A stretch of 60,788 nt of DNA from a virus. The notes under the pieces were generated by a model. That model searched no databases. It was not told the DNA's origin and saw only the letters and a list, made by a program, of their open reading frames with translations. How positions within the stretch are numbered: the stretch's first letter is position 1; every line of letters starts with the position of its first letter. This document shows positions 1 to 60,788 of the stretch, in pieces. The stretch spans positions 1 to 60,788 of the IMG/VR virus record IMGVR_UViG_3300037070_008166. One strand, 5' to 3'. The position numbers were made by a program, and so were the translations under genes.

Positions 1-158
1 TCTGTTCAGGCCGTTCATACCGTTCATACTCCCAGGACGGTCGAGCTATTATCAAAATAGTTTGAGTGGGACTCACATTTCTGTGAGCACCTCCTTGTGA
101 GTCGCCCTCCTCCTGACCTATACTTGAATCTCAGAGTCCGCGGACCGTAGTTCACACG
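1..158. promoter_or_regulatory. Left-edge leader upstream of packaging genes
   Basis: No gene is seen here. The stretch holds nested, mutually exclusive inverted repeats: CTCACA (72-77) can pair with TGTGAG (82-87), or the longer GACTCACA (70-77) with TGTGAGTC (96-103). This resembles an attenuator switch ahead of the late operon. A -10-like TATACT lies at 121-126 without a good -35. Read on the minus strand, bases 1-22 resemble the second hairpin of the repeated minus-strand leaders (CGGTATGAACGGCCTGA), so a degenerate copy may span the contig end if the genome is circular. All of this is inference from pattern. Confidence 0.35.
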
Positions 159-569
159 ATGCCAACGGAAATCCTCGATGCGCCGGTGATCGAGCCTGAA
201 GTCGTGGACGACGGGATCGAACGGGACGAGGCGGGTCGCATCATTCGGTCGCCGGGTCGCCGAAGAGGAACAAAGAACAAGAGTGTCCTTCGCCGATATG
301 AGTTCATCGACGAAGTGATGGGTAAGGTGGGAAGCGAAGAACTCAAGGAATTTGCTCAGGCGATTCGCAAGCAGTTCATGGATGGCACAATCCCAGGGCC
401 AGTTGCGACCATTGTGTTGCAGTGGGCTCTGGGCAAACCGAAAGACACGGTTGAGGTCGAGCATCACTTGACCATAGGACGCGTTGTTCGAGAGATTGTG
501 GACCCAGGGCCACCTGGAACCCCAGCACTCCTACCGAAATCCTCGAACCATGATCCCTCAGACCGCTAG
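159..569 (+). CDS. Probable small terminase subunit / packaging protein
   Basis: 136 residues, immediately upstream of and overlapping the large terminase, which is the usual position of the DNA-recognition (small) terminase subunit. An acidic N-terminus is followed by a basic stretch (GRRRGTKNKS, about residues 31-43) and a predicted helical segment. The family itself is not recognised from sequence, so the call rests on position, size and the basic region. It ends at 569, 20 bases inside the next gene, suggesting coupled translation. Confidence 0.55.
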   Translation: MPTEILDAPVIEPEVVDDGIERDEAGRIIRSPGRRRGTKNKSVLRRYEFIDEVMGKVGSEELKEFAQAIRKQFMDGTIPGPVATIVLQWALGKPKDTVEVEHHLTIGRVVREIVDPGPPGTPALLPKSSNHDPSDR

Positions 570-1881
570 CCCTGAAGAAGATTACGACGATTTCCCTGAG
601 GAGAGCTCTGAGCCGGCTCGCGAACTGCGGATCCGCACACCGCGAGCCTTCTTACCTCTCCTTCAACCAGCACGTTATAAGGCAGCGTGGGGTGGTCGTG
701 GTTCCGGCAAGTCCCATTTCTTTGCCGAATCCCTGATCGAGCGTTGCCTGATGAATCGCACCCGAGCGGTGTGCATCCGCGAAGTGCAGAAATCGTTGGG
801 CCAATCAGTCAAACTGCTTCTTGACGACAAGATCAAGGAGTGGGGGCTGGAGTCCGATGACGAACGGCCTGGGACATTTCGCATCCTGAACAACTACATC
901 GCGGCTCCCTATGGTGGCGCGATCATTTTCAACGGGATGCAAGATCACACCGCCGAGTCCATCAAGTCGTTGGAAGGCTACGACATCGCGTGGGTGGAAG
1001 AAGCCCAGTCCCTGAGCCAGCGTTCGCTGGACCTGTTACGTCCGACGATCCGTAAGAATACCTCCGAGATTTGGTTTTCGTGGAACCCACGACGACCAAC
1101 GGACCCGGTGGATCAATTCTTGAGGGGAGCGGGAGCCCCAAATGATGCCATCGTCGTCCAGGTCAACTGGCTGGACAATCCATTTCTTCCTTCGGTGCTT
1201 GCAAAGGAAGTCGCGTGGGACCAAGCGCGAGACCCGGACAAGTACGCGCATGTTTGGCTTGGGGAGTACGAGCGTAACAGCGAGCTTCGCGTGTTCAAGA
1301 ACTGGCGGGTCGAAGAGTTCGAGACCCCGGCTGACTCCATGTTCATGTATGGTGCGGACTGGGGTTTCACGATCGACCCGTCAGTCCTTGTACGGTGCTA
1401 TGTGGGTGTCACCGAAACGAAGCTCGATGGCCAGGTGCAATACGGACGCACCTTATTCATAGACCAAGAGGCCTACGAGGTCGGCGTCGAGATCGATTAC
1501 TTGGGTGATCTGTTCGATCGGGTCCCGGATTCGAAGAAATGGCGGATCACAGCCGACTCTGCGAGGCCCGAAACGATCAGCTACATGAAGCGACATGGCT
1601 TCCCCAAGATGGATTCGGCCGTGAAAGGCGCGAACAGTGTGAAGGAAGGCGTGATGTTCCTTCAGAACTTCGACATCGTCGTGCACCCACGCTGCAAGCA
1701 CACGATCGACGAGCTCTCGCTCTACTCGTTCAAGGTAGACCAACTGACCGGGCGACCAACTCCCGTGTTGCAGGACAAGAAGAACCACGTGATTGACTCG
1801 CTTCGGTACGCGGTCGAGGATTTGCGGTCCGGTCGTTTCACTCCGCGTGAGGCTGGCTTGTCCAGTTCCGCCACATGGTAA
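550..1881 (+). CDS. terL: Terminase large subunit (ATPase-nuclease)
   Basis: Motor that pumps DNA into the prohead and cuts the concatemer. The ATG at 550 is preferred over the upstream in-frame start at 484 because the first 22 codons of the longer form lie inside the upstream gene. Walker A GGRGSGKS is at residues 48-55 and the Walker B-type IAWVEEA at about 146-152. A coupling segment follows (WFSWNPRRPTDPVD). The C-terminal RNase H-like nuclease half begins at YGADWGF (Asp about 270), continues with TADSARPE and ends with an NHVIDSLRYAVED acidic motif. Length (443 aa) and motif order match PBSX-type terminases. The stop overlaps the portal start by 7 bases. Confidence 0.95.
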   Translation: MIPQTASPEEDYDDFPEESSEPARELRIRTPRAFLPLLQPARYKAAWGGRGSGKSHFFAESLIERCLMNRTRAVCIREVQKSLGQSVKLLLDDKIKEWGLESDDERPGTFRILNNYIAAPYGGAIIFNGMQDHTAESIKSLEGYDIAWVEEAQSLSQRSLDLLRPTIRKNTSEIWFSWNPRRPTDPVDQFLRGAGAPNDAIVVQVNWLDNPFLPSVLAKEVAWDQARDPDKYAHVWLGEYERNSELRVFKNWRVEEFETPADSMFMYGADWGFTIDPSVLVRCYVGVTETKLDGQVQYGRTLFIDQEAYEVGVEIDYLGDLFDRVPDSKKWRITADSARPETISYMKRHGFPKMDSAVKGANSVKEGVMFLQNFDIVVHPRCKHTIDELSLYSFKVDQLTGRPTPVLQDKKNHVIDSLRYAVEDLRSGRFTPREAGLSSSATW

Positions 1882-4800
1882 GCAAATCCAAGAAGAGCAA
1901 CGGACACACGGAGCCGACGCCGGAAATGCGTGCGGCGATGGCCAAGCAATTGCGGGCCGCGACTACCTCTGAGCTGCTTCAGCGCTTCTCGTTCATGCGC
2001 CAGGCGGGACTGGGCTTCGATGGTGCCCGCGACTACTACGAGGTGCTTGGTTACGATCGTGTCATCACGACGAAACAGTATCGTGACGAGTATGCACGTG
2101 GTGGGATTGCGAAGCGCATCGTGGAGGCGTTCCCGAAGGCGACGTGGCGTGGTGGCGTGGAATTGTTCGAAGACGAGGACCCAGAGAAGTCTACCGAATT
2201 CGAGAAAGCCTGGGACTCGATCAACCAGCGACTCAACGTCTGGAACATCCTCTACCGGGCGGATGTGCTCGCGGGGCTGAGCACCTTTTCCGTCATCCTG
2301 ATTGGAGCGGAGGGCGAGCTCGACAAGGAATTGCCGAAAGGCAATCCGGACAAGTTGCTCTATCTGACTCCGTTCCTGGGTGGTGGGAGCAGCCTGAACA
2401 ACCGCAACCAGATGACGGCGATCGACACGGATGCGGCCGTTTCGGAACTCGAGATCGACACCGCGTCCAAGCGATTCGGCGAGCCGAAGACGTATCAACT
2501 GAAACGACTGGACATCACGTCGCTCAAGCTGACGAAGCCGATTCACTGGTCCCGGATCATTCACATCGCGGAAGGGTGCCTGGACGACAACATCAATGGC
2601 CAGCCCACCCTCGAGAACATCTGGAATCTGCTGCAGGATTTGCTGAAGGTCACGGGTGGTGGCGCGGAAGCATTCTGGTTGCGTGGCAATCAGGGCATGC
2701 ATCTGAACATTGATCCCGCCATGTCGCTCGAGGACACGAAGAACACGGTCGAATCGTTGCGCGAACAGGCCGAGGCATACAAGCATCAGATCACGCGGTG
2801 GATGCGGACTCGTGGCGTCGAGATCAATACGTTGGGCAGTGACGTCGCGAACTTCGGTCCCTCGGCTGAAGCGATCCTGACCCAAATCGCTGGGAGCAAA
2901 GGCATTCCCATGCGCATCCTGACTGGCTCCGAGCGCGGCGAGCTCGCCAGTTCCCAGGATGCGGCGAATTTCAATACGCAAGTCTATGATCGTCGCACCG
3001 GCTATGCCGGGCCAATGATCGTGCGTCGGCTGGTCGATCGTCTCATCGAGTATGGCTATCTCCCGAAGCCCATAGAATACGACGTGAAGTGGGCGGAGAT
3101 CGAGACGATGTCCGAGATCGAGAAGGCACAGGGCGCGAAGGCGTGGGCCGATGTGAATGCGGCGTCCATGGATGCGATCGGTCAGCCGGTCTACACTGGT
3201 GCAGAGATCCGCGAGCACTGGACGGGCCTGGAGCCACTCGACGATGCGGCGGTGCAGGAAGTGCTCGACGCGAAGAAGGCGCTGCTCGAAGCCACCACAC
3301 CGGAACCGCCGGAACCTGTCGCGGTTCCCGCGCCCGCGCCCGCCCCCGCGAAGGAGCCATTTCCACGTGCGGCCATGAGTGGTCCGCATTCGCTGGCCAG
3401 CACACAGATTCAGTTGCCTCCTGCGCTGGCTGCGAAGATCTTCGATGTGGGCCGACAGATCCCAGACGCAGAGCTCGCGGAGATGGGCCGGGAAGACGAC
3501 GCGCACATCACCGTGAAGTATGGGCTGAAGTCGGACAACGTCGAGGAAATCCGCGATGTGCTTGCTGATGCTGGCCCGATTCAAGTGACCTTGGGTCCGT
3601 TGGCCGTGTTCAGCCGACCGGAACATGACGTGCTCTATGCGTCGGTGGACAGCCCCACGCTGCACACGTTGAACAGCCGCATCGACGCGACGGTCGAGAC
3701 GGAGCCATCAGAGTTTGACTACACACCACATGCAACCATCGCCTACCTGAAACCGGGCGAGGGCGCGAAGTATGCGGGCAACATGATGCTGGACGGGGAG
3801 ACGGCCACGGTGTCGTCCGTGTTGTTCAGTCCGTCGCAGGGTGACCAGAAGATTCTCGTGTCCACGTTGCGGGCCGCGGAACTCAACGACCCCGAACTGC
3901 TGCGCATCCTGGCCGACGCGGAAGAATGCGGGGCGACGGAGGTCGTCGAGGCGATTCGCGCAGCCGGTGGACCGGGATCCGGTCATCACGGGCATTCCGG
4001 GCGCAAGGGTGAAGTGGGTGGCAGCACCAAGGAGGGCGACACAGGTCTCGGGTATCCCGCACCCATGAGTCTGTTCAAGACCAGGTCGTTCCAGGTGTCT
4101 GAGCTAGGTGGAGCGCGTCGTTTCATGTTGCACCCCAAGACGGGGACCGCGGTGTTTGGTGCACTAGGTCATGATCCGTCGTCCGGCACCCATGCTGAGG
4201 ACTTGGCGAATTCCGGTGCGAAGGAGCCATTCGATTCGTTCGAGCGTGGCTGGATCAGTGCAGAAGATAAGGAACTGATTCTATTCGATCGCGCCGAATA
4301 TCTTGCGGCCGATAACATCGAGACCATCGACGCTGAAGATCGACGATACGAAGCACTCCAGCGGTTGGTCAGCGCGGGGATGACAAAGGACTGGACGATC
4401 GCCGCGCCCGACGATGCCGGTGCCGCGAGTTTCTCGCGCCCACTCGGGCGAGCGTATCCTGAGCTGTTCAAGAAGATGCGCGGATTGGGTGGCGCGGGAT
4501 CTGGACATCACGGTCACAAAGGCCGACCGGGTGAAGAAGGCGGATCCGCCAAGGAGGGCGACTCTAATGGCGCACCTCTTAACAAATCCGACGAGGCACG
4601 AATTACGAAGTGGATCAGTGCTGGTGGTGGTGAGCCGTGGAACGTGCCAACGGACAAGGCATTTCAGCGACTCCGCGATCCGAAGACTCCACAGGGCAAA
4701 GCGATGGCCGTAACGCTCGACAAGTTGCCCGCATTCGAAGGCACTGGTTTTCGAGGCATCAATCTTTCCGATGCGGAACTGGCCAAACTGTCTGAACAGA

Positions 4801-5978
4801 GGACGATGGTTCTGTCGAAGCACGATAGTTTCAGTACGAATCGTGGACAGGCGGAAGAGTTCGTCAACCCTGAATCACGTGTGTCCACCGTGCCGGTAGA
4901 ACTCAGTTCTACGAAGGTGAAAGAAAAGCCATCGTGGCTGTATCCGGAGGGACGTATCCGGGAGGACATCAAGTGGGGTTCGAAGAAAGTCACAGCAGGA
5001 CCAAAGGCGAAGACGAATGGTGTGCTGATCAAAGCGTCTGGGGTGTTCGCGGATGCTCGGGGAATCTTTGGGTCGGGTGAGGATGAGATTATCGCGAAGG
5101 CGGGGTCTCGATTTACAGTCGACAAGATCAGCAAGGTGCGGGGCACTACGATCATCCATGTGTCGCAGTCAAAGATGCGCGGTGCGGAAGGTGAAGAGAT
5201 CCTGATTGATCTCGGCGGTCCGGGCAGTGGTCATCACGGACATGAGGGCCGTCCCGGGCAAGTGGGTGGGAGTAGCGCGGAGGGCGGCTCAGTCACGAAC
5301 CGTAGTGGTCACGAGTTCCGGGCCAAAACTCAGGTGATGCATCAGCTCATCCCGCAGCGCGGACAGGTCCAGTCGATTGAAGACGGCAAGTTGCGCGTGC
5401 GATGGGAAGGTGGTAAGGAAGAGATCGTCTCACCGAACATGGTCATGGCCGTGAATGTTGAGACCGAGCGGAAGCAACACGAGGCGGCAGCGAAAGAGTC
5501 TTCGCGCGAGCGGGCGAAGGAAACGGAAGACGACGATTTCTATCAAGGCTTCGGTCCTTTGAGTCGGTCTGAGCCTGGGTCTGTGAAAGATCTCCCGGTC
5601 TATCGCGGCGGGGTGATCACCCACAGCGCGGAGGTCACGTATCACACCACGAATCGCGAGATGGCCGAGTCGTACGTGCAGATGTCCAACGATCGCTTCG
5701 GCGAGGGTGGGGCGTTGCACGAATCGAAGCTGACGATCGACAAGCCAGCCCCGGAAGCCGTGATCCAGAAGATCGCGAAGTCCGTGGGCATCGACAATGC
5801 GTTCTACACGCCCGCGAGCGTCTTCGATGCGGAGATCCACGGCAAGGGTCCTGTCAAGGAACTGGTCACGGAGCTGAAGAAGCAAGGCTACGACGGCACC
5901 GTGCTCACGGACATCGCCTACGGCAAGGAAATCGAGGACAAGGCGTACATCAAATTCCGAGGAGCTACCGATGCCTGA
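1875..5978 (+). CDS. Portal polyprotein: DUF1073-type portal + Acb1-like 2H phosphoesterase + ADP-ribosyltransferase-like domains
   Basis: 1367 residues, about three times a normal portal. Residues 1-470 match the DUF1073 (HI1409-type) portal, the DNA entry ring at one capsid vertex. After a Pro/Ala-rich hinge (about 474-495) comes a 2H phosphoesterase with paired H-x-T motifs at H544-I-T546 and H619-A-T621, as in anti-CBASS Acb1. Three copies of a linker of form GGPGSGxxGHxGRPGxVGGS start near 698, 872 and 1114. Between the first two is an unrecognised domain. Between the second and third is an ADP-ribosyltransferase-like domain (R960, S985-F-S987-T, E1069-D-E1071). After the third is a small beta-rich segment and a second ART-like domain (R1244; Y-H-T-T-N at 1256; G-Y-D-G at 1338). 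Portal and 2H calls are strong, ART calls moderate. Processing or delivery is inferred. Confidence 0.85.
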   Translation: MVSKSKKSNGHTEPTPEMRAAMAKQLRAATTSELLQRFSFMRQAGLGFDGARDYYEVLGYDRVITTKQYRDEYARGGIAKRIVEAFPKATWRGGVELFEDEDPEKSTEFEKAWDSINQRLNVWNILYRADVLAGLSTFSVILIGAEGELDKELPKGNPDKLLYLTPFLGGGSSLNNRNQMTAIDTDAAVSELEIDTASKRFGEPKTYQLKRLDITSLKLTKPIHWSRIIHIAEGCLDDNINGQPTLENIWNLLQDLLKVTGGGAEAFWLRGNQGMHLNIDPAMSLEDTKNTVESLREQAEAYKHQITRWMRTRGVEINTLGSDVANFGPSAEAILTQIAGSKGIPMRILTGSERGELASSQDAANFNTQVYDRRTGYAGPMIVRRLVDRLIEYGYLPKPIEYDVKWAEIETMSEIEKAQGAKAWADVNAASMDAIGQPVYTGAEIREHWTGLEPLDDAAVQEVLDAKKALLEATTPEPPEPVAVPAPAPAPAKEPFPRAAMSGPHSLASTQIQLPPALAAKIFDVGRQIPDAELAEMGREDDAHITVKYGLKSDNVEEIRDVLADAGPIQVTLGPLAVFSRPEHDVLYASVDSPTLHTLNSRIDATVETEPSEFDYTPHATIAYLKPGEGAKYAGNMMLDGETATVSSVLFSPSQGDQKILVSTLRAAELNDPELLRILADAEECGATEVVEAIRAAGGPGSGHHGHSGRKGEVGGSTKEGDTGLGYPAPMSLFKTRSFQVSELGGARRFMLHPKTGTAVFGALGHDPSSGTHAEDLANSGAKEPFDSFERGWISAEDKELILFDRAEYLAADNIETIDAEDRRYEALQRLVSAGMTKDWTIAAPDDAGAASFSRPLGRAYPELFKKMRGLGGAGSGHHGHKGRPGEEGGSAKEGDSNGAPLNKSDEARITKWISAGGGEPWNVPTDKAFQRLRDPKTPQGKAMAVTLDKLPAFEGTGFRGINLSDAELAKLSEQRTMVLSKHDSFSTNRGQAEEFVNPESRVSTVPVELSSTKVKEKPSWLYPEGRIREDIKWGSKKVTAGPKAKTNGVLIKASGVFADARGIFGSGEDEIIAKAGSRFTVDKISKVRGTTIIHVSQSKMRGAEGEEILIDLGGPGSGHHGHEGRPGQVGGSSAEGGSVTNRSGHEFRAKTQVMHQLIPQRGQVQSIEDGKLRVRWEGGKEEIVSPNMVMAVNVETERKQHEAAAKESSRERAKETEDDDFYQGFGPLSRSEPGSVKDLPVYRGGVITHSAEVTYHTTNREMAESYVQMSNDRFGEGGALHESKLTIDKPAPEAVIQKIAKSVGIDNAFYTPASVFDAEIHGKGPVKELVTELKKQGYDGTVLTDIAYGKEIEDKAYIKFRGATDA

Positions 5979-6126
5979 CGTGCTCACCGTGCTCATCGTG
6001 CTACTGTTTCTGTTGTGGGTCACGGGATTCTTCGTTTTTCCCGCAGTCACCGGTGGCACCATCCACATTCTGCTGGTGTTCATCCTGGCCGTCATCCTGA
6101 TCAAAGTGCTCCAGGGAAAACTCTAA
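5971..6126 (+). CDS. 51-residue two-helix membrane protein, DUF5670/Lmo0937-like
   Basis: Its ATG overlaps the end of the portal gene (ATGCCTGA) and its TAA overlaps the next ATG (TAATG), so it is translationally coupled on both sides. The sequence is a hydrophobic helix (MPDVLTVLIVLLFLLWV), a Gly/Thr turn (VTGGTIHI), a second hydrophobic helix (LLVFILAVILI) and a short basic tail. The GGxIHxLLV pattern resembles the bacterial DUF5670/Lmo0937 family of tiny two-helix membrane proteins, function unknown. A membrane protein between portal and protease is unusual; a host-membrane role is possible but not shown. Confidence 0.7.
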   Translation: MPDVLTVLIVLLFLLWVTGFFVFPAVTGGTIHILLVFILAVILIKVLQGKL

Positions 6127-8900
6127 TGGCCGACACCGATACGAAGATTACGATTGACGAGGACCACCTCGTTGTGGCCGGCGGACCGGGCAGCGGGAAC
6201 CACGGCCACAAGGGGCGACCGGGGGAAGTCGGTGGATCGGCCGGGGATGGTGATTCCGGGCATCGTGGTGTCGATGGACGTGAGACCAAACGATTCACGT
6301 ATTCCGATGGTCGGCACACCGATGTCAAGGAAGCGCCCGGAAAATTCGATAGCAATGGCGAGCGGGAGTTCCAGCACGAGGGTATGACCGTCTACGAAAA
6401 GAAGGGGATGCCCTATCTCAAATCCGACAACGACATCCACAAGCAGTCGGAGACGTATCGCCGGGCGTCACAGGTCACCCGCGATAAGTTCAAAGGCACT
6501 GCCCATTACAACGATGGGGCGAAGGTCGGCGCGGAGGGTAATTCACTGACCCACTTCGTAGACGATCTCAAGGATATGCTGGATTCTCAAGACCAACATG
6601 CGTGGCTCGCCGGTCATGCGGAAGAGTACTTTAAGGAAGAAGTCCGCAACCCAAAGAGCTTCGACGAACGCAAATACAAACGACTGGAGCACGACGCGTA
6701 CGACGAACTGCCCCGCCTCCTCCACCTCGCGGGCGCGACCGGGAAGGTGCGACGCGAGATGCTCCATGGCCGTCCGCACATCGTGGTGCCGGTCGTCGCC
6801 CTGATGGAAGGCGTCATCTCGCCGGTGAACGCGGGCGGGCTGGAGTTCGTGCCGCTGGCTACGTTGCAGAAGGCGGCAGCGTCCTGGAATGGACGGCCCG
6901 TCACGCTCGGCCACCCGGTGAAGAACGGGCGGCAGTGCTCGGCGAACGCACCGGACATTTTGACCACGCACTACCTGGGCCAGATCTTCAACTCCCATGT
7001 GGAAGGCAAGAAGCTGCTCCAAGAAGCGTGGATCGACGAAGCTCGGGCGAAGGACCTCGACGCATTGATGCTCCAGCGGCTGTTGGAAAATCAGCCGGAG
7101 GAAGTCAGTGTGGGGGCATTCGTCCACACTCTCGAACAGCCCGGCACTTTCCACGGCAAAGCGTATGGCGTGACCTGGTCGGAGACGATGGGCGATCATC
7201 TCGCTTTCCTCCCCGGGAAGCGTGGCGCGTGCAGTATTGCAATGGGTTGCGGCACCCACCGGGCCGCGGAGGAAATGCCAATCATTCATCAGGTGCACGA
7301 CGACTACTTGGAAATCCTCGGTGGTCCTGGCTCCGGGAACTTCGGGCACAAAGGTCGGCCTGGTGAGGTAGGTGGATCGGCGGATGGTGGCGGCGAGGGT
7401 GGATCTGGTAAAGTCAGTGGCTACTCCCTGGTCAAAGAACAAGACGGCAAGGTGCAGGTCATTTCCACCGGCCACACCAAGGCGGAAGCCATTCAGGCGT
7501 CGCTCAAATTGCGAAAGACGCAGGGTGACGACTATCACGATGTGGTCAGCCCAACCGGTCGCAACATCGAGCACAACACGTTGAATGATCGTGATCAGGT
7601 GATCGCCAAAGAAGGTCGACCGGCCGAACGACCCGCGTATCAGATCGATGACGAGGGCAATATCTCGAAGATTCCTCAGCCACGTGATCCAGGTTATGTT
7701 CCACCACTTGGAGACGATGAGTCGGTGGATCTGGATGATGATACCCGAGCGACTGGAAAGCTTGGCGAAGAAGTTCAGATGAAGGGAAGTCATCTACCTG
7801 CCAGAGTGACAGCAGTCGACCGTGATCGAGTTGAAGTTGAGCACGAGACGTCGGTCTATGGGCGGGTGACTGTGAAGGAGTACACACCCGAAGAATTCAG
7901 AAAGAAGTTTCGACGACTGGAGCACGAGATGAAGTACAAAGACTGCGCCGCGTGCGATGGTTCCGGCACCAAGGACGGCAATCCCTGCGAGACCTGTGAC
8001 GGCGAAGGCCGACTCAAGACGGCCGAAGACGAGGGCGAATGCCTCTACTGCCTGGGCTCCGGCGTCAACGCGGACGGCACGGAGTGTGAAGATTGCGGCG
8101 GGACGGGCATGAAGAATCTCGAGGAGGCCAAGCCCAGTCTGATCAAGGCGGCGATGGCGTTTCTCAAATCATTGGGTGGCCCTCATCCTTCATTTCTCAA
8201 GCTTGCTAAATCAAGAAAATTGGAGCACGACGCGGAAGTGGTCGAGCTCGTCCAGGAAGAGATCACAGAATCTGCGGACACGATCGCCGCGGAAACCCCT
8301 GCTGAACCATCGGCAGAAGAAGTCGATCGCATTCTCACCGAAAAAGCAGCGGCAGGTGAAGCCGCATTCAAAGCAGCGTGTCGCTGCGAGGAGAAGCACA
8401 TGAAGCCCGAAGAGAGAAAGGATCTGATCGGAAAGCTCGTCGTGGACAAGCACAGCGGATTCACCGCTGGCGACGAGAAGATGCTGGAAGCGGCATCTGA
8501 CGAGCGCCTCGAGTCGTTCCGAGTTGCCGCGGAGTCGCGGGCCAACACGGAGCGCGATTTGAAAGCGGCGGCAGACAGGAAGCTGACGGCAGCGGAGTTC
8601 ATGGAAGTGGCTCCGCCCGAGATCAAGACACTCATCAAGCGGCAGGAACGCCAGGAGACGGAGATGAAGGCCGCACTCATCACCGAACTCAAGGCCGCAC
8701 AGAGCGAGTACAGCGAGGCGGAACTCAGCGTCATGGCGGTCGAGGATCTCGCCCGCATGGCCCGCGTCGCGAAGGTCGAGATCAAGACCGACTACAGCGG
8801 CAAGGCCCTGCCGAAGATGGTCGCCGCGGAAGAGGACGACTACACTCCGCCGAATCCCTACGAGAAGGGGATCAAGGCGCTGCAGCAGGCGCGGGCGTAG
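6126..8900 (+). CDS. DUF2213-type prohead protease with flanking linkers, DnaJ-type zinc finger and helical scaffold-like tail
   Basis: 924 residues from the ATG at 6126, which overlaps the preceding stop; the 37 codons upstream in frame lie in that gene. Linker copies occur at residues 19-38 and 399-418. Residues about 206-382 match DUF2213, ending in DHLAFLPGKRGACS. H263 in TLGHP and S328 in EEVSVG are reasonable His/Ser catalytic candidates for a herpesvirus/HK97-like prohead protease (inference). Residues 607-662 hold four CxxCxGxG units (CAACDGSG, CETCDGEG, CLYCLGSG, CEDCGGTG), the DnaJ zinc-finger pattern. The last 200 residues are charged and helical, as in scaffolds. Its place before the decoration and capsid genes fits a maturation protease-scaffold. 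Confidence 0.75.
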   Translation: MADTDTKITIDEDHLVVAGGPGSGNHGHKGRPGEVGGSAGDGDSGHRGVDGRETKRFTYSDGRHTDVKEAPGKFDSNGEREFQHEGMTVYEKKGMPYLKSDNDIHKQSETYRRASQVTRDKFKGTAHYNDGAKVGAEGNSLTHFVDDLKDMLDSQDQHAWLAGHAEEYFKEEVRNPKSFDERKYKRLEHDAYDELPRLLHLAGATGKVRREMLHGRPHIVVPVVALMEGVISPVNAGGLEFVPLATLQKAAASWNGRPVTLGHPVKNGRQCSANAPDILTTHYLGQIFNSHVEGKKLLQEAWIDEARAKDLDALMLQRLLENQPEEVSVGAFVHTLEQPGTFHGKAYGVTWSETMGDHLAFLPGKRGACSIAMGCGTHRAAEEMPIIHQVHDDYLEILGGPGSGNFGHKGRPGEVGGSADGGGEGGSGKVSGYSLVKEQDGKVQVISTGHTKAEAIQASLKLRKTQGDDYHDVVSPTGRNIEHNTLNDRDQVIAKEGRPAERPAYQIDDEGNISKIPQPRDPGYVPPLGDDESVDLDDDTRATGKLGEEVQMKGSHLPARVTAVDRDRVEVEHETSVYGRVTVKEYTPEEFRKKFRRLEHEMKYKDCAACDGSGTKDGNPCETCDGEGRLKTAEDEGECLYCLGSGVNADGTECEDCGGTGMKNLEEAKPSLIKAAMAFLKSLGGPHPSFLKLAKSRKLEHDAEVVELVQEEITESADTIAAETPAEPSAEEVDRILTEKAAAGEAAFKAACRCEEKHMKPEERKDLIGKLVVDKHSGFTAGDEKMLEAASDERLESFRVAAESRANTERDLKAAADRKLTAAEFMEVAPPEIKTLIKRQERQETEMKAALITELKAAQSEYSEAELSVMAVEDLARMARVAKVEIKTDYSGKALPKMVAAEEDDYTPPNPYEKGIKALQQARA

Positions 8901-8939
8901 TCCGCACCCACCCAGTCACACAGTTCAGGAGACACAGAT

Positions 8940-9374
8940 ATGTCGATCACTCGGTACGACCCGAACACGATCTTCCTGGGAGGGGACCGGACGCAAATCG
9001 GCGACCTCGCAGTGAGTGAAGCCCTCACGCCCGGCATGCTTGTCGAGCGATTCAACAACGGTGGCATCATCCGGTGGCGGAAGGCGACCGCCGATATCGA
9101 TGGTCCGCCGGCCATCATCACCAATCAGTCGATGCTCAACTTGGGCGTCGATGACGACTACGCCGCTGGCGATCTGGCGGAGGTTTCCATTCTGCACAAG
9201 GGTGCGACGGCCTGGGCGCTCATCGCGAGCGGACAGAACATCGCCGCTGGTGTGCTGCTCGGCAGTGCGGGCGACGGCACGCTGAAGGCCGGAGCCACCG
9301 TGGCTCGGTTCACCGCACTCGAGAACAAGCCCACTGTCACCGTCCTGACGCGCATTCGCGTCGAGGCACTGTAA
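8940..9374 (+). CDS. Capsid decoration / structural cement protein
   Basis: 144 residues directly upstream of the major capsid gene, the usual place for a decoration protein that binds the capsid lattice. The sequence is beta-rich with phrases typical of the cement-like group: ALTPGMLVERF, YAAGDLAEVSILHKG and SGQNIAAGVLLGSAGDGTL. No membrane or catalytic motif is seen. The start is preceded by CAGGAGA. The family assignment is by pattern and context. Confidence 0.7.
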   Translation: MSITRYDPNTIFLGGDRTQIGDLAVSEALTPGMLVERFNNGGIIRWRKATADIDGPPAIITNQSMLNLGVDDDYAAGDLAEVSILHKGATAWALIASGQNIAAGVLLGSAGDGTLKAGATVARFTALENKPTVTVLTRIRVEAL

Positions 9375-9376
9375 CC

Positions 9377-9396
9377 GACGCCTCGGCGTCAGGAGG
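9377..9396 (+). promoter_or_regulatory. Hairpin abutting the capsid ribosome binding site
   Basis: GACGC (9377-9381) pairs with GCGTC (9386-9390) across the tetraloop CTCG, and the strong Shine-Dalgarno AGGAGG follows directly. A compact hairpin touching the ribosome site of the most highly made virion protein could protect the mRNA 5' end after processing or help ribosome standby. This is inference from structure and position. Confidence 0.4.
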
Positions 9397-9402
9397 AACG
9401 CG

Positions 9403-10479
9403 ATGTCCGAAAAGCGATTCACCGTAGCGGGGAAAGCCAGCCCGCTCAACGACGTGGTCATGCGAGCCATGCAGGAGACCGGCAAGTGGTCGGTCCCGGC
9501 AATGCGCTCGCCGGGGTTCCGGAACCTGGAGCAGATGCTCCAGTCCGATCCCACATTCCGCGCCGCAGCTCCACTCTCCGAGCGCGCCCAAATCGTGCTC
9601 GACAACGCCGTCGTCGAAGTGGGCCTGGACCGGCTCACGTTCGTCGCCGACATCTTGTCCGCAGGGCTGACGTACAATCTCAGCGACCCGCTGAGCGTGA
9701 CGCAGCTCGAATGGTACAAGACCAACAAGATCGGTGCCGCGCAGCGCACCATGAGCCCGTCGGCTCGCGGTGAGAACAAGCTGCCGGACCGTCTGCCCTC
9801 GCGCCTCCCGGTGTACCTGACGATCGACCAGTTCGAATTGGATATCCGCACGTTGCGCATGTCGCAGCGCGTCGGCCTTCCGCTCGACACGGCGATCATC
9901 AGCCAGTGCACGCGGTCGGTGAACGAGGCCATCGAGGACGCGGCCATCAACGGCGCGACCACGTTGGACGGTCAGGAACTGGCCGTGGACGGCTACTCGG
10001 CTCCCGGGTTGCTCAACGCACCGGATGCCGAGGCGCAAGCGTTGACGGCAGCGTCCTGGGACGTCACGCCAGTGGGTGCCACGATCTACGCCGAAGTGCA
10101 GGCGGCACTCGCGAAGCTCCGCGCCAACAAGCGGTTCGGCCCGTATCGCATGTACGTGCCGGTCGAAGTCGGTGCGGCGCTCGACTCGGACTACGACACC
10201 GTGTCCGGCTCGCGTGGCCTTTCGATTCGGGAGCGACTCCTGAAGATCGAGGGACTCCAGGCGATTCGCACGGCGGATCTCATGCCGCCGACCAAGGTCG
10301 CCTTCGTGCAGATGACGTCGGATGTCATCGACATGGTGGTGGGCCAGCCGCCGACCGTGATTCCGTGGACCTCGGTCGACGGTTTCACGTTCCACAACCT
10401 GATCATGGCCATCATGATCCCGCGGGTCCGCTCGGACTACGACGGGAACAGCGGCATTTGCATCGGGACGATCGCGTAA
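9403..10479 (+). CDS. Major capsid protein, HK97-fold, encapsulin-like
   Basis: 358 residues forming the capsid shell. The position after the protease and decoration genes, the length and the pattern fit an HK97-fold protein of the encapsulin/linocin-like group: an N-terminal arm, a helix-rich region (FELDIRTLRMSQRVGLPLDTA), ALAKLRANKRFGPYRMYVP for a spine-helix/P-domain strand, and a C-terminal strand IMAIMIPRVRSDYDGNSG. There is no long scaffold (delta) region at the N-terminus, consistent with scaffold functions residing in the protease protein. Strong AGGAGG ribosome site. Exact family needs a profile search. Confidence 0.85.
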   Translation: MSEKRFTVAGKASPLNDVVMRAMQETGKWSVPAMRSPGFRNLEQMLQSDPTFRAAAPLSERAQIVLDNAVVEVGLDRLTFVADILSAGLTYNLSDPLSVTQLEWYKTNKIGAAQRTMSPSARGENKLPDRLPSRLPVYLTIDQFELDIRTLRMSQRVGLPLDTAIISQCTRSVNEAIEDAAINGATTLDGQELAVDGYSAPGLLNAPDAEAQALTAASWDVTPVGATIYAEVQAALAKLRANKRFGPYRMYVPVEVGAALDSDYDTVSGSRGLSIRERLLKIEGLQAIRTADLMPPTKVAFVQMTSDVIDMVVGQPPTVIPWTSVDGFTFHNLIMAIMIPRVRSDYDGNSGICIGTIA

Positions 10480-10488
10480 CATCCACAG

Positions 10489-10523
10489 CAGGAGCCACTA
10501 TCGATTCCCGGTAGTGGCTCCTG
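10489..10523 (+). terminator. Strong hairpin after the capsid gene
   Basis: CAGGAGCCACTA (10489-10500) is perfectly complementary to TAGTGGCTCCTG (10512-10523), giving a 12-bp stem with an 11-base loop, 10 bases after the capsid stop. No U-run follows, so it is either a partial terminator or an mRNA-stabilising end that raises capsid over downstream products. The same GCCACT/AGTGGC stem core recurs at 11801-11837. Confidence 0.5.
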
Positions 10524-10548
10524 TCGATTCTTCGTGGGGGAGGATCCT

Positions 10549-10782
10549 ATGGAAAACGAATCCGAGAAGTCCACGCCAGTCACACCGAAGCTCGATCCTC
10601 TCCGTCGGGTGCTCATCCCGATTGAGAAGAAAAACATCTACGGCGAGAAAGTCTTCAAGACCCTGGACCAGACGACATACATTCGTGATCCGTATACGAA
10701 TCAGATTCGTCGAGTTGGCCCGAAGAAATTCGGGAAAGCTGCGAAGAAGGCAGCGAAGAGGGAAGCATGCCGGTCACGCTAG
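10549..10782 (+). CDS. Small basic head-region protein, unknown
   Basis: 77 residues from the ATG at 10549, chosen because GGGGGAGG lies about six bases upstream; a longer in-frame start at 10534 overlaps that site. The N-terminus is acidic and the C-terminus very basic (KKFGKAAKKAAKREACRSR), with a central DPYTNQIRRVGP segment. No family is recognised. It sits between capsid and connector and overlaps the latter by 16 bases, so a head-completion or minor virion role is plausible. Confidence 0.65.
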   Translation: MENESEKSTPVTPKLDPLRRVLIPIEKKNIYGEKVFKTLDQTTYIRDPYTNQIRRVGPKKFGKAAKKAAKREACRSR

Positions 10783-11345
10783 TCACCACGGTCGCTGGGG
10801 CGACGTCGAATTCCTACGCGACGCAAGCGGAGGCGGATGCGTATTTCAACGCCCGCCTTCCACTGGAACCGCCGTGGGAAGATGCGGATGATCCGACGGC
10901 AGCGTTGGCCACGGCGACGAGGGTGCTGGATTCGTTCGTCCAGCCACTTCGGATTCTGGTGCGCGGCGACGGCGGAGATTTCTACATCACGCGGCGACAG
11001 TGGACCGGAGCTCCCGCGACCACGACGCAACGACTTGCGTGGCCACGCACGGGAATGTACGACAAGAATGGCAATGCCATTCCGTCGAACGTCATCCCGG
11101 AAGATCTCAAGTTTGCGCAGTCCGAACTCGCTGGACTGCTCCTCATCAGTGATACGACACTCGACAATGCGGTGCGCGTCGGCGGGATCAAATCCGTGAG
11201 TGCGGGCAGCGTGTCCGTCAGCTTCAAGGACATGATTGAGCAACACGTGCTCCCGGAGTTCGTGTGGTTCCTCATGCCGGCGAGCTGGTTCACAGATGAG
11301 ATCCTCACCCCAGCTCGACCGGCACTGTTTGACGTGGTGTCGTAG
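10767..11345 (+). CDS. Head-tail connector (adaptor) protein
   Basis: 192 residues. The opening SNSYATQAEADAYFNAR and the following helical bundle are typical of the phage adaptor group often labelled DnaT-like in databases. It is thought to bind under the portal as the first connector ring. RLAWPRTGMYDKNGNAIP in mid-protein also fits that group. Position after the capsid gene is as expected. Confidence 0.7.
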   Translation: MPVTLVTTVAGATSNSYATQAEADAYFNARLPLEPPWEDADDPTAALATATRVLDSFVQPLRILVRGDGGDFYITRRQWTGAPATTTQRLAWPRTGMYDKNGNAIPSNVIPEDLKFAQSELAGLLLISDTTLDNAVRVGGIKSVSAGSVSVSFKDMIEQHVLPEFVWFLMPASWFTDEILTPARPALFDVVS

Positions 11346-11353
11346 GAGACTAC

Positions 11354-11785
11354 ATGAACATCAATGTTCACATCCGGATTGAAAGCGCCAAATCGGATGA
11401 GATCCTCCAACAATTGGATGCGCTGAACACGAAAGTGAGCGTGATGGCTATGGCTCTGAAGGACATGAACGAACTGCTCGACGAACTGAACGTCTACACC
11501 AACAAACTCGGCGTCGCTGCCGAGGCTCAGGCTGCAAAGATCACCGAGATCGGTGAGGACCTGGACAAGCTGATCGCCGAGACCGACGACACGGCAGTCA
11601 AGGCTCGCCTCCAGGCGCACCGCGACACGTTGGCGCAGCTCGCGGCGAACGAGGAAGCCCAAGCGGAAACGTTGGCGAATCTGGCCGCGAAGCGGAACGA
11701 CCCGCTGCCTCCGCCGGTCGAACCTCCGGTCGAACCTCCGGTCGAACCGCCAGTGGAACCTCCGGTCGAACCGCCAACCGAGTAG
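11354..11785 (+). CDS. Coiled-coil protein with C-terminal PPVE repeats
   Basis: 143 residues. Residues 1-115 are a heptad-like helix (QLDALNTKVSVMAMALKDMN), pointing to a coiled-coil oligomer. The C-terminus is five or six tandem PPVE units encoded by a 12-base repeat (11707-11785), probably an extended stalk. No homologue is recognised; trimeric minor virion proteins in head regions have this look. The DNA repeat makes copy number prone to slippage. Confidence 0.6.
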   Translation: MNINVHIRIESAKSDEILQQLDALNTKVSVMAMALKDMNELLDELNVYTNKLGVAAEAQAAKITEIGEDLDKLIAETDDTAVKARLQAHRDTLAQLAANEEAQAETLANLAAKRNDPLPPPVEPPVEPPVEPPVEPPVEPPTE

Positions 11786-11800
11786 GATTTCCATGCGTGG

Positions 11801-11837
11801 GGCCACTGACATCATGGACACCACGGTGTCAGTGGCC
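11801..11837 (+). terminator. Inverted repeat after the coiled-coil gene
   Basis: GGCCACTGACA (11801-11811) pairs perfectly with TGTCAGTGGCC (11827-11837), an 11-bp stem with a 15-base loop. A competing inner palindrome GACACC/GGTGTC lies within the loop. No U-run follows. The core resembles the hairpin after the capsid gene, suggesting a shared post-transcriptional role. Confidence 0.45.
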
Positions 11838-11850
11838 TATCGTGGTGTCG

Positions 11851-12012
11851 ATGAAGATCATCGTGTACGACAAGAGTCGGAATCAGTGGCGGTTCTTCTA
11901 CGTCATTCCAGAAGACGATAGCTATGTGGCCAAGTGCCGCAATGGCATTCATCAGTTTCAGCCGACGTTCTTGCGCTGTTCGTGTGGTGAGGTAACGAAA
12001 TGGGCCTCTTAG
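11851..12012 (+). CDS. 53-residue cysteine-containing protein, possible zinc ribbon
   Basis: Starts at the ATG at 11851, just after an inverted repeat, and overlaps the next gene by 13 bases. The C-terminal half has CRNGIHQF and LRCSCGEVTKW, a C-x3-H...C-x-C arrangement that could bind one zinc ion. Similar short cysteine segments end the glycosyltransferase at 15842-17185. Function unknown; possibly a protein-interaction module in the connector region. Confidence 0.55.
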   Translation: MKIIVYDKSRNQWRFFYVIPEDDSYVAKCRNGIHQFQPTFLRCSCGEVTKWAS

Positions 12013-12383
12013 GCATTCTTCGTTCGGGGGTCAAGACGATCGACAGTGTCACGAAGGACCTCCAGTCTACCGTGACATACAAGCGATTTGTTTCCCAGAC
12101 TGCGAAGGGTGTCAAGACCTATGCGTCACCCATCACGATGAAGGCGATCGTGGATCGGAAGCAACAGCAAGTGCGCACCGGAAATGGAATTCTCAGTCTG
12201 AGTCGGGCGACGATCACGTTCGTAGACATCAAGAAGTTGCTCACCGTTACGAACAATCTGGGAATTCGCGACAGCGACATCATCATTCTGCCCGACGGCA
12301 CGACCGGGCCGATTCTTTCCCTCTCGGGATTTCTTGACCGTGGCACAGAAGTGCCAGTGGCGACGGAGGCGTTCCTCGGATGA
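12000..12383 (+). CDS. Head-closure / neck protein, putative
   Basis: 127 residues, beta-rich, between the adaptor and the tail-completion gene at 17182. The size, the phrase KGVKTYASPITMKAIVDRKQQQVRT and the closing strands match the general look of head-closure (SPP1 gp16-like) proteins, which plug the filled head. The motif evidence is weak, so the call relies on genome order. ATG overlaps the previous gene; the stop overlaps the next gene as ATGA. Confidence 0.6.
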   Translation: MGLLGILRSGVKTIDSVTKDLQSTVTYKRFVSQTAKGVKTYASPITMKAIVDRKQQQVRTGNGILSLSRATITFVDIKKLLTVTNNLGIRDSDIIILPDGTTGPILSLSGFLDRGTEVPVATEAFLG

Positions 12384-12751
12384 AGATCGAGCATCGTCGC
12401 GTTGACTTCAAGGATTCTCGAGGGACCATTCGGGATATCTTGAAAGACCGCACCGTGGACAACGTGACGGAAATCGTCACGGCGAAAGGCACAGTGCGCG
12501 GCAACCATTACCATCGCCAGGCGCTGGTCTACATCTACATCCTGGAGGGGTCATTCAACGTCTTTTCGCGTGAGCATGAAGAAGCGCCAGTACAACAGGC
12601 GCATGTTGCAACAGGGGATTTGGTCATCTTCTTGCCGTACGATCTCCATGCACTGGTCGCTCTGGAAGACAGCCGGTTTCTACTTCTTGCCTCCGGTCCG
12701 CGTGGTGGGGAGCATACGGTGGCGGAAGTGCTCTACGAGGTGCCGGCATGA
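12380..12751 (+). CDS. Cupin, WxcM/FdtA-like sugar isomerase or epimerase
   Basis: 123 residues, a single cupin barrel. Motif 1 is GTVRGNHYHRQ with paired His, and motif 2 is GDLVIFLPYDLHALV, together a metal-binding double-stranded beta-helix. The opening RGTIRDIL and TEIVTAKG resemble WxcM/FdtA-type enzymes that isomerise dTDP-4-keto sugars. The following aminotransferase would use such a keto sugar, so the pair likely makes an amino sugar donor. First gene of the inserted glycosylation cassette; the exact reaction is not certain. Confidence 0.75.
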   Translation: MKIEHRRVDFKDSRGTIRDILKDRTVDNVTEIVTAKGTVRGNHYHRQALVYIYILEGSFNVFSREHEEAPVQQAHVATGDLVIFLPYDLHALVALEDSRFLLLASGPRGGEHTVAEVLYEVPA

Positions 12752-13863
12752 TTCCTGTCCATGCGCCGGTCTTCGACCCGGAGGATTTCCACCTCGTGCA
12801 GTTCGCCCTGAACTCCGGTGAGATTTCTGGCACGTTCGGTCGATTCATCACGGAGTTCGAAGAACGCTTCGCGGAATTCTGTGGCTGCAACTTCGGCATC
12901 GCCGTGAGCAGTGGGACCACCGCCTTGCATCTGGCTGCGGCCGTGCTGGGAATTGGTCGTGGCGACGAAGTCCTGATGAACGCGTGTACGAATATCGCGA
13001 CGGCGAATGCGGTGGTTCAGCAGGGTGGGATCGTCGTTCCGATTGATTCGGAGCCTGACACCTGGAATATGCGTGTAGATCTGCTTGAAGATGCGATTAC
13101 CTCACGCGCCCGCGCGATCATGCCGGTGCACATCTACGGTCATCCCGTTGATATGGATCGGGTCATGGAAATCGCGCACAAGTATGAGCTTCGCGTGATC
13201 GAAGATTGCGCGGAAGCCCACGGCGCGGAATATCGCGGACGACGTGTGGGCAGCTTCGGCGACTTCGGTTGTTTCAGTTTCTACGCAAACAAAGTGATCA
13301 CCACCGGCGAAGGTGGAATGCTCGTGACGAACGATCCGCAGCTTGCGGAGCAGGCCCGCAGCTTGCGCAATCTCGGATTTGGAATTCCTCGCTTCGTTCA
13401 TCATGAGATGGGCTTCAACTACCGCATGACGAACGTCCAGGCCGCGATCGGGGTGGGTCAGCTGTCGAGGATTGAACAGATCATCGAACGCAAGCGCCAT
13501 ATTGCGCAGATGTATTTGGATCGACTGGCTGACGTGCCTGGTCTACGACTGCCTGTCGAAGCAGACTACGCTCGTTCGGTCTACTGGATGTTCGGCGTGG
13601 TGTTGGAACCAGAGTTCGGTGTGCACCGTGACGATTTCGCGGCTGAGCTGCTAGACCACGGTGTGGACACGCGCACCATGTTCTGCCCGATGAATCAGCA
13701 GCCGGCGTTGCTCAAACGTGGTGCAGTGAAACGGCTCGCGTGCCCGGTCGCGGACTTCCTCTGGACGAACGGCTTGTATCTTCCCAGTGGAAATGGTCTG
13801 ACGGAAAGTGAAATTGACGGGATCTGTCACCTCGTTCAGGAGATGAGCCCGGCATGCGCGTGA
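12748..13863 (+). CDS. DegT/DnrJ/EryC1/StrS family sugar aminotransferase
   Basis: 371 residues, full length for this PLP-dependent family, which transfers an amino group to nucleotide keto sugars. Visible signatures are SSGTTALHLA, EDCAEAHGAEYRG and the PLP lysine K182 in YANKVITTGEGGM, with GFNYRMTNVQAAIG downstream. It overlaps the cupin by four bases and the next glycosyltransferase by ten, so it is one operon. Perosamine-synthase-like enzymes are the nearest group by pattern, but the sugar cannot be fixed from sequence. Confidence 0.92.
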   Translation: MIPVHAPVFDPEDFHLVQFALNSGEISGTFGRFITEFEERFAEFCGCNFGIAVSSGTTALHLAAAVLGIGRGDEVLMNACTNIATANAVVQQGGIVVPIDSEPDTWNMRVDLLEDAITSRARAIMPVHIYGHPVDMDRVMEIAHKYELRVIEDCAEAHGAEYRGRRVGSFGDFGCFSFYANKVITTGEGGMLVTNDPQLAEQARSLRNLGFGIPRFVHHEMGFNYRMTNVQAAIGVGQLSRIEQIIERKRHIAQMYLDRLADVPGLRLPVEADYARSVYWMFGVVLEPEFGVHRDDFAAELLDHGVDTRTMFCPMNQQPALLKRGAVKRLACPVADFLWTNGLYLPSGNGLTESEIDGICHLVQEMSPACA

Positions 13864-14609
13864 ATATTGTGGTGGCTCGTGGTGATATCGAGTGGATTTG
13901 CGGCCGAATGGCTCGTGAGCTCGCGGCACGACTCCCCACGTTCGGCATTTCCGCATCGATCAACGGAGAGCCCGGTGATCTGGAGTACCAGCAAGTCGTC
14001 TACGGCCCACCTCTGACTCGACCGGCCATCGGATTGTTCACGCATGGACGTGAGCGTCCATATCAATTCGGAAAAGATTACGATGGGGCGGTTTGTATGA
14101 ACCGAACCATGTTACAATACCTGAACGAAGCCGGGGCGATAATCCCTCAGGTCATTGAGCAGCCAGTGGATTCAGTCTTCAACAAGACACCTGTGTTCGG
14201 TGTGGCGGGCCGTGTCTATGGTGATGGCCGCAAGGGGGAGTTCCTCGTCGCGAAGATGGTGGCCGCTGGCTATCGCGTGATTGCATGGGGACAAGGTTGG
14301 CCATGCGAAATCGTGTCGTCGGATGTGGCGTTCTTACCGGCATTCTATTCGATGATTGATTACTACGTGGACACGTCCAGTGATGAAGGTGGCTGCACCC
14401 CGGCATTGGAAGCCATGGCGAGTGGAAAACCTGTGATCAGCCACACGATTGGCGTGGACCGCCCGGTGCTGGCCTACATGCGGCACGATTGGCCGAGCCT
14501 GGAACGACTTCTGATTTCGTTGACCAGTCCGCGCACGTATGACCAGTGGGCTGCAGACCATGCGGAATACTTCCGGCGAGTGCTCATGGTGAAAGGCATC
14601 GCGGCGTGA
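13854..14609 (+). CDS. Glycosyltransferase, GT4-like (GT-B)
   Basis: 251 residues, short for a GT-B enzyme. The C-terminal donor-binding half is clear: SSDEGGCTPALEAMASGKPVIS carries the E-x7-E signature of GT4 enzymes. The N-terminal half is compact and may be truncated relative to bacterial GT4 proteins. Its start overlaps the aminotransferase and its stop overlaps the next start as GTGA. Probably uses the sugar made by the two preceding enzymes. Confidence 0.8.
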   Translation: MRVNIVVARGDIEWICGRMARELAARLPTFGISASINGEPGDLEYQQVVYGPPLTRPAIGLFTHGRERPYQFGKDYDGAVCMNRTMLQYLNEAGAIIPQVIEQPVDSVFNKTPVFGVAGRVYGDGRKGEFLVAKMVAAGYRVIAWGQGWPCEIVSSDVAFLPAFYSMIDYYVDTSSDEGGCTPALEAMASGKPVISHTIGVDRPVLAYMRHDWPSLERLLISLTSPRTYDQWAADHAEYFRRVLMVKGIAA

Positions 14610-15235
14610 CCTTTTCCATCGCGATCCGCACCGTGCCGAAGCGATTCCCGCTGTTCTCGGAGCTGTTTTATCGTGCTGCTTGCATGATCATGGACGACTC
14701 AGTGCTCGGGATGAACATCAGCGCAAATCCAGAGGTGGCGCCGAATGAAAACGGATGCCGGGCATTGGAAGGCGCGGCGGCATTCGGGGCGGATTGGGTC
14801 ATCTTCTTGGAAGACGACGCGGGCCTGATCCACAGTTTCTTGCCAAACGTCAAATGGTGGATTGGAAACCACGCGCAAGACGATGTGCATATCTACCCGC
14901 TGGGCTGTCAGTACGACCACTGGGAACCAGGAGCCACCGCGTGGAAATATCCCATTCCGATGTTCTACTGCAGCGTGGCGATGATAATTCGTGGAACACA
15001 GGTGCCGTCACTCGTGGCGTATTTTCGCCAGAACAGTCACGTGGCGCAAGGCTTCGACCTGATGTCGGGTCATTGGCACGAGTCGATTTCCAAGAGTCCG
15101 TGTCTGCTCACGCCGATCCCGTGTTTGGTGGAGCATCTCGGTGATGACTCCACACTGATTGAAGGACGCCCGGAGCGAAACGTCGTAGGTCGCTTCCGTG
15201 GATTCAAAGGCTACGACTTTTCCTACGTGGGGTAG
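14606..15235 (+). CDS. Glycosyltransferase, GT-A type, putative
   Basis: 209 residues from a GTG start at 14606 that overlaps the preceding TGA; an upstream ATG at 14546 lies well inside the previous gene and is rejected. A Rossmann-type start TFSIAIRTVPKRFP and the acidic metal-binding ADWVIFLEDDAG are typical of GT-A enzymes. ALEGAAAFGADW before the DD motif also fits. The acceptor is unknown. Confidence 0.7.
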   Translation: MTFSIAIRTVPKRFPLFSELFYRAACMIMDDSVLGMNISANPEVAPNENGCRALEGAAAFGADWVIFLEDDAGLIHSFLPNVKWWIGNHAQDDVHIYPLGCQYDHWEPGATAWKYPIPMFYCSVAMIIRGTQVPSLVAYFRQNSHVAQGFDLMSGHWHESISKSPCLLTPIPCLVEHLGDDSTLIEGRPERNVVGRFRGFKGYDFSYVG

Positions 15236-15239
15236 AGGA

Positions 15240-15845
15240 ATGGCAGAAAACATCGGCACTGCAGAAAACAACGAACGCTTCCGCGAATATCCGTACAACA
15301 TTCGTGAAACGTGGTGGAACGACATGCAGCGCGAGAAGATGCGCCAGATGGCCAGTCGTATTCGTGAAGGCGAATGGGTGGCTGATGTTGGCTGCAACGC
15401 GGGCTATCTTCCTGAGTTCTTACCAGTTGGCTGTGTGGCGCACGGCATCGACCTGTCACCGGCACTCGTGGAGCGGGCGCGCGAGCGTGGCTTGTATCGT
15501 TCGGTGGCGGTGGCTCCGGCGGAAGAGCAGCCGTTTGACGACAAGTCCATGGACGTCGTTGTGATGGCCGGCGTGATCGAATATCCATTCGATCCACAGC
15601 AGGTGCTTCGCGAGTGCGCTCGCGTGGCGCGTCGTATCGTGATCGTGGAAGCATGCCACGAAGACGGAATCTGGGGTGCAGAGCGTATCCCCATCCACTC
15701 GCACATGGTTCGCAGCTATAACGAAGAAACGCTGGTCAAAGAAGTCGCGACAATCGGCCGAGTCACCTGGATTCATGTGGTCAACGGCGACGGCGTCGGA
15801 CTGCACGGCCAGCCGCAGCACCGTATCGTTGAGGTGACACTGTGA
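15240..15845 (+). CDS. Class I SAM-dependent methyltransferase
   Basis: 201 residues from the ATG at 15240 (GAGGA just upstream). Motif I is VADVGCNAGYLPEF, then an acidic strand end in GIDLSPALVERARERG, PAEEQPFDDKSMDVVVMAG as the motif IV region and LRECARVARRIVIVE. This is the Methyltransf_11 arrangement for small-molecule or sugar methylation. Within a sugar cassette, methylation of a sugar or glycan is the likely role, by context only. Confidence 0.88.
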   Translation: MAENIGTAENNERFREYPYNIRETWWNDMQREKMRQMASRIREGEWVADVGCNAGYLPEFLPVGCVAHGIDLSPALVERARERGLYRSVAVAPAEEQPFDDKSMDVVVMAGVIEYPFDPQQVLRECARVARRIVIVEACHEDGIWGAERIPIHSHMVRSYNEETLVKEVATIGRVTWIHVVNGDGVGLHGQPQHRIVEVTL

Positions 15846-17185
15846 AGTCCCTGCTCTGGGTCGGGGACGCTGGTGTCCCGAGCGGTTTCGCGAAAGCCAC
15901 CCATGAGATCTTGAACCATCTCCTGGATGATTTCCGCGTTACGGTGTTGGGCATCAATTATCGTGGCGATCCTCATGCATATCCGTACGAAATTTGGGCC
16001 GCACTTCCAGGTGGCGACTACTTCGGAATTGGCCGTCTGATCTGGATGTGCGATTTGCTCAATGGCCGTGATGGAAAACCACCTGATGTCATCGTGTTGC
16101 AGAACGATGGCTGGAACATCCCGCAATACATGCAGCTGCTCCGCAAGAAGTTACCCAGCGGCAAGTGGGCGTTCCCTGAATACGCGAACATCCCGGTGGT
16201 AGCGATCGTGGCCGTCGACGGCAAGAATTTCCAAGGCAAGTGGCTAGATGGCGTGAGCATGGCCATCTTCTGGACGCAGTTCGCGTTGGACGAAGCACGT
16301 CGTGGTGGCTACACCGGCGAAGCAGCAGTCATCCCACTGGGTGTGGACTTGAACATCTACAAACCAGTGCCGCAAGCGGAAGCGCGGGCGCGTCGGTTGG
16401 ATCCGTCGATGAAGGACTTCTTCATTGTCGGCAACGTTAATCGCAACCAGCCCCGCAAGCGATGGGACTTGATGATCAAGTACTTCGCGGCGTGGATCAA
16501 GCAAGTGCCCCGCGGAACAGAAGAGGAGATTGCGACGTCCCGAGTGGTCATCCGAGACGCGATGCTCCTACTGCATACAGCCCCCACTGGCGATACAGGG
16601 TGTGATGTCGCTCAGCTGGCCCGCTACTATGGAGTTGCGGAGTTTCTCGCCGTGGCGGAGCCCCAGGCGTTTTACGGGATCAGCGAAGAAATGCTTGTGG
16701 ACTTCGTGAACTGCTTCGACGTCAATGCATCGACGTCGCAGGGAGAGGGATTCGGGCTGACCGCCCTGGAATCGATGGCGTGCGGCAAGCCCAACGTGTT
16801 GGGCGACTGGTCTGCGTATGGTGAGTGGGCGAAGGGAGCCGCATGGTTGGTTCCGTGCAAGACCACGCACATCGGCCCTCCCTACACCAACGTCATTGGC
16901 GGGGTGCCGGATCAGGAAGAGTTCGTCAAGGCACTGAATCGGTTGTACACGGACAAGCGCACGCGAGAGATCAACGGATTGGCTGCGCTCGAGCGCGCCC
17001 GCGAGCCGCAGTTCCGATGGGAGAATATCGGGAAAGCCTATCAGCTGGCGTTGGCTTCAGTGCTTTGCGAACACAAGTGGATTGACATGACCACTCTCAC
17101 AAATCGAGGCATTAGTACATCGCAGTGCAGTCTTTGCAAGCGAATTCGTACGGAGAAAATCGTTGAAGAGGAAGTCGCCCAATGA
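15842..17185 (+). CDS. Glycosyltransferase, GT4-like, with C-terminal zinc-ribbon segment
   Basis: 447 residues with both Rossmann domains. The N-terminal domain has WVGDAGVPSGFAKATHEIL, and the C-terminal domain carries EGFGLTALESMACGKPNV with the E-x7-E motif. The last 45 residues add a C-x-H...C-x2-C cluster (CEHKW and SQCSLCKRIR), a possible zinc ribbon not usual in the family. Start and stop overlap both neighbours by four bases. Last gene of the cassette; tail genes resume at once. Confidence 0.85.
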   Translation: MKSLLWVGDAGVPSGFAKATHEILNHLLDDFRVTVLGINYRGDPHAYPYEIWAALPGGDYFGIGRLIWMCDLLNGRDGKPPDVIVLQNDGWNIPQYMQLLRKKLPSGKWAFPEYANIPVVAIVAVDGKNFQGKWLDGVSMAIFWTQFALDEARRGGYTGEAAVIPLGVDLNIYKPVPQAEARARRLDPSMKDFFIVGNVNRNQPRKRWDLMIKYFAAWIKQVPRGTEEEIATSRVVIRDAMLLLHTAPTGDTGCDVAQLARYYGVAEFLAVAEPQAFYGISEEMLVDFVNCFDVNASTSQGEGFGLTALESMACGKPNVLGDWSAYGEWAKGAAWLVPCKTTHIGPPYTNVIGGVPDQEEFVKALNRLYTDKRTREINGLAALERAREPQFRWENIGKAYQLALASVLCEHKWIDMTTLTNRGISTSQCSLCKRIRTEKIVEEEVAQ

Positions 17186-17556
17186 TTGGTGAGGAAGCCA
17201 TGGTGCGGAACATGCTGAAAATCGCAGCAGAGTTCCCGGAGCGTGTTGGAAAGGCTCTGTCTGCCGAAGCCAAGATTGAGGTTCGGGAGATGAAGCGCCG
17301 CACGCCGGTGGACACCACACCAAATGCTCCTCATCCTGGGCAACTTCGTGATTCGATTCATGATCATCCACCGGAACGACTGTTCCGCCGGATTTCCGTA
17401 CTGATCACGACCGGGCCGGAAGCGCCATACGATATCTATGTGCATGAAAATCCTGACGCGATTCATTCGGTTGGACAGTGGCAATTTATGTCGTCCGTGA
17501 TCAACGAGTCGCGATCGTTCATGGGTGAACGAGTTGCCCGACGGGTGAAATTCTAA
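17182..17556 (+). CDS. Tail completion / HK97 gp10-like protein
   Basis: 124 residues. The segment APYDIYVHENPDAIH followed by GQWQFM is the hallmark of the HK97 gp10-like (minor capsid/tail-completion) family, which sits at the head-tail joint. RTPVDTTPNAPHPGQLRDSI upstream also fits. It marks the return to virion assembly genes after the sugar cassette. Confidence 0.8.
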   Translation: MIGEEAMVRNMLKIAAEFPERVGKALSAEAKIEVREMKRRTPVDTTPNAPHPGQLRDSIHDHPPERLFRRISVLITTGPEAPYDIYVHENPDAIHSVGQWQFMSSVINESRSFMGERVARRVKF

Positions 17557-17987
17557 TGTGGCTTGACGAAGTCGCCGCACGGCTCGTCGCGCAAAGTGTC
17601 GGTGTGATGGGCACACAGGCACTGACCTCGAATTCCATCTTCATCGGATCAGCTGCGTTGATTCCGACAGGAGAGGGTGCGGACGGACCATATCTATTGC
17701 TGAAAGATACAGGGGGCTCCGGTTCGGCGAAGACGCAGAACAATACAGCAACTGAGCGACCGACTGGCCAGATTTCCACGCGGGCCAGATCGCCGGTGGC
17801 TGCGTACGACATGGCGAAGGCGGCATACGTGGCTTTGGGTGGCGAGAATGGTTTGTTCAACATCACACTGAGCAGCGTGCGATATCTGAGCCTCGTGGCT
17901 CGGACGATGCCGTCCGACATCGGGCTGGATCAAGAAGCGCGTCCGATGTTTTCGTTCAACATCGACGCGGAAAAACAACCTTCGTGA
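17556..17987 (+). CDS. Tail terminator protein, putative
   Basis: 143 residues between tail completion and tail tube, the fixed place of the terminator that caps the tube and joins the neck. DEVAARLVAQSVG at the start and the paired strands GPYLLLKDTGGSG and ARPMFSFNIDAEKQPS resemble minor-capsid/terminator proteins. It begins at the base where the previous gene ends. Confidence 0.65.
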   Translation: MWLDEVAARLVAQSVGVMGTQALTSNSIFIGSAALIPTGEGADGPYLLLKDTGGSGSAKTQNNTATERPTGQISTRARSPVAAYDMAKAAYVALGGENGLFNITLSSVRYLSLVARTMPSDIGLDQEARPMFSFNIDAEKQPS

Positions 17988-18017
17988 CATCGTGTCACGA
18001 GTAGATAGGAGACTGAA

Positions 18018-18473
18018 ATGACACTTGCCATCAGCGCCCACGGAACATTGGTGGCCGTCCAGTTGACACCGGGCGGCGCATTCACCGATGTGGCCGAACA
18101 GGGCGACATCACACCACCGGCACTGTCGCGTAACGAATTCGACGCGACGACCCAGGAAAAGGACATTGACTCCTACGTCTTGGGCGTGCTTCGTCGTGGC
18201 GCGTTCACGCAGCCACTCAACTGGTTGCCAGACAACGCCACGCATGATCATCTCACGGGCGTCTACAAGCTGATGATCGAGAACACGGTCACCGGCTGGC
18301 GCATCACGTATCCGGACGGAACCAAGTGGATCATGTCCGGTCAAGTTCAGTCGATCACGCCGCAAGCGCCGGTCGACGGGAAGCTGGCAGCCGACGTCAC
18401 GCTTCGTTTCAGCGGGGCCATGCAGATCTTGACGGCACTCGGCGCGATCACGGACATCGGCCTCAGCGCATAG
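18018..18473 (+). CDS. Major tail (tube) protein
   Basis: 151 residues, beta-rich, with AGGAGA before the start. The order terminator, tube, chaperones, tape measure is diagnostic. DITPPALSRNEFDATTQ and TLRFSGAMQILTALG resemble siphovirus tube subunits that stack as hexamers around the tape measure. No extra C-terminal Ig domain is visible. A strong hairpin follows the gene. Confidence 0.8.
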   Translation: MTLAISAHGTLVAVQLTPGGAFTDVAEQGDITPPALSRNEFDATTQEKDIDSYVLGVLRRGAFTQPLNWLPDNATHDHLTGVYKLMIENTVTGWRITYPDGTKWIMSGQVQSITPQAPVDGKLAADVTLRFSGAMQILTALGAITDIGLSA

Positions 18474-18503
18474 TCTGCCCCACGCAGCGTGGCGCCACCT
18501 CTT

Positions 18504-18544
18504 TGCCGGGCTCAGGTGGTGTCACGAATCTCAAGAGCCCGGCA
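18504..18544 (+). terminator. Hairpin after the tail-tube gene
   Basis: TGCCGGGCTC (18504-18513) pairs perfectly with GAGCCCGGCA (18535-18544). An overlapping, mutually exclusive stem uses CCACCT (18495-18500) and AGGTGG (18514-18519). No U-run follows. It lies between the abundant tube gene and the scarce chaperones, so partial termination or mRNA-end protection would lower chaperone and tape-measure levels. Confidence 0.5.
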
Positions 18545-18566
18545 TTCTTCTGTGTGGGGTGAAGAT

Positions 18567-18932
18567 ATGAGTGAGACAAAGACGAACGTGACCGAGTTCA
18601 AGATCCTCTCCATCGACGATATCGAAGCGTCGGTCGACGTGGAATACGCGCTGGTTGATGGCTTCAAGCCAGGAGAGAAGTTCCGGATTCAGTCACTGAC
18701 TGCTGGCGACCTGATTGAGTGGTCGGAGGCGAACGAGGGCGAGGCGAAGCGCACGGCGGGTCTTCGTCTCATTGTGAAGAGCTTGGTGGACACGGATGGC
18801 AAGAGGATCGCCGGGGACAAGCACATCGAACTCTTCCGCAAGAAGTCACACAAGGTGACGGAGCGGATCGTGAAGGACATCCTCAAGTTGAACGACATGA
18901 AAGTGAAAGCGGGTGACGCAAAAAACGACTGA
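18567..18932 (+). CDS. Tail assembly chaperone G
   Basis: 121 residues from the ATG at 18567; an in-frame upstream start at 18489 lies within the hairpin and has no ribosome site. FRIQSLTAGDLIEWSEANEG and the charged helical C-terminus are typical of lambda G-like chaperones that coat the tape measure during assembly. The coding end contains a slippery heptamer leading into the T frame. Confidence 0.85.
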   Translation: MSETKTNVTEFKILSIDDIEASVDVEYALVDGFKPGEKFRIQSLTAGDLIEWSEANEGEAKRTAGLRLIVKSLVDTDGKRIAGDKHIELFRKKSHKVTERIVKDILKLNDMKVKAGDAKND

Positions 18933-19288
18933 AGCGAAGTCCGCGTCGTCTCTTCTTGTATCGGCTCGCCGTGAGTATGCGGAAGTGGAATGTGGACGCC
19001 CTCGGCCGCAGCCTCACGGCGAAGCAGTTCATGGGATGGGAAGCGTATGCTTCGCTGGAACCATTCGGGCAGGATCACTGGGATTCCCTGTTCGCGAGTA
19101 TCGTGCAGATGATTCATAACATGGCAGTCGATGTCAAACATCGTAAGCCGCTGGATGAATTCAGATTGCAATATAAGGAGGTCGAAGACAAACCAGTTCA
19201 GTCGCCGATCAAACAAACCTGGCAAGAGAAGAAAGCAATCGGCATGATCATCGCAGCTGCGTGGAACCAGAAGGGGAAGGATCTGTAA
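18567..19288 (+). CDS. Tail assembly chaperone GT fusion (by -1 frameshift)
   Basis: About 240 residues if ribosomes slip at 18920-18926: 120 codons of G followed by 120 of the -1 frame. The T part contains SLTAKQFMGWEAYASLEPFG, the lambda T-like signature, and ends next to the tape measure start. GT is made in small amount and recruits tube subunits to the G-coated tape measure. The second frame has no good start of its own other than a TTG at 18956 without a ribosome site, which supports frameshifting. Confidence 0.88.
18920..18926 (+). other. Programmed -1 frameshift site A-AAA-AAC
   Basis: Codons GCA AAA AAC GAC TGA end gene G. The heptamer A AAA AAC fits the canonical X-XXY-YYZ slippery pattern and lies two codons before the G stop. 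Slipping back one base enters an open frame from 18926 to 19288 that encodes a T-like domain. Such G/GT slippage is conserved in long-tailed phages. Confidence 0.88.
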
Positions 19289-22200
19289 GTGGATATAGGC
19301 ACACTGACAGGCCATATCGTACTCGAAGATCAACTGTCCAGCGGAATGCAGCTGGCAGCCACGCAAGTTCGGAAATTCTCCCAAGAGTTTGATTTGGCGA
19401 TGGGCGTGACGATCACCGCCGCAGCCGGCGCGTTCGCAGCGGTTGGTACGATTACCACGGCCATCATTGCACTTGGGAACAAAGGTTCTGTCCTCAACGA
19501 TATTGAAGAGTCGTTTGATCGTCTCGCGAAAGCAGCTGGGTCCAGCGGCAAAGAACTGTTTGATGCCTTCAACGAAGGCGTCCAGGCCACTGTTGATTCC
19601 GCGAAAATCATGAAGTCGACGACAGTATTGTTGTCGAGCGGCATGAAACTGACCACGGATCAAGCGAAACTTCTGGCTCAATCGGCTCGGGAGTTGGGCA
19701 AGGCCACCGGCACGGACGCCGCGAGTGGCCTCCAGACTTTAAGTCAGGCGCTGGCTACCGGAAACACTCGAGCGATCCGTCGGCTTGGCATTACCATTGA
19801 CATGGTGCAGAAGGAGAAGGAATTCGCTGCATCGATTGGTAGAACTCGTGCCGAGCTGAGTCAGGCTGGCATCACGGAAGCACGACGAGTCGCGATCTTT
19901 GAAGCGTTAGAGAAGCGGATGCAGTCAACTGGCGTATCCGCACTCACCTTCAAAGAACGCATGCAACAGGCGACAGTCGCCGTTGGCAACTGGTTTGATG
20001 ACCTCGCGAAGGGTGTGGCTAAATCCACTGCCGTCAACAAGGCATTTGACGACGTGCGCAAAGCACTCGTTGACGCCTTCGGTGATTCCACGCAAACACT
20101 ACTCAAGACTATCCTTGGGTGGGTAGACGATTTCGCGACAGGAGTCAGTCGCGTCGCTCCTGTTGTCATCAAGATATTTGGCGATATCAAGGATGGTATT
20201 GTTGGTATCTGGAACTGGCTTGTTGATTTCAACGAGCGGTGGCAGATCACAAGCACACTTGTTTCCATTGCCAAGACTGCGTGGGGGTTGCTCGAGAAAG
20301 CATTTACTTTCGTACGTTTTGCTGTTGAAGCTGTTATCAAGGCGTGGTCATCCATGCCCGAGTGGCTCCAGAAGCTGACGAAGGGTGCTCTGGAAGCAAC
20401 GCTTGCCGCCACCGCCTATGGTGTGGCGATCTACGGCGTGACGATCCCCGCCAGAGCACTGATCGATGCAGTTGATCAAACGATCAACATCCTTGGTAAT
20501 TTCCTAAGTGGTCTTGCTGGCGGAGTCGTCATCTACGATAAGATTACGTCAGCGACAGTGCTGTTTACAAGAGCACAGAATTTCCTCACGGCATCCACAC
20601 TGGCCGCGCAGATCAACATCACGGCGTTGATTGCGAAGTTCGTCGGGCTAGATGCCGCAACGAAGTTCGTGACGGCGAGCACGGCATTATTTGGTACGGC
20701 ACTGAATGTTGCCCTCGGCGTTGTGTTGCCACTTGTTACTGCGATCGGTCTGTTGTACATGTCACTTGGGGAACTGAAGACCGCATTCAGTGAACTCGGG
20801 CAACACTCATTCTGGGAAACAATTTCAGCAACGAACACCGATAACTGGGTGCGCCGTCTCATCGGATGGGGTGACGAAGCGCAGCGCATGAAGAATCGAA
20901 CAGTTGATGCGTTCGATATGGTTGCCGATGCGCGGAAGCGTATGGATGCGGACTTGTCCGGAGCCACTCTCGCCAACGAGGTGGAAGAACTGCGTCTTGC
21001 ATGGCACCGAATGTCACCGACAATGCAGAAGTCGGCGGAGGCCATCAAGAATGTTGGCGAGCAGGCGCTCGCGCTACGCGAGCGAGGCGGGCGGCTCCAT
21101 CCCGAACTGAAACGTCTGGCTGATATTGCGGAAGCGGCTCGTCCAAAGATTGGTGGACTTGGTGCGAGCTTCATTAAAGCAAAGGACGACACGACTCGAT
21201 TCGCCGCGACACTCAGCGGATCGGCGCTGACGAAGCAGATCAAAGAGTTGGCAGAGGAAGTCGATCACGTTCGCAAGACAAAGGGTGATTTTGGGTTCAA
21301 CATTCCGAAGTTGATCGAGACTGCGAAGACGATCGAATCCCTGCGGCTCCAAGGTGGAAAGCTGCCGCCGGTTCTGCAACAGATTCGAGATCAGTTCTTT
21401 TTCATCCCTGATCTTGTGGCAGAAACTCGCGCGAGTATGTCACTGCTGTCCAGCCCACTCGCGCAGGTGACGAATCAACTGAAGACTGGCACGCTCGCGT
21501 GGTTCCAGTGGGTGACGGCGGTGTATGGTGCTATTGAAGCGAAGAAGCGATTCTTCAATACAATGCAAGCGCCGGACTTCTTGTTGCAGATGCCGAAGTT
21601 CCAACAGCCTCTGGAGAAGACCCTGAGTCTGGTAGACTGGGACGCGCTCGAAGCCAATTCGACCCTGACGCTCCAGCAGATTGCCAACCGCCACAAGGCG
21701 ACCTACGAGGAGATGACGAAGCACCCGGAGCGGTACTCCAGCGCCACAATCGCGGCATTCAAGCGGATCGCCAAGGAGGCTCAGGACACGGCAGATGGTG
21801 TGACAACCAACTGGCGGGCAGTTGGCGATAGCATGGTTTCCATGTTCGTGGCGATCGCCGACATCGCCGGTGATTCGATGAGTGCAGTCGCTCGGGCAAT
21901 CGGCACAGCGGCTGCGGCCGGCAAGGGTATGCGGGATTCCTTCGACGTCATGAAGGCGTCGTTGGCCGGTGGCAAGAAGGACTGGAAGAGTTTTGGAAAT
22001 GCGGCAGTCGGTGCAGCCGGTGCTGCGGTCCAAGCGTGGGGGAGCATCCAGGCCGCGACTGATACCCTGGACCGAAAGAAAAACATTGCTGGTGGCGCCA
22101 TGTCGGGAGCCGCTGCCGGTATGCAGATGGCTGGACCGTGGGGCGCACTCGTTGGTGCGGGCGTGGGTGCGCTCATCGGTGCGTTCCGCAACCGCGACGC

Positions 22201-23854
22201 GATGCGCGCCTACGACGAAGTGGCGCACGACATCGGTGTGCAGATTTCGGATGAGCTCGCGAAGACCATTCAGGACGAAGGCAACAAGCGTGGCGGCGGA
22301 CAGATGAACCGCTGGGCAACGGAAGTCCTGATGTTGGGTGAGATTATCGAAGATGTTGGGGGTGTGACTGAAAAGAATTTCGAAGGAATGGCGAAGCAGT
22401 TTTACCAGGCACAGATATTCCTCCATGAAGGCACCATCTCAGTTGAGGAATTCGAGACAATGGCTGGCAAGGCGTTCCCGGCGATTGCCTCGTACGCGCT
22501 CGAGATGGGTGGTCTCTGGAAGGGAACATTCCGTGACATGATCGACGAGATGGAGGACACGGGAACGGCCACGAAAGATCTCGCCGAACTCATGAAACGT
22601 GAGCTCTCGAAGCTTGGGCCGGCAACTGCAGCAGTTGCCAAGGGTCTGTCGTTCAAATTGGGCACTGCCTTCTCTGGGCTTGCTCCTGGGATTTCGGAAA
22701 CGGACGTCACATCGATCTCTGATAAGCTGACTTCCGGTGAACGACTCAGCCGTGATGAACAAGCGCGACTGGATCGCATCAAGAAAACGAATTCGCAGAT
22801 CGTCGCGAACTATCAGGAGTCGTTCGACCGCGTCAGTCGCATTACGTTCATGTCGTTCGCGGCTGAGCTCGCGCACGGGACGAGCACGGTGGAAGCCATT
22901 CGCCACCACAAGGATGCCATTGGTGAACTGATCGCGGCGTCGGATCGTTATGGCTTCGCGAACAATGCGGCCTACGAATCCCTCGCTCGGTGGAACAATC
23001 TCGTCGACTTCAACGCGCCACTTCTTGATCAGATGGGTGCGCTTGTTGATATTACCACTGTCCTTGAGAACACGGGAGGGTTGACCGCCGACACGTTCCA
23101 CGATTTACAGGTGGAAGCCGCGTCCACTGTAGATGCTTTGGAAGCAAATGGCTTCACAGCAGCGGAGGCCTTGTCCACAGCAATTCCATTCCTCGAGATG
23201 GCCATTGAGCTCCACGAAGAGCGTGGCTACGCGATCGATGCTGAGACGCAGGCCATGATTGATCAGGCCCGCGAGCAGGGCCTGCTGGCTGATAAGCAGC
23301 TCACGACGAACGACATCTTGATGCAAGGTCTCAAGGCGTTGATTGAAGCCGTTGGCGGTGTATTACCTGAGGCGTGGAAAACCGCAGCTGCTGGGGCAAG
23401 AACTGCGGCAGAAAATATCGAGCGGAGTTTCAATGGAATCGAGATCGACCCGGTTCGGGTAGACGTGGAGTACAACTACGGCACACCGAGCGGGCCGAAC
23501 GAGGGTGGCGGACCACAGTATGAGTCGGATGGCGGTGTGATCTATGCGGCACGTGGTCGACGCGTGCCGTTCGTGCCTCGTGGGTCTGATACCGTGCCGG
23601 CAATGCTCACACCGGGCGAGCGTGTGCTGTCTGTAGACCAGAACCGTGAATACGAACAGCGTTTGCGTGAAGGTGACCGACCGATCAAGTTGACTGTGCC
23701 GGTCTTCCTCGGGAATGATGTGATCAGTGAATACATCATTGAAACAACGTTGAAGAAATTGGAAAACAACGACGGTGGCGGTGCGCCTGTTGGACCGACC
23801 GATCGGATGGCGAAGGCATTGGCTGGACGGCTCTCTCAGTATCTGGCATCCTAA
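19289..23854 (+). CDS. Tail tape measure protein
   Basis: 1521 residues, the second longest gene. It starts with GTG directly after the preceding TAA. Long amphipathic helices alternate with hydrophobic segments (AAGAFAAVGTITTAIIALG near residue 50; AAAGMQMAGPWGALVGAGVG near 950). It ends in the typical ARGRRVPFVPRGSDTVPAMLTPGERVLS. At about 0.15 nm per residue it would set a tail near 230 nm (rule of thumb). No peptidase or lysozyme motif was recognised. Confidence 0.93.
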   Translation: MDIGTLTGHIVLEDQLSSGMQLAATQVRKFSQEFDLAMGVTITAAAGAFAAVGTITTAIIALGNKGSVLNDIEESFDRLAKAAGSSGKELFDAFNEGVQATVDSAKIMKSTTVLLSSGMKLTTDQAKLLAQSARELGKATGTDAASGLQTLSQALATGNTRAIRRLGITIDMVQKEKEFAASIGRTRAELSQAGITEARRVAIFEALEKRMQSTGVSALTFKERMQQATVAVGNWFDDLAKGVAKSTAVNKAFDDVRKALVDAFGDSTQTLLKTILGWVDDFATGVSRVAPVVIKIFGDIKDGIVGIWNWLVDFNERWQITSTLVSIAKTAWGLLEKAFTFVRFAVEAVIKAWSSMPEWLQKLTKGALEATLAATAYGVAIYGVTIPARALIDAVDQTINILGNFLSGLAGGVVIYDKITSATVLFTRAQNFLTASTLAAQINITALIAKFVGLDAATKFVTASTALFGTALNVALGVVLPLVTAIGLLYMSLGELKTAFSELGQHSFWETISATNTDNWVRRLIGWGDEAQRMKNRTVDAFDMVADARKRMDADLSGATLANEVEELRLAWHRMSPTMQKSAEAIKNVGEQALALRERGGRLHPELKRLADIAEAARPKIGGLGASFIKAKDDTTRFAATLSGSALTKQIKELAEEVDHVRKTKGDFGFNIPKLIETAKTIESLRLQGGKLPPVLQQIRDQFFFIPDLVAETRASMSLLSSPLAQVTNQLKTGTLAWFQWVTAVYGAIEAKKRFFNTMQAPDFLLQMPKFQQPLEKTLSLVDWDALEANSTLTLQQIANRHKATYEEMTKHPERYSSATIAAFKRIAKEAQDTADGVTTNWRAVGDSMVSMFVAIADIAGDSMSAVARAIGTAAAAGKGMRDSFDVMKASLAGGKKDWKSFGNAAVGAAGAAVQAWGSIQAATDTLDRKKNIAGGAMSGAAAGMQMAGPWGALVGAGVGALIGAFRNRDAMRAYDEVAHDIGVQISDELAKTIQDEGNKRGGGQMNRWATEVLMLGEIIEDVGGVTEKNFEGMAKQFYQAQIFLHEGTISVEEFETMAGKAFPAIASYALEMGGLWKGTFRDMIDEMEDTGTATKDLAELMKRELSKLGPATAAVAKGLSFKLGTAFSGLAPGISETDVTSISDKLTSGERLSRDEQARLDRIKKTNSQIVANYQESFDRVSRITFMSFAAELAHGTSTVEAIRHHKDAIGELIAASDRYGFANNAAYESLARWNNLVDFNAPLLDQMGALVDITTVLENTGGLTADTFHDLQVEAASTVDALEANGFTAAEALSTAIPFLEMAIELHEERGYAIDAETQAMIDQAREQGLLADKQLTTNDILMQGLKALIEAVGGVLPEAWKTAAAGARTAAENIERSFNGIEIDPVRVDVEYNYGTPSGPNEGGGPQYESDGGVIYAARGRRVPFVPRGSDTVPAMLTPGERVLSVDQNREYEQRLREGDRPIKLTVPVFLGNDVISEYIIETTLKKLENNDGGGAPVGPTDRMAKALAGRLSQYLAS

Positions 23855-24669
23855 TGGCACACGAACTCTACTTCGCATATCCAAGCGACAATCTGTTAGC
23901 GACCGCGTCGTCTATTACCCTGTCCACTGGGACGGAGCTCGACGCCCAGTACGAACTAGACAAGTTATTCGACGGCACGTGGTACAATCCGTTCAAGGCC
24001 GTAGAAGATACGATTGCCATTGATATGGAGTGGAGCTCGCCGGTGTCGCCGGCACTCGCGATTCTCGGTAATACGAACATCACAGTTGCCGCGACTCTTC
24101 TTGGCCACACGGACGCGACGTTCGGCAGTGGCTTCCCAGATATTACCATCACCTTTGGGGTGCCGTCGGTCGACCCGTTTGGTTTCTTCACGTCACCATT
24201 TCAGGTGCCGTCGGTTGCGGCAAAGGCGCATTGGCGTCTTGTGGTGTCGGCGAATGCCTATCCGGTTATCATCGGTGAGTTGGGCTTGTATGCATCAGCT
24301 TTGGGGTTGTCACGCGCCTACAATCTGTCGTCTGCGAAACGTCTGCTTGGTGGAACAGTGTATTATGAGACGCCCGCGAAGGTTGGGTTGGCATACGAAC
24401 AATCCACTGCAGTGCGTACGATCGATGGATTCTTTATCGTACAGACCGATGCCGAACTCGCGACCGTGGAACAGCTGGTGGCGAAGACTCGCTTCCGTGC
24501 ACGGCCATTCTTCTTAATCCCGCGGGCCTCTGTCGACGACGCATGGATGGTACGATTTACCCTGGATGAACTCCAGGTCGAGACGTATGGAAGCGGAGCA
24601 CAGCGAATTAACGCGCCGATCATGATGTGCGGGCGCGGTCTCGCCCACGTGGATCCGGATACGATCTGA
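23854..24669 (+). CDS. Distal tail protein, putative
   Basis: 271 residues, beta-rich, directly after the tape measure and overlapping the hub gene (TGATG). This is the usual place of the Dit-like ring protein that starts the baseplate. Segments such as FDGTWYNPFKAVEDTIAIDMEW and AKAHWRLVVSANAYPVIIGELGL resemble a galactose-binding-like sandwich. The family is inferred from position and fold-like pattern. Confidence 0.65.
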   Translation: MAHELYFAYPSDNLLATASSITLSTGTELDAQYELDKLFDGTWYNPFKAVEDTIAIDMEWSSPVSPALAILGNTNITVAATLLGHTDATFGSGFPDITITFGVPSVDPFGFFTSPFQVPSVAAKAHWRLVVSANAYPVIIGELGLYASALGLSRAYNLSSAKRLLGGTVYYETPAKVGLAYEQSTAVRTIDGFFIVQTDAELATVEQLVAKTRFRARPFFLIPRASVDDAWMVRFTLDELQVETYGSGAQRINAPIMMCGRGLAHVDPDTI

Positions 24670-27600
24670 TGCTGAGCCTCCTGGCCCTCGGCGATGGTTT
24701 GAAACGCGATTCGGCGATCGTATCCGGCGCAGCGGATCGTACGATCATGGTGTATTTTCGTTTGTCGTCCGTACCCACTGGCGGCGACTATCGGACTTAC
24801 ATGGCGTGGGTGAAGGATGCCGCGGGCGCGTACAACCAGTGGGACGGAGCCTACTCGTCGGCGGACACGAACGCATTTAGTGTTGGCTGGAACAATGGCA
24901 CGACAGGCAACGACGTTGCGCAGCCGTTCACGCCGTCACTGAACAGGTGGTATCAGCTTGTGGTTGCGCGGCGGTCGAGTCTGAACACGCATCGGTATTA
25001 TATCGACGGACGCGAGGTGGGGCTGCGCGTGCTCGATATGTCGGCGAGCACGCTGGACACGCTGCGCCTTGGTTTCGACGAGTATTCCAACGATGCTGGC
25101 ATGGATCTCGCTCGGTTCCGCGAGTGGTCGGCGCTGCTCACGCCGAACGAAATCAAAGATGAGATGGGACATGCGACTGCCGTTCGCACGGCGAATCTCA
25201 TCGCGGACTGTCCGCTGCTGTCTGACGCCCTGGACGTGTCTGGCAATGGAAATCACTTCACGGTCATGGGATCGCCGTCGTATTTCGCGACGCCGACGCT
25301 CGCGGTTCGCCCGTCTCCGTTCTACATTCGGCATTGGACTAACGGTATACCGACCGAGATCGACGACGCATACCTGTACGAGCGGACCGGTGAGCCAAGT
25401 GGCGGTGCAGATCCAATTGACGGAACGTATCCGGAAATCATCGCTGGCGAAGGCAAGATGACACTGACGGGGAGTGGCGGCCCGCACGGCGATGGGTTCT
25501 GGGACCTCGGGCTGGCGTTTCCAAGCGCGGATTATTCGACAGGTGGTTTTTGGACCGAGTTTGGCAGCGACTATCCGGGGTCAGAATTTCATGACCTGAC
25601 GAAAGGCCGTGCCGTGGTCTATTGGCGACCGATCACGCGGTTTTGGGAGGAGGTGATCCTGGGCGGCGTCACAGGTCCGTTGATGCACCTCTCGACGCGC
25701 GGTGGTTCGGTTCAGTCGGGAATTCAGCTGACATTTGATGCCGATGAGACTGGCGGCGTGCCAGATGACGTGATGGTGGATCTGCGCACGCATCGATGGA
25801 ATAACACGACGATTAGCAGCGTCGGCTCCGCGGCCGTCAGCATCGGCTCGCGTGCGGAGCTGGAAAATGAGTGGCAGAAGTTCGAAATCGAGTGGCAGTG
25901 CGGCACCGTGACTGCGGTGGCGGTTGATACCGGCACGGGCCACGAAGTGGAGACTATCGCGAACGGGGTTGGGTCAGTCACAGACGATGGCTGGATCCGG
26001 GTGTACCACAAGAACCTCGGCACCGGCGCGCCACGCACGTTGATCTATGATCTGACCGGACTCCGATTGTTGGTGTATCGCGGTACGGATGGCGCGGCGA
26101 GCTTCCTGGGCGCGCAGCCGATCAACTCACAGATGAGTTTCTGGTGCGGCTACTATGGGATGTTTGGGCAGTTGTCGCACGTCGAGTTCTATGACGATTT
26201 GAATGAGTCTGAAGACGTCGAGCCGGAGGAGGTAGACGAACATCCCTTCACGCTTCCAGATGCACAGGGTGGTCTTGTTGGTCCACTTGTCAAGGTGCGG
26301 ATCTACAATCCATATCTTGACACGGAGTATGTGGCATCGACCCAGTGGATTCAGGACCCAATCGATTATTGGGGCGGATTTGCGGAAGCAAGCTTGCTGC
26401 GTATCGACGACATGGTCTACGCCACGTCAGATCGTAGTGGCCCACCTCAAATCACGGCACTGAGTTTTGAAATGTCCGACGTGCCTGATGGAAATACAGC
26501 CACGCCTCGCATTCGCACCTGGCTTGGTCAGATCGGTGCCCGTCAGCTTCGTCGGTGTGAGATTTGGGTGCAGATGATCACGGATACAGGTCGTCGAGCA
26601 TTACTCGAGCCACTGACCGTGTTTCGTGGATACATCGAGGAATACGAGGGCCTGGACGACTTCCGTATGTCGTTCAGCTGCTTGTGTTGGATCAACCGTT
26701 TCAAAGACCGGCCCGTATTACCACACAAGATCGGTGATATCATCCCGGCAACGACAATACCGGAAGCGAGGGATCGACGAGTTCCACTGGCATTGGGGTC
26801 ACTTACGGATGAAGGTTCAGCAGAGGACCCACCTGTGTTCATTCAAGATGAGACAGGTCGTGGGTCAAACGGTGGCGCGTCTGGCTCGTCGTCGTTCAAC
26901 CCAGACGAACCTTTCAACACATTTGGAAATGTGATTGGGGCACCACCAGCACCTACCGGGCTGGCTATGGTTGAAGACTTTGGCGCAGGCACACTCCAGT
27001 TGGCTGGTCCAGACGGTCTTGCGCATGGCAGTGCCTGGCAGAACCAGTGGTGCTTTCAAGTCACGCGTATTCGCGCGGGAATGCCGCAGAGCGATCCGTT
27101 TCCATTTGATCCAGGTGATGAATTTCTCACACTGACAGCGAATGATTCGGCGATCACGGCCACGTGCGCGGATGATGGCGATCCTGGTGACATCTATCGG
27201 TTCTACATTGGCACGTCGCCCGTTGGCGGTGCGGGCGGTCGACCAACGATGACCCACTATATTGACACCACCGACCCAGTTACCGGCGTGCAGTTCACGG
27301 ATAAGGAGATGTCATCGGGCGGAGTGCTGGCAACGAACACGCGATACTGGTGTGCTGCGTTGTGGGTTGCTGATGATGGTCGAACGGAACCATCCATCAT
27401 TCACATCACGCTACCAATTCCGTTCATCATGAGCCCCGGCTATAATCGACCGATTCGGTTTGCGTTCGTGCCACCAAGTGTAGCGGTGACAAACGGCGAA
27501 TTCTACATCGCCACCTATCCAAACAAGGATCATTTGTTTCAGAAGTTCAACATCGACGTCACGAACCTGAACACCGACCTCAATGTGCTCTGGGAGTGGG

Positions 27601-29255
27601 ACCACGTAACGCCAGGCACGGCAGTGGAAGGCATCACACAGCCGGTTGGCGTGATTCCTCCCATTTATCTAGGACTTGGCGTGATCCCTGACAACGAGGG
27701 GTTTCTTGGTTGGGGCGCATTCCTTTTGTCTGGTCGGCCCTGCAAGGAGTTCATTTCATCGTACATCGTTGGAAGCGAGGTCTTTGGGACGGGCCGTCTC
27801 GACGAGGGTTTTTACAATACCCTGATCGCTGCTCCAGGGAAAGGACAGTGGAACACACGATTCGGTCCAGATGAATTTATCACGGTGAACATCGATGGCG
27901 AGGAACACCGCCTCTACATGATGTTCATCCTCAATTCCCCACTGCTCGATACAGTGGTTGGGGCTGACGCAGCAGGCAACGCAGTGACGCAGTCGGATTT
28001 TCGTGTGAACATCCGCGGGATGGACGACGCAAAAGATGGCAGCGGGGCCGTGATTACGTCTGGATACGAACAACTTCCAATCTTACTCCGACAATTGTTG
28101 ATCGCGGATACGCCATCGATGGCCGAACCATTTGACCAAGATCCGCAGTTTCGCGATGGCACGTCGAAGGTCGACGATTTTTCCTTCTCGCACGCGCAAG
28201 ACGACGCGGCAGTCGCAGTCCCATCTGGCCCAGCGGCGGCTCGATGGATCGCCACAGGCATTACGGTTCAGGAATTGCTTACGGAGTGGGCCGTATCCAT
28301 GCGGGCGCGAGTCTATACCGATGAGTTCGGCCAGTTCGGAGTGTGCGTGACCAACCCTAACGGTGACCCAGAATACGACATCGTTGAGGCGAAGGAAGTC
28401 ATCAAAAAGACATTTCGATTTCGCGACTCGATTCAAGGCTACGGACATCGTGTGCCGTTCCGCTACAACCCACGATACAGCCTAGATGGAAGTGAAGAAT
28501 TAGTCGACGCAGATGAAGTCAGCTCACCGAGTGCGATTACAGAATCTGATGAAGACATCACGCTCTCTGAACATCTTCTTTCTTGGCGACGAGGTCTCAG
28601 TACATCGCGACAGGTGGCTCGTTCGATACTTCGCGAGTCGGAACAGATGCCCCGTGATGTTAGTCTCGATTCTGTGCTCCACTTCCTCACGCGGGCACCT
28701 CTTGGTCGACGTGTTTCGATCACGCATTCCGAAGGTCCGCAAGCCGGGGGGTGGACAAATCAAATCGTTCAGGTTCTTGGAAAACGACTGAGTCCACAGG
28801 CACTCACCGTAGGACTTACATGCCTGGACCTACGGCGCCAGGTTGGCGAACTGACGTGGCTAGACTTTGAGGGATTTATGCCTACATCATGGGGTGGTGG
28901 GTCGCGTATCGATTCATTGCTGAACGACGGAACCTACGACGTATTTCCAAACTGGATCTACTTGACCTACGATTGGGACGCGATCCCGAGCACCCATGGT
29001 CTGCGTTTGAGGGCGACCCTGGCTACCGACGCCGGCACAGTGCGGGCGGCTGTGTATGCGTCGACCGACCTCGCCACAGTGGTCGCGCAGACGGCGACAC
29101 ATAACACCAGCACGTTGACGGAGGTCGCGGTGGTGGATATTCCAAGGCCAGTTGGGGACGGTGAAGTGCGATACATGATTCGTCCAATTCTTGCGGGTGG
29201 TGCCGTGATCGCTGACGCTCGAGGAATTGTTGCGATTGAGGGCTACGAACTGTGA
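24669..29255 (+). CDS. Large tail hub / tip protein with LamG-like and Fn3-like insertions
   Basis: 1528 residues from the ATG at 24669, which overlaps the previous stop; the 14 codons upstream are in the previous gene. Residues about 15-185 look like a LamG/concanavalin-type sandwich (RWYQLVVARRSSLNTHRYYI), which could bind glycans. The hub-like core includes VFRGYIEEYEGLDDFRMSFS, a hub-domain style strand set. Residues about 757-850 resemble a fibronectin type III module (PPAPTGLAMVEDF). The C-terminal third contains YEQLPILLRQLLIAD and SIQGYGHRVPFRYNPRY. It probably forms the tail tip that contacts the cell. Confidence 0.75.
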   Translation: MLSLLALGDGLKRDSAIVSGAADRTIMVYFRLSSVPTGGDYRTYMAWVKDAAGAYNQWDGAYSSADTNAFSVGWNNGTTGNDVAQPFTPSLNRWYQLVVARRSSLNTHRYYIDGREVGLRVLDMSASTLDTLRLGFDEYSNDAGMDLARFREWSALLTPNEIKDEMGHATAVRTANLIADCPLLSDALDVSGNGNHFTVMGSPSYFATPTLAVRPSPFYIRHWTNGIPTEIDDAYLYERTGEPSGGADPIDGTYPEIIAGEGKMTLTGSGGPHGDGFWDLGLAFPSADYSTGGFWTEFGSDYPGSEFHDLTKGRAVVYWRPITRFWEEVILGGVTGPLMHLSTRGGSVQSGIQLTFDADETGGVPDDVMVDLRTHRWNNTTISSVGSAAVSIGSRAELENEWQKFEIEWQCGTVTAVAVDTGTGHEVETIANGVGSVTDDGWIRVYHKNLGTGAPRTLIYDLTGLRLLVYRGTDGAASFLGAQPINSQMSFWCGYYGMFGQLSHVEFYDDLNESEDVEPEEVDEHPFTLPDAQGGLVGPLVKVRIYNPYLDTEYVASTQWIQDPIDYWGGFAEASLLRIDDMVYATSDRSGPPQITALSFEMSDVPDGNTATPRIRTWLGQIGARQLRRCEIWVQMITDTGRRALLEPLTVFRGYIEEYEGLDDFRMSFSCLCWINRFKDRPVLPHKIGDIIPATTIPEARDRRVPLALGSLTDEGSAEDPPVFIQDETGRGSNGGASGSSSFNPDEPFNTFGNVIGAPPAPTGLAMVEDFGAGTLQLAGPDGLAHGSAWQNQWCFQVTRIRAGMPQSDPFPFDPGDEFLTLTANDSAITATCADDGDPGDIYRFYIGTSPVGGAGGRPTMTHYIDTTDPVTGVQFTDKEMSSGGVLATNTRYWCAALWVADDGRTEPSIIHITLPIPFIMSPGYNRPIRFAFVPPSVAVTNGEFYIATYPNKDHLFQKFNIDVTNLNTDLNVLWEWDHVTPGTAVEGITQPVGVIPPIYLGLGVIPDNEGFLGWGAFLLSGRPCKEFISSYIVGSEVFGTGRLDEGFYNTLIAAPGKGQWNTRFGPDEFITVNIDGEEHRLYMMFILNSPLLDTVVGADAAGNAVTQSDFRVNIRGMDDAKDGSGAVITSGYEQLPILLRQLLIADTPSMAEPFDQDPQFRDGTSKVDDFSFSHAQDDAAVAVPSGPAAARWIATGITVQELLTEWAVSMRARVYTDEFGQFGVCVTNPNGDPEYDIVEAKEVIKKTFRFRDSIQGYGHRVPFRYNPRYSLDGSEELVDADEVSSPSAITESDEDITLSEHLLSWRRGLSTSRQVARSILRESEQMPRDVSLDSVLHFLTRAPLGRRVSITHSEGPQAGGWTNQIVQVLGKRLSPQALTVGLTCLDLRRQVGELTWLDFEGFMPTSWGGGSRIDSLLNDGTYDVFPNWIYLTYDWDAIPSTHGLRLRATLATDAGTVRAAVYASTDLATVVAQTATHNTSTLTEVAVVDIPRPVGDGEVRYMIRPILAGGAVIADARGIVAIEGYEL

Positions 29256-30118
29256 AAAAACTTCTAACGATCCTTTTTCTTCTCGTTGCCTCCGTTGTCG
29301 AGGCGCAAGTTCGCGACGGAACGAGCTTCCGTCTCGTTCCCTCGAACAAGGCGATGGTCGCGTGCACGGATCCGACTTCGGGCGGGGGCCAGGCAGCTGT
29401 CACCGGAACGATCTGTCTGGGTACGGCTGGCATCTATCGGAAGTTCAGCACCGGAGCGACTGATTGGATCTTGATTGCAACTGGAGGAATTACCATTCCG
29501 ACGGGAACGAGTGGTGGAGTGCCATATTACAGCAGCACAACGACCATCGGTTCGAGCGCCCTGCTCATCGCGAACTTGCCGATGTTCGGCGGTGGCGCGG
29601 GCGCCACGCCATTCACGGGAACTCGAACGGGTAACACAACAGAACTCGCGTCTTGGACCGGGGCAAAGACTTCCGGTGATTGCGTTCAAATCAACGCGAG
29701 CGGCAACTTGGAAGTTTCTGGCAGTTCATGTGGCGGCGGTTCTGCTACAAACTATCATATCGCAGCGCAGATCGGAGATGGCGTCAACGTCATCTCGACC
29801 GGTTGGCAAGGATGTTCGTTCGTGCCTCACACTGGCACGATTACAAGTGTAACGCTCGCGTCGACCGATGCGGCAAGTCCTACGTCTGGTTCGATTGTGG
29901 TTGATTTGTGGAAGGATAGTTACGCGAACTTTCCACCAGATAACGGCGATTCGATCACAAGCGCGACGCCACCAACAATTTCTTCGACCATCAAGAGTCA
30001 AGATACGACATTGTCAAGTTGGGGAACGTCGTTGTCGGCGGGTGACTTTGTCTGCTACAACGTGGACTCAGTGACGACCTTTACGAAGGTGAATCTGTGG
30101 ATCAGGATCAACCCATGA
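29252..30118 (+). CDS. Tail-fibre-like protein with Sec signal peptide
   Basis: 288 residues. The first 19 residues are a textbook Sec signal peptide: basic MKK, hydrophobic LLTILFLLVASV and a cleavage site after VEA before Q. The following region has phage fibre phrases (SGGVPYYSSTTTIGSSALL and MFGGGAGATPFTGTRTG), then a beta-rich C-terminal domain. A secretion signal on a virion fibre is unexpected, since fibres normally assemble in the cytoplasm. It may be exported for another purpose, or the signal may be retained as a trimer tip. Overlaps both neighbours by four bases. Confidence 0.75.
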   Translation: MKKLLTILFLLVASVVEAQVRDGTSFRLVPSNKAMVACTDPTSGGGQAAVTGTICLGTAGIYRKFSTGATDWILIATGGITIPTGTSGGVPYYSSTTTIGSSALLIANLPMFGGGAGATPFTGTRTGNTTELASWTGAKTSGDCVQINASGNLEVSGSSCGGGSATNYHIAAQIGDGVNVISTGWQGCSFVPHTGTITSVTLASTDAASPTSGSIVVDLWKDSYANFPPDNGDSITSATPPTISSTIKSQDTTLSSWGTSLSAGDFVCYNVDSVTTFTKVNLWIRINP

Positions 30119-31278
30119 ATAAATTGCTCGGTGCTTTTGTCGCTTTTTTCCTTGGCGCGTCGATATGTCACGCGCAGAGTGTCACGTCTATTCCGGCTTT
30201 TGACTTTGTTATTCCTCACGGCGGAGAGCATGGCGCAAACGGTTTCACGTTGAACGCTGCGAACGAAAATGGTCAAGTCGTCGGCACAATCTTCATGCAA
30301 GGTGGGAGTGGCACCAAGACGATTTCCGCAGGAGGTGGTGGAAGTATCTTTATATGGGCCGGATCTTCGACATGGGCAACCGCCTCGAGTGAACTTCGTG
30401 TTGGTATCGAGGATCTTAGTTCTGCGGGAATAGGAGATACCACCCAGGATGTGTATGGTGCTAAGATTGCCGGAACTGACTCAATCGTTGCACCACACCT
30501 AATTAACTGGGACATGACAAGCGGTACGAAGACTCTCACGCACGGCGATCCTATCGCTATATCAACACGTATGCCTGTCCGCGCTGGGGCAGACAGTGTG
30601 GCGTTCGGAACGTGGACGTGGACTCCAGGTTACGCAGGAACTGGTCGTCCCTACGGCGTAGCCAACAGTGCTAAGACGTCGGAAATGCTCTACGCAGTTA
30701 TTAAGTTTGATGACGGCACGTATGGTTGGATTCAAGGCGCTCAGAATATCCAAGCGCCGGCAGCGACCGTCACATATGGGAACGCATCTACGCCAGACGA
30801 ATACATCGCTACATTCACGGTCTCCGTTCCCATCCAAATCTCTCGGATCGGGCAGCCGATAGATGATGCCGCCGCCGCGGATCTGTATGACTTAAATTTG
30901 TTCACTGACCCTTACGGAACGCCGACTGCGGTCCGGACAGTAAACGTGGACCCAGATGCCTTTACCAATGAGGGCGCGACCCCGATGTTCATCTTTACTG
31001 ACATTGCGGTTTACACACTAATTCCTGGCGTGACGTATGGGATCGGTCAACGACCGTCGACCGCGAACACAATCACGATGGGCTACATCAACGTTGAGAC
31101 AGGATTTGAGGGTCTTAAGGCCACGCTTCCTTTGGTAGAGAATGTGAAGCTCGCATCACGTTCAGACCAAACTGGAGCGTTTGTAGAAACACAGGTCTAT
31201 CACATTCCGTACTTCGGATTTACCATTGTCGGTTTGGGATCTAGTGGCAGTGGTGGCGCCAGATCATTTACGTTCTAA
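30115..31278 (+). CDS. Second signal-peptide surface or fibre protein
   Basis: 387 residues from the ATG at 30115, which overlaps the previous TGA (ATGA); the six codons upstream are discarded. Residues 1-21 form a signal peptide: MNKLLGAFVAFFLGASICHA, then Q. The mature part is beta-rich with jelly-roll-like strands (FDFVIPHGGEHGANGFTLN, YIATFTVSVPIQISRIGQ) and a Gly/Ser-rich end. No family is recognised. Its pairing with the previous gene suggests joint action at the cell surface. Confidence 0.7.
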   Translation: MNKLLGAFVAFFLGASICHAQSVTSIPAFDFVIPHGGEHGANGFTLNAANENGQVVGTIFMQGGSGTKTISAGGGGSIFIWAGSSTWATASSELRVGIEDLSSAGIGDTTQDVYGAKIAGTDSIVAPHLINWDMTSGTKTLTHGDPIAISTRMPVRAGADSVAFGTWTWTPGYAGTGRPYGVANSAKTSEMLYAVIKFDDGTYGWIQGAQNIQAPAATVTYGNASTPDEYIATFTVSVPIQISRIGQPIDDAAAADLYDLNLFTDPYGTPTAVRTVNVDPDAFTNEGATPMFIFTDIAVYTLIPGVTYGIGQRPSTANTITMGYINVETGFEGLKATLPLVENVKLASRSDQTGAFVETQVYHIPYFGFTIVGLGSSGSGGARSFTF

Positions 31279-31544
31279 TGGACCTCACAACATTAACCAA
31301 AGCTACCGAGGTCATTTCACAAGGAGGATTTCTCCTCGTGCTGGTGGCCATGGTGTGGGCGGGTTACAAGCAGAAGTGGGTGTGGGGACACCAGCTCACG
31401 GACATGGAGGAAGACCGTGATTACTGGCGAGGACTCTATCACACGAAAGTTCAGGAGTTAGAAACAGACTATCGGAAACTGTTAGCAGCCGCGCTCGTGG
31501 CGCGGGAAAAGAACAAGGTGCGGCATGATGGCGAAGCTTCGTAG
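31278..31544 (+). CDS. Small membrane protein, holin-like or spanin-like
   Basis: 88 residues: one N-terminal membrane helix (GGFLLVLVAMVWAGY), then a charged, coiled-coil cytoplasmic or periplasmic tail (MEEDRDYWRGLYHTKVQELETDYRKLL). This layout is common for phage membrane proteins beside lysis genes. It starts within the TAATG overlap of the previous gene and overlaps the next by 20 bases. Holin versus inner spanin cannot be decided. Confidence 0.6.
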   Translation: MDLTTLTKATEVISQGGFLLVLVAMVWAGYKQKWVWGHQLTDMEEDRDYWRGLYHTKVQELETDYRKLLAAALVAREKNKVRHDGEAS

Positions 31545-31692
31545 CTGGCTCAAAGTCCTCGGCTACCGTCGTCCATCGCGAGTTACCTCCCATGACTTGG
31601 CGTTGCGTGAGATAGCAGAACGGCGGGTCGATCGACTGCTGATCATGAAGAAACGAATTGAAGCATTGACTCCCCGGAGGGGACCTTGGTGA
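31525..31692 (+). CDS. 55-residue basic protein in the lysis block
   Basis: Starts with two consecutive ATG codons at 31525 and 31528. The protein is strongly basic, with an amphipathic helix (HDLALREIAERRVDRLLIMKK) and an end TPRRGPW. The TGA overlaps the GTG start of the next gene. Its role is unknown; the tight packing in the lysis block supports a real gene. Confidence 0.5.
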   Translation: MMAKLRSWLKVLGYRRPSRVTSHDLALREIAERRVDRLLIMKKRIEALTPRRGPW

Positions 31693-32099
31693 ACCTAACC
31701 GTTTGGTCACTGATTTGGCTGCGAGCTGGTGTTGGCTTGTTCGCGTTTGGTCTCTGTGTTGTGCTCTTTCTACACATTCGTCGTGACCGAACTGCGATGT
31801 TACTCGCCGGGGAGAACGGCATGAAGGCTGAGATTCTTACTGGCGAAATGCGTGGATTACGTTCGGAGGGCAAATGGTTGTTGGCGATGGCCATCACTGC
31901 TTCCATTCGAGTCGTATCGGAGGTAGTTGGTTGGCTGCATGGAGAGACGTCGCCTCCGTGGGATGTCGGTGCCCTGCTTGGTACGATTGTCATTCTGGCG
32001 TTCACGATGGACTCCGTTTGGGTAATTGTCGCCAAGCGACGGGAACGACAGCGACTGTTCACTCTGGCAGCGGCAATTAGACGTGGAGGCGAGGTGTGA
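31689..32099 (+). CDS. Three-helix membrane protein, probable holin
   Basis: 136 residues from a GTG at 31689 (a TTG one codon upstream is an alternative), with GGAGG ahead. Three hydrophobic segments are visible: IWLRAGVGLFAFGLCVVLFL, WLLAMAITASIRVVSEVVGW and ALLGTIVILAFTMDSVWVIV, followed by a basic tail. A three-helix protein just before the endolysin is the class I holin arrangement. Confidence 0.6.
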   Translation: MNLTVWSLIWLRAGVGLFAFGLCVVLFLHIRRDRTAMLLAGENGMKAEILTGEMRGLRSEGKWLLAMAITASIRVVSEVVGWLHGETSPPWDVGALLGTIVILAFTMDSVWVIVAKRRERQRLFTLAAAIRRGGEV

Positions 32100-32560
32100 G
32101 ACTGACATTATTCGACACGGCGATGCGATTCGCTGGTGATGTAAAAGAAATCACTGGCACGAAGCACGACCCGGCGATTATTTGGTTCCAGCGGTCGTGC
32201 GACGTGACTATCAACAACGATGAGGTCGCATGGTGCAGTGGCTTCCTCAATCGGATGGCATGGTTACACCGATTACCACGCTCCAAGAGTTTGGCTGCGC
32301 GGAGCTGGCTGATTGTTGGTGAACCGATTGCGTTGACCGAGGCGACTGCAGCCTGGGACATCGTGATACTGAAGCGTGGGAAAGGCCCGCAGCCCGGTCC
32401 CGACGTGCTCCAAGCACAGGGCCATGTGGGATTGTTCGCTCGACTCGACGGTCCTCTGGTGTATCTGCTGGCTGGCAATCAGTCGAACGCCGTGACCATT
32501 CAACCATTTCCAATCACCGACGTGCTTGGTGTGCGTCGACTTTTCAAGGAGACACTCTGA
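32096..32560 (+). CDS. Endolysin, TIGR02594/CHAP-like peptidoglycan hydrolase
   Basis: 154 residues from a GTG overlapping the previous TGA. The NlpC/P60-CHAP pattern is visible: nucleophile C47 in DEVAWCSGFLNRMAW, AWDIVILKRG and the catalytic His in QGHVGLFARLDG (H110). The family cleaves peptide bonds in peptidoglycan. No signal peptide or binding domain is present, so release needs a holin. Confidence 0.82.
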   Translation: MRLTLFDTAMRFAGDVKEITGTKHDPAIIWFQRSCDVTINNDEVAWCSGFLNRMAWLHRLPRSKSLAARSWLIVGEPIALTEATAAWDIVILKRGKGPQPGPDVLQAQGHVGLFARLDGPLVYLLAGNQSNAVTIQPFPITDVLGVRRLFKETL

Positions 32561-33000
32561 TGTTTCGTCACACTCGTTCGTGGTTCATTCTCTTGGCGTT
32601 GTTCCTGTTCGTTGGGCTCACTCCCATTCTCTTTGCTCAGGCAGCTGATGCGGCGGGCGTTCCAGTCCCTGCCGACTCAGCAAACGAGTGGGGTGGTGCG
32701 TTGGTTTGGGCGTTCTTTTCATCTTCCACCCTGGAGTGGTTGAAACGCAATAAGACCCTGACCATCTTGACGGAGCAAACGGCGTGGTTCGCACAGCGTC
32801 TCATTGGTGTGGCGTTGGCAGTGGCTGCTGCCGTTGGTGTGCATTGGTCGTTTGATCCAGTGGCCGGTGAGCTCGTGGTGGGTGGGCTAATTTGGTCATC
32901 GGTTTGGACACTTGGCACCGAAGCGATTCGACAGTGGGTGCTTCAAGAACTGACCTATCGAACGGCGGTCCGTTCATATCACCCGCAAGCAACCACTTAG
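32560..33000 (+). CDS. Membrane protein with signal-like N-terminus, holin or lysis accessory
   Basis: 146 residues, starting within TGATG at the endolysin stop. The N-terminal segment WFILLALFLFVGLTPILFAQA could be a cleaved signal peptide or a signal anchor. Two further hydrophobic segments follow (LIGVALAVAAAVGVHWSF and ELVVGGLIWSSVWTLGTEA). A second membrane protein directly after the endolysin suggests a holin/antiholin pair, which is inference. Confidence 0.6.
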   Translation: MFRHTRSWFILLALFLFVGLTPILFAQAADAAGVPVPADSANEWGGALVWAFFSSSTLEWLKRNKTLTILTEQTAWFAQRLIGVALAVAAAVGVHWSFDPVAGELVVGGLIWSSVWTLGTEAIRQWVLQELTYRTAVRSYHPQATT

Positions 33001-33024
33001 TCCTAGCTATTTCCATGCGGAGTG

Positions 33025-33033
33025 TGATATAAT
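33025..33033 (+). promoter_or_regulatory. Extended -10 promoter TGATATAAT
   Basis: The sequence TG-A-TATAAT is a perfect extended -10 element, 25 bases after the preceding stop and about 20 bases before the lipoprotein start at 33053. No good -35 is present, as tolerated by extended -10 promoters. It may give the lipoprotein its own expression, possibly from the host sigma factor. Confidence 0.5.
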
Positions 33034-33052
33034 GACTGGGGAGAATTTCACC

Positions 33053-33532
33053 ATGCGTAAATTGCTCGCAACGATTTCACTCGTTGCCATCATCGTTGGT
33101 TGCTCGTCACTTCCAGCCAAACAGGTGGCAGTTCAGAGCAATCGGGTCGCTGGCCAAACCATCTGGGCGTTGCAGGACGCGGAACGTCGTCTCTGCAATC
33201 CGGCATCGTTCGACAAGGACCCGCTGGTCCCCATCCGGGAGTGCGTCGGCCCAGTGGCGGAAGCGGCCAAATTGACGACCGAGAACCACCGGAAGTTCGC
33301 CGCCGTGCTCGAACGTGCTTACACGTTGCGTATTCGAGTGGACAAGGCTTTACTGTCCTGGCAACCAGGAGCCCCGGCTCCGGCTGAACTGCCTGGTCTT
33401 CGAGACGCGGCAGCGGAAGCCTTGCAACTGGCTCGAGCGCTGGCCCAGACGCCTCAGCAACAGCAACTCGTTGATCTCGCCACGACGGTGGTCAACGAGG
33501 TTCAGAAGATCATTAACGTCGTTCGGAGCTAG
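33053..33532 (+). CDS. Lipoprotein, possible outer-membrane spanin or surface factor
   Basis: 159 residues from the ATG at 33053; the in-frame ATG at 33032 sits on the -10 element. The N-terminus MRKLLATISLVAIIVGCSS has a lipobox (I-V-G-C), so it is probably lipid-anchored, consistent with a Gram-negative host. The mature part is helical and Ala/Gln-rich (EALQLARALAQTPQQQQ). It sits at the end of the lysis block, so a spanin-like role is possible; it is longer than most outer spanins. Confidence 0.65.
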   Translation: MRKLLATISLVAIIVGCSSLPAKQVAVQSNRVAGQTIWALQDAERRLCNPASFDKDPLVPIRECVGPVAEAAKLTTENHRKFAAVLERAYTLRIRVDKALLSWQPGAPAPAELPGLRDAAAEALQLARALAQTPQQQQLVDLATTVVNEVQKIINVVRS

Positions 33533-33541
33533 GAGATTTCC

Positions 33542-33781
33542 ATGGCTATTGACCTGATCAAACTTCAGGCAAACATCGGGGCATATTCGTCGATCGTGCA
33601 GATTGCACTGGCGACGGGAAAGTTGCTTGCACCGCACATTCGCGACTTCGTTGGCTGGCTGGCCCACAAGCGTGGGGAGGTGCTGTCGAACGAAGAGCTC
33701 GACGCGATCACGCAGGGTGTTCTCGAACAGGATACGATTCGTCACATGATTGCCGCGGCCGAAGCGGCCCCGGAAGCTTAA
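33542..33781 (+). CDS. 79-residue helical protein, unknown
   Basis: Preceded by AGGAGATTTCC. The sequence has an amphipathic N-terminal half (KLQANIGAYSSIVQIALATGKLL) and an acidic C-terminus (EELDAITQGVLEQDTIRHM). No membrane segment or family is recognised. It closes the lysis block before a structured intergenic region. Confidence 0.55.
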   Translation: MAIDLIKLQANIGAYSSIVQIALATGKLLAPHIRDFVGWLAHKRGEVLSNEELDAITQGVLEQDTIRHMIAAAEAAPEA

Positions 33782-33796
33782 GGATTTGCCTAGAAA

Positions 33797-33869
33797 ACCG
33801 CTGTGGGACGTTGTGTCCGGACACCGGGTAGTTACGTCTAGCCGGAGTTCTGATAACGCCCCCAGCGGT
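33797..33869 (+). ncRNA. Structured intergenic element, possible regulatory RNA
   Basis: The 126 bases without a gene hold a long imperfect stem: ACCGCTGTGGGACGTT (33797-33812) pairs with AACGCCCCCAGCGGT (33855-33869) with one bulge and one mismatch. The enclosed loop contains the perfect palindrome GTGTCCGGACAC and a CCGG-rich arm. No U-run follows, so it is not a standard terminator. It may be an RNA leader for the spike gene at 33908. Structure is read by eye only. Confidence 0.35.
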
Positions 33870-33907
33870 CGCCTGGGCCGCCCAAATACGGACTGAGGAC
33901 GCGGACT

Positions 33908-35749
33908 ATGTCCACTTTCATGTCGTACTCGACGCTCGGGTCACTGGTGGCTGGTTTCCAGCCTCTTGCGGTCCGTGATCGTGGAATGGCATGGCGGGAC
34001 ATCACTGACAGCGACTGTAACACACCTGCATGGCTGAATGACACAGTCGTCATCTATCAACAGGGTGCGTATTCGAACGAGGGTCGTTCCGCGTATCTTG
34101 CCACCACAGATGGTCGTCGATTCAAACGCCAAGCGAGTCGGCTTTTCGCGGGCGGCAACCGATGGGTTGCCTCGCACGAAGCGCCGGACCCGGACGGTGT
34201 GAGTTCAGCGGTTCTCCATGATGGTGAAGGACGCACTCTTTGGGGTGATCGGAAATCGCCCACAGATCCTGTCGGTGGCCAGGCAGGCCCGAGTCGCATC
34301 TACTGGGGTGCGGGTCAGCATGGTGTCGGTCGTGATGGCACCCTCGCCTATTGCCCTCGTTACCATCAGGGCCGCGGAGTTATCATTGAGGATGCCGTCG
34401 GGAATCAACTGAATCGCACGGATGGCATTCCCGTGACGTCCTGTTCGGTCATTGACCGCAACGCGATTGGCGTGTTCTCTGCTGCCGACATCATGGGTCT
34501 CTGGTTCTGGAACGGTTCCACCTGGACGCGGTATCCGTTGGCGTTTCCTTGCTATGAAGGCCAGATTGTTCGGTGGAAATCAGACATCTACGTGCTGGAA
34601 GGCAGTGAGCAAATTGCTGTTCACAAGATTGATGATTCGACGAAAGGATGGGTCTTCGGGCTCTCCGGCAAAGGATACAACGCCGTTGGCTGGGAAGACG
34701 AGTCGAACGATCTCTATATCGCATGGTCTGAAAACGCGCCCGCCACGAAAGGAGCAGTCAAAGAAACCAAGCTAGTCGGTTCCGCGCAGCCGTGGCCCCT
34801 TCCTGTCTTCGAACCACCTCGTACCACACGTCAAATTTGGCGTGGCGTTGATGGTTCGAAGAGTGACGGTTCCGTGGTCACACAGCTTGGAAATTTCGCA
34901 TGGGGCCAGCCGGCAGACAAGCGTCTGGTCTTCGAAGGCATGCCGTGGGCGTCAGCCGTCACACAGAAGCTGTTGACTCTGTATCTCAGCACCGAAAACA
35001 CCCCACCCGTTGATTCGACAATCCAGGAAGCGAAGAAGCGGAGATGCGGAATCGCCGTCTACTGCGACGCGTTCCTGTGGACGTCGGCTGCAGAGAAGAT
35101 CGCGCAGAAGTGCCTCACGGAGAAGGTGCCTATCATTCGTGTGGTCCAAGCCTATCTCGTGGAAGACGAGAGTGCTGGTGCCGCGATCGCCCGCGTGAAA
35201 CGACAGGTGGACATTGTCAAAGGCAAGCCGGACAAGAGCGGAGTCGGCTTGATGCAACGAGCCGACCTTCCGTCATCAAAGACGAAGGAAGCCACACTGC
35301 GTGAGTTCACTCATCGTTGCGAGAACCTAATCACGGCGCAGTCGTCGATCGTGTTCCAGGCGATCTTCGGTGCACGACGACCCGGTGTCGTTGCCGCCGT
35401 GATGTCGTACCTGAATACCGCGATTTCCAACATGCGGACGGGTCTCCCGCCCGCGTTGCCTGGTTACAAGCCACCTCCACCCAAACCCGAACCACCGACG
35501 GAGCCTGATATGCCCTGTGTGATCGACGGATATTCGTACGAACGATGGGTCGAACTCGGCGCGAAGATCGATCGCCGATATCGCGAGGTCAACAAGTCCG
35601 CGGGTGGTCAGGGTGACCAGCCGCCAGCTGGCAGTGACGTCAACCACAACACGTGGCGCGTGCTGGCGGAGGGAATGTCCGAGGCCGAGATGCTGGCCCG
35701 CATTGATCCAGCATGGCAGCCGGGGATGAACCTCCCGGATTTCCAATAG
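33908..35749 (+). CDS. Tail spike-like protein, propeller-like N-terminus and TIM-barrel-like domain
   Basis: 613 residues. Residues about 1-310 consist of repeated short beta units with WxxxG/D turns (GLWFWNGSTWTRYPL, GYNAVGWEDESNDLYIAW), suggesting a beta-propeller. Residues about 335-520 look like an alpha/beta barrel (GIAVYCDAFLWTS, KVPIIRVVQAYLVEDE, SSIVFQAIFGARRPG), possibly a glycoside hydrolase. A Pro-rich hinge (YKPPPPKPEPPTEP) leads to a small C-terminal domain. No catalytic residues can be named with confidence. The 3' end overlaps the next gene by 37 bases. Confidence 0.55.
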   Translation: MSTFMSYSTLGSLVAGFQPLAVRDRGMAWRDITDSDCNTPAWLNDTVVIYQQGAYSNEGRSAYLATTDGRRFKRQASRLFAGGNRWVASHEAPDPDGVSSAVLHDGEGRTLWGDRKSPTDPVGGQAGPSRIYWGAGQHGVGRDGTLAYCPRYHQGRGVIIEDAVGNQLNRTDGIPVTSCSVIDRNAIGVFSAADIMGLWFWNGSTWTRYPLAFPCYEGQIVRWKSDIYVLEGSEQIAVHKIDDSTKGWVFGLSGKGYNAVGWEDESNDLYIAWSENAPATKGAVKETKLVGSAQPWPLPVFEPPRTTRQIWRGVDGSKSDGSVVTQLGNFAWGQPADKRLVFEGMPWASAVTQKLLTLYLSTENTPPVDSTIQEAKKRRCGIAVYCDAFLWTSAAEKIAQKCLTEKVPIIRVVQAYLVEDESAGAAIARVKRQVDIVKGKPDKSGVGLMQRADLPSSKTKEATLREFTHRCENLITAQSSIVFQAIFGARRPGVVAAVMSYLNTAISNMRTGLPPALPGYKPPPPKPEPPTEPDMPCVIDGYSYERWVELGAKIDRRYREVNKSAGGQGDQPPAGSDVNHNTWRVLAEGMSEAEMLARIDPAWQPGMNLPDFQ

Positions 35750-36678
35750 GGCCGGATGTTCCCGGAGGTCCGATACCTCCGGCCCTGATCAGTCCTTGGC
35801 TCCCGAGTGGTGATTGGCCCACCTGCTTGCCAGAAGACGTGGGTATGGATTCGGCCAAGCTGAACGCCATTCGAGAGTCCGTCGTCGGCTACGGCGTCGT
35901 GTCTCGTTATGGCAAGGTCTTCAAGACGTGGCTCGACCCGCACCGCAACTTCACCAGCTGGGCGTCATCCGCGCGAGCGGGCGTGTCCATGTCCACCTGG
36001 ATGCGCGACCTGACCCTTGGTCGAATCGGCAAAGGTCTGGCGAGTCTCGAGGAATCAGTTCGCAATTTGAATGGTCCAGCTGCGGCGGCATTGCCCGCCG
36101 AGCTGCTGTTGTGTCAGATGCTCGGTTACTGCAACGAGCATGGTCGTTGGCATTACAGTCAGTTCTGGCGAGTGGCCGACGACGTGTTCCGCGAGAATCA
36201 ACCGGATGGTCGCGAGATTCATCAGGTGTTCAACGATGAGATGCGCGGTGTCTTCCAGGGATGGACGGCGGTGGAGAACGACGAAGATGGCACGCCACGC
36301 TTCAACGGGACACCCTGGAACGCGATGCGCTGGGGCGCGTGGCTATTGGATGAACTCCGTGGCGTGAACCACTTCATTTCGTCGGACCTCATGCGCCGAG
36401 TCATCGGCGGCGGTCCGTTTGGAAATGGGACGGGCACGAATCAACCGAACGAGGGAATGCAAGTCCATCTCGTCATGAACGAGATGATGTGGGAGGATCC
36501 GCACGAACTGCGTGTGCCTGGCGTTCCCAATCATACGGCGATGGCTCGTGATGGCGGCGACGGCGGCACGTCGAATGGCACCATCATCGCCATTCCAGAG
36601 TACGGCATCGCGATGGCGCATCGAGGACCAGTCGATGCGTCTCACATACTGCCGCAATTGTGTGCGGCAGTCAACTGA
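35713..36678 (+). CDS. Beta-lactamase-fold (serine hydrolase-like) protein, catalytic motifs degenerate
   Basis: 321 residues. GMDSAKLNAIRESVVGYGVVSRYGKVFKTW resembles the opening of class C beta-lactamase-like proteins, WHYSQFWRVADD stands where the Y-x-N helix lies, and AMAHRGPVDASHILPQL resembles the final strand and helix. The expected S-x-x-K nucleophile appears as SWASSARAG, so activity is doubtful and a binding role is possible. The frame is -1 relative to the upstream gene and the first 40 residues are a Gly/Pro-rich tether. An initiator at 35713 or 35845 cannot be distinguished. Confidence 0.5.
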   Translation: MAAGDEPPGFPIGPDVPGGPIPPALISPWLPSGDWPTCLPEDVGMDSAKLNAIRESVVGYGVVSRYGKVFKTWLDPHRNFTSWASSARAGVSMSTWMRDLTLGRIGKGLASLEESVRNLNGPAAAALPAELLLCQMLGYCNEHGRWHYSQFWRVADDVFRENQPDGREIHQVFNDEMRGVFQGWTAVENDEDGTPRFNGTPWNAMRWGAWLLDELRGVNHFISSDLMRRVIGGGPFGNGTGTNQPNEGMQVHLVMNEMMWEDPHELRVPGVPNHTAMARDGGDGGTSNGTIIAIPEYGIAMAHRGPVDASHILPQLCAAVN

Positions 36679-36688
36679 AGGAGAAGAT

Positions 36689-36952
36689 ATGGATAGCACA
36701 CAGCACGAAGAGGGACGCGTACACGTGTACGAGAAGATGAAGGCGGCTGGCGGGAGACCGGTCGCCGTGGCCGAGGCACTGCTCACCGGACTGGCGGACG
36801 GCTTGGAAAAGATGGTTGGCCAGACGATCACGCAGGAATTCGTCGACAAAGTTCGCTCGGACATCCCGGAGATGCTCGAAGGATTCGGCGGACCGAAAGT
36901 GCATGGTCGCTCGGAACCGCATCTGCCGCCTGGGCAGGTGAAGAAGCAGTAG
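36689..36952 (+). CDS. 87-residue helical protein, unknown
   Basis: Starts at the ATG at 36689 with GAAGGAG upstream; the longer in-frame ORF from 36512 lies inside the previous gene. The sequence is an amphipathic helical bundle (GRPVAVAEALLTGLADGLEKM) with a Gly/Pro-rich C-terminus. No family is recognised. It lies between the hydrolase-like gene and the J-domain protein. Confidence 0.6.
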   Translation: MDSTQHEEGRVHVYEKMKAAGGRPVAVAEALLTGLADGLEKMVGQTITQEFVDKVRSDIPEMLEGFGGPKVHGRSEPHLPPGQVKKQ

Positions 36953-36954
36953 GA

Positions 36955-37455
36955 ATGAAGCTCGCGGTGCAATTTGGCAATCGTCCGGCGTTCGTCATCG
37001 TGGACGGCGTCAGCGTGTACGTTGGGGGCCATGACGTGTGGCACATCGCACAGCGCAAGCTCCTTCGGGAGCGGGCGATTGCCGTGCACCCGGATTCGGG
37101 CGGGTCGCGGGACGCGTTTGGAAAAGCCCAAATCGCACGACGAGGATTTATGAACCGGGAGCGAGCGTGGTATGCGCATATTAGGATGACGCCACCTGGA
37201 TGTGCACCGAAAACTCGTTGGTGCATGCTGTCCAAACGAATTGTGCAGATACTCAGATGCAGCGATTCGACATTCAGTGGAATTTGTCTGGAACTGGAAT
37301 TGCACCGAAAGCACTCTCGAGTTCGGAATGTGGTCAACCGACTGCTTCGTCTCGGCGTCATTGAAACCTATTCCTTATCTTCACTGAGGCAGAAACGTGG
37401 CCGTGTGGCAACCACCCACTATCGACTTACGAAACTGGAGGAACAGGTGTCATGA
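36955..37455 (+). CDS. J-domain-like protein with C-terminal winged helix
   Basis: 166 residues. The stretch LLRERAIAVHPDSGGSRDAF includes the HPD tripeptide and flanking helices of a J-domain (DnaK co-chaperone contact). Residues about 95-160 form a winged-helix-like DNA-binding domain (RIVQILRCSDSTFSG, VRNVVNRLLRLGVIETYSL). A J-domain-like HPD segment of this type occurs in other environmental phages as I recall, but its role is unknown. It may recruit host DnaK or regulate transcription of the fibre genes. Confidence 0.6.
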   Translation: MKLAVQFGNRPAFVIVDGVSVYVGGHDVWHIAQRKLLRERAIAVHPDSGGSRDAFGKAQIARRGFMNRERAWYAHIRMTPPGCAPKTRWCMLSKRIVQILRCSDSTFSGICLELELHRKHSRVRNVVNRLLRLGVIETYSLSSLRQKRGRVATTHYRLTKLEEQVS

Positions 37456-40043
37456 AGTTGTTCATTTCGACTGTTGTGGGGCTCGTGTTTTTGTTCGTAC
37501 CACTGATGGCGCAAACGCCCATGCACGGGATGAATGTCGAGGTGCAGGCTGACCGCATCCTCATCGGCGGCGAGTTCGTGCCACGGCCGCTGAACCTGCC
37601 CGCCGTGAAGGTCGTTGCGCTGGGCGAGGACAAGGCCATCGACCCGGCAACCTACGATTACATCGAGGTGCAAGGGACGGCGACGATGCTATCGGGAACC
37701 GTGAACGTCACGCACCTGTTCATCTTTCCAGGCGCCACGCTCCGGGTCGCGTGCGGTGTGACGCTTGTTGGCCGGAACGTCCCTATCAACACAGGCTCCG
37801 ACCCGTTTCAGTGGGGCAACGGGCTCTTGAACTTTGGCACGTTTGTCTCAGACTGCCCGGAGGAGACGCCGTTTCTGCCGACGACGGCCCCGCTGGCGGC
37901 GAACGCCACACAGCTCACGTTGTCGGCGGACCCGGTCGGGTGGACGGCGGGTGACGAGCTGGTGCTGCCGGACACGCGTCAGTCTGGTCAGACGGGTTCG
38001 GCCCTGACTCCGCGTCGAGAGACGGGCACGCTCATCAAGAACATCACCGGACGTATCGTCACGCTGTCGAAGCCGCTCGCGTTCGCGCGTGACTCGGTGA
38101 AAATACCGGACGGCAGCGTCGTGCTCCAACCGCGCGTCGGCAACCTGACGCGCCGCACGGTGATCAAGAGCGAAGATCCAAACGGTGTGCGGTGGCACAT
38201 CGCGATGGTTGGCGCGGGGGCCGGGTGGGACGTGCGTGGAACGTCGTTTGTGGGCCTCGGCCGAACGCGGAACGAGAAGCTCAACAACACGACGCAGGGT
38301 TCCGGCTCGCAGATCGGTACAAACCAAGTCGGTCGCTACGTGTTTCACGATCACCATACGTGGACCTCGTTCGCGATGCGACGCTTCTCCGGCAACGCCA
38401 TCGACAGCAAGAACCTCGGCAAGTGGGGTGTTGTGGTGCATCAGTCGCATGATGCGATCTTCGAGAACAATATCTGCGTGGACACGCCGGGCGCGTGTTT
38501 TTCGACCGAGGACGGCAACGAGGTGCGGAACGTGTTTCGCGGCAACTTCGCGGCCTACGTGAAGGGCAACGGAACCGAGGCGAGGGAGAACGTCATCAAT
38601 GGCAACGACTGCCGTGGGTGCGAGTCGGCCATGTGGTTCGCGGGCGTTGGGAACATCATTGAGAAGAACGAGGCGTGGAACAGTCAGAACGGCATCGACC
38701 TGTTCAACATCTTCCCGCTGGCGGCGGGCGTACAGGTGCCGACAGCGAAGGGCGCGTCGACGACGATGGTCCCGGTGCTGCCGGACATGGTGCCGATCTC
38801 CATGAAGGATAACGTCGTGTGCGGCAACACGGACGGCGGGTCGGTTTACTGGCAGCTGCTGGAGTTCCCGAACGAGCGGCTGATCGCCTGCAACAACGCG
38901 ACGTTCCAAGCGAAGAACGGGGCACCGAACGGACCGAGCTTCATCTACCTCACAGACGCAAAGCTGGTATGCACAGGCGGGGTGGCCACGGCCCTCGGAT
39001 CGTCGAGCGGCTACAACGCGGGCGTGGTCGATGAGCGCGGCCAGTATCGTGGCTGCGGGACCGGCGTGGCGGGTGGCATGGGGAAGGTGAAGGGCCACTT
39101 CACGGGCACGGTGTTTCAGAACGTGTTGAACATCAATTTGCAGCAGCCACAGTCGTGGGCGGCGGACATTCGGTTCACCGACGTCATGCACGTGCCGCTG
39201 CCCGGGAACGCTCCGTTCTACTTCTACTTTGACCGTGAGGGTCCGTGGCCCGGTCCGCCCGCCCCGTTGCCTGAAACGTCTGGGTGGGCCTATATGCACG
39301 GCTCGCGAATTCACATCAAGAACTGGCAAGGCACCGGCAAGGACTACGACCTGTTGCCGCCCGCCTCAGAGCGCAGCGGTCGCGCGTGGGTCACAACGGA
39401 CTTTGAGAACCTCTGGCAGATTCCGCCGGACGAATGTGGCGCGACCATTGGGGAGATTTGGGACAAGTGTGGGCTGGCCTATGGCGGTGAGGCGTATGCC
39501 GCCAGCGAGGGCGTCGCACTGACGGGCGTGCAGTTCGAGGTGGGCGTTCCGGCCCCACGCCCGCCGCTGAATGCGCCGGAGTGCGTGCTGACAGCTCCAA
39601 ACATGCGCGGTCCTGCCGTGCTCGGCTATGGCGGCTACATCCCGCTGTACCTCGCGATGACCGGGCAGCTTGAGGGTGCGGACCGAACGTGCTATCTCAG
39701 CATCGACGGCGGACCGACGATCGCGGCGAACGGCGGCTCGGCCAGCCCGAACTGGGTCCGACACTGGACTACAGTGGTTGGCACTGGGACGCATACCGTG
39801 CGCTCTTGGCGGCAGTTGAACGGTGTGGTGGTTGGGCCATCGTTCACCGTGTCATATCGCGTCGGTCCCGGTGGCGGCACGCCTCCGCCTGACCCACCGA
39901 CACCTGTGAATTGCGCGCTGTCGGCGGTGTCCTCGTCCGCCTCTGTGTGGACGCTAAGTGGGACGATGTACACGCGTACGATCACGGAAACCAAGACGAT
40001 CGTGACGGCTCCGGCCAACGGCGGCACGCCGTGCCAACCATAG
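37452..40043 (+). CDS. G8-domain / right-handed beta-helix surface protein with signal peptide
   Basis: 863 residues. Residues 1-21 form a signal peptide (MKLFISTVVGLVFLFVPLMA, then Q). A G8-like domain follows (YDYIEVQGTATMLSG, HLFIFPGATLRVACG), then parallel beta-helix repeats (VVVHQSHDAIFENNICVD, GNIIEKNEAWNSQNGIDLF) as in CEMIP/PKHD1L1-related proteins and polysaccharide-degrading spikes. The C-terminus has a Pro-rich hinge (GGGTPPPDPPTP) and a short beta domain. Base composition looks more GC-rich than the neighbours, suggesting separate acquisition. Depolymerase or adhesin are the main options. Confidence 0.7.
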   Translation: MKLFISTVVGLVFLFVPLMAQTPMHGMNVEVQADRILIGGEFVPRPLNLPAVKVVALGEDKAIDPATYDYIEVQGTATMLSGTVNVTHLFIFPGATLRVACGVTLVGRNVPINTGSDPFQWGNGLLNFGTFVSDCPEETPFLPTTAPLAANATQLTLSADPVGWTAGDELVLPDTRQSGQTGSALTPRRETGTLIKNITGRIVTLSKPLAFARDSVKIPDGSVVLQPRVGNLTRRTVIKSEDPNGVRWHIAMVGAGAGWDVRGTSFVGLGRTRNEKLNNTTQGSGSQIGTNQVGRYVFHDHHTWTSFAMRRFSGNAIDSKNLGKWGVVVHQSHDAIFENNICVDTPGACFSTEDGNEVRNVFRGNFAAYVKGNGTEARENVINGNDCRGCESAMWFAGVGNIIEKNEAWNSQNGIDLFNIFPLAAGVQVPTAKGASTTMVPVLPDMVPISMKDNVVCGNTDGGSVYWQLLEFPNERLIACNNATFQAKNGAPNGPSFIYLTDAKLVCTGGVATALGSSSGYNAGVVDERGQYRGCGTGVAGGMGKVKGHFTGTVFQNVLNINLQQPQSWAADIRFTDVMHVPLPGNAPFYFYFDREGPWPGPPAPLPETSGWAYMHGSRIHIKNWQGTGKDYDLLPPASERSGRAWVTTDFENLWQIPPDECGATIGEIWDKCGLAYGGEAYAASEGVALTGVQFEVGVPAPRPPLNAPECVLTAPNMRGPAVLGYGGYIPLYLAMTGQLEGADRTCYLSIDGGPTIAANGGSASPNWVRHWTTVVGTGTHTVRSWRQLNGVVVGPSFTVSYRVGPGGGTPPPDPPTPVNCALSAVSSSASVWTLSGTMYTRTITETKTIVTAPANGGTPCQP

Positions 40044-40050
40044 GGTTGAG

Positions 40051-40812
40051 ATGGCGTACGCTCTGGTCGTAAAGACGAAAGCGAGCGGGACCGCTAACAG
40101 CGTATCCACGCCGAGTGGCGTGGATACCTCTACCGCGACCCTTATCACTTTGCACATGTCGTGGTTCTACGACGGTGTGGACCCGACGCTGTCCGATACC
40201 ATCAACGGCTCGGCATCCGGCAACACGTGGATTCCGTTGACGCTTCACGGAGCCACGTTTGTTGGCGCCAGCCGCTTCTTTTATTGCGCGAACCCAGCGG
40301 TTGGCAATGAGCACATCTTTACGTTCGCTCGGAGCAACATCTTTCCGTCCATGCGCGCCTACGCTTGGACAGGGAACCATGCGTCACCGGCCGATCAAGA
40401 GAACGGCACCTATGCGTTCGCGGCCCATACGCTCAATACGGGCAACGCTTCGCCCGGAGAGGCCAACGAGCTTGTTCTGACTGGCTGCATGTTTGAGAAC
40501 AACTCGGGAGGCGCGGTATCTGTTTCGTCGCCGTTCTCCACGCCGGACGTAAATGCTTATTCCGGCGGTAACGCCGAGGGTGGCGCTACGGCCTACTCCA
40601 TCCAAACATCGGCTACTACGGAGAACCCAGCGTGGGAGATCACCAATAATGCCTCGGTCATTGTCGTCTCTATTGCAACGTTCAAAGCGGGGGCCGCAGG
40701 AAATCCGTGGTACGCCTATGCACAGCAGCGTGTAATCACGGAGATCAAGGAACTTCGTCGCACGTGGGGTCGTAAGGGGTTTCTCTGGACGCCGGAGTAC
40801 GTTTTCTCATAG
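40051..40812 (+). CDS. Beta-rich virion surface protein, unknown
   Basis: 253 residues, a beta-sandwich-like sequence with many Ser, Thr, Gly and Asn (ALVVKTKASGTANSVSTPSG, EANELVLTGCMFENNSGG). The C-terminal 40 residues are basic and aromatic (VITEIKELRRTWGRKGFLW) and may anchor it. No family recognised; context among fibre genes suggests a virion role. Confidence 0.55.
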   Translation: MAYALVVKTKASGTANSVSTPSGVDTSTATLITLHMSWFYDGVDPTLSDTINGSASGNTWIPLTLHGATFVGASRFFYCANPAVGNEHIFTFARSNIFPSMRAYAWTGNHASPADQENGTYAFAAHTLNTGNASPGEANELVLTGCMFENNSGGAVSVSSPFSTPDVNAYSGGNAEGGATAYSIQTSATTENPAWEITNNASVIVVSIATFKAGAAGNPWYAYAQQRVITEIKELRRTWGRKGFLWTPEYVFS

Positions 40813-40821
40813 GAGCTTTCG

Positions 40822-41172
40822 ATGGCATTTGCTCACATTCACTTCGACCAGTCTACGCAATACGGGGCGCTCGTCCGCGCGATGCTCCGAGCAAACGAGT
40901 CCGCCGACGATCAGCTGCTTGACGTCCGCGACCTGCTCATCCAGATGCGCGACGGCGACGGCAGCCAGAACATCCACTATGCCAACGTCGTCAAGCGGCT
41001 CAAGGTGGCGGACTACGACCCGACGCAGGGTGCGCCGACGGACCCGCAGAACGCGGTCGCGCGGGCGCTGTTCGAGGAGATTGACTCCGCGTTCTCCAAG
41101 ACGAGCGGCAACGGGTCGGTGACCAACGTGCGCGCGGCACGAGATCAGCTGTACGCAAAGACGCGCGGGTAG
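40822..41172 (+). CDS. 116-residue helical protein, unknown
   Basis: Preceded by AGGAGC. The protein is helical and charged (ALVRAMLRANESADDQLLDV, VARALFEEIDSAFSKTSG). It lacks membrane segments or known motifs. It lies within the fibre gene array, so an assembly or structural accessory function is likely. Confidence 0.55.
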   Translation: MAFAHIHFDQSTQYGALVRAMLRANESADDQLLDVRDLLIQMRDGDGSQNIHYANVVKRLKVADYDPTQGAPTDPQNAVARALFEEIDSAFSKTSGNGSVTNVRAARDQLYAKTRG

Positions 41173-41193
41173 CCACCAGACAGGGAGCCGGAG

Positions 41194-41739
41194 ATGCCTG
41201 ATATGTGGATGGACGTCGACGTCGCGTTGTCCGAAGTCCCGGTCAACATTCTACCGTTGACCGACGATGGCGACTACAAGACCATTGAGACGGCTGTGGC
41301 TTATAACGCCGCTGGAATGGCGTTGTATTGGCACTTTCAGACGCGAGCGGGTGCGAGAACAACCACGCAGGTGACACCAACGAGCGGCGGCACCTACGAT
41401 TGGACGCACCAAGGCCAAGGCGGATACACCATTGAGATCCCGGCGTCAGCTGGTGCGTCTATCAATAATGACACCGAAGGCTTCGGCTGGTTCACAGGGG
41501 TGGCGACGGGCGTCCTGCCCTGGCGTGGCCCGATTATCGGATTCCGGCCGGCAGCAATCAACAAAGCACTCGTCGATGGTTCTGAATACTTGAACGTGGA
41601 TGCTCATGAGCAGAAATTTGACGCGAGCGTCCCTGGAGAGTTGACGACGAAGAAACCGGATGGCACGACGGACACCGCATACTCGCCACGCACACTGACG
41701 AGTGACCCGGATGCGGAACCAATTACAGGAAGCAGCTAA
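41194..41739 (+). CDS. Beta-rich tail-region protein of environmental phages
   Basis: 181 residues. The segments MWMDVDVALSEVPVNILPL, YDWTHQGQGGYTIEIPASAG and NNDTEGFGWFTGVATGVLPW are of a kind I recall as recurrent in tail-fibre regions of uncultured phages, suggesting a baseplate-periphery or fibre-network protein. The C-terminus is disordered. Function is not established. Confidence 0.6.
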   Translation: MPDMWMDVDVALSEVPVNILPLTDDGDYKTIETAVAYNAAGMALYWHFQTRAGARTTTQVTPTSGGTYDWTHQGQGGYTIEIPASAGASINNDTEGFGWFTGVATGVLPWRGPIIGFRPAAINKALVDGSEYLNVDAHEQKFDASVPGELTTKKPDGTTDTAYSPRTLTSDPDAEPITGSS

Positions 41740-41756
41740 GGAGGCGTGGGGCCTGT

Positions 41757-42188
41757 ATGAATCCAAACTCGAAGAACCAACTCTGGAGTCGCTGGACGGC
41801 ATACGTGACTGTGCCGTTCCACAAGACATATTTCCAACCGTCGTTTCAGGAGGAAATGAAGCGGGCAACGGCAACCTACTACCGGAAGTTGTTCGGCTCG
41901 GCGTCGGAAATGGAGATCAAGATGCACGTACAAGGCGATCTGTCTCCGGTGGAATTCGTTGTCGTCTGCCGAACGGAAGGTCGGCCCGCGAATGAACCGA
42001 TATTCCGGAAGGCGGCAATGACAGCGATCGCGGAGTTCTTCGGAAAGAACCTGCGACGCTACGGTCAGGTCAACATCCGGATGGACGTACACATTGAAGC
42101 CGGGGATCCTGGCAATGGAAATCCACCATCTCAGTTGATCATGGTGCCAGCCATCGATCTAAACGAAATTCGCAAAGAGGGAGTCTAA
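41757..42188 (+). CDS. 143-residue protein, unknown
   Basis: Preceded by AAGGAGG about ten bases upstream of the start. The protein is alpha/beta with KAAMTAIAEFFGKNLRRYGQ and VNIRMDVHIEAGD as clear helix and strand. A competing ORF at 41702-41995 in another frame is rejected as its composition is atypical. Packed between fibre-region genes; no family recognised. Confidence 0.55.
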   Translation: MNPNSKNQLWSRWTAYVTVPFHKTYFQPSFQEEMKRATATYYRKLFGSASEMEIKMHVQGDLSPVEFVVVCRTEGRPANEPIFRKAAMTAIAEFFGKNLRRYGQVNIRMDVHIEAGDPGNGNPPSQLIMVPAIDLNEIRKEGV

Positions 42189-42189
42189 C

Positions 42190-42441
42190 ATGGAACGCTG
42201 CGTCGGGTGTGAAACGCAAGGCGAACAGCCGATCGTTGGGATCGGACTCGAGTCACCGGAACTGAAGTCTTTTGAGATTACCACAGCCAACGAACGTGGG
42301 TTTGTGGCCTACGGCGTGTGTCGTCCGTGTCATGAAGATCCGGCGCACCGCCATCGCGTATTGAAACTGTCGTTCTTCGAGCGAAGCCAGTCCCGGCACG
42401 CGCTCAAGAACGCGGGTTCCAATTCCATCGGCGGGAGGTAG
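42190..42441 (+). CDS. Small zinc-binding protein, putative
   Basis: 83 residues. Paired cysteines MERCVGCETQGEQP and CRPCHEDPAHRH form a C-x2-C...C-x2-C-H arrangement for one zinc ion. The C-terminus is basic (SFFERSQSRHALKN). Similar small proteins occur in phages as predicted zinc ribbons. Begins one base after the previous stop. Confidence 0.55.
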   Translation: MERCVGCETQGEQPIVGIGLESPELKSFEITTANERGFVAYGVCRPCHEDPAHRHRVLKLSFFERSQSRHALKNAGSNSIGGR

Positions 42442-42443
42442 CC

Positions 42444-42854
42444 TTGGCCAACGCACTGTACGATACATTCAAAGAAGGGATCCTTGGAAATACCGCGTTC
42501 GATATGGACTCGGACGGCATCAAGGCGTCTCTGATCGACTCCGCGGACTACACCTACTCGGCGGCGCATGACGAGTATTCTGGTGGCGCACGCGACGTGG
42601 CTCTGGCGTCCATCGTGGCGGAGTCGAGTGCACTCGGTTCGCCGACGGTGGCCCTCGGCGTGTTTGACACGGCGAACTTCACCTGGACGGCGGTCACCGG
42701 CGACGTCAGTGAAGCAGTCATCCTCTGGGATGACACACTGGCAAACGATCGACTCATCGCGTTCTACGACACCGGCATGACGGGCATGCCCGTGACGCCG
42801 AACGGTGGCGATATCAACTTCACCGTGCACGCATCAGGGTGGTTCGCCATCTAG
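42444..42854 (+). CDS. Phage tail-region structural protein (common environmental family)
   Basis: 136 residues from a TTG start with GGGAGG upstream. The opening MANALYDTFKEGILG, central GIKASLIDSADYTYSAAHDEY and the closing MPVTPNGGDINFTVHASGWF form a pattern frequent next to fibre genes in many tailed phages. Likely a small beta-sandwich virion protein; precise role unknown. Confidence 0.65.
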   Translation: MANALYDTFKEGILGNTAFDMDSDGIKASLIDSADYTYSAAHDEYSGGARDVALASIVAESSALGSPTVALGVFDTANFTWTAVTGDVSEAVILWDDTLANDRLIAFYDTGMTGMPVTPNGGDINFTVHASGWFAI

Positions 42855-42857
42855 CGG

Positions 42858-43619
42858 ATGTCGATCCTCCCGATCTGGTTACTGACGGCGCTCACGACGC
42901 CAGCCTTGGAAGATTTGCTGGCAGCCGTGGACGATCCAGCCGGAACTCCGGCGACAAAGAAGCTCGCGCTGTCGAACTTCGCTCCACTGACAATCAGCAA
43001 CATCATTGTTCAGTTTAGTGATCTCACCGGCGCGGGCACCTACACGCCGACGGCGGGATTGCAGACGGTATTGGCCATCGCTGTTGGTGGTGGTGGAGGC
43101 GGTGGTGGAGGCATCGCCACCGACTCTGCCGGTGGCGGAGGAGGTGGAGGTGGCACCGTCATCCGACTCATGACCGCGGCACAGATCGGTGCATCGAAAG
43201 CCTACTTCGTAGGAGCGGGAGGTGCGGCAGCCGGCGCGGGAACAGCTACCACGTTAGACGCAGCCGGTGCGTTGATGAATGCAGGCGCAGGGCAGCAGGG
43301 CACCGCAGGTGCTGGCTTTTCTGTGGTCGGTGTGAGTGTGGCAGGAGGGGCAGGTGGCACGGCAGCCAACGGTGACTTGAACATTCCGGGGCAGCCAGGT
43401 GAACGTGGTGTGATTTTCGACGGCACGAATGGTAGGCCGGGGAGCGGCGGAAGAAGCGTCTTTGGACGAGGTGGTGGGCGGGCCGGGTCTAATGCGACGG
43501 GCGAGAATGGCTGGCAGTATGGCGGGGGTGGTGCTGGTGGCCACGCATCTGCTGGTACTGACAAACCGGGCGCACTCGGCGAGGACGGCCTGATTTATTT
43601 TCTGGAGTTCATTGGATAG
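42858..43619 (+). CDS. Glycine-rich tail fibre / adhesin
   Basis: 253 residues. The N-terminal anchor ALEDLLAAVDDPAGTPATKK is a common phage fibre attachment segment. The rest has dense poly-glycine runs (residues about 75-100 and 195-235) and a collagen-like PGQPGERG stretch, reminiscent of polyglycine adhesin folds in which variable loops bind receptors. It is followed by a paralogue at 43622-44359. Receptor unknown. Confidence 0.75.
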   Translation: MSILPIWLLTALTTPALEDLLAAVDDPAGTPATKKLALSNFAPLTISNIIVQFSDLTGAGTYTPTAGLQTVLAIAVGGGGGGGGGIATDSAGGGGGGGGTVIRLMTAAQIGASKAYFVGAGGAAAGAGTATTLDAAGALMNAGAGQQGTAGAGFSVVGVSVAGGAGGTAANGDLNIPGQPGERGVIFDGTNGRPGSGGRSVFGRGGGRAGSNATGENGWQYGGGGAGGHASAGTDKPGALGEDGLIYFLEFIG

Positions 43620-43621
43620 CT

Positions 43622-44359
43622 ATGGCTGACACCAAGATCACGGCACTCACCGCGCTTACCGCACCCACGGTGGATGATCTTCTCGCCATCGTGGATGACC
43701 CAGCCGGTTCTCCTATCACAAAGAAAATCGCCATCACAGATTTGCTCACGTTGTTTACCAGCGACGTGGTCGTGCAGGTTTTGACTTCATCGAGCGGCAC
43801 GTACACCCCGACTGCTAAGATGAAGAAGGTTCTGATGATCGCCGTGGGTCCTGGTGGAAATGGTGCGTCGATTACCGCAGCAGACGAGGCGAGCGGCGGA
43901 GGTGGTGGTGGCGGTTGTGCCATTAAGCTCTTTACAGCCGCAGACATCGGTGCGAGCAAGCCATACACGGTCGGACAGTCCTCCGGTAATAACACCACGT
44001 TGAACACGACACTGCTTGTTGGCAACAGCGGTTCAAATGGTTCAGCGACGGGCAATACTACAACGCTTGGTGCGAATGCTGCCGGTGGTGTAGGTGGCTC
44101 AGGGACGGGCGGAGACCTCGGTATTAACGGAGAGGCTGGAGATCGCGGCATCATTTACAGTACGACGCATGGCAGCGGAGGTCGAGGCGGATGCTCCGTG
44201 CTTGGCATGGGTGGTGCGGCCAGCGGTTCAGAAGCCGCAGGCAACAACGGCACTGGCTATGGTGGCGGCGGAAGCGGGTGTCACACCGCAAATGACACCA
44301 ATCGCTCGGGAGGCACCGGCTCGGCGGGCGTTATCTACGCGATTGAATTCCTTGCATGA
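43622..44359 (+). CDS. Glycine-rich tail fibre paralogue
   Basis: 245 residues, sharing the anchor VDDLLAIVDDPAGSPITKK and the poly-Gly architecture with the upstream gene but with diverged loops (Cys and Asn added). Tandem duplication with loop divergence fits receptor-range diversification. The TGA overlaps the next start as ATGA. Confidence 0.75.
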   Translation: MADTKITALTALTAPTVDDLLAIVDDPAGSPITKKIAITDLLTLFTSDVVVQVLTSSSGTYTPTAKMKKVLMIAVGPGGNGASITAADEASGGGGGGGCAIKLFTAADIGASKPYTVGQSSGNNTTLNTTLLVGNSGSNGSATGNTTTLGANAAGGVGGSGTGGDLGINGEAGDRGIIYSTTHGSGGRGGCSVLGMGGAASGSEAAGNNGTGYGGGGSGCHTANDTNRSGGTGSAGVIYAIEFLA

Positions 44360-46545
44360 GCAACTACCTTCTCAAGGAAGACTCCGATAGGATTCTTCAA
44401 GAGAACAACGATCCCATATTACTAGCGGCAACACTTGACGTAGTCGGCGCACATCGTAGTTCGACCAAACAACTCTTCGCCAGTATTGTCGCTGTTACGA
44501 TCCTCGGTGCGCATATTGCATCGACAGGACAGATTCATCCTGGAGCCACCGCCACTCAGGGCTATCGTTCGAATGCGGCGTTCTGGATTGGTGGTGCCGC
44601 TACTCCGTCATCTGGTACGACGATCATTGGTGCGCATCGATCATCTACAGCGCAACTCTTTGCGGGATCCATCGCATTCACTCTGACCGGCGCGCATCGC
44701 GCGTCGACGAAGCAACTTTTCGCTGGGTCAACATCTTACGTCGTCGTTGGTGCACATCGTGCTTCCACACTGACCCTGTTCGCTGGGTCTGTGACGACTG
44801 GCGCGGTGACGGTCACAGGTGCGCATAAGGCGTCCACTGTTCAGTTGTTCGCTGGCACCGCAAGTCCCGGTGCGGTCACCATTACGGGTGTCCACCGGGC
44901 GTCCACAGCGCAGTTGTTCGCTGGATCCGTGGCACTCAATGTCACGGGAGTCCATCGAGCATCTACTGTTCAACTGTTCGCTGGTACAGTCACAACGGGT
45001 GCGGTCACCGTCAGTGGCGTACATCGCGCCTCCACTGTGCAGTTGTTCGCTGGCACAGCCAGCCCACAAGCGGTCACGGTTACAGGTGTGCACCGTGCAT
45101 CGACCGTGCAGTTGTTCAGTGGTACAGCGATCGGCACGACGAACGTCACGGGCGCACACCGTGCATCAACCGTGCAGTTGTTCAGTGGTACAGCGAGTCC
45201 CGGGGCTGTCACGGTCACTGGCGCAACTCGAGCGTCCACGGTCCAGCTATTTGCCGGTTCGGTCACAGTCGGCGCGGTCACCGTATCTGGCGCGAATATT
45301 CCGAGTGGAAATCAGCGATTTGCTGGAAGTGCAGCCTACGTTGTAGTCGGAGCGTCTCGAGCAAGCACTGTCCAATTATTCAGTGGCACCGTATCACCGG
45401 GTGCTGTTACTGTAGTCGGAGCGTCTCGAGCAAGCACAATCCAGATGTTCGCGGGCTCCACCGCGTTCACGCTGACCGGGGCGCACCGACCGTCGACGGT
45501 TCAGCTATTTGCCGGGTCGATAACCACTGGAGCGGTGACAGTTACGGGAGCCCATCGTGGTTCCTCCGTTGCCCTCTTCCCCGGAAGCGTGGTGCTCACG
45601 GTCCTTGGTGCCAGCCGTCCCTCAACGGCCCAGCTCTTCGCAGGGAGCGTCAGCGTCGGAGCCGTAGGCGTAACGGGCGCGCACGTCTCATCGACGGCCC
45701 AGGCGTTCGCTGGGACGGTGACAACCGGCAATTCCCTGTCTGGCGTTCGGGTCGAATCCACGGCCCAACTGTTCAGTGGCACGGTGACAACCGGCGCGGT
45801 CATCGTGGTTGGGGCACACCGGGCATCGACCAAGCAATTGTTTAGTGGCACGGTCACCACACTCACGAATATCACCGGAGCGTTCATACCCAGTGGAAAT
45901 CAGCGATTTGCGGGCCGTGCCGCCTACGTCATCAACGGGGCGCATCGCACGTCGACCACGCAATTCTTTGCCGGGTCGATCACGACTGGCGCGGTCACAA
46001 TCTTTGGTGCCAGAATCGGACCCGGAAATGCACGATTCGCCGGCAGCGTCACAACGGGCGCGGTCGGAGTCACGGGATCCTTCATTCCAAGCGGCAATCA
46101 ACGATTTGCCGGCACGGTTCATCCAAGCCAACCGATCATTGGCGCGACGATCGCATCGACAACGCAGCTATTTGCCGGCACCCTGATTCCTGGTGCGGTT
46201 ACGGTGACCGGCTCGAGCCGTGGTTCGACCGTCCAGGTCTTCGCCGGTGCGGTCACGCCCGGTGCGGTCACGGTCGGTGGCTCAACAATTCTGAGTGGAA
46301 ATGCGTGTTTCCCCGGATCGCTGAGCAGCACGGCGTTTCGGGGGATTCTGTATGCGGCGGGAAGCTACGACCCGATCATTCGGGCAGTAGGCAGCTACGA
46401 TCCGGCGATGGAGGTGGCGGGGAGTTATGAACCGGTCCCACCTGCCATCATCGAAGTCGCAGGCAGTTACAGTCTGGTGATTCATGTGGCGGGCAGCTAC
46501 GACACGGTCCTGCGGGCAGCTGGTTCATGGGATAGCGAGGTCTGA
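44356..46545 (+). CDS. Long repeat fibre, about 28 GAHRASTVQLFAG-type repeats
   Basis: 729 residues, almost entirely tandem repeats of 20-24 residues with the core V-T-V-T-G-A-H-R-A-S-T-V-Q-L-F-A-G and variants (SFIPSGNQRFAG). The strand-turn-strand pattern suggests a beta-solenoid or fibrous stack. The C-terminus switches to seven shorter G-S-Y/W repeats (GSYDPIIRAV, GSYDTVLRAA). No known fold or family is recognised. Near-identical DNA units (see repeat entries) allow repeat number to change by recombination. Likely an extended tail fibre or decoration. Confidence 0.75.
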   Translation: MSNYLLKEDSDRILQENNDPILLAATLDVVGAHRSSTKQLFASIVAVTILGAHIASTGQIHPGATATQGYRSNAAFWIGGAATPSSGTTIIGAHRSSTAQLFAGSIAFTLTGAHRASTKQLFAGSTSYVVVGAHRASTLTLFAGSVTTGAVTVTGAHKASTVQLFAGTASPGAVTITGVHRASTAQLFAGSVALNVTGVHRASTVQLFAGTVTTGAVTVSGVHRASTVQLFAGTASPQAVTVTGVHRASTVQLFSGTAIGTTNVTGAHRASTVQLFSGTASPGAVTVTGATRASTVQLFAGSVTVGAVTVSGANIPSGNQRFAGSAAYVVVGASRASTVQLFSGTVSPGAVTVVGASRASTIQMFAGSTAFTLTGAHRPSTVQLFAGSITTGAVTVTGAHRGSSVALFPGSVVLTVLGASRPSTAQLFAGSVSVGAVGVTGAHVSSTAQAFAGTVTTGNSLSGVRVESTAQLFSGTVTTGAVIVVGAHRASTKQLFSGTVTTLTNITGAFIPSGNQRFAGRAAYVINGAHRTSTTQFFAGSITTGAVTIFGARIGPGNARFAGSVTTGAVGVTGSFIPSGNQRFAGTVHPSQPIIGATIASTTQLFAGTLIPGAVTVTGSSRGSTVQVFAGAVTPGAVTVGGSTILSGNACFPGSLSSTAFRGILYAAGSYDPIIRAVGSYDPAMEVAGSYEPVPPAIIEVAGSYSLVIHVAGSYDTVLRAAGSWDSEV
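44437..46319 (+). repeat. Coding tandem repeat array, 60-72-base units
   Basis: About 28 diverged units encode the fibre repeats. Some are nearly identical: TGTAGTCGGAGCGTCTCGAG at 45342 recurs at 45411 as part of a 27-base exact match, spaced 69 bases (23 codons). Recent duplication or gene conversion is implied. It is coding, not CRISPR. Confidence 0.85.
46351..46541 (+). repeat. C-terminal GSYD repeats
   Basis: Seven units of about 9-11 codons beginning GGAAGCTACGA or close variants close the repeat fibre. They differ in length and sequence from the main array, so the protein has two repeat tiers; the short tier may form a cap or tip. Confidence 0.75.
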
Positions 46546-46547
46546 TT

Positions 46548-46925
46548 ATGGCTGAGGAAGTGAATATCGGGGGAGATGGCACACTGTTCAAGGGAGAGGA
46601 CAAGGAACTCGAACTGGAACTTTTCCTCAAGTCAGATCCCACGGTGGCGGTGGATTGGTCGACCTGGGAAACAATCGTCGATATTCGGAAGAAAGACACA
46701 TCCGGGGATCCAGCAATTCTCTCCAAGGTGGTGGACCCGCCCACCGGATTGTTCGATCCGATCCGGGCGAACAATGATCAACGTGGCCACGTGATCTTCA
46801 CGGATACGGAACTGAACTTCTACCGGACGGAAGGCTATCGGTGGTCGTGGAAACGTATGGATGATGGGAGCGAAACGATCCTTGCCTGGGGTGCATTCAG
46901 CCCACAGAAAGCCACGGCTCCCTGA
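46548..46925 (+). CDS. 125-residue beta-rich structural protein, unknown
   Basis: Last plus-strand gene. ELELELFLKSDPTVAVDWSTW and YRTEGYRWSWKRMDDGSETI resemble small beta-sandwich proteins common after fibre genes in environmental phages (BppU-like N-domains look similar). Two bases separate it from the repeat fibre. A fibre-attachment or tip role is inferred from position. Confidence 0.6.
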   Translation: MAEEVNIGGDGTLFKGEDKELELELFLKSDPTVAVDWSTWETIVDIRKKDTSGDPAILSKVVDPPTGLFDPIRANNDQRGHVIFTDTELNFYRTEGYRWSWKRMDDGSETILAWGAFSPQKATAP

Positions 46926-46960
46926 TCATTGGTGCCAGATCCGGACGATCACCAACAGAA

Positions 46961-46996
46961 ATGGCCCGACACCCGATGGATTGGGTGGCGGGCCAT
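46961..46996. terminator. Hairpin between convergent gene arrays
   Basis: ATGGCCCG (46961-46968) pairs with CGGGCCAT (46989-46996) and the stem continues past one A-G mismatch with CACCC/GGGTG, leaving an 8-base loop. On the minus strand it is followed by a U-rich stretch (TTTCTGTT), a reasonable terminator for the minus array. It can also stop plus-strand transcripts. A second stem GTTCGA/TCGAAC lies at 47025-47041. Confidence 0.6.
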
Positions 46997-47001
46997 GGCT
47001 G

Positions 47002-47097
47002 TTAGGACTTCCGACGGCGTCGACGTTCGATCTTGTCGAACCGTTTCTGCTGCTGGCGCTTACTTAACGTCTGCTTCAGTGGCTTTGGTCGTTTCAA
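47002..47097 (-). CDS. 31-residue arginine-rich peptide
   Basis: A TTG start at 47097 is preceded by AAGGGAGG at good spacing and lies inside the end of the upstream gene. The peptide is extremely basic (SKRQQQKRFDKIERRRRRKS), likely to bind nucleic acid. Its stop is followed at once by the terminator hairpin. Too short for family recognition; real by ribosome site and context, not proven. Confidence 0.45.
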   Translation of the reverse strand: MKRPKPLKQTLSKRQQQKRFDKIERRRRRKS

Positions 47098-47434
47098 GGT
47101 CCCTCCCTTTGATCCAATCTTCCACAGCCTTCTTCGATCCCCACGCGTTGCCTGGCGCGTAGTTGTACATGAAGTAGTGATAGTACCAGATGAGATGCTT
47201 GTTCTCCTCGTCTGCTGCCTTACACGCCTTCCCGAGATCGTTCGTGAGAATCCCCATCAGGAAGTCGCCAGGCGGAACCCGCCCAACGAAATAGCGGAGG
47301 ATCCCGCCGCACATGTAGCCGGGGATGCTCGAGCCGACCAACGCACGCTCCAGCTTTTCCAAGATGTAACGCTGGAGGTTCGTCAGCTCCGTGTTCGGCA
47401 GTTCCGTGTGTCTAACCAGATTGATGTCGCTCAT
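47060..47434 (-). CDS. 124-residue protein, unknown
   Basis: The ATG overlaps the preceding gene's stop. Aromatic and helical stretches (HLIWYYHYFMYNYAPGNAWG, LTNLQRYILEKLERALVG) dominate; there is no membrane-length run or known motif. Near the end of the minus array headed by the helicase. Confidence 0.55.
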   Translation of the reverse strand: MSDINLVRHTELPNTELTNLQRYILEKLERALVGSSIPGYMCGGILRYFVGRVPPGDFLMGILTNDLGKACKAADEENKHLIWYYHYFMYNYAPGNAWGSKKAVEDWIKGRDLETTKATEADVK

Positions 47435-47607
47435 CGCCCTGCTCTCCTATCCAGTTGGGCGCGGTGAAGTCGGGTCACGCGCCAGCCTTTCGGTCGCTTG
47501 CAGTTAATGCACACGTCCCGTGCATCGTAGCAGCAGGACGTGCCCGGTGTCTCGCAGTAGGCGGAACCCTTCGGTGCCGCCCTGGGGTTCGCGTGCTTAT
47601 CGGTCAT
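47431..47607 (-). CDS. 58-residue cysteine-rich protein
   Basis: ATG at 47607 within the end of the upstream gene; a longer in-frame start at 47679 would overlap that gene fully and is rejected. Cysteines in YCETPGTSCCYDARDVCINC suggest a zinc or disulfide knuckle, followed by a basic C-terminus (KGWRVTRLHRAQLDRRAG). Function unknown. Confidence 0.55.
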   Translation of the reverse strand: MTDKHANPRAAPKGSAYCETPGTSCCYDARDVCINCKRPKGWRVTRLHRAQLDRRAGR

Positions 47608-47743
47608 TCCACAGCCCCAATTCCCGACATCGTCGGACCAGACCGATCGTGAGCCGATAGGCTGCGTCGTCATTTCCAAGCTGGATTGCGTGCCAGATAC
47701 ACGCAGTCCACGAGTTAATGACCTGACTCTGTCCTCGTGTCAT
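47597..47743 (-). CDS. 48-residue protein, unknown
   Basis: ATG at 47743 overlaps the ligase stop (ATGA) and the TAA overlaps the next start. The peptide is amphipathic helical (SWTACIWHAIQLGNDDAAYR, LTIGLVRRCRELGLW). The double overlap strongly suggests a translated gene. No family recognised. Confidence 0.6.
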   Translation of the reverse strand: MTRGQSQVINSWTACIWHAIQLGNDDAAYRLTIGLVRRCRELGLWNDR

Positions 47744-48609
47744 TCGTCCTCCCATCGGTCCCATCGCGGGTGGCGGTAGGATCCGTCCGGCGTGCGCTCC
47801 TGGAACTCGATGCGGAGTTTGCGCCCGATGTCAGGGTGGACACGACCCACCCGAGCTCGCTCTTCGAGGGCACGGCATTCTTTGTCGTTCCTCGTTTTGA
47901 CCGTCGTCTCATTACCATCCTCGTCACGAAGCTGAACCATCCCATAGTTCCCTCGATACTGAATCTCCCCCTTCGACGGGATGAACCCGACGACTTCGAG
48001 CACGGCGGTCCGGAGCGCCTTGATCTTGATCCAGGCATCCTTCGGTCGCTTCCCTGGGACGTAGGTCGACTTCCTCCGCTTGAGGATGACGCCCTCCCCG
48101 TCCTTGGCCCAGATCTTGCTGACCGCCTTGTCCACGTCATCATTGTTCTTGACGTGCCACATCGGCGACAGCATCACAGAATCACTCAGCAGTCCTTTCG
48201 TCTGGATCTCTTCCAGATACGCGCGACGCTCGTCGTAGTTCTGCTGGACGATGGACACGCCGAGCAGATCCACGATGTCGAAGACCACGTAGATCAGGTT
48301 CGGGCCGTTGGCGATTTCCTTCACGCCGAAGGAGCGGTCGCCTGGCACGAACAGTTCCCCGTCGTAGACCCCACGCGGCAATCGCACGAGGTCCAGGATG
48401 ATGTGCGGAGGCAGCGCACGGACGATCCCGTTCCGGCTCCACGCGATGGGTGCGCGGTTCGGTTCCACCCGAACCATGATGCGGTGTCCGTCGTATTTCT
48501 GCTCGAGCGCCCAGATGCCCGGTTCGATGTTCAGGAACTTGGGCATCGACGCGGCGAGCATCGGTGTGGTGAATGACACGGTCGTATCCTCCTCGAATAG
48601 TCTGGTCAT
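47740..48609 (-). CDS. ATP-dependent DNA ligase
   Basis: 289 residues from the ATG at 48609, three bases after the previous stop; 42 further codons upstream in frame belong to the upstream gene. Nucleotidyltransferase motifs are complete: motif I EQKYDGHRIM with K38 as the adenylated lysine, YDGELF (III), LIYVVFDIVDL (IIIa), GEGVILKRR (IV) and WIKIKALR (V). A short C-terminal OB domain follows. It seals nicks in replication or repair, perhaps with the helicase of the same block. Confidence 0.93.
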   Translation of the reverse strand: MTRLFEEDTTVSFTTPMLAASMPKFLNIEPGIWALEQKYDGHRIMVRVEPNRAPIAWSRNGIVRALPPHIILDLVRLPRGVYDGELFVPGDRSFGVKEIANGPNLIYVVFDIVDLLGVSIVQQNYDERRAYLEEIQTKGLLSDSVMLSPMWHVKNNDDVDKAVSKIWAKDGEGVILKRRKSTYVPGKRPKDAWIKIKALRTAVLEVVGFIPSKGEIQYRGNYGMVQLRDEDGNETTVKTRNDKECRALEERARVGRVHPDIGRKLRIEFQERTPDGSYRHPRWDRWEDE

Positions 48610-48611
48610 GG

Positions 48612-49025
48612 TTACTCGGCCTCCCCCGGCAAGTTTTCCAACGCCTCGTTGGCCCATTCGTCGGGCCCGTCGAGCGTGAGATCCTCGAACTGAAGTGGCT
48701 GGATGGCTCCATCCTGACCGTCGACGGCCTCCCACGCTTCGACCATCTCACTGGCCACTTCCCCCTTCTCCCCTTCCTTCCACGTGTCGGTGTGGTCATC
48801 GAACTCGCTGCGGAGGCGTTCCGTGATTTCGGCGACGAAGGCCATCTCTGTTTCCAGCTTCTGGTTGTAGATTTCCACCACCGTGCCGTTGAACTGGTCG
48901 ATGAGCTCGCGGATCTGCGCGTTCAGGTCCTCCAGCCTCGCCTCCACCACGTCCTTCGCGTCGGACAGCACGTTCATGGACGCGTTCAGGTTCTTCTGCT
49001 CGGCCTTGCTCAAGCGAAACGCCAT
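48612..49025 (-). CDS. Coiled-coil acidic protein
   Basis: 137 residues. A long helix (KAEQKNLNASMNVLSDAKDV to ITERLRSEF) predicts a coiled coil, followed by an acidic tail (FEDLTLDGPDEWANEALENL). Translationally coupled to its neighbours. No family recognised; an oligomeric partner of the ligase or helicase is possible. Confidence 0.6.
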   Translation of the reverse strand: MAFRLSKAEQKNLNASMNVLSDAKDVVEARLEDLNAQIRELIDQFNGTVVEIYNQKLETEMAFVAEITERLRSEFDDHTDTWKEGEKGEVASEMVEAWEAVDGQDGAIQPLQFEDLTLDGPDEWANEALENLPGEAE

Positions 49026-49240
49026 TAATCTACCCTCCTCACGTCGACCACTTTGACCACATCTTCGCTGTTCGGATTGAGGTCGTTCCAGAACGACTCG
49101 TAGACCGCTTCCACGTCCGCCGGTGTCTTACTTGTGCGGAACATGAGATTGTCCTTCGTGTCGATCACTTCCACGCGGGCCTTCCCCACCCGCCGTCGCG
49201 TTGCCCGGCTCATGGCGACGGCGGTCACTGCGAACTTCAT
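49025..49240 (-). CDS. 71-residue protein, unknown
   Basis: ATG at 49240 overlaps the previous TGA (ATGA) with GGAG seven bases upstream; an ATG four codons earlier is less well placed. A basic beta segment (ATRRRVGKARVEVIDTKDN) precedes a helical, acidic part. Ends at the base where the coiled-coil gene starts. Confidence 0.55.
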   Translation of the reverse strand: MKFAVTAVAMSRATRRRVGKARVEVIDTKDNLMFRTSKTPADVEAVYESFWNDLNPNSEDVVKVVDVRRVD

Positions 49241-49473
49241 GGTTGACTCCATCCTAGCTGTTCTATCATCTGAGTGAGATTGACTTCACCCATCGAATTC
49301 CACACAACAAATATCTTCCCAGATGCTGTGTGAAATGCACGTGCGCCATACGGACCACACGACGGAAAGCCATCGTGGCCGTATTTCACACTGACGATTG
49401 TCTCGTTCAGCAACGCATCAAAGCTGACGTGACGACGGATCCATCGCTTTTCTTTCTTGGTGCCAGATTCCAT
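49237..49473 (-). CDS. 78-residue protein, KTFN-like fold possible
   Basis: Starts at the ATG at 49473 (GGAG upstream), seven bases after the helicase ends; 18 earlier codons in frame are within the helicase gene. The start encodes MESGTKKEKRW, where the TCTGGCACCA decamer is coding. The rest is beta-rich (GARAFHTASGKIFVVWNSMG), reminiscent of small KTSC-like proteins but not secure. Function unknown. Confidence 0.55.
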   Translation of the reverse strand: MESGTKKEKRWIRRHVSFDALLNETIVSVKYGHDGFPSCGPYGARAFHTASGKIFVVWNSMGEVNLTQMIEQLGWSQP

Positions 49474-49477
49474 CGTC

Positions 49478-50932
49478 CTACTCCGTGACCCAGACCAAGG
49501 ACTTCTTGGCCCGCGTGATAGCGACATACTGGATGTTCTTTTCTTCCTGGTTGTGGTTGCGCAGCGTCGACTGCAGCACGAACACCCGGTCGGCCTCCAG
49601 ACCCTTCGACTTGTGGACCGACGAGCACGTGATCATACCCGCCTTGCCCAAGCCGTCATCCACGAACAACGCTTCGATGCGATCGAGCACTTCAGCCACA
49701 TCCTCGGCTCCATCCGTGAGCTCGATGAGCATGTCCGCCTTGTCCCGGATTCCCTCGACCAGTTTCTCCCGCTTCGCTCGGATCATCCGGTCGATTTCCC
49801 GTTCCCGCCACGCGATGAGTCGGTCCGTGAACTCGGCGACCGTTCGCGCCTTCAGCTTGCGGCACAGTGCAATCAGACCCTGACCAATGTTCCGGCCTTC
49901 GATCTGGGTGCGTTTGCCATTCCGGAGCAGCCGCATCGCCACGTTGACGAGCGGGGCGTTCACCCGCGAGAGGATGAAGTCGCCGGGACCTGCTTCCAGG
50001 AAGAGCTCGTGATACTTGATCGTTCGCACCTCACCCTCGTGATTGTCCGGCCCTGCGCTGAAGTCTTCCACCAACCGCTGCGCTTCTGCCACGATGGCTT
50101 TTCCACACCGATACGTGGTGGTCAGTGGGAGTTCCTCGGCGTCCAGTTCCTGCTGAATTCGCGCCATGGACTCCGAGTCCGCACCACGAAAGGCGTAGAT
50201 CGCTTGCATGTCATCACCGACGCCGGCGATCCGGTTCCGGCACACGCCCATGGCCAGTTCCAGCTGCGCCTTGGTCATGTCCTGCATCTCGTCGATTACC
50301 ACGAGGTCATACGACTTGTGCATCCAGCCGTTGCGGACTGGCAGAAAGATCATGTCCGCGCCGTCGATCCCGGTCAATACCGGCTTCACCGACGCGGCCA
50401 GCTCCATCGCTTCGAGCGCCTTCGTCTCCACGAACTCCGCACCGAAGCCGAGCGGCTCGTAGGCTTCATCCGGAACCAGTTCGAACTGATACTGGATGTC
50501 GGTCAGATCGCCGACCTTGCGAGCGTGTGGTTCCATCTCGCGACCCTTCGAGTGCAGCTTGGAAATCAGCTTCTTGATCGCGTCTGGCACACGCACGCCG
50601 CACACTTGCTGCGTGAGGTTGTCCTGGCGATCATCCTCGAAGTTCACGATGACGTCGGGCCAGTAGATCTTGACACACGCGAGGCCGACGCCGTGCAGGG
50701 TCTTCACAGTCGCGCGGGAGTTGCGTTGCTTGAACTCCTTGGCGATGCGGTTGTTGTAGGCGCAGTAGAGAATGTCGCGTTCCGGCGCGGCATTGATCCC
50801 GTCCAGCGCCGTGGTCGACTTCCCGGTGCCGGCTCGAGCCTTGATGATGAGATAGGGGCGATGCACGAGCGGCAGTCCCAGGCCGAACTTGAACCACCGA
50901 ATGATCGCCTCTTGTTGCAGTGAGTGTTTCAT
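49478..50932 (-). CDS. UvrD-like SF1 DNA helicase
   Basis: 484 residues with the SF1A motif set: Walker A KARAGTGKSTT (residues 31-41), VVIDEMQDMT (II), GVGDDMQAIYAFRGAD (III), TTYRC (IV), HKSKGLEADRVFVLQ (V) and YVAITRAKKSLVWV (VI). Length is shorter than cellular UvrD, lacking large 1B/2B insertions. It unwinds DNA during replication, recombination or repair. First gene of its block, directly after leader A with CTGAGGAGG as ribosome site. Confidence 0.93.
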   Translation of the reverse strand: MKHSLQQEAIIRWFKFGLGLPLVHRPYLIIKARAGTGKSTTALDGINAAPERDILYCAYNNRIAKEFKQRNSRATVKTLHGVGLACVKIYWPDVIVNFEDDRQDNLTQQVCGVRVPDAIKKLISKLHSKGREMEPHARKVGDLTDIQYQFELVPDEAYEPLGFGAEFVETKALEAMELAASVKPVLTGIDGADMIFLPVRNGWMHKSYDLVVIDEMQDMTKAQLELAMGVCRNRIAGVGDDMQAIYAFRGADSESMARIQQELDAEELPLTTTYRCGKAIVAEAQRLVEDFSAGPDNHEGEVRTIKYHELFLEAGPGDFILSRVNAPLVNVAMRLLRNGKRTQIEGRNIGQGLIALCRKLKARTVAEFTDRLIAWREREIDRMIRAKREKLVEGIRDKADMLIELTDGAEDVAEVLDRIEALFVDDGLGKAGMITCSSVHKSKGLEADRVFVLQSTLRNHNQEEKNIQYVAITRAKKSLVWVTE

Positions 50933-51011
50933 GGAGCCTCCTCAGGCCGGTTAATTCCGGCGACGCGGACGGATCTGGATGGTGCCAGATCCGTCGCGAA
51001 TTGATGCGTTT
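50933..51011 (-). promoter_or_regulatory. Repeated two-hairpin leader, copy A (helicase block)
   Basis: In minus orientation: TAGAAA, then hairpin 1 (GACGGATCTGG/CCAGATCCGTC, 50968-50995, 11 bp perfect, with GCACCAT at the apex), then hairpin 2 (GCCGG/CCGGC, 50946-50961, loop AATTAA), then CCTGAGGAGG and ATG. TAGAAA contains the stop of the upstream gene. Same architecture as copies B-F. Confidence 0.8.
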
Positions 51012-51179
51012 CTAGCTCCGGCTCGCTTCCGCGACGACTGGCGGCCACACGATTCCTGCACACGCGGTGCAGATCGCAATCTCACGCTTGATGTTGCCGT
51101 CCTCGTAGCGTTCGACGACTTCCTTCGTCATGGGTTCGTGCAGCTTCGTGATCTTCTGGCAGAGCTGACATCTAAACAT
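51012..51179 (-). CDS. 55-residue zinc-knuckle protein
   Basis: ATG at 51179 overlaps the end of the upstream gene by eight bases. Two C-x2-C pairs (MFRCQLCQKI and ICTACAGIVWPP) separated by about 30 residues make a treble-clef or ribbon-like zinc site. The last gene of its block; its TAG is the TAG of the leader's TAGAAA box. Possible nucleic-acid or host-protein binder. Confidence 0.65.
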   Translation of the reverse strand: MFRCQLCQKITKLHEPMTKEVVERYEDGNIKREIAICTACAGIVWPPVVAEASRS

Positions 51180-51375
51180 GTTTCTCTCCTTCCGTCACAG
51201 GCAGCATGTCGATGTGCACGCGGCACCCGGTCAGCTTCTCGAGGAACTGCTCGGTCTCGAGAATCTTCTGGGTGATTTCCACGGCGTTGAGCGTCTCCGC
51301 ATCCACCGGATACCCTGGCACGATGGCCAGGGTTTCCGTGGAACGCTTCACGGTGAGATGGAACTTGACCTTCAC
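51172..51375 (-). CDS. 67-residue protein, unknown
   Basis: GTG start at 51375 overlaps the previous TGA, with AAGGAGGCGAA upstream. The longer in-frame ORF to 51507 lies in the previous gene. Alpha/beta sequence (VKFHLTVKRSTETLAIVPGY, LNAVEITQKILETEQFLEKL). No family recognised. Confidence 0.6.
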   Translation of the reverse strand: MKVKFHLTVKRSTETLAIVPGYPVDAETLNAVEITQKILETEQFLEKLTGCRVHIDMLPVTEGEKHV

Positions 51376-51944
51376 TTCGCCTCCTTGGTGAACGCGCCGG
51401 TGAACAACCAGCGCAGCCGGTGCTTCAGCGGGACGGTGTTGAACAACGTCGTGGTCTCCAGGACCTGGAGGCGGAGCTCGTCGACCTGCGATTCGAGCGA
51501 CTTGCACCGGGCCTCGTATTCCCGACGGTCGAGCCGCATCTGCGACATCGCGGATTCGGTGACCGACGTCACGGTTTCCTTCAGGATGTCCTGTCCCTCG
51601 AGCTGCTCGGTGATCTTTTCGACGATCACTTCGTCCAGGTCCTTCTCCTTCACAAACTCGTCGAAGTCCAAGTCGTCGACGGCCTTTTCCACCATCGAAT
51701 CCAGGTTGTTGACGACCAGATCCTCGAGCCGACGGTCGAACTCCCGGCTCTCGAGCACTGACTCCCGGACTGCGTCTTCATCCAGGATCTCGGGCAGGTC
51801 TTCGATGCGCTTCTCGAGCAACGAGAGGAACGCTTCGGTGTGTTCACCGAGTCGACGGTCGAACTCGGTGGTAAACAACGGGTCCGTGCAGAACTGACAG
51901 GTGCCATTGATGCAGGTGCAGATACGAACAGGTGTGGTGCTCAC
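51372..51944 (-). CDS. 190-residue coiled-coil protein with N-terminal cysteine cluster
   Basis: Residues 9-19 hold CTCINGTCQFC, four cysteines in a tight cluster likely to bind zinc. The rest is highly charged and helical (LEKRIEDLPEILDEDAVRES, REYEARCKSLESQVDELRLQ), predicting long coiled coils. Start overlaps the previous gene by four bases. No family recognised. Confidence 0.6.
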   Translation of the reverse strand: MSTTPVRICTCINGTCQFCTDPLFTTEFDRRLGEHTEAFLSLLEKRIEDLPEILDEDAVRESVLESREFDRRLEDLVVNNLDSMVEKAVDDLDFDEFVKEKDLDEVIVEKITEQLEGQDILKETVTSVTESAMSQMRLDRREYEARCKSLESQVDELRLQVLETTTLFNTVPLKHRLRWLFTGAFTKEAK

Positions 51945-52141
51945 AGGGCCTCCTTCTTTTCGGTGATGTCATCGGTGGATGGAACGACGCGCCACTCGCG
52001 GACCAGGAGCCAGCGGCCCATCAGGTCCACGGCGTAGCGTTCGGCTTCCAGTTCGGTGCGGAACCGCAGCGCGTTGCCGGCCCAGACGCCGGAACTGTCA
52101 GCGATCACTTCGACTTTGAACGACTTCATCACGTCACTCAT
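51941..52141 (-). CDS. 66-residue protein, unknown
   Basis: Starts at 52141, eight bases inside the upstream gene; an internal ATG four codons later is an alternative. FKVEVIADSSGVWAGNALRF and LEAERYAVDLMGRWLLVREW suggest a small strand-helix-strand fold. Function unknown. Confidence 0.55.
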   Translation of the reverse strand: MSDVMKSFKVEVIADSSGVWAGNALRFRTELEAERYAVDLMGRWLLVREWRVVPSTDDITEKKEAL

Positions 52142-52331
52142 CGTAGAGCTCCTGTTCCACGCCAGCCCACTTGGCCAGAACTGAACTAATCACGAAGGAC
52201 TTCGAGCAGTTGAATCGCGCCGCGTCCCGTTCCACCCGACGGCGAATCGCCGGGTGGAGGGAGGACGGGGACGGGATGCGGATGACGTCGCGAATGCGCG
52301 GCTGGTTGCGAAGCGTCTTGTGCTTAGGCAT
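52134..52331 (-). CDS. Ribbon-helix-helix-like DNA-binding protein, putative
   Basis: 65 residues. A basic N-terminus (MPKHKTLRNQPRIRDVIRI) precedes HPAIRRRVERDAARFNCSKS and FVISSVLAKWAG, matching the strand-helix-helix layout of Arc/CopG-type proteins. It could regulate the block in which it lies, perhaps by binding the repeated leader DNA (speculation). Confidence 0.5.
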   Translation of the reverse strand: MPKHKTLRNQPRIRDVIRIPSPSSLHPAIRRRVERDAARFNCSKSFVISSVLAKWAGVEQELYDE

Positions 52332-52554
52332 TGGCCCTCTTTTCCATACGGCGCTTGGCCCAGGATGCCTTCATTGCCAGCGAGCGGCGACGAGAGACAC
52401 TGAAGCTGGTGCGCTTCTTCACCACTTTCCTTCGCTTCCAGGTCGTCTTGCCAACGATCTTCGCCGCCATTGCCGGCGTGCCTGGTATCTCGAACAACGC
52501 ATCGAGCGCATCCGCTGCAAACCGCAACTTCTGTGAGAGTGTCTTGATCGTCAT
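52324..52554 (-). CDS. 76-residue very basic protein
   Basis: An N-terminal helical part (LSQKLRFAADALDALFEIPG) is followed by a Lys/Arg-rich tail (TTWKRRKVVKKRTSFSVSRR). Probably binds nucleic acid. Coupled to the next gene by an 8-base overlap. No family recognised. Confidence 0.5.
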   Translation of the reverse strand: MTIKTLSQKLRFAADALDALFEIPGTPAMAAKIVGKTTWKRRKVVKKRTSFSVSRRRSLAMKASWAKRRMEKRANA

Positions 52555-52557
52555 GGG

Positions 52558-52941
52558 TCACATCCCGTAGGTGGCGTAAGTGAAGACTTCCTTCTTCAGA
52601 TACGACTCGAGGAAGTCGTAGACCTCGGCGTCATACGACTTCTTGAACATGGCCTGCAGCTTCGGCGACTCCTTGAATTCCTTCATCCGCTTCAAGGACT
52701 CCTCGAACCGATTCGCGTCGAGCACGATCTCGATCACGTGTGACTTGGGCAAGCTGACGTTCTCCGCGGTGTGCTTGCCCCGGCGACCGTAGCCATTCTT
52801 TTCCATCGCGATGGCTTCCAGCACATCCCCAGCGCAGTCGTTCCACACCCCATCCGCGGCCCAGCGGATGGCACGGAGTTCGGTCTCGGACAGGTCGAAC
52901 TGCTTCTTCAATTGCGTCAGCGTCTTCGTTGAGCGTTTCAT
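52558..52941 (-). CDS. 127-residue protein, unknown, first of block B
   Basis: Starts at 52941 directly after leader B (CTGAGGAGGTTCC). The sequence is helical and charged (LKKQFDLSETELRAIRWAAD, RFEESLKRMKEFKESPKLQA) with a conserved-looking aromatic C-terminus (YLKKEVFTYATYG). No family recognised. Confidence 0.6.
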   Translation of the reverse strand: MKRSTKTLTQLKKQFDLSETELRAIRWAADGVWNDCAGDVLEAIAMEKNGYGRRGKHTAENVSLPKSHVIEIVLDANRFEESLKRMKEFKESPKLQAMFKKSYDAEVYDFLESYLKKEVFTYATYGM

Positions 52942-53008
52942 GGAACCTCCTCAGGCCCGTCTATTCGGGCGAGTCGCGACCTTGGTGCCAGATTTCGCGA
53001 ACTTTCTA
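52942..53008 (-). promoter_or_regulatory. Repeated two-hairpin leader, copy B
   Basis: Minus orientation: TTAGAAAG, a weaker hairpin 1 (TCGCGA at 52974-52979 and 52995-53000) whose loop holds TCTGGCACCAAGG, then hairpin 2 GCCCG/CGGGC (52955-52970, loop AATAGA) and CCTGAGGAGGTTCC before ATG. Here the TAGAAA box is not the stop of the identified upstream gene, which ends at 53152, so the box is likely a conserved part of the element. Confidence 0.75.
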
Positions 53009-53151
53009 ACTCCATGCAGTAATTTGGGCGACTGGGACGACTTTGAGCCAGCCCAGGCGACCGCCCAGGACGCGTCCGGAACGGCGGTAAGGGTAGCGTC
53101 CCCTCCGTCCGTTCCGGCCGTCCTGTGTCGGGTATCTAACCTGAACGCGCC
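53009..53151 (-). other. 143-base gap upstream of leader B
   Basis: No convincing gene. One frame is open on the minus strand down to the TAG at 53006 but lacks a start codon outside the upstream gene. The stretch is GC-rich with short repeats of CCGGAACGGACGG and CCGCCGTTCCGGACG that could pair. It may be a decayed small gene or an extended upstream part of the leader. Confidence 0.35.
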
Positions 53152-53490
53152 CTATCCCGCGACTTTCTCGAGCGTGTCCAGTCGGTAGCGCTGGCCGAGG
53201 CCAGTTCCGTGACCCATGCCGTGTTTCCGTTCGCACGAATCACACATGAGAGCCCACGGCCCCATCAGTGTCTTGCCATCCGTGAAGAAATCCTTCAACG
53301 GCTGGTGGCACATCTCGCACTTCACGGGCGTGACCCCCATCCACTTGCGCTTTTCCACCGTCTTCCTCCCTTCTTTGTGGGCGAGCACCGCGCCCACGGT
53401 CAGGTCCACGAATCGCGGGCCACCCACGCGGGCGATCCGTTCTTCCTGGACTTGCTCGAACGTGACCGGACGTCGTCTATTTGGTGACAT
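53152..53490 (-). CDS. 112-residue zinc-ribbon protein
   Basis: Two C-x2-C pairs (VKCEMCHQPLKDF and LMCDSCERKHGMGHGTGLGQ) enclose about 27 residues, a zinc-ribbon arrangement. The MGHGTGLG tail is distinctive. The N-terminus is basic. It ends block C. Likely protein or nucleic-acid binding; family not recognised. Confidence 0.65.
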   Translation of the reverse strand: MSPNRRRPVTFEQVQEERIARVGGPRFVDLTVGAVLAHKEGRKTVEKRKWMGVTPVKCEMCHQPLKDFFTDGKTLMGPWALMCDSCERKHGMGHGTGLGQRYRLDTLEKVAG

Positions 53491-53779
53491 CGGTGTAGAC
53501 CTCCAGTTCGAAATCGAGGAACTCGCGAATCGTCATGTCCGGCATCGCGCACGTCCAGATGCCAAGGCACGTGTCGGCGGCGACGTCGAACAGCGTCGCC
53601 TTCGCCGCCTCGAGCACCTGCTCACCCTGTTCCAGCGCTGTGTCCTCCTGTCCCTTCTCGGAGATGAAGAGCAACTCCATCTTCAACGCCCGCACCAGCT
53701 TGCCCTCGTCTTCCTTGTCCGGGTGATGATCCCGACCCAGGAAGCCGTCCATATCCACTTTCGTCACGCGGAACAACAT
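53477..53779 (-). CDS. 100-residue protein, unknown
   Basis: ATG at 53779 follows GGAGGAG and overlaps the upstream stop (TGATG); the in-frame ATG at 53815 lies in the upstream gene. Alpha/beta with MLFRVTKVDMDGFLGRDHH and MTIREFLDFELEVYTDV. No family recognised. Confidence 0.55.
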   Translation of the reverse strand: MLFRVTKVDMDGFLGRDHHPDKEDEGKLVRALKMELLFISEKGQEDTALEQGEQVLEAAKATLFDVAADTCLGIWTCAMPDMTIREFLDFELEVYTDVTK

Positions 53780-54009
53780 CAGAACTCCTCCTTGTAGCCG
53801 AGCAATTCGAACCACGTGGTGCCGCCAACGATTGACAGCTTCCCGGTGCCATACATGTCCACGGCATAATTGTATGCCGTGGACACGTCGTAGGCTTTTC
53901 CAAGTCGACGCTCCGCGTAGATCTTCGCGGCGGCGAGTGTGTAGAACACCTTCGACTCCTTCAGTCCGTCGATGGTGGTGTAGCGCAGCCGGATGAGATT
54001 ACCGGACAT
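53779..54009 (-). CDS. 76-residue protein, unknown
   Basis: Beta-rich start (NLIRLRYTTIDGLKESKVFY) followed by a helix (LAAAKIYAERRLGKAYDVS) and Gly-rich strands. Overlaps neighbours on both sides. No family recognised. Confidence 0.55.
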   Translation of the reverse strand: MSGNLIRLRYTTIDGLKESKVFYTLAAAKIYAERRLGKAYDVSTAYNYAVDMYGTGKLSIVGGTTWFELLGYKEEF

Positions 54010-54199
54010 CGAAGTGATCCATGGCGGTGGCGAGCAGATGATTGTAGTCCCCGCTTCTCATCTCCTTCATCACCTCGTCGATCTGCTCCTTGGTCCAGCC
54101 CGCCTTGCGAGCCGCTTCCTTGCACCGACCGAGAATGGCGAAGGCGTTTCCATCCTCACCAACCAGCTTCACCTTGGGACGCTTGCGCGTATCAGACAT
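53999..54199 (-). CDS. 66-residue phage protein of a recurrent family, unknown function
   Basis: ATG at 54199 with GGAGGTGCGAG upstream. VGEDGNAFAILGRCKEAARK and MRSGDYNHLLATAMDHFDV are a pattern I recall in many phage and prophage small proteins; role unknown. The 14 earlier in-frame codons belong to the upstream gene. Confidence 0.65.
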   Translation of the reverse strand: MSDTRKRPKVKLVGEDGNAFAILGRCKEAARKAGWTKEQIDEVMKEMRSGDYNHLLATAMDHFDVR

Positions 54200-54482
54200 C
54201 TCGCACCTCCACCAACTTGCAGACACGCATGAGATCTGCACGAATCTCTGGATACTCCTCTGAACCGTCAGCCGACACCGCGATCCTGAACGCCAGATCC
54301 TGGTCTAGACCCAATCTGTCCAAACATTCGGCGTAGTCGACGTCATGTCGATCAGCGACGGCAGTGATTGGACACACGTTCAAGCCGTTGGTTTCGTCTT
54401 TGGAACGAACTCGTTCGCCCCAATACAGATACCACGTGCGGTTCAACGCGGCCAGCTTCTCGAGGAACTCTTCATAGCTCAC
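54192..54482 (-). CDS. 96-residue protein, unknown
   Basis: GTG start at 54482 overlaps the upstream TGA, with GAGGAGG upstream. EEFLEKLAALNRTWYLYWGE and HDVDYAECLDRLGLDQDLAF suggest a compact alpha/beta protein. The long in-frame extension to 54692 overlaps two other genes and is rejected. Confidence 0.6.
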   Translation of the reverse strand: MSYEEFLEKLAALNRTWYLYWGERVRSKDETNGLNVCPITAVADRHDVDYAECLDRLGLDQDLAFRIAVSADGSEEYPEIRADLMRVCKLVEVRDV

Positions 54483-54649
54483 AGCACCACCTCCTCGACC
54501 AACGGCGTGCCGGGTGGCGGCGGATGGAAGCCACCCTGAATCACGAACTCGGCACCTCGCCAACGTGAGAACAGCTGCGCGTTCGCCGGGTCCAGGTCCC
54601 ATCCTGACCCGGTCCAGTAATACGTGAACGCCTTGATGCGATACTTCAT
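54479..54649 (-). CDS. 56-residue protein, unknown
   Basis: ATG at 54649 overlaps the upstream TGA (TGATG) and the TGA overlaps the next GTG. Aromatic N-terminus (MKYRIKAFTYYWTGSGWDL) and a Pro-rich stretch (GGFHPPPPGTPLVEE). Overlaps on both sides support translation. No family recognised. Confidence 0.6.
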   Translation of the reverse strand: MKYRIKAFTYYWTGSGWDLDPANAQLFSRWRGAEFVIQGGFHPPPPGTPLVEEVVL

Positions 54650-54939
54650 CACTGGACCTCCTGTCCGCCGACCTGACGGACCGTTCGACCACCCTCTTCG
54701 ACGATGTGTTCCTGCTGCGCCCGGAGCTCCTCGACCTTCGCGACGAGGAACTCGTAGACCTTCTGCTTGTTCCCTTTCAGGCCGAACTCCTGCTTGGCGA
54801 CCGCGTAGCAGGAGCGGCCCCGCGTCAGCTTCATCCCGCGCAGTTCCGCCCGCACACCCGTCATCAGGGTGGCGAGACGGAAGTAGGCGATGCTGTCCCC
54901 GGTCACGGTCGTTCCGCCTTTGTGGTGGCTGATAGGCAT
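54649..54939 (-). CDS. 96-residue protein, unknown
   Basis: A polar start (MPISHHKGGTTVTGDSIAYF), a central helix (LATLMTGVRAELRGMKLTRG), then KQEFGLKGNKQKVYEFLVAK and a charged tail. Pattern is typical of small phage early proteins; no family recognised. Confidence 0.6.
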   Translation of the reverse strand: MPISHHKGGTTVTGDSIAYFRLATLMTGVRAELRGMKLTRGRSCYAVAKQEFGLKGNKQKVYEFLVAKVEELRAQQEHIVEEGGRTVRQVGGQEVQ

Positions 54940-54940
54940 G

Positions 54941-55144
54941 TTAGTGTCCCTCGTTCCAGGTGGAAATGTCCTCGACCGCTTCGTCGAAGGACCAGACGGG
55001 AACCGCCGTCACGGTGTATTCGTCATCTTGCTCGTCGAGTGCTTCTTCGAGCTCCACTCGCCTCAGCTCCGCCACGTCGTCGTTGGTGACGCAGATGAAG
55101 TCGAGTTGCGGGTTACCACGCCATCGAATGACGAGGGCCTTCAC
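54941..55144 (-). CDS. 67-residue acidic protein, unknown
   Basis: GTG at 55144 overlaps the upstream TGA. Short strand start (KALVIRWRGNPQLDFICV), then a very acidic helix (ELRRVELEEALDEQDDEYTV). Possibly a DNA mimic or protein-binding acidic peptide, but this is speculation. The in-frame extension to 55207 overlaps the upstream gene. Confidence 0.55.
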   Translation of the reverse strand: MKALVIRWRGNPQLDFICVTNDDVAELRRVELEEALDEQDDEYTVTAVPVWSFDEAVEDISTWNEGH

Positions 55145-55398
55145 TTGACACCCGACTGATGCTGAAGCGGAACGTCGAGCCACTCGAGCGCGCCCGCCAC
55201 CCAGCATCCCGGCTTGTGGCTGTCGACGTCACCGCAGATGAGGCACTCGACGAACGTCTCCTCGCTGGTCGAGATGTTACGAACCACGACTTCCTGCAAC
55301 TGCTCGACGGCGTGAGCGATTTCCACTTCCTGTTGCATGCTCAGTGTCGGAGCCTGACTGGGGTGGGTGGGTTGATGATGGAACCAGAGTTTGGCCAT
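55141..55398 (-). CDS. 85-residue protein with cysteine-histidine cluster
   Basis: ATG at 55398, GGAGGTAGTC upstream. A helical N-terminus (MQQEVEIAHAVEQLQEVVVR) is followed by ECLICGDVDSHKPGCWVAGA, a C-x2-C...H...C set that could hold zinc. No family recognised. Confidence 0.6.
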   Translation of the reverse strand: MAKLWFHHQPTHPSQAPTLSMQQEVEIAHAVEQLQEVVVRNISTSEETFVECLICGDVDSHKPGCWVAGALEWLDVPLQHQSGVK

Positions 55399-55400
55399 GA

Positions 55401-55925
55401 CTACCTCCAAGAGAAGTGACGCTGGTCGAGGATGATCGACGTGACATCCCCGCCCGCCGGATTGGCGAACGTGAACTCTTCAAGACGCCGGTAGACCCGT
55501 TCCGCGTCTTCACGCACTTCCTCGATAACGGCTCCACGCTTCCAGTTCGTATCCACGATGAACACCGAACCGCCACCGTTCGAGCAGATGATGCGTGGTC
55601 CGATGGTGTCGGGAAGACCCATGTTCACGTAGTAACGCATCGCCCCACCCTTCTCACTGCTTTCCGTGTGACCCGCATCTTTCAACTCCTCGATGTTCGT
55701 GACGGTGCCTTCCAGCCGATACGACTGGACGAACGAATTGGCGCGGGGCCGTTCCCAGGTGTCGTTCCCGTCCACCGGCGTCCAGGTGAACTTCCACTGA
55801 CGTGTAACCATGGCGGCTCGCGCCTTCTTCACCTCCGCTTCACGCTTCGTCAGCACTTCGAGTTCGGCGTTGAGTTCCTTGCGACGTTCTTCGATGACGT
55901 GGAGTTCGTGAGTGAGTGTTGGCAT
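55401..55925 (-). CDS. 174-residue protein, coiled-coil N-terminus and beta-rich C-terminus
   Basis: Residues 1-40 form a charged helix (EERRKELNAELEVLTKREAE). The remainder is beta-rich (QWKFTWTPVDGNDTWERPR, RIICSNGGGSVFIVDTNWKR). Ends RHFSWR. No family recognised. Confidence 0.6.
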   Translation of the reverse strand: MPTLTHELHVIEERRKELNAELEVLTKREAEVKKARAAMVTRQWKFTWTPVDGNDTWERPRANSFVQSYRLEGTVTNIEELKDAGHTESSEKGGAMRYYVNMGLPDTIGPRIICSNGGGSVFIVDTNWKRGAVIEEVREDAERVYRRLEEFTFANPAGGDVTSIILDQRHFSWR

Positions 55926-56194
55926 TAGCGTCCATCCCAGTCTGAGAACGGTGTGGTGTAGCTGCGGTTGCCGCTGAGGTAGTTCACGGTCACGACGGAT
56001 TCACCGCCGTCGCCGTCGGGTTCGTAGATGCGGGCCACGAACTCCTTGGTCACGATGATCGTTTCGAAGTCGTCTTGGCGAATCATCGCGAACGTGGCCG
56101 TCACCGGGTAGTAGGCCCGGTCGGTATCGAGGAACGGACGGAACGCGCCGAACGGTTCCTCCCGCTGTCGTCGTGCGAGTTTGTCGGTCGTCAT
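55925..56194 (-). CDS. 89-residue protein, first of block C
   Basis: ATG at 56194 follows leader C and CTGAAGGAGATGCC. A basic start (MTTDKLARRQREEPFGAFRP), then strands (FETIIVTKEFVARIYEPDG, SVVTVNYLSGNRSYTTPFSD). The frame is open further upstream through the leader to 56575; see the fused ORF entry. Confidence 0.6.
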   Translation of the reverse strand: MTTDKLARRQREEPFGAFRPFLDTDRAYYPVTATFAMIRQDDFETIIVTKEFVARIYEPDGDGGESVVTVNYLSGNRSYTTPFSDWDGR

Positions 56195-56575
56195 GGCATC
56201 TCCTTCAGGCCGGTCAATTCCGGCGACCCGCCGAAATCTTTGGTGCCAGATTTCGATCTGACTCACCTGAGCTCCGCCGTTCGCCTTCTTGTCCGCCGGC
56301 TCGGGAGCCATCGGGATGGCCGTGAGCGCGACTCCACGCTCACCGCGCTCCTTCAGGGTCCACTTCGCCGCGATGGCGTCCTTCACGAACTGGTCGAACT
56401 TCGCCTGTGCCTTGTCCTCTTCCTTCAGGTCGAAGTAGTCGCGCCCCGTCTTCACCTTCTGACCGGGAGCGCGGTGACGGAACGACACCTTGAAGTCCTT
56501 CTTCCCCCTGTGCAGGGAGACCGTGAGGGTGTCGTCCATCGCGCAGGTGAACTTCGCCGTCTGATTCTTTACCAT
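55925..56575 (-). CDS. Open frame running through leader C: possible fused protein
   Basis: An ORF from ATG 56575 (alternative ATG 56641, overlapping the previous TAA) continues in frame through leader C into the gene at 56194-55925, 216 residues in total. The N-terminal gene (MVKNQTAKFTCAMDDTLTVS to about 56260) is a small beta-rich protein of unknown function. Other block ends carry TAG inside TAGAAA, which is missing here. Either the stop was lost, giving a natural fusion, or both short and long products form. An uncorrected sequencing indel is also possible. Confidence 0.5.
   Translation of the reverse strand: MVKNQTAKFTCAMDDTLTVSLHRGKKDFKVSFRHRAPGQKVKTGRDYFDLKEEDKAQAKFDQFVKDAIAAKWTLKERGERGVALTAIPMAPEPADKKANGGAQVSQIEIWHQRFRRVAGIDRPEGDAMTTDKLARRQREEPFGAFRPFLDTDRAYYPVTATFAMIRQDDFETIIVTKEFVARIYEPDGDGGESVVTVNYLSGNRSYTTPFSDWDGR
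56195..56255 (-). promoter_or_regulatory. Repeated two-hairpin leader, copy C
   Basis: Minus orientation: hairpin 1 CGAAATCT/AGATTTCG (56232-56255, 8 bp, loop holding GGCACCA), hairpin 2 GCCGG/CCGGC (56209-56224, loop AATTGA), then CCTGAAGGAG and ATG. The upstream TAGAAA box is missing in this copy, and the upstream ORF reads straight through. Confidence 0.75.
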
Positions 56576-56640
56576 GCTCGCACCTTCTGACCGATGACCA
56601 CCAGCGGAATTGCCGGTGGGTCTTGCTACGGAGCGGGCCA

Positions 56641-56925
56641 TTAGTTCCACTCCGTATCCATGATGGCGATGAATGTGAGGCATTCCATCGCCGCCTTGAA
56701 CGCATCCCGGGTGGCCGACGGGGCCGACCCGGAGTAATTGAACGAGTCCACGATCGTCCCGCGTGGTGCCAGATCCATCGGCTGTTTGAGAGACTGGTCG
56801 ATGAACGGCTGCCGCACCACGAGGAAGTGCGACGAGTTGTTGGAAACGATGAGCGCCTTGCCGTAGTCCGTGAGCACTTCGGCACAGGGTTCATACTTCG
56901 AGATTTCGATGGATGTGTTCGCCAT
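56641..56925 (-). CDS. 94-residue protein, unknown
   Basis: Start preceded by GAGGTGCC. Beta-rich N-terminus (KYEPCAEVLTDYGKALIVSN), a helical end (TRDAFKAAMECLTFIAIMD). The TGGTGCCAGA decamer complement is coding here (DLAPR). The TAA overlaps a possible ATG of the next frame. No family recognised. Confidence 0.6.
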   Translation of the reverse strand: MANTSIEISKYEPCAEVLTDYGKALIVSNNSSHFLVVRQPFIDQSLKQPMDLAPRGTIVDSFNYSGSAPSATRDAFKAAMECLTFIAIMDTEWN

Positions 56926-56935
56926 GAAGGCACCT

Positions 56936-57391
56936 CTACAGCGTGTAAACCGGGTTGAACAGCAAACGGAAGGCGTTCCAGGTCTCGCGGAGGTGGCCGC
57001 CCACCTTTTCTTCGACCCGTTCCGCCGGCCGCACCTTGTCCGCGAGCATTGCGTCCGCGTAGTTCAGGGACGCGGCCCGGCACTCCTGGCACGGTTCGTC
57101 ATCGTGAGGCGGGTCTCCTGCGTGACGATGGCACGCGTGTGGTTCATGCACGGCGATAGTTTCTCGCCGTTCAGCGTAGTCTTCCTTCGAGACAAGCTCC
57201 AGGTCGTCGTGCTCGCTGCGGTTGAGGTAGAACAGCTTGAACTCTTCGCCGAGCCCGTCGTAGCGGACCCGGAGCTCGTAGAGTTTGTTGCCGGTCCAAG
57301 AGCCGCCGTCCTTCATCGTGTAGGACAGCGTCCAGTAGGTCGTGCCGGTCTCGCGGCTCATCGCGATCTCCGGCTTGTCGAATCGAGTCAT
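56936..57391 (-). CDS. 151-residue protein, first of block D
   Basis: ATG at 57391 after leader D (CCTGACGAGGTGCC). The ORF is open further upstream through the leader to 57574, but that part overlaps the leader hairpins and the previous gene. TGTTYWTLSYTMKDGGSWTG and LRVRYDGLGEEFKLFYLNRS suggest a beta domain; HEPHACHRHAGDPPHDDEPC is Cys/His-rich and may bind metal. No family recognised. Confidence 0.6.
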   Translation of the reverse strand: MTRFDKPEIAMSRETGTTYWTLSYTMKDGGSWTGNKLYELRVRYDGLGEEFKLFYLNRSEHDDLELVSKEDYAERRETIAVHEPHACHRHAGDPPHDDEPCQECRAASLNYADAMLADKVRPAERVEEKVGGHLRETWNAFRLLFNPVYTL

Positions 57392-57464
57392 AAGGCACCT
57401 CGTCAGGCCCGTCCATTCGGGCGACGCGACGAATCTGGATGGTGGCCAGATTCGTCGTGGGTTT
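57392..57464 (-). promoter_or_regulatory. Repeated two-hairpin leader, copy D
   Basis: Minus orientation: CTAGAAA, hairpin 1 CGACGAATCTGG/CCAGATTCGTCG (57427-57457, 12 bp perfect, apex CACCAT with one inserted C), hairpin 2 GCCCG/CGGGC (57407-57422, loop AATGGA), then CCTGACGAGG and ATG. TAG is the stop of the upstream gene. Confidence 0.8.
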
Positions 57465-57635
57465 CTAGCGCCGTGGGCAGCTGATGAGACCGATATGGTC
57501 CCAATCAGCAGGAATGAACGTGCCGGAGCGATACAAGAAATGCTCGGCTCGTTCACGAGTTTCGAACGTCGCAATCAGGTTCAGCGGTGCGACGCCTTGT
57601 CCGTTGTTCCAGTAGAGAATCCACGAGAGTTTCAC
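57465..57635 (-). CDS. 56-residue protein, unknown
   Basis: GTG at 57635 preceded by GGAGGGCCT, overlapping the TGA of the tiny ORF before it. ILYWNNGQGVAPLNLIATFE and ERAEHFLYRSGTFIPADWD suggest a compact strand-helix fold. The longer in-frame ORF to 57797 overlaps other genes and is rejected. Its TAG is part of leader D. Confidence 0.6.
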   Translation of the reverse strand: MKLSWILYWNNGQGVAPLNLIATFETRERAEHFLYRSGTFIPADWDHIGLISCPRR

Positions 57636-57688
57636 AGGCCCTCCTTGAATGTTCCGTCTGGGAATACGAGCCAACGTCGCCGTTTCAT
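57632..57688 (-). CDS. 18-residue nano-ORF
   Basis: ATG at 57688 overlaps the previous TGA, GGAGG lies five bases upstream, and the TGA overlaps the following GTG. The peptide MKRRRWLVFPDGTFKEGL is basic with an FPDGTFKEG motif. The ribosome site and double overlap support translation or a coupling role for the next gene. Function unknown. Confidence 0.4.
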   Translation of the reverse strand: MKRRRWLVFPDGTFKEGL

Positions 57689-57825
57689 CTGTCCTCCAGA
57701 ATGCGACGTTCCATCTCGTCGCGAGGGTCGGCATATTCGACGCCGTCATCGTCACCCTTCTCACGCGGGTCTTGCTCGATTTCCACGTCGTCGTCATCCG
57801 GTTGGTCTTCGCCAGGATATCTCAT
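57685..57825 (-). CDS. 46-residue acidic protein
   Basis: ATG at 57825 overlaps the metalloprotease TGA (ATGA). Very acidic (DQPDDDDVEIEQDPREKGDD), ending in a short helix (RDEMERRILEDR). May mimic DNA or bind a basic host protein (speculative). Supported by overlaps at both ends. Confidence 0.55.
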   Translation of the reverse strand: MRYPGEDQPDDDDVEIEQDPREKGDDDGVEYADPRDEMERRILEDR

Positions 57826-58367
57826 CGCACGCTCCTAATCTTGTTGGCTGCAGCGGTTCGCTGCCGTTCCCGTGTCAGCACGTCTTTCCACTCCCGCGTC
57901 TCGGCCTCATGCGGCCAGATTTCCGAGAGCGCACCATACATCAGCGGCCGGAGCTCAGCGAGCAGCCCCGGATTGGTCACGAACAGCCGGAAGATCTCGG
58001 CGAACCACTCGTTCGTGTTCGCCGCGTAGCTGGTGATAGCATCTTCACCTGTTTCCCGACGCAGCTGCGCCGAGATGGTGCCGGATTTCGCACCGTGAGC
58101 CCGGTCCACGTGATGACCGAGCTCATGCGCGAGCACGCCATAGGGCGTGCGGTCGATGACGTAGCCAGGGAACGACCACGCCGGACCGCCCGTCCCGATG
58201 TGCGCGCAGCGCTTCACGGAGATGTGAATCACGTTGTTCCGGTAGTAGGCGCAGGTCCCGAAGAACGACGTATCTTCTTCGATGATGACCGGCGGAGCCA
58301 CCTGATTCAGGTTGCACCACCGTTTCACGAGGATCTCACCCGCGTAGAACATGTCACGCTTGTTCAC
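57822..58367 (-). CDS. Zinc metalloprotease-like protein (HELGHH)
   Basis: 181 residues. VLAHELGHHVDRAHG has the H-E-x-x-H zinc motif at residues 81-85 with an adjacent His, and SYAANTNEWFAEIFRLF may supply the third ligand (E120 or E124). Overall it resembles compact phage metallopeptidases; ImmA/IrrE-like is possible but not clear. No signal peptide. A cytoplasmic protease could cleave a host or phage regulator. Overlaps neighbours on both sides. Confidence 0.75.
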   Translation of the reverse strand: MNKRDMFYAGEILVKRWCNLNQVAPPVIIEEDTSFFGTCAYYRNNVIHISVKRCAHIGTGGPAWSFPGYVIDRTPYGVLAHELGHHVDRAHGAKSGTISAQLRRETGEDAITSYAANTNEWFAEIFRLFVTNPGLLAELRPLMYGALSEIWPHEAETREWKDVLTRERQRTAAANKIRSVR

Positions 58368-58569
58368 GCTTCACCTCCGTCCGGTCCACTTCGCGGAGAC
58401 CGTCGTCATAGCGGTCGGTGCGATACTTCTTGTCGAGCCGAATCAAAAAGCAGTCCCCGTCGATTCCCTCGAGCACGCCGTGCTCCTCCGGCCAATCCTC
58501 CGTCGGGTTGGCAGGGAGCAGCACGCGGTCACCGTCTTTCCAATCTTTGGTGCCAGATTTCTTGGTCAT
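58354..58569 (-). CDS. 71-residue protein, SH3-like or KOW-like fold possible
   Basis: Starts at 58569 overlapping the previous TGA. DGDRVLLPANPTEDWPEEHG and LEGIDGDCFLIRLDKKYRTD suggest a small beta barrel. The TCTGGCACCA decamer is coding here (KSGTKD). No family recognised. Confidence 0.55.
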   Translation of the reverse strand: MTKKSGTKDWKDGDRVLLPANPTEDWPEEHGVLEGIDGDCFLIRLDKKYRTDRYDDGLREVDRTEVKREQA

Positions 58570-58733
58570 CGGTCGTTCCTCGCTTCCTCAGCCCAGACCT
58601 TGCGTTGACGTTCGAACTCGTCCGCCGTCACCTGCTTCGCCCAGCGTCGCCAGCACGGCGTATGAGCTGGGACACCAAGATACCAAGTGACGCCGAACGG
58701 TTTTCCACAGATGGCGCAGCGACGCGGTTTCAT
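58566..58733 (-). CDS. 55-residue zinc-knuckle protein
   Basis: ATG at 58733, five bases past the previous stop; an upstream ATG at 58769 would overlap. RRCAICGKPFGVTWYLGVPA with AHTPCWRRW supplies three cysteines and a His for one zinc ion. A basic helical tail follows. Function unknown. Confidence 0.6.
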   Translation of the reverse strand: MKPRRCAICGKPFGVTWYLGVPAHTPCWRRWAKQVTADEFERQRKVWAEEARNDR

Positions 58734-58737
58734 CGGA

Positions 58738-59088
58738 CTACCACGAGCCTTGCGAACGACGATTGACATCCAGACGGAGATCGGACAGGTGGTCGATTCC
58801 GTTGTCGACGTAGTCCAGCTTGTCCTCGAGGTCGCTGGACAGGTCGTGCAGGTTGTCGAGGCGACGGTCTTCCGCCTTGGACAGCGTGTTCACCGGGCTG
58901 TGGTCATCACCGGTCCGCGCTTCGAGCATCTCAATCTCGTTGTCGATGTCGACCATGAGGTTGTTCATCATGTTCGCGCCGAGGTTGAATGCCTTCATCG
59001 CCTTGTTGCGCAGCGCGATGCGAGCCTTGAGCGACATCGGGCGGAACTTTCGAGCGAAGCCGTGGTTACGACGAATGGACTTAGTCAT
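58738..59088 (-). CDS. 116-residue basic helical protein, first of block E
   Basis: Starts after leader E. Basic N-terminus (KSIRRNHGFARKFRPMSLKA), then helices (NLMVDIDNEIEMLEARTGDD, LDNLHDLSSDLEDKLDYVDN) suggestive of a coiled coil. No family recognised. Confidence 0.6.
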   Translation of the reverse strand: MTKSIRRNHGFARKFRPMSLKARIALRNKAMKAFNLGANMMNNLMVDIDNEIEMLEARTGDDHSPVNTLSKAEDRRLDNLHDLSSDLEDKLDYVDNGIDHLSDLRLDVNRRSQGSW

Positions 59089-59160
59089 TGGGAACCTCCT
59101 CAGGCCGGTTCATTCCGGCGATTGAGGGCGGATGGCTTGGTGCTACCATCCGCCCGATTT
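59089..59160 (-). promoter_or_regulatory. Repeated two-hairpin leader, copy E
   Basis: Minus orientation: CTAGAAA, hairpin 1 GGGCGGATGG/CCATCCGCCC (59126-59155, 10 bp perfect, loop TAGCACCAAG), hairpin 2 GCCGG/CCGGC (59104-59119, loop AATGAA), then CCTGAGGAGGTTCC and ATG. Its hairpin 1 stem differs wholly from other copies while the loop core is kept. Confidence 0.8.
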
Positions 59161-59400
59161 CTAGTTCCTGTCGAGCTCGACGAGTTTGCGAACCACATGC
59201 GGCCGGCCTTTGCCATTCACCAACTTCTTGGCCAGGACGTCCTCGGCGACCACACGGTCGTCGAACATGGCGACGTCGTCGGTCAGTTCCGGCGACCAGA
59301 GTATGTCGGTTGAGTCGTCGAGCAGATACGAACGCTTGGCTGCTCGAGCGCCGACGGGCACGAGGTCAGACACAATCACGTAGACGATGGACTTGTTCAT
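59161..59400 (-). CDS. 79-residue protein, unknown
   Basis: ATG at 59400 overlaps the previous TGA; the longer ORF to 59643 runs through three smaller genes and is rejected. KSIVYVIVSDLVPVGARAAK and AMFDDRVVAEDVLAKKLVNG suggest an alpha/beta fold. The TAG is part of leader E. Confidence 0.6.
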   Translation of the reverse strand: MNKSIVYVIVSDLVPVGARAAKRSYLLDDSTDILWSPELTDDVAMFDDRVVAEDVLAKKLVNGKGRPHVVRKLVELDRN

Positions 59401-59543
59401 CGCTTGACCTCGATGACCTTTGAACCAGGGAAGAACACGAGAAGTTCTTTGACCGACGAGAACTTCATCACACCAGCTCCACCAACCGAAACACAAATCT
59501 GTCGGCCTTGGCGGTAATACTTCAGAGTCAGAGTCTTGGCCAT
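59397..59543 (-). CDS. 48-residue protein, unknown
   Basis: ATG at 59543 overlaps the preceding TAA, and the TGA overlaps the next ATG. The sequence TLTLKYYRQGRQICVSVGGA and KFSSVKELLVFFPGSKVIEV is beta-rich. Overlaps at both ends support translation. Confidence 0.55.
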   Translation of the reverse strand: MAKTLTLKYYRQGRQICVSVGGAGVMKFSSVKELLVFFPGSKVIEVKR

Positions 59544-59629
59544 TAGTGAGCCTCCTGAGCAACGAGCCACCGAAAGGTGGCGAACCAGACAACCACACCG
59601 ATGAGCAGGTAAGGCAGCAGCGTTTCCAT
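59543..59629 (-). CDS. 28-residue single-helix membrane peptide
   Basis: ATG at 59629. The peptide is one hydrophobic helix (LLPYLLIGVVVWFATFRWLV) with a charged tail QEAH. Its TAA overlaps the next ATG and it lies between a strong hairpin and coupled genes. Tiny membrane peptides of this form are known in phages as host-membrane modulators, but no function can be assigned. Confidence 0.5.
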   Translation of the reverse strand: METLLPYLLIGVVVWFATFRWLVAQEAH

Positions 59630-59693
59630 TTCAGTGACTCCATTGGAAGTGCCCGGCGAATCCTTGGTGCCAGATTCGCCGGGCGAGGATGAA
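59630..59693 (-). promoter_or_regulatory. Single hairpin with the leader loop (copy G, lacks hairpin 2)
   Basis: GCCCGGCGAATC (59651-59662) pairs perfectly with GATTCGCCGGGC (59673-59684), a 12-bp stem whose minus-strand loop is TGGCACCAAG. It follows the stop of the gene at 59694 and precedes the membrane peptide. It shares hairpin 1 of leaders A-F but not hairpin 2. Confidence 0.7.
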
Positions 59694-59882
59694 CTACGTG
59701 AGACGCAACTCCTTGACCATCGCGTCGAACTGCTTCTTGGTGCAGAACGACTTCTCTTCGACGGTCAGCTTGTTGTAGTTGAAGTCGAGCTCGATGAACG
59801 AGTAGCGCAAGAACTGGCGAACCACGTTCACCGTGACCAGCGTGACCGGGTGAATCAGCACGTCGCCGGTGATAGGCTTCAT
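59694..59882 (-). CDS. 62-residue protein, unknown
   Basis: The ATG at 59882 overlaps the end of the upstream gene; an in-frame GTG at 59891 is an alternative. MKPITGDVLIHPVTLVTVNV and FIELDFNYNKLTVEEKSFCT suggest a compact alpha/beta protein. No family recognised. Confidence 0.55.
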   Translation of the reverse strand: MKPITGDVLIHPVTLVTVNVVRQFLRYSFIELDFNYNKLTVEEKSFCTKKQFDAMVKELRLT

Positions 59883-59883
59883 G

Positions 59884-60060
59884 TTATCCACGCTTCACCG
59901 CCTTCAGTGTGAAGACCGCCCGGGAGTAGGAGCCGTCGCGGTATCGCTTGAACGGCTTGACCTTGACCACTTCGAAGACCTGACCCACGCGGAACACCTT
60001 GAGTTCGTTCTTGCCGTCGCGCGTCCAGGCCATCTGCACTTGAAACCGTTTCGTATTCAT
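59884..60060 (-). CDS. 58-residue basic protein, unknown
   Basis: ATG at 60060, preceded by AGGAGCCACC. Strongly basic and beta-rich (TKRFQVQMAWTRDGKNELKV, EVVKVKPFKRYRDGSYSRAV). It might be an OB- or SH3-like nucleic-acid binder; not recognised. Confidence 0.6.
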   Translation of the reverse strand: MNTKRFQVQMAWTRDGKNELKVFRVGQVFEVVKVKPFKRYRDGSYSRAVFTLKAVKRG

Positions 60061-60068
60061 GGTGGCTC

Positions 60069-60230
60069 CTAGAAGTTACGGACTCGCTCGTTGTGCCGCC
60101 GAGCCACGACACGCGCCATCTTGTCGAGCAGACTCGACGGCTTGGGCAGCTGCGACTGGGACAGCTTGTAACATGTGGAGCAGAGACCCTCGCGGGTGGC
60201 CTTCTTGATTTCACAGCAGTAGCATTTCAT
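60069..60230 (-). CDS. 53-residue zinc-knuckle protein, first of block F
   Basis: ATG at 60230 after leader F (CCTGACGAGGTTCCC). MKCYCCEIKKATREGLCSTC gives a C-x2-C...C-x2-C zinc knuckle, followed by a basic helix (LLDKMARVVARRHNERVRN). The frame is open upstream through the leader to 60413, as at leaders C and D. First gene transcribed in the minus array within this window. Confidence 0.65.
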   Translation of the reverse strand: MKCYCCEIKKATREGLCSTCYKLSQSQLPKPSSLLDKMARVVARRHNERVRNF

Positions 60231-60330
60231 GGGAACCTCGTCAGGCCCGTTCATTCGGGCGAGGCCAGCTGGCGCCAGCCTTTCTAGTTCCACGGCTTGC
60301 GAATCCGGTTGGGTGCCGAATTCGCGAGCC
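60231..60330 (-). promoter_or_regulatory. Repeated two-hairpin leader, copy F (variant)
   Basis: Minus orientation: a stem GCGAAT/ATTCGC whose loop holds GGCACCC, then ACTAGAAA, a tight palindrome GCTGGCGCCAGC (60268-60279), hairpin 2 GCCCG/CGGGC (60245-60260, loop AATGAA), then CCTGACGAGG and ATG. Order of the boxes differs from copies A-E, and TAGAAA is not a stop here. Confidence 0.65.
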
Positions 60331-60788
60331 GCGTTGGCATTGTGTTGGCTTGTATGTGGAGGACTTGTTTGCTCTGAATCCCGTTCGCCTGGACCGGCAT
60401 GCGCGAGTTTCATCAGAGTGATTCGTTACGCGGTCGTTCAGACCGTTTCGCCGTTCGCCCGAAAGCGTTTCATCCCTCAGTCCCGTATCCGCCGCGTTGC
60501 GCTCGCTCGTTGCGACTGCATGGTGCCAGATTCGCGAAGCGCGCAGGAGGACCGGCTATCCCGAGGATACCAGCACTCGACGTAGGTTTCTGGGAGGCTC
60601 TTGATTCCCTTACCCGGAACGCTTTTCAGCTCCACCGTTACGGTGGCCGGTCTCAGGGCAATTCGGCGACTCCCCGTCACCCACGCCCGTTCGGCCCTAA
60701 CACGACGGCCCGAACTAGGCCAATTATACCGCGCTGCCAGGCTGCTTGCTTGCTGCGTGGTGCCAGACGCTAACTCCTTTACTATCAA
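60331..60788 (-). promoter_or_regulatory. Gene-free right end with a -10 box and hairpins
   Basis: No convincing gene in 458 bases; an open minus frame (60477-60788) starts with TTG at the very edge and has odd composition. A perfect TATAAT lies at 60728-60723 (minus strand) with no clear -35. CCACCG/CGGTGG forms a hairpin near 60632-60646, and two TCTGGCACCA decamers occur at 60530 and 60767. Likely the control region of the minus array, possibly also holding a replication or packaging site. Confidence 0.4.

Follow-up and report, generated by a model that had tools for sequence, protein, structure and literature searches.

Exchangeable sugar genes anchored by one glycosyltransferase in the neck operon of uncultured tailed phages: a probable virion-glycosylation locus

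What is a set of sugar-chemistry genes doing between two neck genes of a tailed phage, and on what would its products act? The question is raised by 60,788 nt of viral DNA from an uncultured tailed phage (IMG/VR record IMGVR_UViG_3300037070_008166), a stretch that is referred to here, at its full length, as the window. Six open frames lie between a head-closure gene (HC) and an HK97-gp10-like tail-completion gene (Ne1), and all six of the coupled genes that an earlier note on this DNA had listed are present, spanning 12380–17185. The cassette, its flanks and the structural genes discussed below are as follows.

9403..10479, plus strand: major capsid protein (phrog_771, PF19774), a candidate glycan acceptor
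12000..12383, plus strand: HC, head-closure or neck gene, left flank
12380..12751, plus strand: cupin, sugar-nucleotide isomerase/epimerase-like (PF14667 above cut-off, FdtA below)
12748..13863, plus strand: DegT/DnrJ/EryC1/StrS sugar aminotransferase (DegT; PF01041, E 1.8e-116; PLP lysine K182 kept)
13854..14609, plus strand: GTa, short GT4-type glycosyltransferase (PF00534 marginally above cut-off, residues 161–200)
14606..15235, plus strand: GTb, GT-A type glycosyltransferase with EDD motif (phrog_854, 5.6e-8)
15240..15845, plus strand: class I SAM methyltransferase (MT; PF08241, 7.4e-16; start from the GTb overlap)
15842..17185, plus strand: GTc, conserved GT4 glycosyltransferase, anchor of the slot (phrog_2170, 3.7e-30)
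17182..17556, plus strand: Ne1, tail-completion gene, HK97-gp10 like, right flank (PF04883, 5.4e-5, above cut-off; phrog_5, 1.5e-6)
17556..17987, plus strand: tail terminator, next neck-block gene after Ne1 (PF12691, 1.4e-5, above cut-off)
18018..18473, plus strand: tail tube protein (PF16461, 1.6e-10), a candidate glycan acceptor

HC is identified from its position and from the presence of its family at the same place in 73 fetched loci, since its own match is weak (phrog_3881, E 0.034). From HC through the cassette, the junctions measure −4, −4, −10, −4, +4 and −4 bp, followed by −4 bp to Ne1, so that gaps and overlaps within the cassette are all ≤10 bp and the 4-bp overlap is the commonest. 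The start sites of GTb (GTG 14606) and MT (ATG 15240) lie downstream of the longest-ORF starts and were picked from alignment to relatives and from overlap geometry. Promoter- and terminator-like signals between 8.8 and 19.4 kb show no excess over shuffled sequence, and in a nucleotide search the first 25 kb had no match among isolated phages.

The earlier note held that head-closure and tail-completion genes are normally adjacent, and proposed that relatives with and without the cassette be compared. Our comparison set comprises 50 distinct loci with both flanking genes in view (copies of the window counted in), where the slot is filled in 39, empty in 10 and unclear in one. In the 10 relatives with an empty slot, HC abuts Ne1 with a spacing of −34 to +12 bp, which bears out the expected neck order. 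Filled slots hold cassettes of 1.2–10 kb in which GTc is the last gene, adjoining the tail-completion gene, in 39 of 39 cases (once as a GTb-GTc fusion), while the rest of the content varies, with 28 arrangements among the 39. When the tail-completion protein alone was used as the query (n = 38), GTc adjoined it in 23 cases and HC did so directly in 12, with two contig ends and one unclear case. On the Ne1 tree the filled or empty state switches at least five times, three of these switches being forced by supported branches. What the earlier note took to be a single insertion is, by this comparison, a recurrent and exchangeable locus with one conserved member.

Exchange is also seen in the cargo itself, most of which, where recognisable, is sugar chemistry. 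The six-gene set of the window recurs at ~60% identity in two relatives (L058 and L123) despite diverged neck genes: DegT is 62–64%, GTa 64–67% and MT 59–60% identical to the window, and Ne1 only 38–47%. Two other relatives (L007 and L012) have an Ne1 closer to that of the window (59–63%), yet the five cargo genes are not in common and other sugar genes are found instead. Among relatives, DegT is always paired, either with a hexapeptide transferase (seven loci) or with a cupin (three loci), and a radical-SAM/B12 enzyme (eight loci) and a C-methyltransferase (four loci) are alternatives at one position that never occur together. Hydrophobic segments are present in the extra cargo of L056, L070, L075 and L077, and the slot of L104 holds an endonuclease-like gene.

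GTc, the constant member, is 44–62% identical to the window in 29 other viral loci, with its E-x7-E motif (E302, E310) and further motifs invariant. The GTc model (pLDDT 89) has GT4-type structures as its best matches, the first of them both by sequence profile and by fold being chlorovirus B736L (3oy2, TM 0.80). The modelled GT-B fold and the E-x7-E motif place GTc with the GT4-type enzymes as defined by CAZy. Mean conservation is 0.53 for GTc (a figure inflated by the partial selection of loci on GTc similarity) versus 0.45 and 0.41 for the neighbouring neck proteins. Co-variation was tried as evidence for a GTc–Ne1 partnership and rejected; across phages, identity in one protein does not follow identity in the other (rho 0.04, versus 0.49 for GTc and HC), and there is therefore no indication that GTc and Ne1 are specifically matched.

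The GT4 signature of GTa is confined to its C-terminal half. The GTb model is of low confidence (pLDDT 67), and GT-A folds among its best matches lend weak support to a GT-A fold. GTb (5.6e-8), its relatives (1.9e-12 and 1.7e-9) and gp110 of mycobacteriophage Che8 (1.1e-99) all belong to phrog_854, with an identity of only ~19% between GTb and gp110. Che8 gp110 and Corndog gp38 are called essential for capsid glycosylation in PMC12363180, which cites Freeman 2023.

DegT has both the family profile and the PLP lysine, and its nearest solved structures, by sequence and by profile, are the GDP-perosamine synthetases 3bn1 and 3dr7, with GDP-4-keto-6-deoxymannose as a putative substrate of the phage enzyme. 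In contrast to the GDP-perosamine system, no GDP-mannose dehydratase was found in the window; because the phage has no dehydratase that we could find, the sugar precursor must be host-derived. The GNHYH motif of the cupin and a later His are kept in an alignment of relatives, and the nearest profiles are OxdC and the C-terminal cupin of Cap5F. Assignment as an FdtA-type 3,4-ketoisomerase was rejected, the FdtA profile scoring 16.5 bits against a Pfam cut-off of 23, and the earlier label "cupin isomerase" is not retained.

Several known systems resemble this locus in part. Mycobacteriophages Che8, Corndog and Myrna encode glycosyltransferases, as does the window (Freeman et al., 2023, as described in PMC11256854 and PMC12363180), and in our sequence comparison, which covered Che8, gp108 also resembles GT2 family c2 of the window's relatives. 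However, no GTc was found among the three glycosyltransferases of Che8, and the window adds GTc and the sugar-building DegT and cupin, in a fixed neck slot with variable filling; the host of the window would also not be an actinobacterium, if the lead to Sulfuricaulis holds. Chloroviruses (PBCV-1/NY-2A; B736L, A64R) have virus-encoded glycan machinery that acts on the major capsid protein and provide the nearest solved structure to GTc, but they are eukaryotic viruses and the biochemical function of B736L is unproven (PMC5408694). Also comparable are Synechococcus phage S-CBS4 (gp014–016) and Pontimonas phage phiPsal1 (gp010–012), which carry a GTc homologue, a GT2 (family c1) and a methyltransferase among their head genes. 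Their sites differ from that of the window (the portal–head gene interval or the capsid–neck gene interval), the sets have neither DegT nor cupin, and their function is putative.

We consider that the cassette is probably a virion-glycosylation locus, with exchangeable content in a fixed neck-operon slot. A simple hydropathy scan of the six cassette proteins gave no convincing membrane segment, and they are thus predicted to be soluble and able to act on virion proteins in the cytoplasm. The six genes would be expressed together with the structural genes. DegT, perhaps with the assistance of the cupin, would convert a nucleotide sugar supplied by the host (4-keto- or 3-keto-6-deoxy) to an amino sugar, and MT would modify the sugar. 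During assembly, a virion protein would receive a short glycan from GTa, GTb and GTc, the acceptor probably being abundant, such as the capsid, a decoration protein or the tail tube protein. GTc may catalyse the one reaction that stays constant, namely the first (priming) transfer to the protein or the addition of a common core sugar, while the identity of the glycan would be set by the other cassette genes, replaced blockwise between phages. We give about even chances to the further idea that one invariant priming enzyme, a glycosyltransferase with a set place in the neck operon, combines with swapped sugar-pathway blocks to create chemically distinct virion glycotypes, similar to the capsule and O-antigen serotypes of bacteria. 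Position alone does not prove the target, because the glycosyltransferase genes of Che8 sit outside the neck block, at the genome end.

An unlikely alternative is that the enzymes modify the host surface late in infection, acting in the cytoplasm to alter sugars of the LPS core or O-chain and thereby blocking adsorption of competitors or binding of progeny to debris. LPS clusters typically hold aminotransferase, cupin and GT4 genes, WaaG, a soluble GT4 enzyme, has cell-surface precursors as its cytoplasmic substrates, and cargo that followed host surface types would be expected to vary between phages, as it does. However, the six proteins include no flippase, lipid-carrier transferase or convincing membrane segment, the place in the neck operon is fixed across diverged phages with one glycosyltransferase constant, and GTb has its family tie to Che8 gp110. 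The gtrABC serotype-converting clusters of temperate phages likewise use glycosyltransferases to alter a sugar coat, but gtr proteins are membrane proteins, and no polytopic membrane glucosyltransferase, flippase or bactoprenol transferase is found among the six; the bactoprenol transferase belongs to GT2 family PF00535, which is absent from the whole window, with its control working. The earlier note had offered virion decoration and host-surface change side by side. Virion decoration is clearly better supported because of the PHROG shared by GTb and Che8 gp110, the GTc anchor, the sets among head genes of isolated phages and the soluble proteins, while the host-surface option keeps its WaaG-type precedent and that of the pelagimyophage glycosyltransferases interpreted as O-chain modifiers (PMC7029224).

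It is very improbable that the cassette is a neutral passenger, with mobile sugar genes landing in a hot spot where insertion between neck genes is harmless. The high variability of slot content and the endonuclease-like gene of L104 would fit, but the recognisable cargo is mostly sugar chemistry, GTc is kept with its motifs intact across the viral loci, and the base composition of the cassette is that of the phage. Least credible of all is sugar-coating of modified bases in the phage genome, as by the DNA-glycosylating enzymes of T-even phages, since the thymidylate synthase-type hydroxymethylase (PF00303) is absent from the window with its control working (Tet/JBP, PF12851, also has no match there, its control being silent too), the cassette lies in the late operon away from replication genes, and we know of no role for DegT with a cupin in DNA glycosylation.

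Glycosylation of virions is already known, having been demonstrated for a few phages of actinobacteria; what looks new is the anchored slot among the neck genes with its exchangeable content, and no description of it was found in the literature searched, which reached few subscription journals. If virion glycosylation is the function, it may be common among these uncultured tailed phages and organised around a single anchoring enzyme with interchangeable neighbours, and GTc beside the tail-completion gene could be a marker for candidate glycosylated phages in sequence data, with S-CBS4 as a cultured phage carrying a related gene set. This raises the question of what selects sugar diversity on environmental phage particles, where animal antibodies are not expected. 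A GTc relative is encoded by 134 matched viral stretches. Verrucomicrobia chromosomes also carry GTc relatives, and the two contexts examined are chromosomal gene surroundings and not prophage.

The late region of the 60,788-base virus record runs rightward through terminase, portal, a long DUF2213-domain frame that is probably a protease/scaffold, decoration protein, major capsid protein, adaptor, neck genes, tail tube and tape measure. An earlier note had placed sugar and glycosyltransferase genes between two neck genes, and this is confirmed, with six same-strand frames filling the gap between the flanking genes:

12000-12383, on the cassette's strand at its upstream end: left flank, head-closure (neck) gene
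Between the flanks, same strand: cupin; DegT aminotransferase; GTa (GT4 glycosyltransferase); GTb (phrog_854 glycosyltransferase); methyltransferase; GTc (GT4 glycosyltransferase)
17182-17556: right flank, HK97-gp10-like tail-completion gene

Since the left flank's own profile match is weak, its identification relies chiefly on position and on its family in relatives. Junctions along the cassette, flanks included, are -4, -4, -10, -4, +4, -4 and -4 bp, cassette GC (0.56-0.59) is phage-like, and promoter- and terminator-like matches around the cassette show no excess over shuffles. Elsewhere in the window, a single 1367-aa frame (1875-5978) joins a phage portal domain (PF06381) to a 2′-5′ RNA ligase domain (PF13563), and positions 44356-46545 encode a 729-aa protein without a family match, built of repeats, roughly GAHRASTVQLFAG (DNA repeats of 49-170 nt).

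With GTc and the tail-completion protein as queries, more than 100 viral loci were gathered, and profiles made from the window's genes located the flanks in them. Both flanks are in view in 50 distinct loci: they abut in 10 and enclose a cassette in 39, and one locus (L121) is ambiguous. Filled slots span 1.25-9.96 kb (median 5.6 kb, 7 genes), and a GTc domain adjoins the tail-completion gene at the end of all 39; in locus L035 this domain is fused behind GTb. Because many filled loci were fetched using GTc itself, the fair count comes from the tail-completion-protein search, where GTc is adjacent in 23 of 38 loci, the left flank in 12 (10 once near-copies are merged), a contig end cuts two and one is ambiguous. 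None of these 38 showed other sugar cargo without GTc beside the tail-completion gene. The neck of the isolated Brevundimonas phage MaInes, a relative by capsid, has no annotated sugar gene. In L110 (9762-13472) the usual slot is empty and a cassette of methyltransferase, GT2-like, radical SAM with SPASM and glycosyltransferase genes lies one gene downstream, past the tail terminator. An endonuclease-like frame separates GTc from the tail-completion gene in L104 (957-1445), and L012 (8390-11863) encodes a 1157-aa protein without assigned function between its tail-completion and terminator genes.

The remaining cassette genes, or cargo, are exchanged. The window's full set recurs in L058 and L123, with DegT 62-64%, GTa 64-67% and the methyltransferase 59-60% identical, while the tail-completion genes are only 38-47% identical. 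Loci L007 and L012 have tail-completion genes 59-63% identical to the window's, and the five cargo enzymes were not seen in either (the L007 contig is short and extends only a little way upstream); the L012 slot holds GT2s, a methyltransferase and a radical-SAM/B12 protein instead. The 39 cassettes fall into 28 arrangements, and the filled or empty state changes at least five times on a tail-completion tree built on few columns, with three changes forced by supported branches. The partner of DegT is always a hexapeptide transferase (7 loci) or a cupin (3 loci). One position is taken by a radical-SAM/B12 protein in 8 loci and by a C-methyltransferase in 4, never by both, which suggests one task done by two chemistries. 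Cassettes with this swap (L012, L022, L023, L133 and others versus L033, L040, L046 and L047) are otherwise alike. Extra slot cargo in L077 (3924-8975), L070 (6208-8990), L056 and L075 has N-terminal hydrophobic segments and is mostly without family match.

The nearest relatives of DegT are perosamine synthetases. GDP-mannose dehydratase was not found in the window's 60,788 bases, from which we infer that the host would supply the keto sugar precursor. The cupin is closest to OxdC and to the C-terminal domain of Cap5F; its profile match to FdtA fell below the cut-off. The best match of GTc (model pLDDT 89), both by profile (E 2e-22) and by fold (TM 0.80), is chlorovirus B736L, which binds GDP-mannose best and whose role is unproven (PMC4691112, PMC5408694). 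GTb shares phrog_854 and an EDD motif, at about 19% identity, with gp110 of mycobacteriophage Che8, described in a passage of PMC12363180 citing Freeman 2023 as essential for capsid glycosylation. In the isolated phages S-CBS4 and phiPsal1, a GTc homologue lies among the head genes together with a methyltransferase and a family c1 GT2.

The cassette enzymes have no convincing membrane segments, are encoded inside the structural operon and are accompanied by neither a flippase nor a lipid-carrier partner. The best reading, and a likely one, is that they would attach glycans to virion proteins in the cytoplasm while particles assemble. Of the two options in the earlier note, virion decoration is favoured; a late change to the host surface is possible, and the same features make it the less favoured. 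That the cassette modifies DNA seems unlikely; of the enzymes that make modified bases, a thymidylate synthase-type hydroxymethylase was looked for in the window and not found. Under virion glycosylation, GTc would contribute the invariant step, with the identity of the glycan set by the remaining genes. Capsid, decoration and tail tube proteins are candidate acceptors; across phages, sequence identity in GTc shows no co-variation with that in the tail-completion protein (rho 0.04), so this neighbour is not singled out. Virion glycosylation itself is already known, and what appears new is the anchored, exchangeable neck slot.

A Sulfuricaulis MAG contains a relative with a 71% identical capsid and, elsewhere or nearby in that genome, a 65% identical terminase, a lead towards a gammaproteobacterial host, with a MAG binning error possible. 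Verrucomicrobia contigs (L134-L141) carry GTc relatives at 35-39%; those of L134 and L137, which are not prophage, neighbour protein kinase and pyruvyl-transferase-like genes.

Follow-up and report, generated by a model that had tools for sequence, protein, structure and literature searches.

Predicted Sec signal peptides on fibre-region proteins of a phage and on tail-fibre relatives in other phages

Tail fibres decide the host range of a phage, and the usual assumption is that their synthesis and assembly take place in the cytoplasm. Why, then, should several proteins of a fibre region begin with what look like signals for export? The question was raised by a preliminary description of the DNA studied here, which listed five such proteins (29252, 30115, 32560, 33053 and 37452; genes are named by their start positions). 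The window, the whole stretch that we analysed, is a 60,788-base IMG/VR virus record with a GC content of 58%, in which terminase, portal, head and tape-measure genes are recognised. Downstream of the tape measure, a 1542 aa protein is followed by 29252, 30115, a lysis cassette, several genes of unknown function, 37452 and more fibre genes.

24627 to 29255, plus strand: 1542 aa protein, probably a J-like tail tip or host-specificity protein, judged only by its position between the tape measure and 29252.
29252 to 30118, plus strand: fibre protein of 288 aa, signal-fronted and with 6 mature cysteines; its GTG start overlaps the stop of 24627.
29252 to 29305, plus strand: predicted Sec/SPase I signal peptide of 29252, MKKLLTILFLLVASVVEA^Q, 18 residues, score 12.3, no TM-like 19-residue window.
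29744 to 30115, plus strand: C-terminal fibre jelly-roll domain of 29252, residues 165-288 (phrog_35197, E 1.9e-21; phrog_10330, virion structural, E 6e-8).
30115 to 31278, plus strand: protein of 387 aa, signal-fronted by its score, without a mature cysteine; its relative elsewhere has no signal.
30115 to 30174, plus strand: predicted signal peptide of 30115, MNKLLGAFVAFFLGASICHA^Q, 20 residues, score 10.2.
37452 to 40043, plus strand: signal-fronted protein of 863 aa with a CEMIP-type beta-helix (PF24606, E 1.9e-12) and 16 mature cysteines.
37452 to 37511, plus strand: predicted signal peptide of 37452, MKLFISTVVGLVFLFVPLMA^Q, 20 residues, score 12.1.

The signal score is our own rule-based heuristic, which combines a charged n-region, a hydrophobic core of 9-14 residues and small residues at -3/-1, with a cut-off of 9. 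Among 70 E. coli K-12 CDS, all 7 proteins that we take from general knowledge to be exported scored above 9, as did 5 of the other 63, namely four membrane proteins (by their first helices) and carB; the score is thus fooled mainly by first membrane helices. For lambda, 3 of 46 CDS exceeded 9 (lom, rexB and Rz), with no head, tail or fibre gene among them.

By this measure the clear signal peptides previously described on 29252, 30115 and 37452 are upheld. Each of these proteins has, at its start, a charged n-region, a hydrophobic core within the range of 7-15 residues and small residues at -3/-1, as expected of Sec/SPase I substrates. The starts of 29252, 30115, 32560 and 37452 overlap the stop codon of the gene upstream, indicating translational coupling, and the annotated starts of the three proteins are therefore very probably real. 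A 19-residue TM window scan found no further membrane segment in 29252 or 30115; 37452 has one more hydrophobic window (residue 89), which lies ahead of the predicted beta-helix and which we read as beta core. The reported A-Q cleavage sites recur at all three clear SPase I sites, while 32560 has A^Q only as an alternative to a better-scoring AQA^A. Signal-bearing ORFs number 5 of the 43 tabulated (484 to 46925), and all of them fall among the 13 in 29252-40043; the chance of such clustering is 0.0013 for all five and 0.023 for the three non-lysis ORFs. Chance or wrong starts are rejected on account of the coupled starts, the coherent signals and the absence of signal-bearing neighbours downstream of signal-less fibres described below (0/113). 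Judged from their sequences, 29252, 30115 and 37452 are very likely exported via the host Sec pathway.

The remaining two of the five proteins are of another kind, and they belong to the lysis cassette.

31278 to 31544, plus strand: Rz-like inner spanin candidate (phrog_1152, E 0.003; one TM window).
31686 to 32099, plus strand: holin candidate, from its two TM windows and position.
32096 to 32560, plus strand: endolysin-like protein (TIGR02594, E 1.2e-14, 54.7 bits, below the cut-off of 70.55; phrog_1259, E 6e-15).
32560 to 33000, plus strand: holin-like membrane protein with an N-terminal signal or anchor (score 13.3; second TM window at residue 76).
33053 to 33532, plus strand: lipoprotein of the lysis cassette, outer-spanin candidate (lipobox, Cys17).

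The likely signal of 32560 and the lipobox of 33053 were both seen as described, but the two are not fibre proteins, because they are located in the lysis cassette with the 32096 endolysin and because 32560 has a second TM window. Membership of the cassette is itself an ordinary reason for a signal, and a single fibre-region group of five proteins is thereby ruled out. SAR endolysins and lysis lipoproteins are also a phage use of Sec (accessible text of PMC3765740), which accounts for 33053 and probably for 32560. In contrast, no muralytic domain was recognised in 29252, 30115 or 37452 with Pfam, PHROG or NCBIfam.

What kind of proteins are the other three? Behind the signal of 29252, the tail-fibre motifs noted earlier correspond to a fibre-type C-terminal domain, seen by PHROG, in the predicted structure and by PDB fold. 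The last 124 residues are modelled as a jelly roll, mostly with pLDDT > 90, and the best-matching PDB structure is the Agrobacterium phage 7-7-1 tail fibre (Z 9.6 and rmsd 2.3 over 102 residues). The next matches follow closely (Z 9.1 and 8.9) and show that the fold is common, so this match is support rather than proof. Viral structure matches of the domain are tail-fibre and collagen-type fibre proteins, and its cyanophage sequence relatives are annotated as virion structural proteins; no relatives of the domain were found in genome_contigs. For 30115 the predicted structure is poor (pLDDT 37). Its single relative found outside the window virus (L027, 35% identical) starts without any signal and sits in the tail region of another virus, with a minor-tail match nearby.

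37452 resembles the CEMIP/TMEM2 family by PF24606 (47.8 bits, above the curated cut-off of 27.3; the same family at window 38310-38717). It differs from members of that family in being phage-encoded and in that no G8 domain is detected by Pfam at E 1, a G8-like pattern being discernible by eye only. A weak PDB match was to cell surface hyaluronidase (8c6i, E 0.48). In viral_contigs, relatives of 37452 were found on only two contigs, both from the window's own virus, and in genome_contigs there were none. Beyond the window itself, two contigs represent this virus; they add no divergence, since neither departs from the window anywhere in the part compared (window 14627-41978 at most). Cultured phages gave no DNA match to window 24-44 kb, no tblastn match at 1e-5 for 29252, 37452 or 24627, and none at E 1 for 30115; the 24627 protein has no family match. 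Two further sizeable late proteins between the lysis cassette and 37452 (33908-35749 and 35713-36678) matched no family in Pfam, PHROG or NCBIfam.

To what extent is a signal usual for such fibres? Two profile scans and a first search yielded 163 complete fibre ORFs with the 29252 domain, or 119 distinct ones (< 90% identity), after exclusion of loci with an open 5' end, repeats (L035-L037 and L118), same-virus contigs with an open end (L002 and L004) and ORFs >= 90% identical to a kept one. Only 5 of the 119 distinct viral fibres carry a signal, four by the automatic rule (the window virus, L085, L110 and L154) and one, L167, below the cut-off and called by eye. Together with the signal-less relative of 30115, this agrees with the earlier remark that export is unusual for fibres. 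Since the five contigs differ in GC (40-68%), in their unrelated signals and in their N-terminal bodies, the signal was probably gained several times. The fibre domain was probably borrowed from ordinary virion fibres, repeatedly, by addition of a signal peptide.

A signal on the fibre was accompanied by a signal on its neighbour. The next gene was also signal-bearing for 4/4 automatically called fibres (5/5 with L167), versus 0/113 signal-less fibres with a downstream ORF, one without such an ORF being left out (Fisher 5.7e-9, or 6.5e-7 when L167 is placed among the signal-less fibres). In both L110 and L154, three signal-bearing genes follow one another. Companion genes encode a beta-helix (PF13229) in L110 and, in L167, a lectin-like domain of F5/8 type C that matches weakly, below its curated cut-off; by sequence, these are comparable in kind to the predicted CEMIP helix of 37452. 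No signal is present on FLC9 gp64, which is related in part to the L085 companion. L154 also has a reverse transcriptase (2798-3805; phrog_1423, E 4e-113). With an Mtd-like protein (PF21916) and a Mu-type portal nearby, it probably marks a diversity-generating retroelement next to the run of signal-fronted fibre genes.

Signals also occur on a second fibre family, which includes proteins of cultured phages. Xanthomonas phage PBR31, reached via terminase relatives, has a signal on gp35, a 'putative structural protein' encoded after the tail spike. A relative of gp35 is encoded by BcepC6B, a Burkholderia phage: gp19, which carries the annotation 'tail fiber protein', also has a signal and lies directly upstream of two holins, an endolysin and spanins. 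The C-terminal parts of both match fibre ends of Pectobacterium and Klebsiella phages, and SAA231, the one matching fibre checked, has no signal. Like 29252, gp19 and gp35 are signal-fronted, adjoin tail spike or fibre genes and share a C-terminal domain with signal-less tail fibres; like the proteins of the signal-bearing cassettes above, they have even numbers of mature cysteines (4 and 2). They differ from 29252 in that their C-terminal domain is of another fibre family and that a holin comes next, with no second signal-fronted gene. The accessible part of the PBR31 paper mentions a signal peptide only for gp40 (PMC10975493).

A scan with gp35 and gp19 gave 80 proteins, 71 of them distinct, and 70 after one open-ended sequence was dropped. 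Of these fibres 35 are signal-fronted and 35 signal-less, a ratio that is no frequency, because the signal itself served as one of two search patterns and gp35-like proteins were favoured in the ranking. The signals are diverse, while after the cut most signal-fronted members start with one of three conserved motifs, one of which also begins the signal-less fibres L235 and L269. The tandem pattern of the first family was not found here, the next gene being signal-bearing for 3/35 signal-fronted and 5/35 signal-less fibres. Among other cultured phages scored, Erebus had 1/31 CDS above the cut-off (a short gene) and MW202867 had 0/25. In the part of the JC1 (Bcep22-like) proteomics report available, only one of three fibres, gp56, is given as detected (PMC9144972). 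The expectation that the undetected JC1 fibres bear signals was unsupported, as none of four fibres of the related BcepIL02 exceeded 9 among 19 CDS (best 8.53).

Cysteine numbers offer a further line of evidence on export. Exported bacterial proteins favour even cysteine numbers (PMC7678975, accessible text). Even mature counts were found in 11/11 cysteine-bearing cassette proteins from five viruses (p 0.0005), of which the first seven revealed the pattern and four, from L154 and L167, were added later; the count leaves out 30115 (no cysteine), L154 7042 (truncated by the end of its contig, with 1 cysteine in the part present) and the lipoprotein of the lysis cassette. For the second family, signal-fronted members comprise 25 even, 6 odd and 4 without cysteine (even 25/31), and signal-less members 6 even, 14 odd and 15 without (even 6/20; Fisher 4e-4). 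Signal-less fibres of the first family listed with any cysteine were even in 18/37 cases, counted by hand. The even counts thus speak, independently of the signals, for real export with disulfide formation in the periplasm, and disulfides in the cysteine-bearing proteins are quite likely.

We propose that 29252, 30115 and 37452 are late phage proteins that would be exported by the host Sec system and cut by signal peptidase I, the cysteine-bearing ones folding with disulfide bonds in the periplasm. There they may be retained until the cell is lysed by the products of the neighbouring cassette, a step included because the exit of a soluble protein from an unlysed diderm cell is otherwise unexplained; release at lysis seems fairly probable. 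As to what follows, we lean slightly towards action outside the virion. 29252, as a detached fibre head, and its partner 30115 could occupy receptor glycan on debris or neighbouring cells, while the CEMIP-like beta-helix of 37452 could bind or trim polysaccharide, so that fewer progeny would be lost to debris and the way to new hosts would be opened. Action on surface glycans is the weakest step. What makes receptor saturation on debris and opening of the matrix attractive is the place of the genes in the late module, close to lysis genes; T5 Llp, moreover, is a precedent for receptor blocking by a phage protein. Taken whole, from late export to free proteins acting on surface glycans, the account is in our view evenly poised between right and wrong.

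Among the roles suggested at the outset (decoy, depolymerase released at lysis, extracytoplasmic fibre and surface exclusion), export followed by release is the best fit to the even numbers of mature cysteines, to the return of the arrangement in phages that are not related and to companions of lectin or polysaccharide type, and none of the present findings speaks specifically for surface exclusion. Against it stand the lack of a mature cysteine in 30115, the 6/31 odd counts and the missing tandem pattern in the second family.

Alternatively, the proteins could be virion parts made outside the cytoplasm, exported for their disulfides and joined to tails only once the contents of periplasm and cytoplasm mix at lysis. 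The fibre domain is a virion domain elsewhere, and the coupling of 29252 to a tail gene and the likeness of second-family mature N-termini to L235 and L269 would suit a virion protein. However, no attachment domain stands out in 29252, residues 11-74 being modelled only poorly (pLDDT < 50), and separate signal-less fibre genes, such as 42858 (phrog_863, E 1e-23), could serve the virion; we consider this alternative unlikely.

Equally improbable, in our estimate, are moron roles at the cell surface or in the periplasm during infection or lysogeny, such as superinfection exclusion, Lom- or Llp-like receptor blocking, or envelope modification. Lambda lom is likewise a signal-bearing gene directly after J, ahead of the side tail fibre genes, and BcepC6B and PBR31 carry integrases. 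Lom, however, is an outer-membrane beta-barrel (accessible text of PMC12309495), whereas the model of 29252 shows a fibre jelly roll and no such barrel; in addition, the genes lie in the late module, and none of the window proteins scanned was recognised as an integrase or repressor. Signal-bearing genes of Porphyromonas gingivalis phages, proposed as host-envelope modifiers, also expose Gln after the cut (Q-rule), but in the part of the source available these five genes are of unknown function and not described as fibres (PMC10367356). That the N-termini are merely hydrophobic tails kept on cytoplasmic virion proteins is very improbable: the detection is heuristic and first membrane helices also score, but the short n-regions, 12-14 residue cores and AXA-like sites, the lack of a further TM window in 10/10 related cassette proteins and 33/35 second-family proteins, the cysteine parity, and the cores of gp35 and gp19, which have diverged yet stay hydrophobic, all argue against it.

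Export followed by release would add to the known phage exports, namely Lom (PMC12309495), SAR endolysins and spanins (PMC3765740) and the P. gingivalis Q-rule proteins (PMC10367356), as far as the accessible texts go. Signal-fronted fibres would be one more kind of exported phage protein, in this case made from fibre modules; no description of them as a class was found in the literature searched, which mostly lacks subscription journals. Their recurrence in dozens of phages, two of them lab-grown, suggests a little-noticed class of fibre-like proteins sent out of the cytoplasm. If so, some 'tail fiber' annotations, such as that of BcepC6B gp19, are not ordinary virion fibres, receptor predictions from such genes may be misleading, and secreted proteins would give phages an additional means of acting on receptors or matrix. 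The cultured carriers make the export question directly testable. More speculatively, and with low confidence, tailed phages may include a widespread class that makes fibres outside the cytoplasm, secreted and oxidised in the periplasm and only at lysis joined to virions or used free, for receptor saturation or glycan processing; part of the infectious machinery would then be made in a second compartment.

The cleavage sites also bear on the host. Gln follows the cut at the 3/3 clear window sites, at the alternative site of 32560 and in 12/35 second-family proteins. Gln at +1 could point to Bacteroidota (PMC5837995, accessible text), with which the GC content of the window and the cysteine-rich mature proteins fit poorly.

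Several other window genes stood out. Between the head and tail genes lie an aminotransferase (12748-13863; phrog_3139, E 4e-64) and a glycosyltransferase (15842-17185; phrog_2170, E 4e-30), which suggest sugar-nucleotide or surface-glycan modification genes within the structural module. The portal protein (1875-5978) is unusually long at 1367 aa, with the portal profile at residues 20-474 and a weak RNA-ligase-like match at residues 539-628 (phrog_755, E 1e-5). A 961 aa protein (6015-8900) has two CxxC-pair clusters (Cys 644-694) with zinc-ribbon-like spacing, and a 729 aa late protein (44356-46545) consists in part of many degenerate ~23-residue repeats, the direct repeats often lying ~69 nt apart.

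Follow-up and report, generated by a model that had tools for sequence, protein, structure and literature searches.

Hammerhead ribozymes have been known in bacteria and phages since 2011, but their function is still described as unclear in the literature. For tandem hammerheads associated with phages, cleavage has been shown in vitro and in one case was also seen in E. coli (Perreault et al, 2011; PMC3088659). In the haloviruses HF1 and HF2, a hammerhead lies 13 nt before the start of a helicase gene, and the 5′ end of the mRNA is no more than 3 nt from the cleavage site (PMC3088659). In engineered E. coli switches from Wieland and colleagues, a Schistosoma ribozyme carries an added anti-Shine-Dalgarno strand (as described in PMC10381313). 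Here we describe six leaders in a viral sequence of 60,788 nt (the window; IMG/VR record IMGVR_UViG_3300037070_008166). By the criteria of sequence comparison these leaders are divergent type II hammerhead ribozymes, and it is their placement, not their class, that is unusual. The group to which they belong offers a concrete and testable role: its members recur at exact intergenic positions, are retained at orthologous genes, and hold a Shine-Dalgarno sequence in the catalytic core.

Results

Architecture of the six leaders

The initial annotation of the window placed six leaders on the minus strand at the heads of gene blocks, and both their positions and their setting are borne out (Table 1). 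Each had been described as a pair of hairpins. Both hairpins exist, but a third helix was overlooked, in which the bases directly before TAGAAA pair with the bases after CTGANGAG (for example, GGAGC/GCTCC in A and GGAAC/GTTCC in E and F). This helix turns the two hairpins into a three-way junction, with elements in the order stem II, GAAA, stem III, NUC^, stem I, CUGANGA, stem II, and then AUG. In every copy stem II is open, while stems I and III are closed, giving the series GAAA, stem III hairpin, UC, stem I hairpin, CUGANGA. Stem I with its loop reads GCCSG-AAUNNA-CSGGC and corresponds to the second annotated hairpin, which is GCCCG/CGGGC in B, D and F and GCCGG/CCGGC in A, C and E, with the loop AAT-N-N-A, as originally recorded. 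TAGAAA is likewise present in five of the six leaders and missing from C. The annotated motif CCTGA-N-GAGG applies to five leaders but not to C, which reads CCTGAAGGAGA; the CUGANGA strand that links stems I and II is exact in all but C, with N7 variable, and has one additional base in C. In relatives this strand varies only at N7. The leaders had been thought to resemble no named element, a view overturned by the presence of the type II hammerhead core elements and by the correct alignment of the Rfam model RF02276 (Hammerhead_II) to relatives. A search for GC-rich stems followed by a U-run found no terminator-like site at any leader, in agreement with the earlier reading, and an interpretation of the leaders as tRNAs was rejected.

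Table 1 Coordinates of the hammerhead elements and associated genes in the window.
Feature	Position	Strand	Gene headed (ATG)	Predicted cleavage	R1 score (bits)	R1 E-value	Details
Hammerhead A	50925..51024	-	UvrD-like helicase (50932)	50962^50961	46.4 (filters off); 54.3 in another R1 search	6.9e-14 (filters off)	G12 at 51012; core CTGAGGAGG (Shine-Dalgarno AGGAGG); TAG 51014-51012, stop of 55-aa gene 51179-51012, overlaps G12
Hammerhead B	52934..53018	-	127-aa gene (52941)	52971^52970	49.6	4.9e-15	core CTGAGGAGG
Hammerhead C	56187..56267	-	89-aa gene (56194)	56225^56224 (cleavage-site equivalent)	35.1	7.5e-10	degenerate: extra base in CUGANGA strand (CTGAAGGAGA), GAAA without preceding TAG, weak stem II
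Hammerhead D	57386..57477	-	151-aa gene (57391)	57423^57422	51.4	1.2e-15	TAG 57467-57465, stop of preceding reading frame, overlaps G12
Hammerhead E	59083..59173	-	116-aa gene (59088)	59120^59119	55.6	3.5e-17	core CTGAGGAGG; TAG 59163-59161, stop of preceding gene, overlaps G12
Hammerhead F	60224..60296	-	53-aa gene (60230)	60261^60260	60.7	5.1e-19	first block of leftward region in window
UvrD/Rep-type superfamily I helicase gene	49478..50932	-					phrog_1967 2.1e-78; PF00580 1.9e-15
127-aa gene	52558..52941	-					headed by hammerhead B

The three-way junction forms in the MFE structure of F, and in the MFE structures of D and E both hairpins are enclosed by stem II (z-scores of -5.1 and -4.6, respectively). 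It does not form in the MFE fold of the degenerate copy C, which is probably slow or dead as a ribozyme.

Detection and covariation

A covariance model, R1, was built from 30 elements of other viruses, none of them from the window. Its matches in the window are exactly the six leaders, with E-values from 5.1e-19 to 7.5e-10, and the next match has an E-value of 1.5. An additional candidate near the ligase (48694-48752; 8.8 bits, E 1.9) was dropped on inspection. Strict hammerhead geometry occurred once in 20 shuffled windows. RF02276 aligns correctly to elements of two relatives, L014 (33.0 bits, E 0.0048) and L009 (29.6 bits, E 0.037). At the Rfam gathering threshold, which for RF02276 is 37 bits and is a cutoff set by the library, not part of the structural definition of the class, there were no matches in the window or in nine relatives, the best relative scoring 33.0 bits. 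RF02276 reports none of the six window copies, and a permissive search of the window returned chance matches only. Whole arrays of phage hammerheads therefore escape the standard Rfam model.

Covarying pairs were found in all three stems of the homologous leaders. Among the 30 elements from outside the window, 97.8% of pairs are standard and 13 of 17 paired positions show two-sided changes, with a covariation score of 0.639 compared with 0.175 for shuffled and at most 0.152 for slid alignments. With all 63 aligned elements, two-sided changes occur in 15 of 17 pairs (4/5 in stem I, 5/5 in stem II, and 6/7 in stem III) and the score is 0.663, against 0.161. The compensatory changes uphold the annotated idea of a selected RNA structure, but the proposed alternative of a DNA cruciform fails on the three-stem covariation and leaves the invariant single-stranded GAAA, UC, and CUGANGA segments unexplained.

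The pair A15.1-U16.1 at the base of stem III is A-U in all 63 aligned elements, and position 17 (H17) is C in 52 of 52 elements, in part as a consequence of how the search was built. All four bases are used at N7 (T in 27, C in 14, A in 6, and G in 5; n = 52). The cleavage triplet is GUC in 43 of these elements, AUC in 4, CUC in 3, and UUC in 2, with the partner base compensating. The loop AAUNNA, a pattern that would be expected for a contact between the stem I loop and stem II, is found in 46/52. Position 11.1 is C where AC or UC precedes GAA (31/52 elements) and A in the window copies with UAG, in which 10.1-11.1 is a G.A pair or a bulged A instead of the usual G-C; this off-consensus pair may slow cleavage in those copies.

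The GCACCA motif annotated at the apex of the first hairpin is present in A, B, C, and E but not in D (GCCACCA) or F (GGCGCCAG). It is part of a separate, strand-biased 11-mer, TCTGGCACCA, with 11 occurrences on the minus strand, mostly outside the leaders, and none on the plus strand. Neither the 11-mer nor GCACCA was seen in the elements of relatives.

Placement between stop and start codons

The best Shine-Dalgarno sequence overlaps core positions G8-A9-G10.1-G10.2, and is masked by stem II, in 50 of 50 scored elements. G10.1-G10.2 is GG in 48 of the 52 elements of the window's group, and in A, B, and E a G at N7 gives the full AGGAGG. We defined bridging as an upstream stop codon in the 5′ strand of stem II together with a downstream ATG 5-15 nt after A9; it is found in 31/52 elements, compared with 1.1% of random positions. 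The predicted energy for opening the Shine-Dalgarno sequence drops after cleavage from 4.47 to 3.36 kcal/mol (lower in 36/50 elements, p = 8e-5), a small shift from a folding model that has no tertiary structure. Cofolding predicts that stem II can keep the 5′ fragment paired to the 3′ product, in which case the Shine-Dalgarno sequence may not be fully released.

Relatives

Eleven other virus records carry 1-13 copies each. The stem I DNA pattern recovered relatives, whereas a protein search of IMG/VR with the helicase and gene B yielded none. The helicase ortholog in L011 (59% identity) is likewise headed by a hammerhead, as are the orthologs of the 127-aa gene in L011 (36%) and L014 (35%). 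The ribozyme is thus kept at orthologous genes, with a wholly different stem III. Genome contigs gave no matches in either a pattern scan or a capsid protein search. A short-DNA blast against cultured phages returned only a chance match of 19 nt, in Ochrobactrum phage POA1180. Whole-record scans of ten named phage records with R1 found only 17 nt of this POA1180 fragment, and no cultured host, while RF02276 gave nothing above threshold in the same records. A broad pattern of core, Shine-Dalgarno sequence, and ATG in viral contigs recovered mostly chance matches, together with L166 and L160, the hammerheads of which have a core without a Shine-Dalgarno sequence.

Discussion

The comparisons above establish, at the level of sequence, the fold, the catalytic core, the stop-to-start position, and the Shine-Dalgarno sequence inside the core. 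The best overall explanation is that the hammerheads cut an early polycistronic RNA at block boundaries, producing hairpin-capped ends and freeing the Shine-Dalgarno sequence, and we consider it very probable. Each ribozyme would fold during synthesis of a long leftward early transcript and cleave itself on the 3′ side of C17 (..NUC^GCC..). A stem III hairpin bearing a 2′,3′-cyclic phosphate would then close the upstream message, while the downstream message would begin with a 5′-OH immediately at the stem I hairpin (5 bp), after which come the Shine-Dalgarno sequence and AUG. Before the cut, A6-N7-G8-A9-G10.1-G10.2 would be sequestered in the core and stem II, with G8 doubling as the catalytic base, so that ribosome binding and cleavage should be mutually exclusive. 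After it, the other strand of stem II would depart and expose the Shine-Dalgarno sequence. One long RNA would likely be split in this way into hairpin-capped block mRNAs, the first gene of each being fully translatable once processed. The processing site and the translation-control leader that had been suggested for these sequences both come close to what the evidence favors.

It is quite possible that active hammerheads only process and stabilize mRNA, with the Shine-Dalgarno overlap reflecting tight packing of genes rather than control of translation. The ribozyme fills the gap between stop and start codons nearly exactly, both products would carry terminal hairpins, and catalysis requires stem II in any case, which means that masking might simply follow from placement near a start codon. 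Moreover, the hammerheads of L135 and L166 cut well upstream of a separate Shine-Dalgarno sequence, and processing without unmasking therefore exists. Against processing alone stand the near-constant GG at G10.1-G10.2, the AGGAGG completed by N7 in three window copies, and the covariation of every stem II pair over the Shine-Dalgarno sequence. That the elements are remnants, which now cleave themselves little and serve only as structured leaders or as sites of RNase processing, is improbable. The core insertion in C, the off-consensus position 11.1 in A, B, D, E, and F, and the lack of any window copy scored by Rfam would fit such decay, but the core bases are invariant over many viruses despite full replacement of stem III, and decay would also strike G8, A9, G12-A14, U16.1, and C17, all of which are spared. 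The promoter, DNA cruciform, or target of a phage RNA-binding microprotein originally suggested would suit elements that stand at block starts and mostly share a GCACCA apex, but is very unlikely given that the upstream stop codons inside the elements assign them to a continuous transcript, that the 11.8 kb scanned hold two sigma-70-type sites (-35/-10) against 2.4 expected and none at a leader (phage-specific promoters may still be present), and that GCACCA, to which the protein target was tied, is missing from the elements of relatives and recurs in the window beyond the leaders.

With the Shine-Dalgarno sequence within the catalytic center, cutting and translation of the message are probably linked. 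Beyond cleavage at block boundaries, we tentatively propose that the elements could be a natural control device, reused across an uncultured phage lineage, in which the ribosome-binding site consists of ribozyme core nucleotides. The 30S subunit and the active ribozyme would compete for G8-A9-G10.1-G10.2, ribosomes finishing the upstream gene, with its stop codon in the other stem II strand, would influence cutting, and self-cleavage would convert a masked polycistronic RNA into freely translated, hairpin-capped mRNA. If true, this arrangement would be a natural counterpart to engineered ribozyme switches that hide a ribosome-binding site. A literature search, with most subscription papers outside its reach, found no description of a phage hammerhead with the Shine-Dalgarno sequence in its core.

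Type II hammerheads (RF02276; Perreault et al, 2011; PMC3088659) have the same core and circular permutation as the elements described here and likewise occur in phages, in several copies around genes or gene blocks. Their stem II is ~2 bp, compared with ~5 bp and a single unpaired A beside G12 in our elements, and they have a pseudoknot between loop I and the 3′ tail, where loop I here is the conserved AAUNNA. The Shine-Dalgarno sequence in the core, the upstream stop codon in stem II, and the invisibility of the window copies to RF02276 also set the present elements apart. The HHphage element of HF1 and HF2 (PMC3088659) similarly lies a short distance before an early helicase gene, the first in a polycistronic message; however, it is a single element with a variant core, and an overlap with a Shine-Dalgarno sequence is not described there. 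The arrays in L135 and L166 also place multiple hammerheads between small phage genes, but with a separate Shine-Dalgarno sequence further downstream; in L135 a TCATCAG-type sequence, complementary to the core, follows most copies. The switches of Wieland and colleagues, as described in PMC10381313, share the logic of a ribozyme structure that hides a Shine-Dalgarno sequence until self-cleavage frees it. Those switches are man-made, whereas here the natural core is itself the Shine-Dalgarno sequence, repeated along the genome.

Type II hammerhead ribozymes in the leaders

Direct reading of the minus strand confirmed six leaders, A to F, where the initial annotation had placed them, as well as the change of the stem I hairpin from GCCCG/CGGGC in B, D, and F to GCCGG/CCGGC in A, C, and E. 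The described pattern, with a variable hairpin 5' of stem I and CCTGANGAGG and ATG 3' of it, is present, with leader C departing from it by having CCTGAAGGAGA and lacking TAGAAA. The two-hairpin view was incomplete, with bases 5' of GAAA pairing with bases 3' of CTGANGAG in a third helix, and the leaders, previously matched to no named element, contain a hammerhead core in type II order.

Scanning IMG/VR with the stem I DNA pattern brought up 12 stretches belonging to other viruses, and several of them hold 7-9 copies. In these stretches GAAA, TC 5' of stem I, and CTGANGA 3' of stem I are constant, while the base after CTGA varies and GAAA and TC enclose a hairpin that is wholly different between copies. 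This arrangement follows the type II order, stem II - G12A13A14 - A15.1..stem III..U16.1 - C17^ - stem I - C3U4G5A6N7G8A9 - stem II, where ^ marks the predicted cleavage site. Judged from sequence, both the leaders and the relatives' elements are hammerhead cores of this order. Among 52 elements N7 is T in 27, C in 14, A in 6, and G in 5, and loop I is AAUNNA in 46. Unconstrained minimum free energy folds closed stem II around both hairpins in A, D, E, and F, and in a shifted register in B; the fold of C lacked this closure.

The Rfam Hammerhead_II model reported no window copy. It matched L014, a stretch from another virus, in exactly the same register (33.0 bits, E 0.0048), and also matched stretches L009 and L019, all below its gathering score of 37. 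The initial annotation had proposed a covariance-model search and a covariation test. The three-stem structure was written onto an alignment of 30 elements, all from other viruses. Standard pairs fill 97.8% of its base-pair cells, two-sided changes occur at 13 of the 17 pairs, and the covariation score is 0.639, versus 0.175 when shuffled and ≤0.152 when slid. A covariance model built from those elements, with the window unseen, found six window matches, all on the minus strand (E 5.1e-19 to 7.5e-10), with the seventh best scoring only 9.1 bits (E 1.5). With 63 elements, the window's included, two-sided changes occur in 15 of 17 pairs, among them all five stem II pairs.

Coordinates of the leaders and of other features in the window and related stretches
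Feature	Location	Strand	Description
Leader A	window 50933	minus	46.4 bits
Leader B	window 52942	minus	49.6 bits
Leader C	window 56195	minus	35.1 bits
Leader D	window 57392	minus	51.4 bits
Leader E	window 59089	minus	55.6 bits
Leader F	window 60231	minus	60.7 bits
ATCTGGCACCA repeat	within 42152-60768, e.g. 60531, 59675, 58558, 56774, 56251, 52993, 50990, 49468, 46940	minus	
Perfect intergenic hairpin	window 59646-59694		GCCCGGCGAATC-TGGCACCAAG-GATTCGCCGGGC; ATCTGGCACCA at loop; no hammerhead core
Structured stretch above first block	window 60290-60740	minus	~430 nt; strong predicted structure; perfect TATAAT near 60730
Portal protein	window 1875-5978	plus	C-terminal 2'-5' RNA ligase / 2H phosphoesterase-like domain (PF13563, E 2.9e-12)
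L021 (IMGVR_UViG_3300037119_008430)	1-1695		same virus, 1.7 kb beyond window position 1, leftward; 100% over 11,878 nt
L135 (IMGVR_UViG_3300027784_000510)	7657-10877		nine type II hammerheads across ~3 kb, separating small genes
L166 (IMGVR_UViG_3300025723_000117)	239-1506		four hammerhead-like elements before small genes

Gene context and the Shine-Dalgarno sequence

For the 52 elements of the window's group, compared with random positions in the same regions, the upstream reading frame's stop lies ≤13 nt 5' of G12 in 38 (random 8%), an ATG lies 5-15 nt past A9 in 44 (random 11%), and both occur in 31 (random 1.1%). In leaders A, B, D, E, and F, UAG directly 5' of GAAA terminates the preceding reading frame, which resembles a genuine gene at A, D, and E and is short or uncertain at B and F. 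The element is kept with orthologs of the 127-residue gene after leader B (window, L011, and L014), of the UvrD-like helicase after A (window and L011), and of one further gene family (four relatives). Proteins flanking the kept elements share only 29-59% identity, and no sequence is common to the stem III copies, so the target of selection is the ribozyme.

The best anti-Shine-Dalgarno match ≤22 nt from the start overlaps G8-G10.2 in 50/50 elements. GG occupies G10.1-G10.2 in 48/52, which the contig-finding pattern did not demand, and N7 = G completes AGGAGG in A, B, and E. Cleavage lowers the predicted opening energy of this region in each of the six window copies; overall the energy changes from 4.47 to 3.36 kcal/mol and is lower in 36/50 (Wilcoxon p 8e-5), a modest drop in a calculation that leaves tertiary structure out. 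Cofolding suggests that the 5' fragment could remain bound for some time. The related hammerheads of L135 and L166 are followed further downstream by a separate Shine-Dalgarno sequence, and embedding is therefore a trait of the window's group rather than imposed by hammerhead architecture. We found no earlier description of the arrangement in open-access literature. Most L135 hammerheads have on their 3' side, ahead of the separate Shine-Dalgarno sequence, a TCATCAG-type sequence whose bases complement the catalytic CTGATGA and which could produce an alternative, inactive fold.

A strand-biased repeat

Nine exact copies of ATCTGGCACCA occur on the minus strand of the window and none on the plus strand, with none in 20 shuffles. 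They lie in leader stem III loops, the intergenic hairpin, the non-coding stretch above F, and within genes in two different reading frames; this use of two frames and hairpins indicates conservation as nucleic acid. Neither ATCTGGCACCA nor its GCACCA apex motif is present in the relatives' elements, and the apex motif is separate from the ribozyme. The copies might be polar protein-binding sites, similar to stoperators. The structured stretch above the first block is a possible early promoter and leader region.

Distribution among viruses

Copies per whole virus record number 13 in G006, 9 in G001 and G003, 7 in G010, 3 in G004, and 1-2 in six others, with G002 and G008, near copies of each other, both counted. 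All copies of a multi-copy record share one strand. The window virus is 50-51% identical to G006 and G010 in the portal and 64-72% in the capsid, and 59% to G006 in the terminase; these identities place the three in one broad lineage, for which our searches found no cultured close relative. L021 reaches past window position 1, and the window is therefore an incomplete genome.

Proposed mechanism and precedents

Comparative analysis establishes fold, core, position, and covariation at the sequence level. As is known for hammerheads, the ribozyme would cut itself cotranscriptionally after C17, leaving an upstream mRNA that would end at the stem III hairpin and a downstream mRNA whose 5'-OH end would lie at stem I, and setting the Shine-Dalgarno sequence free. 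In hammerhead chemistry G8 is the general base. Hammerheads leave 2',3'-cyclic phosphate ends, a type of end that the 2'-5' RNA ligase / 2H phosphoesterase-like fold is able to process; a tie between the portal's domain and these ends is speculative. The precedents comprise tandem phage-associated hammerheads with activity, the HF1/HF2 hammerhead in a helicase leader with a mapped 5' end (PMC3088659), and engineered hammerheads that mask the Shine-Dalgarno sequence in E. coli (PMC10381313).
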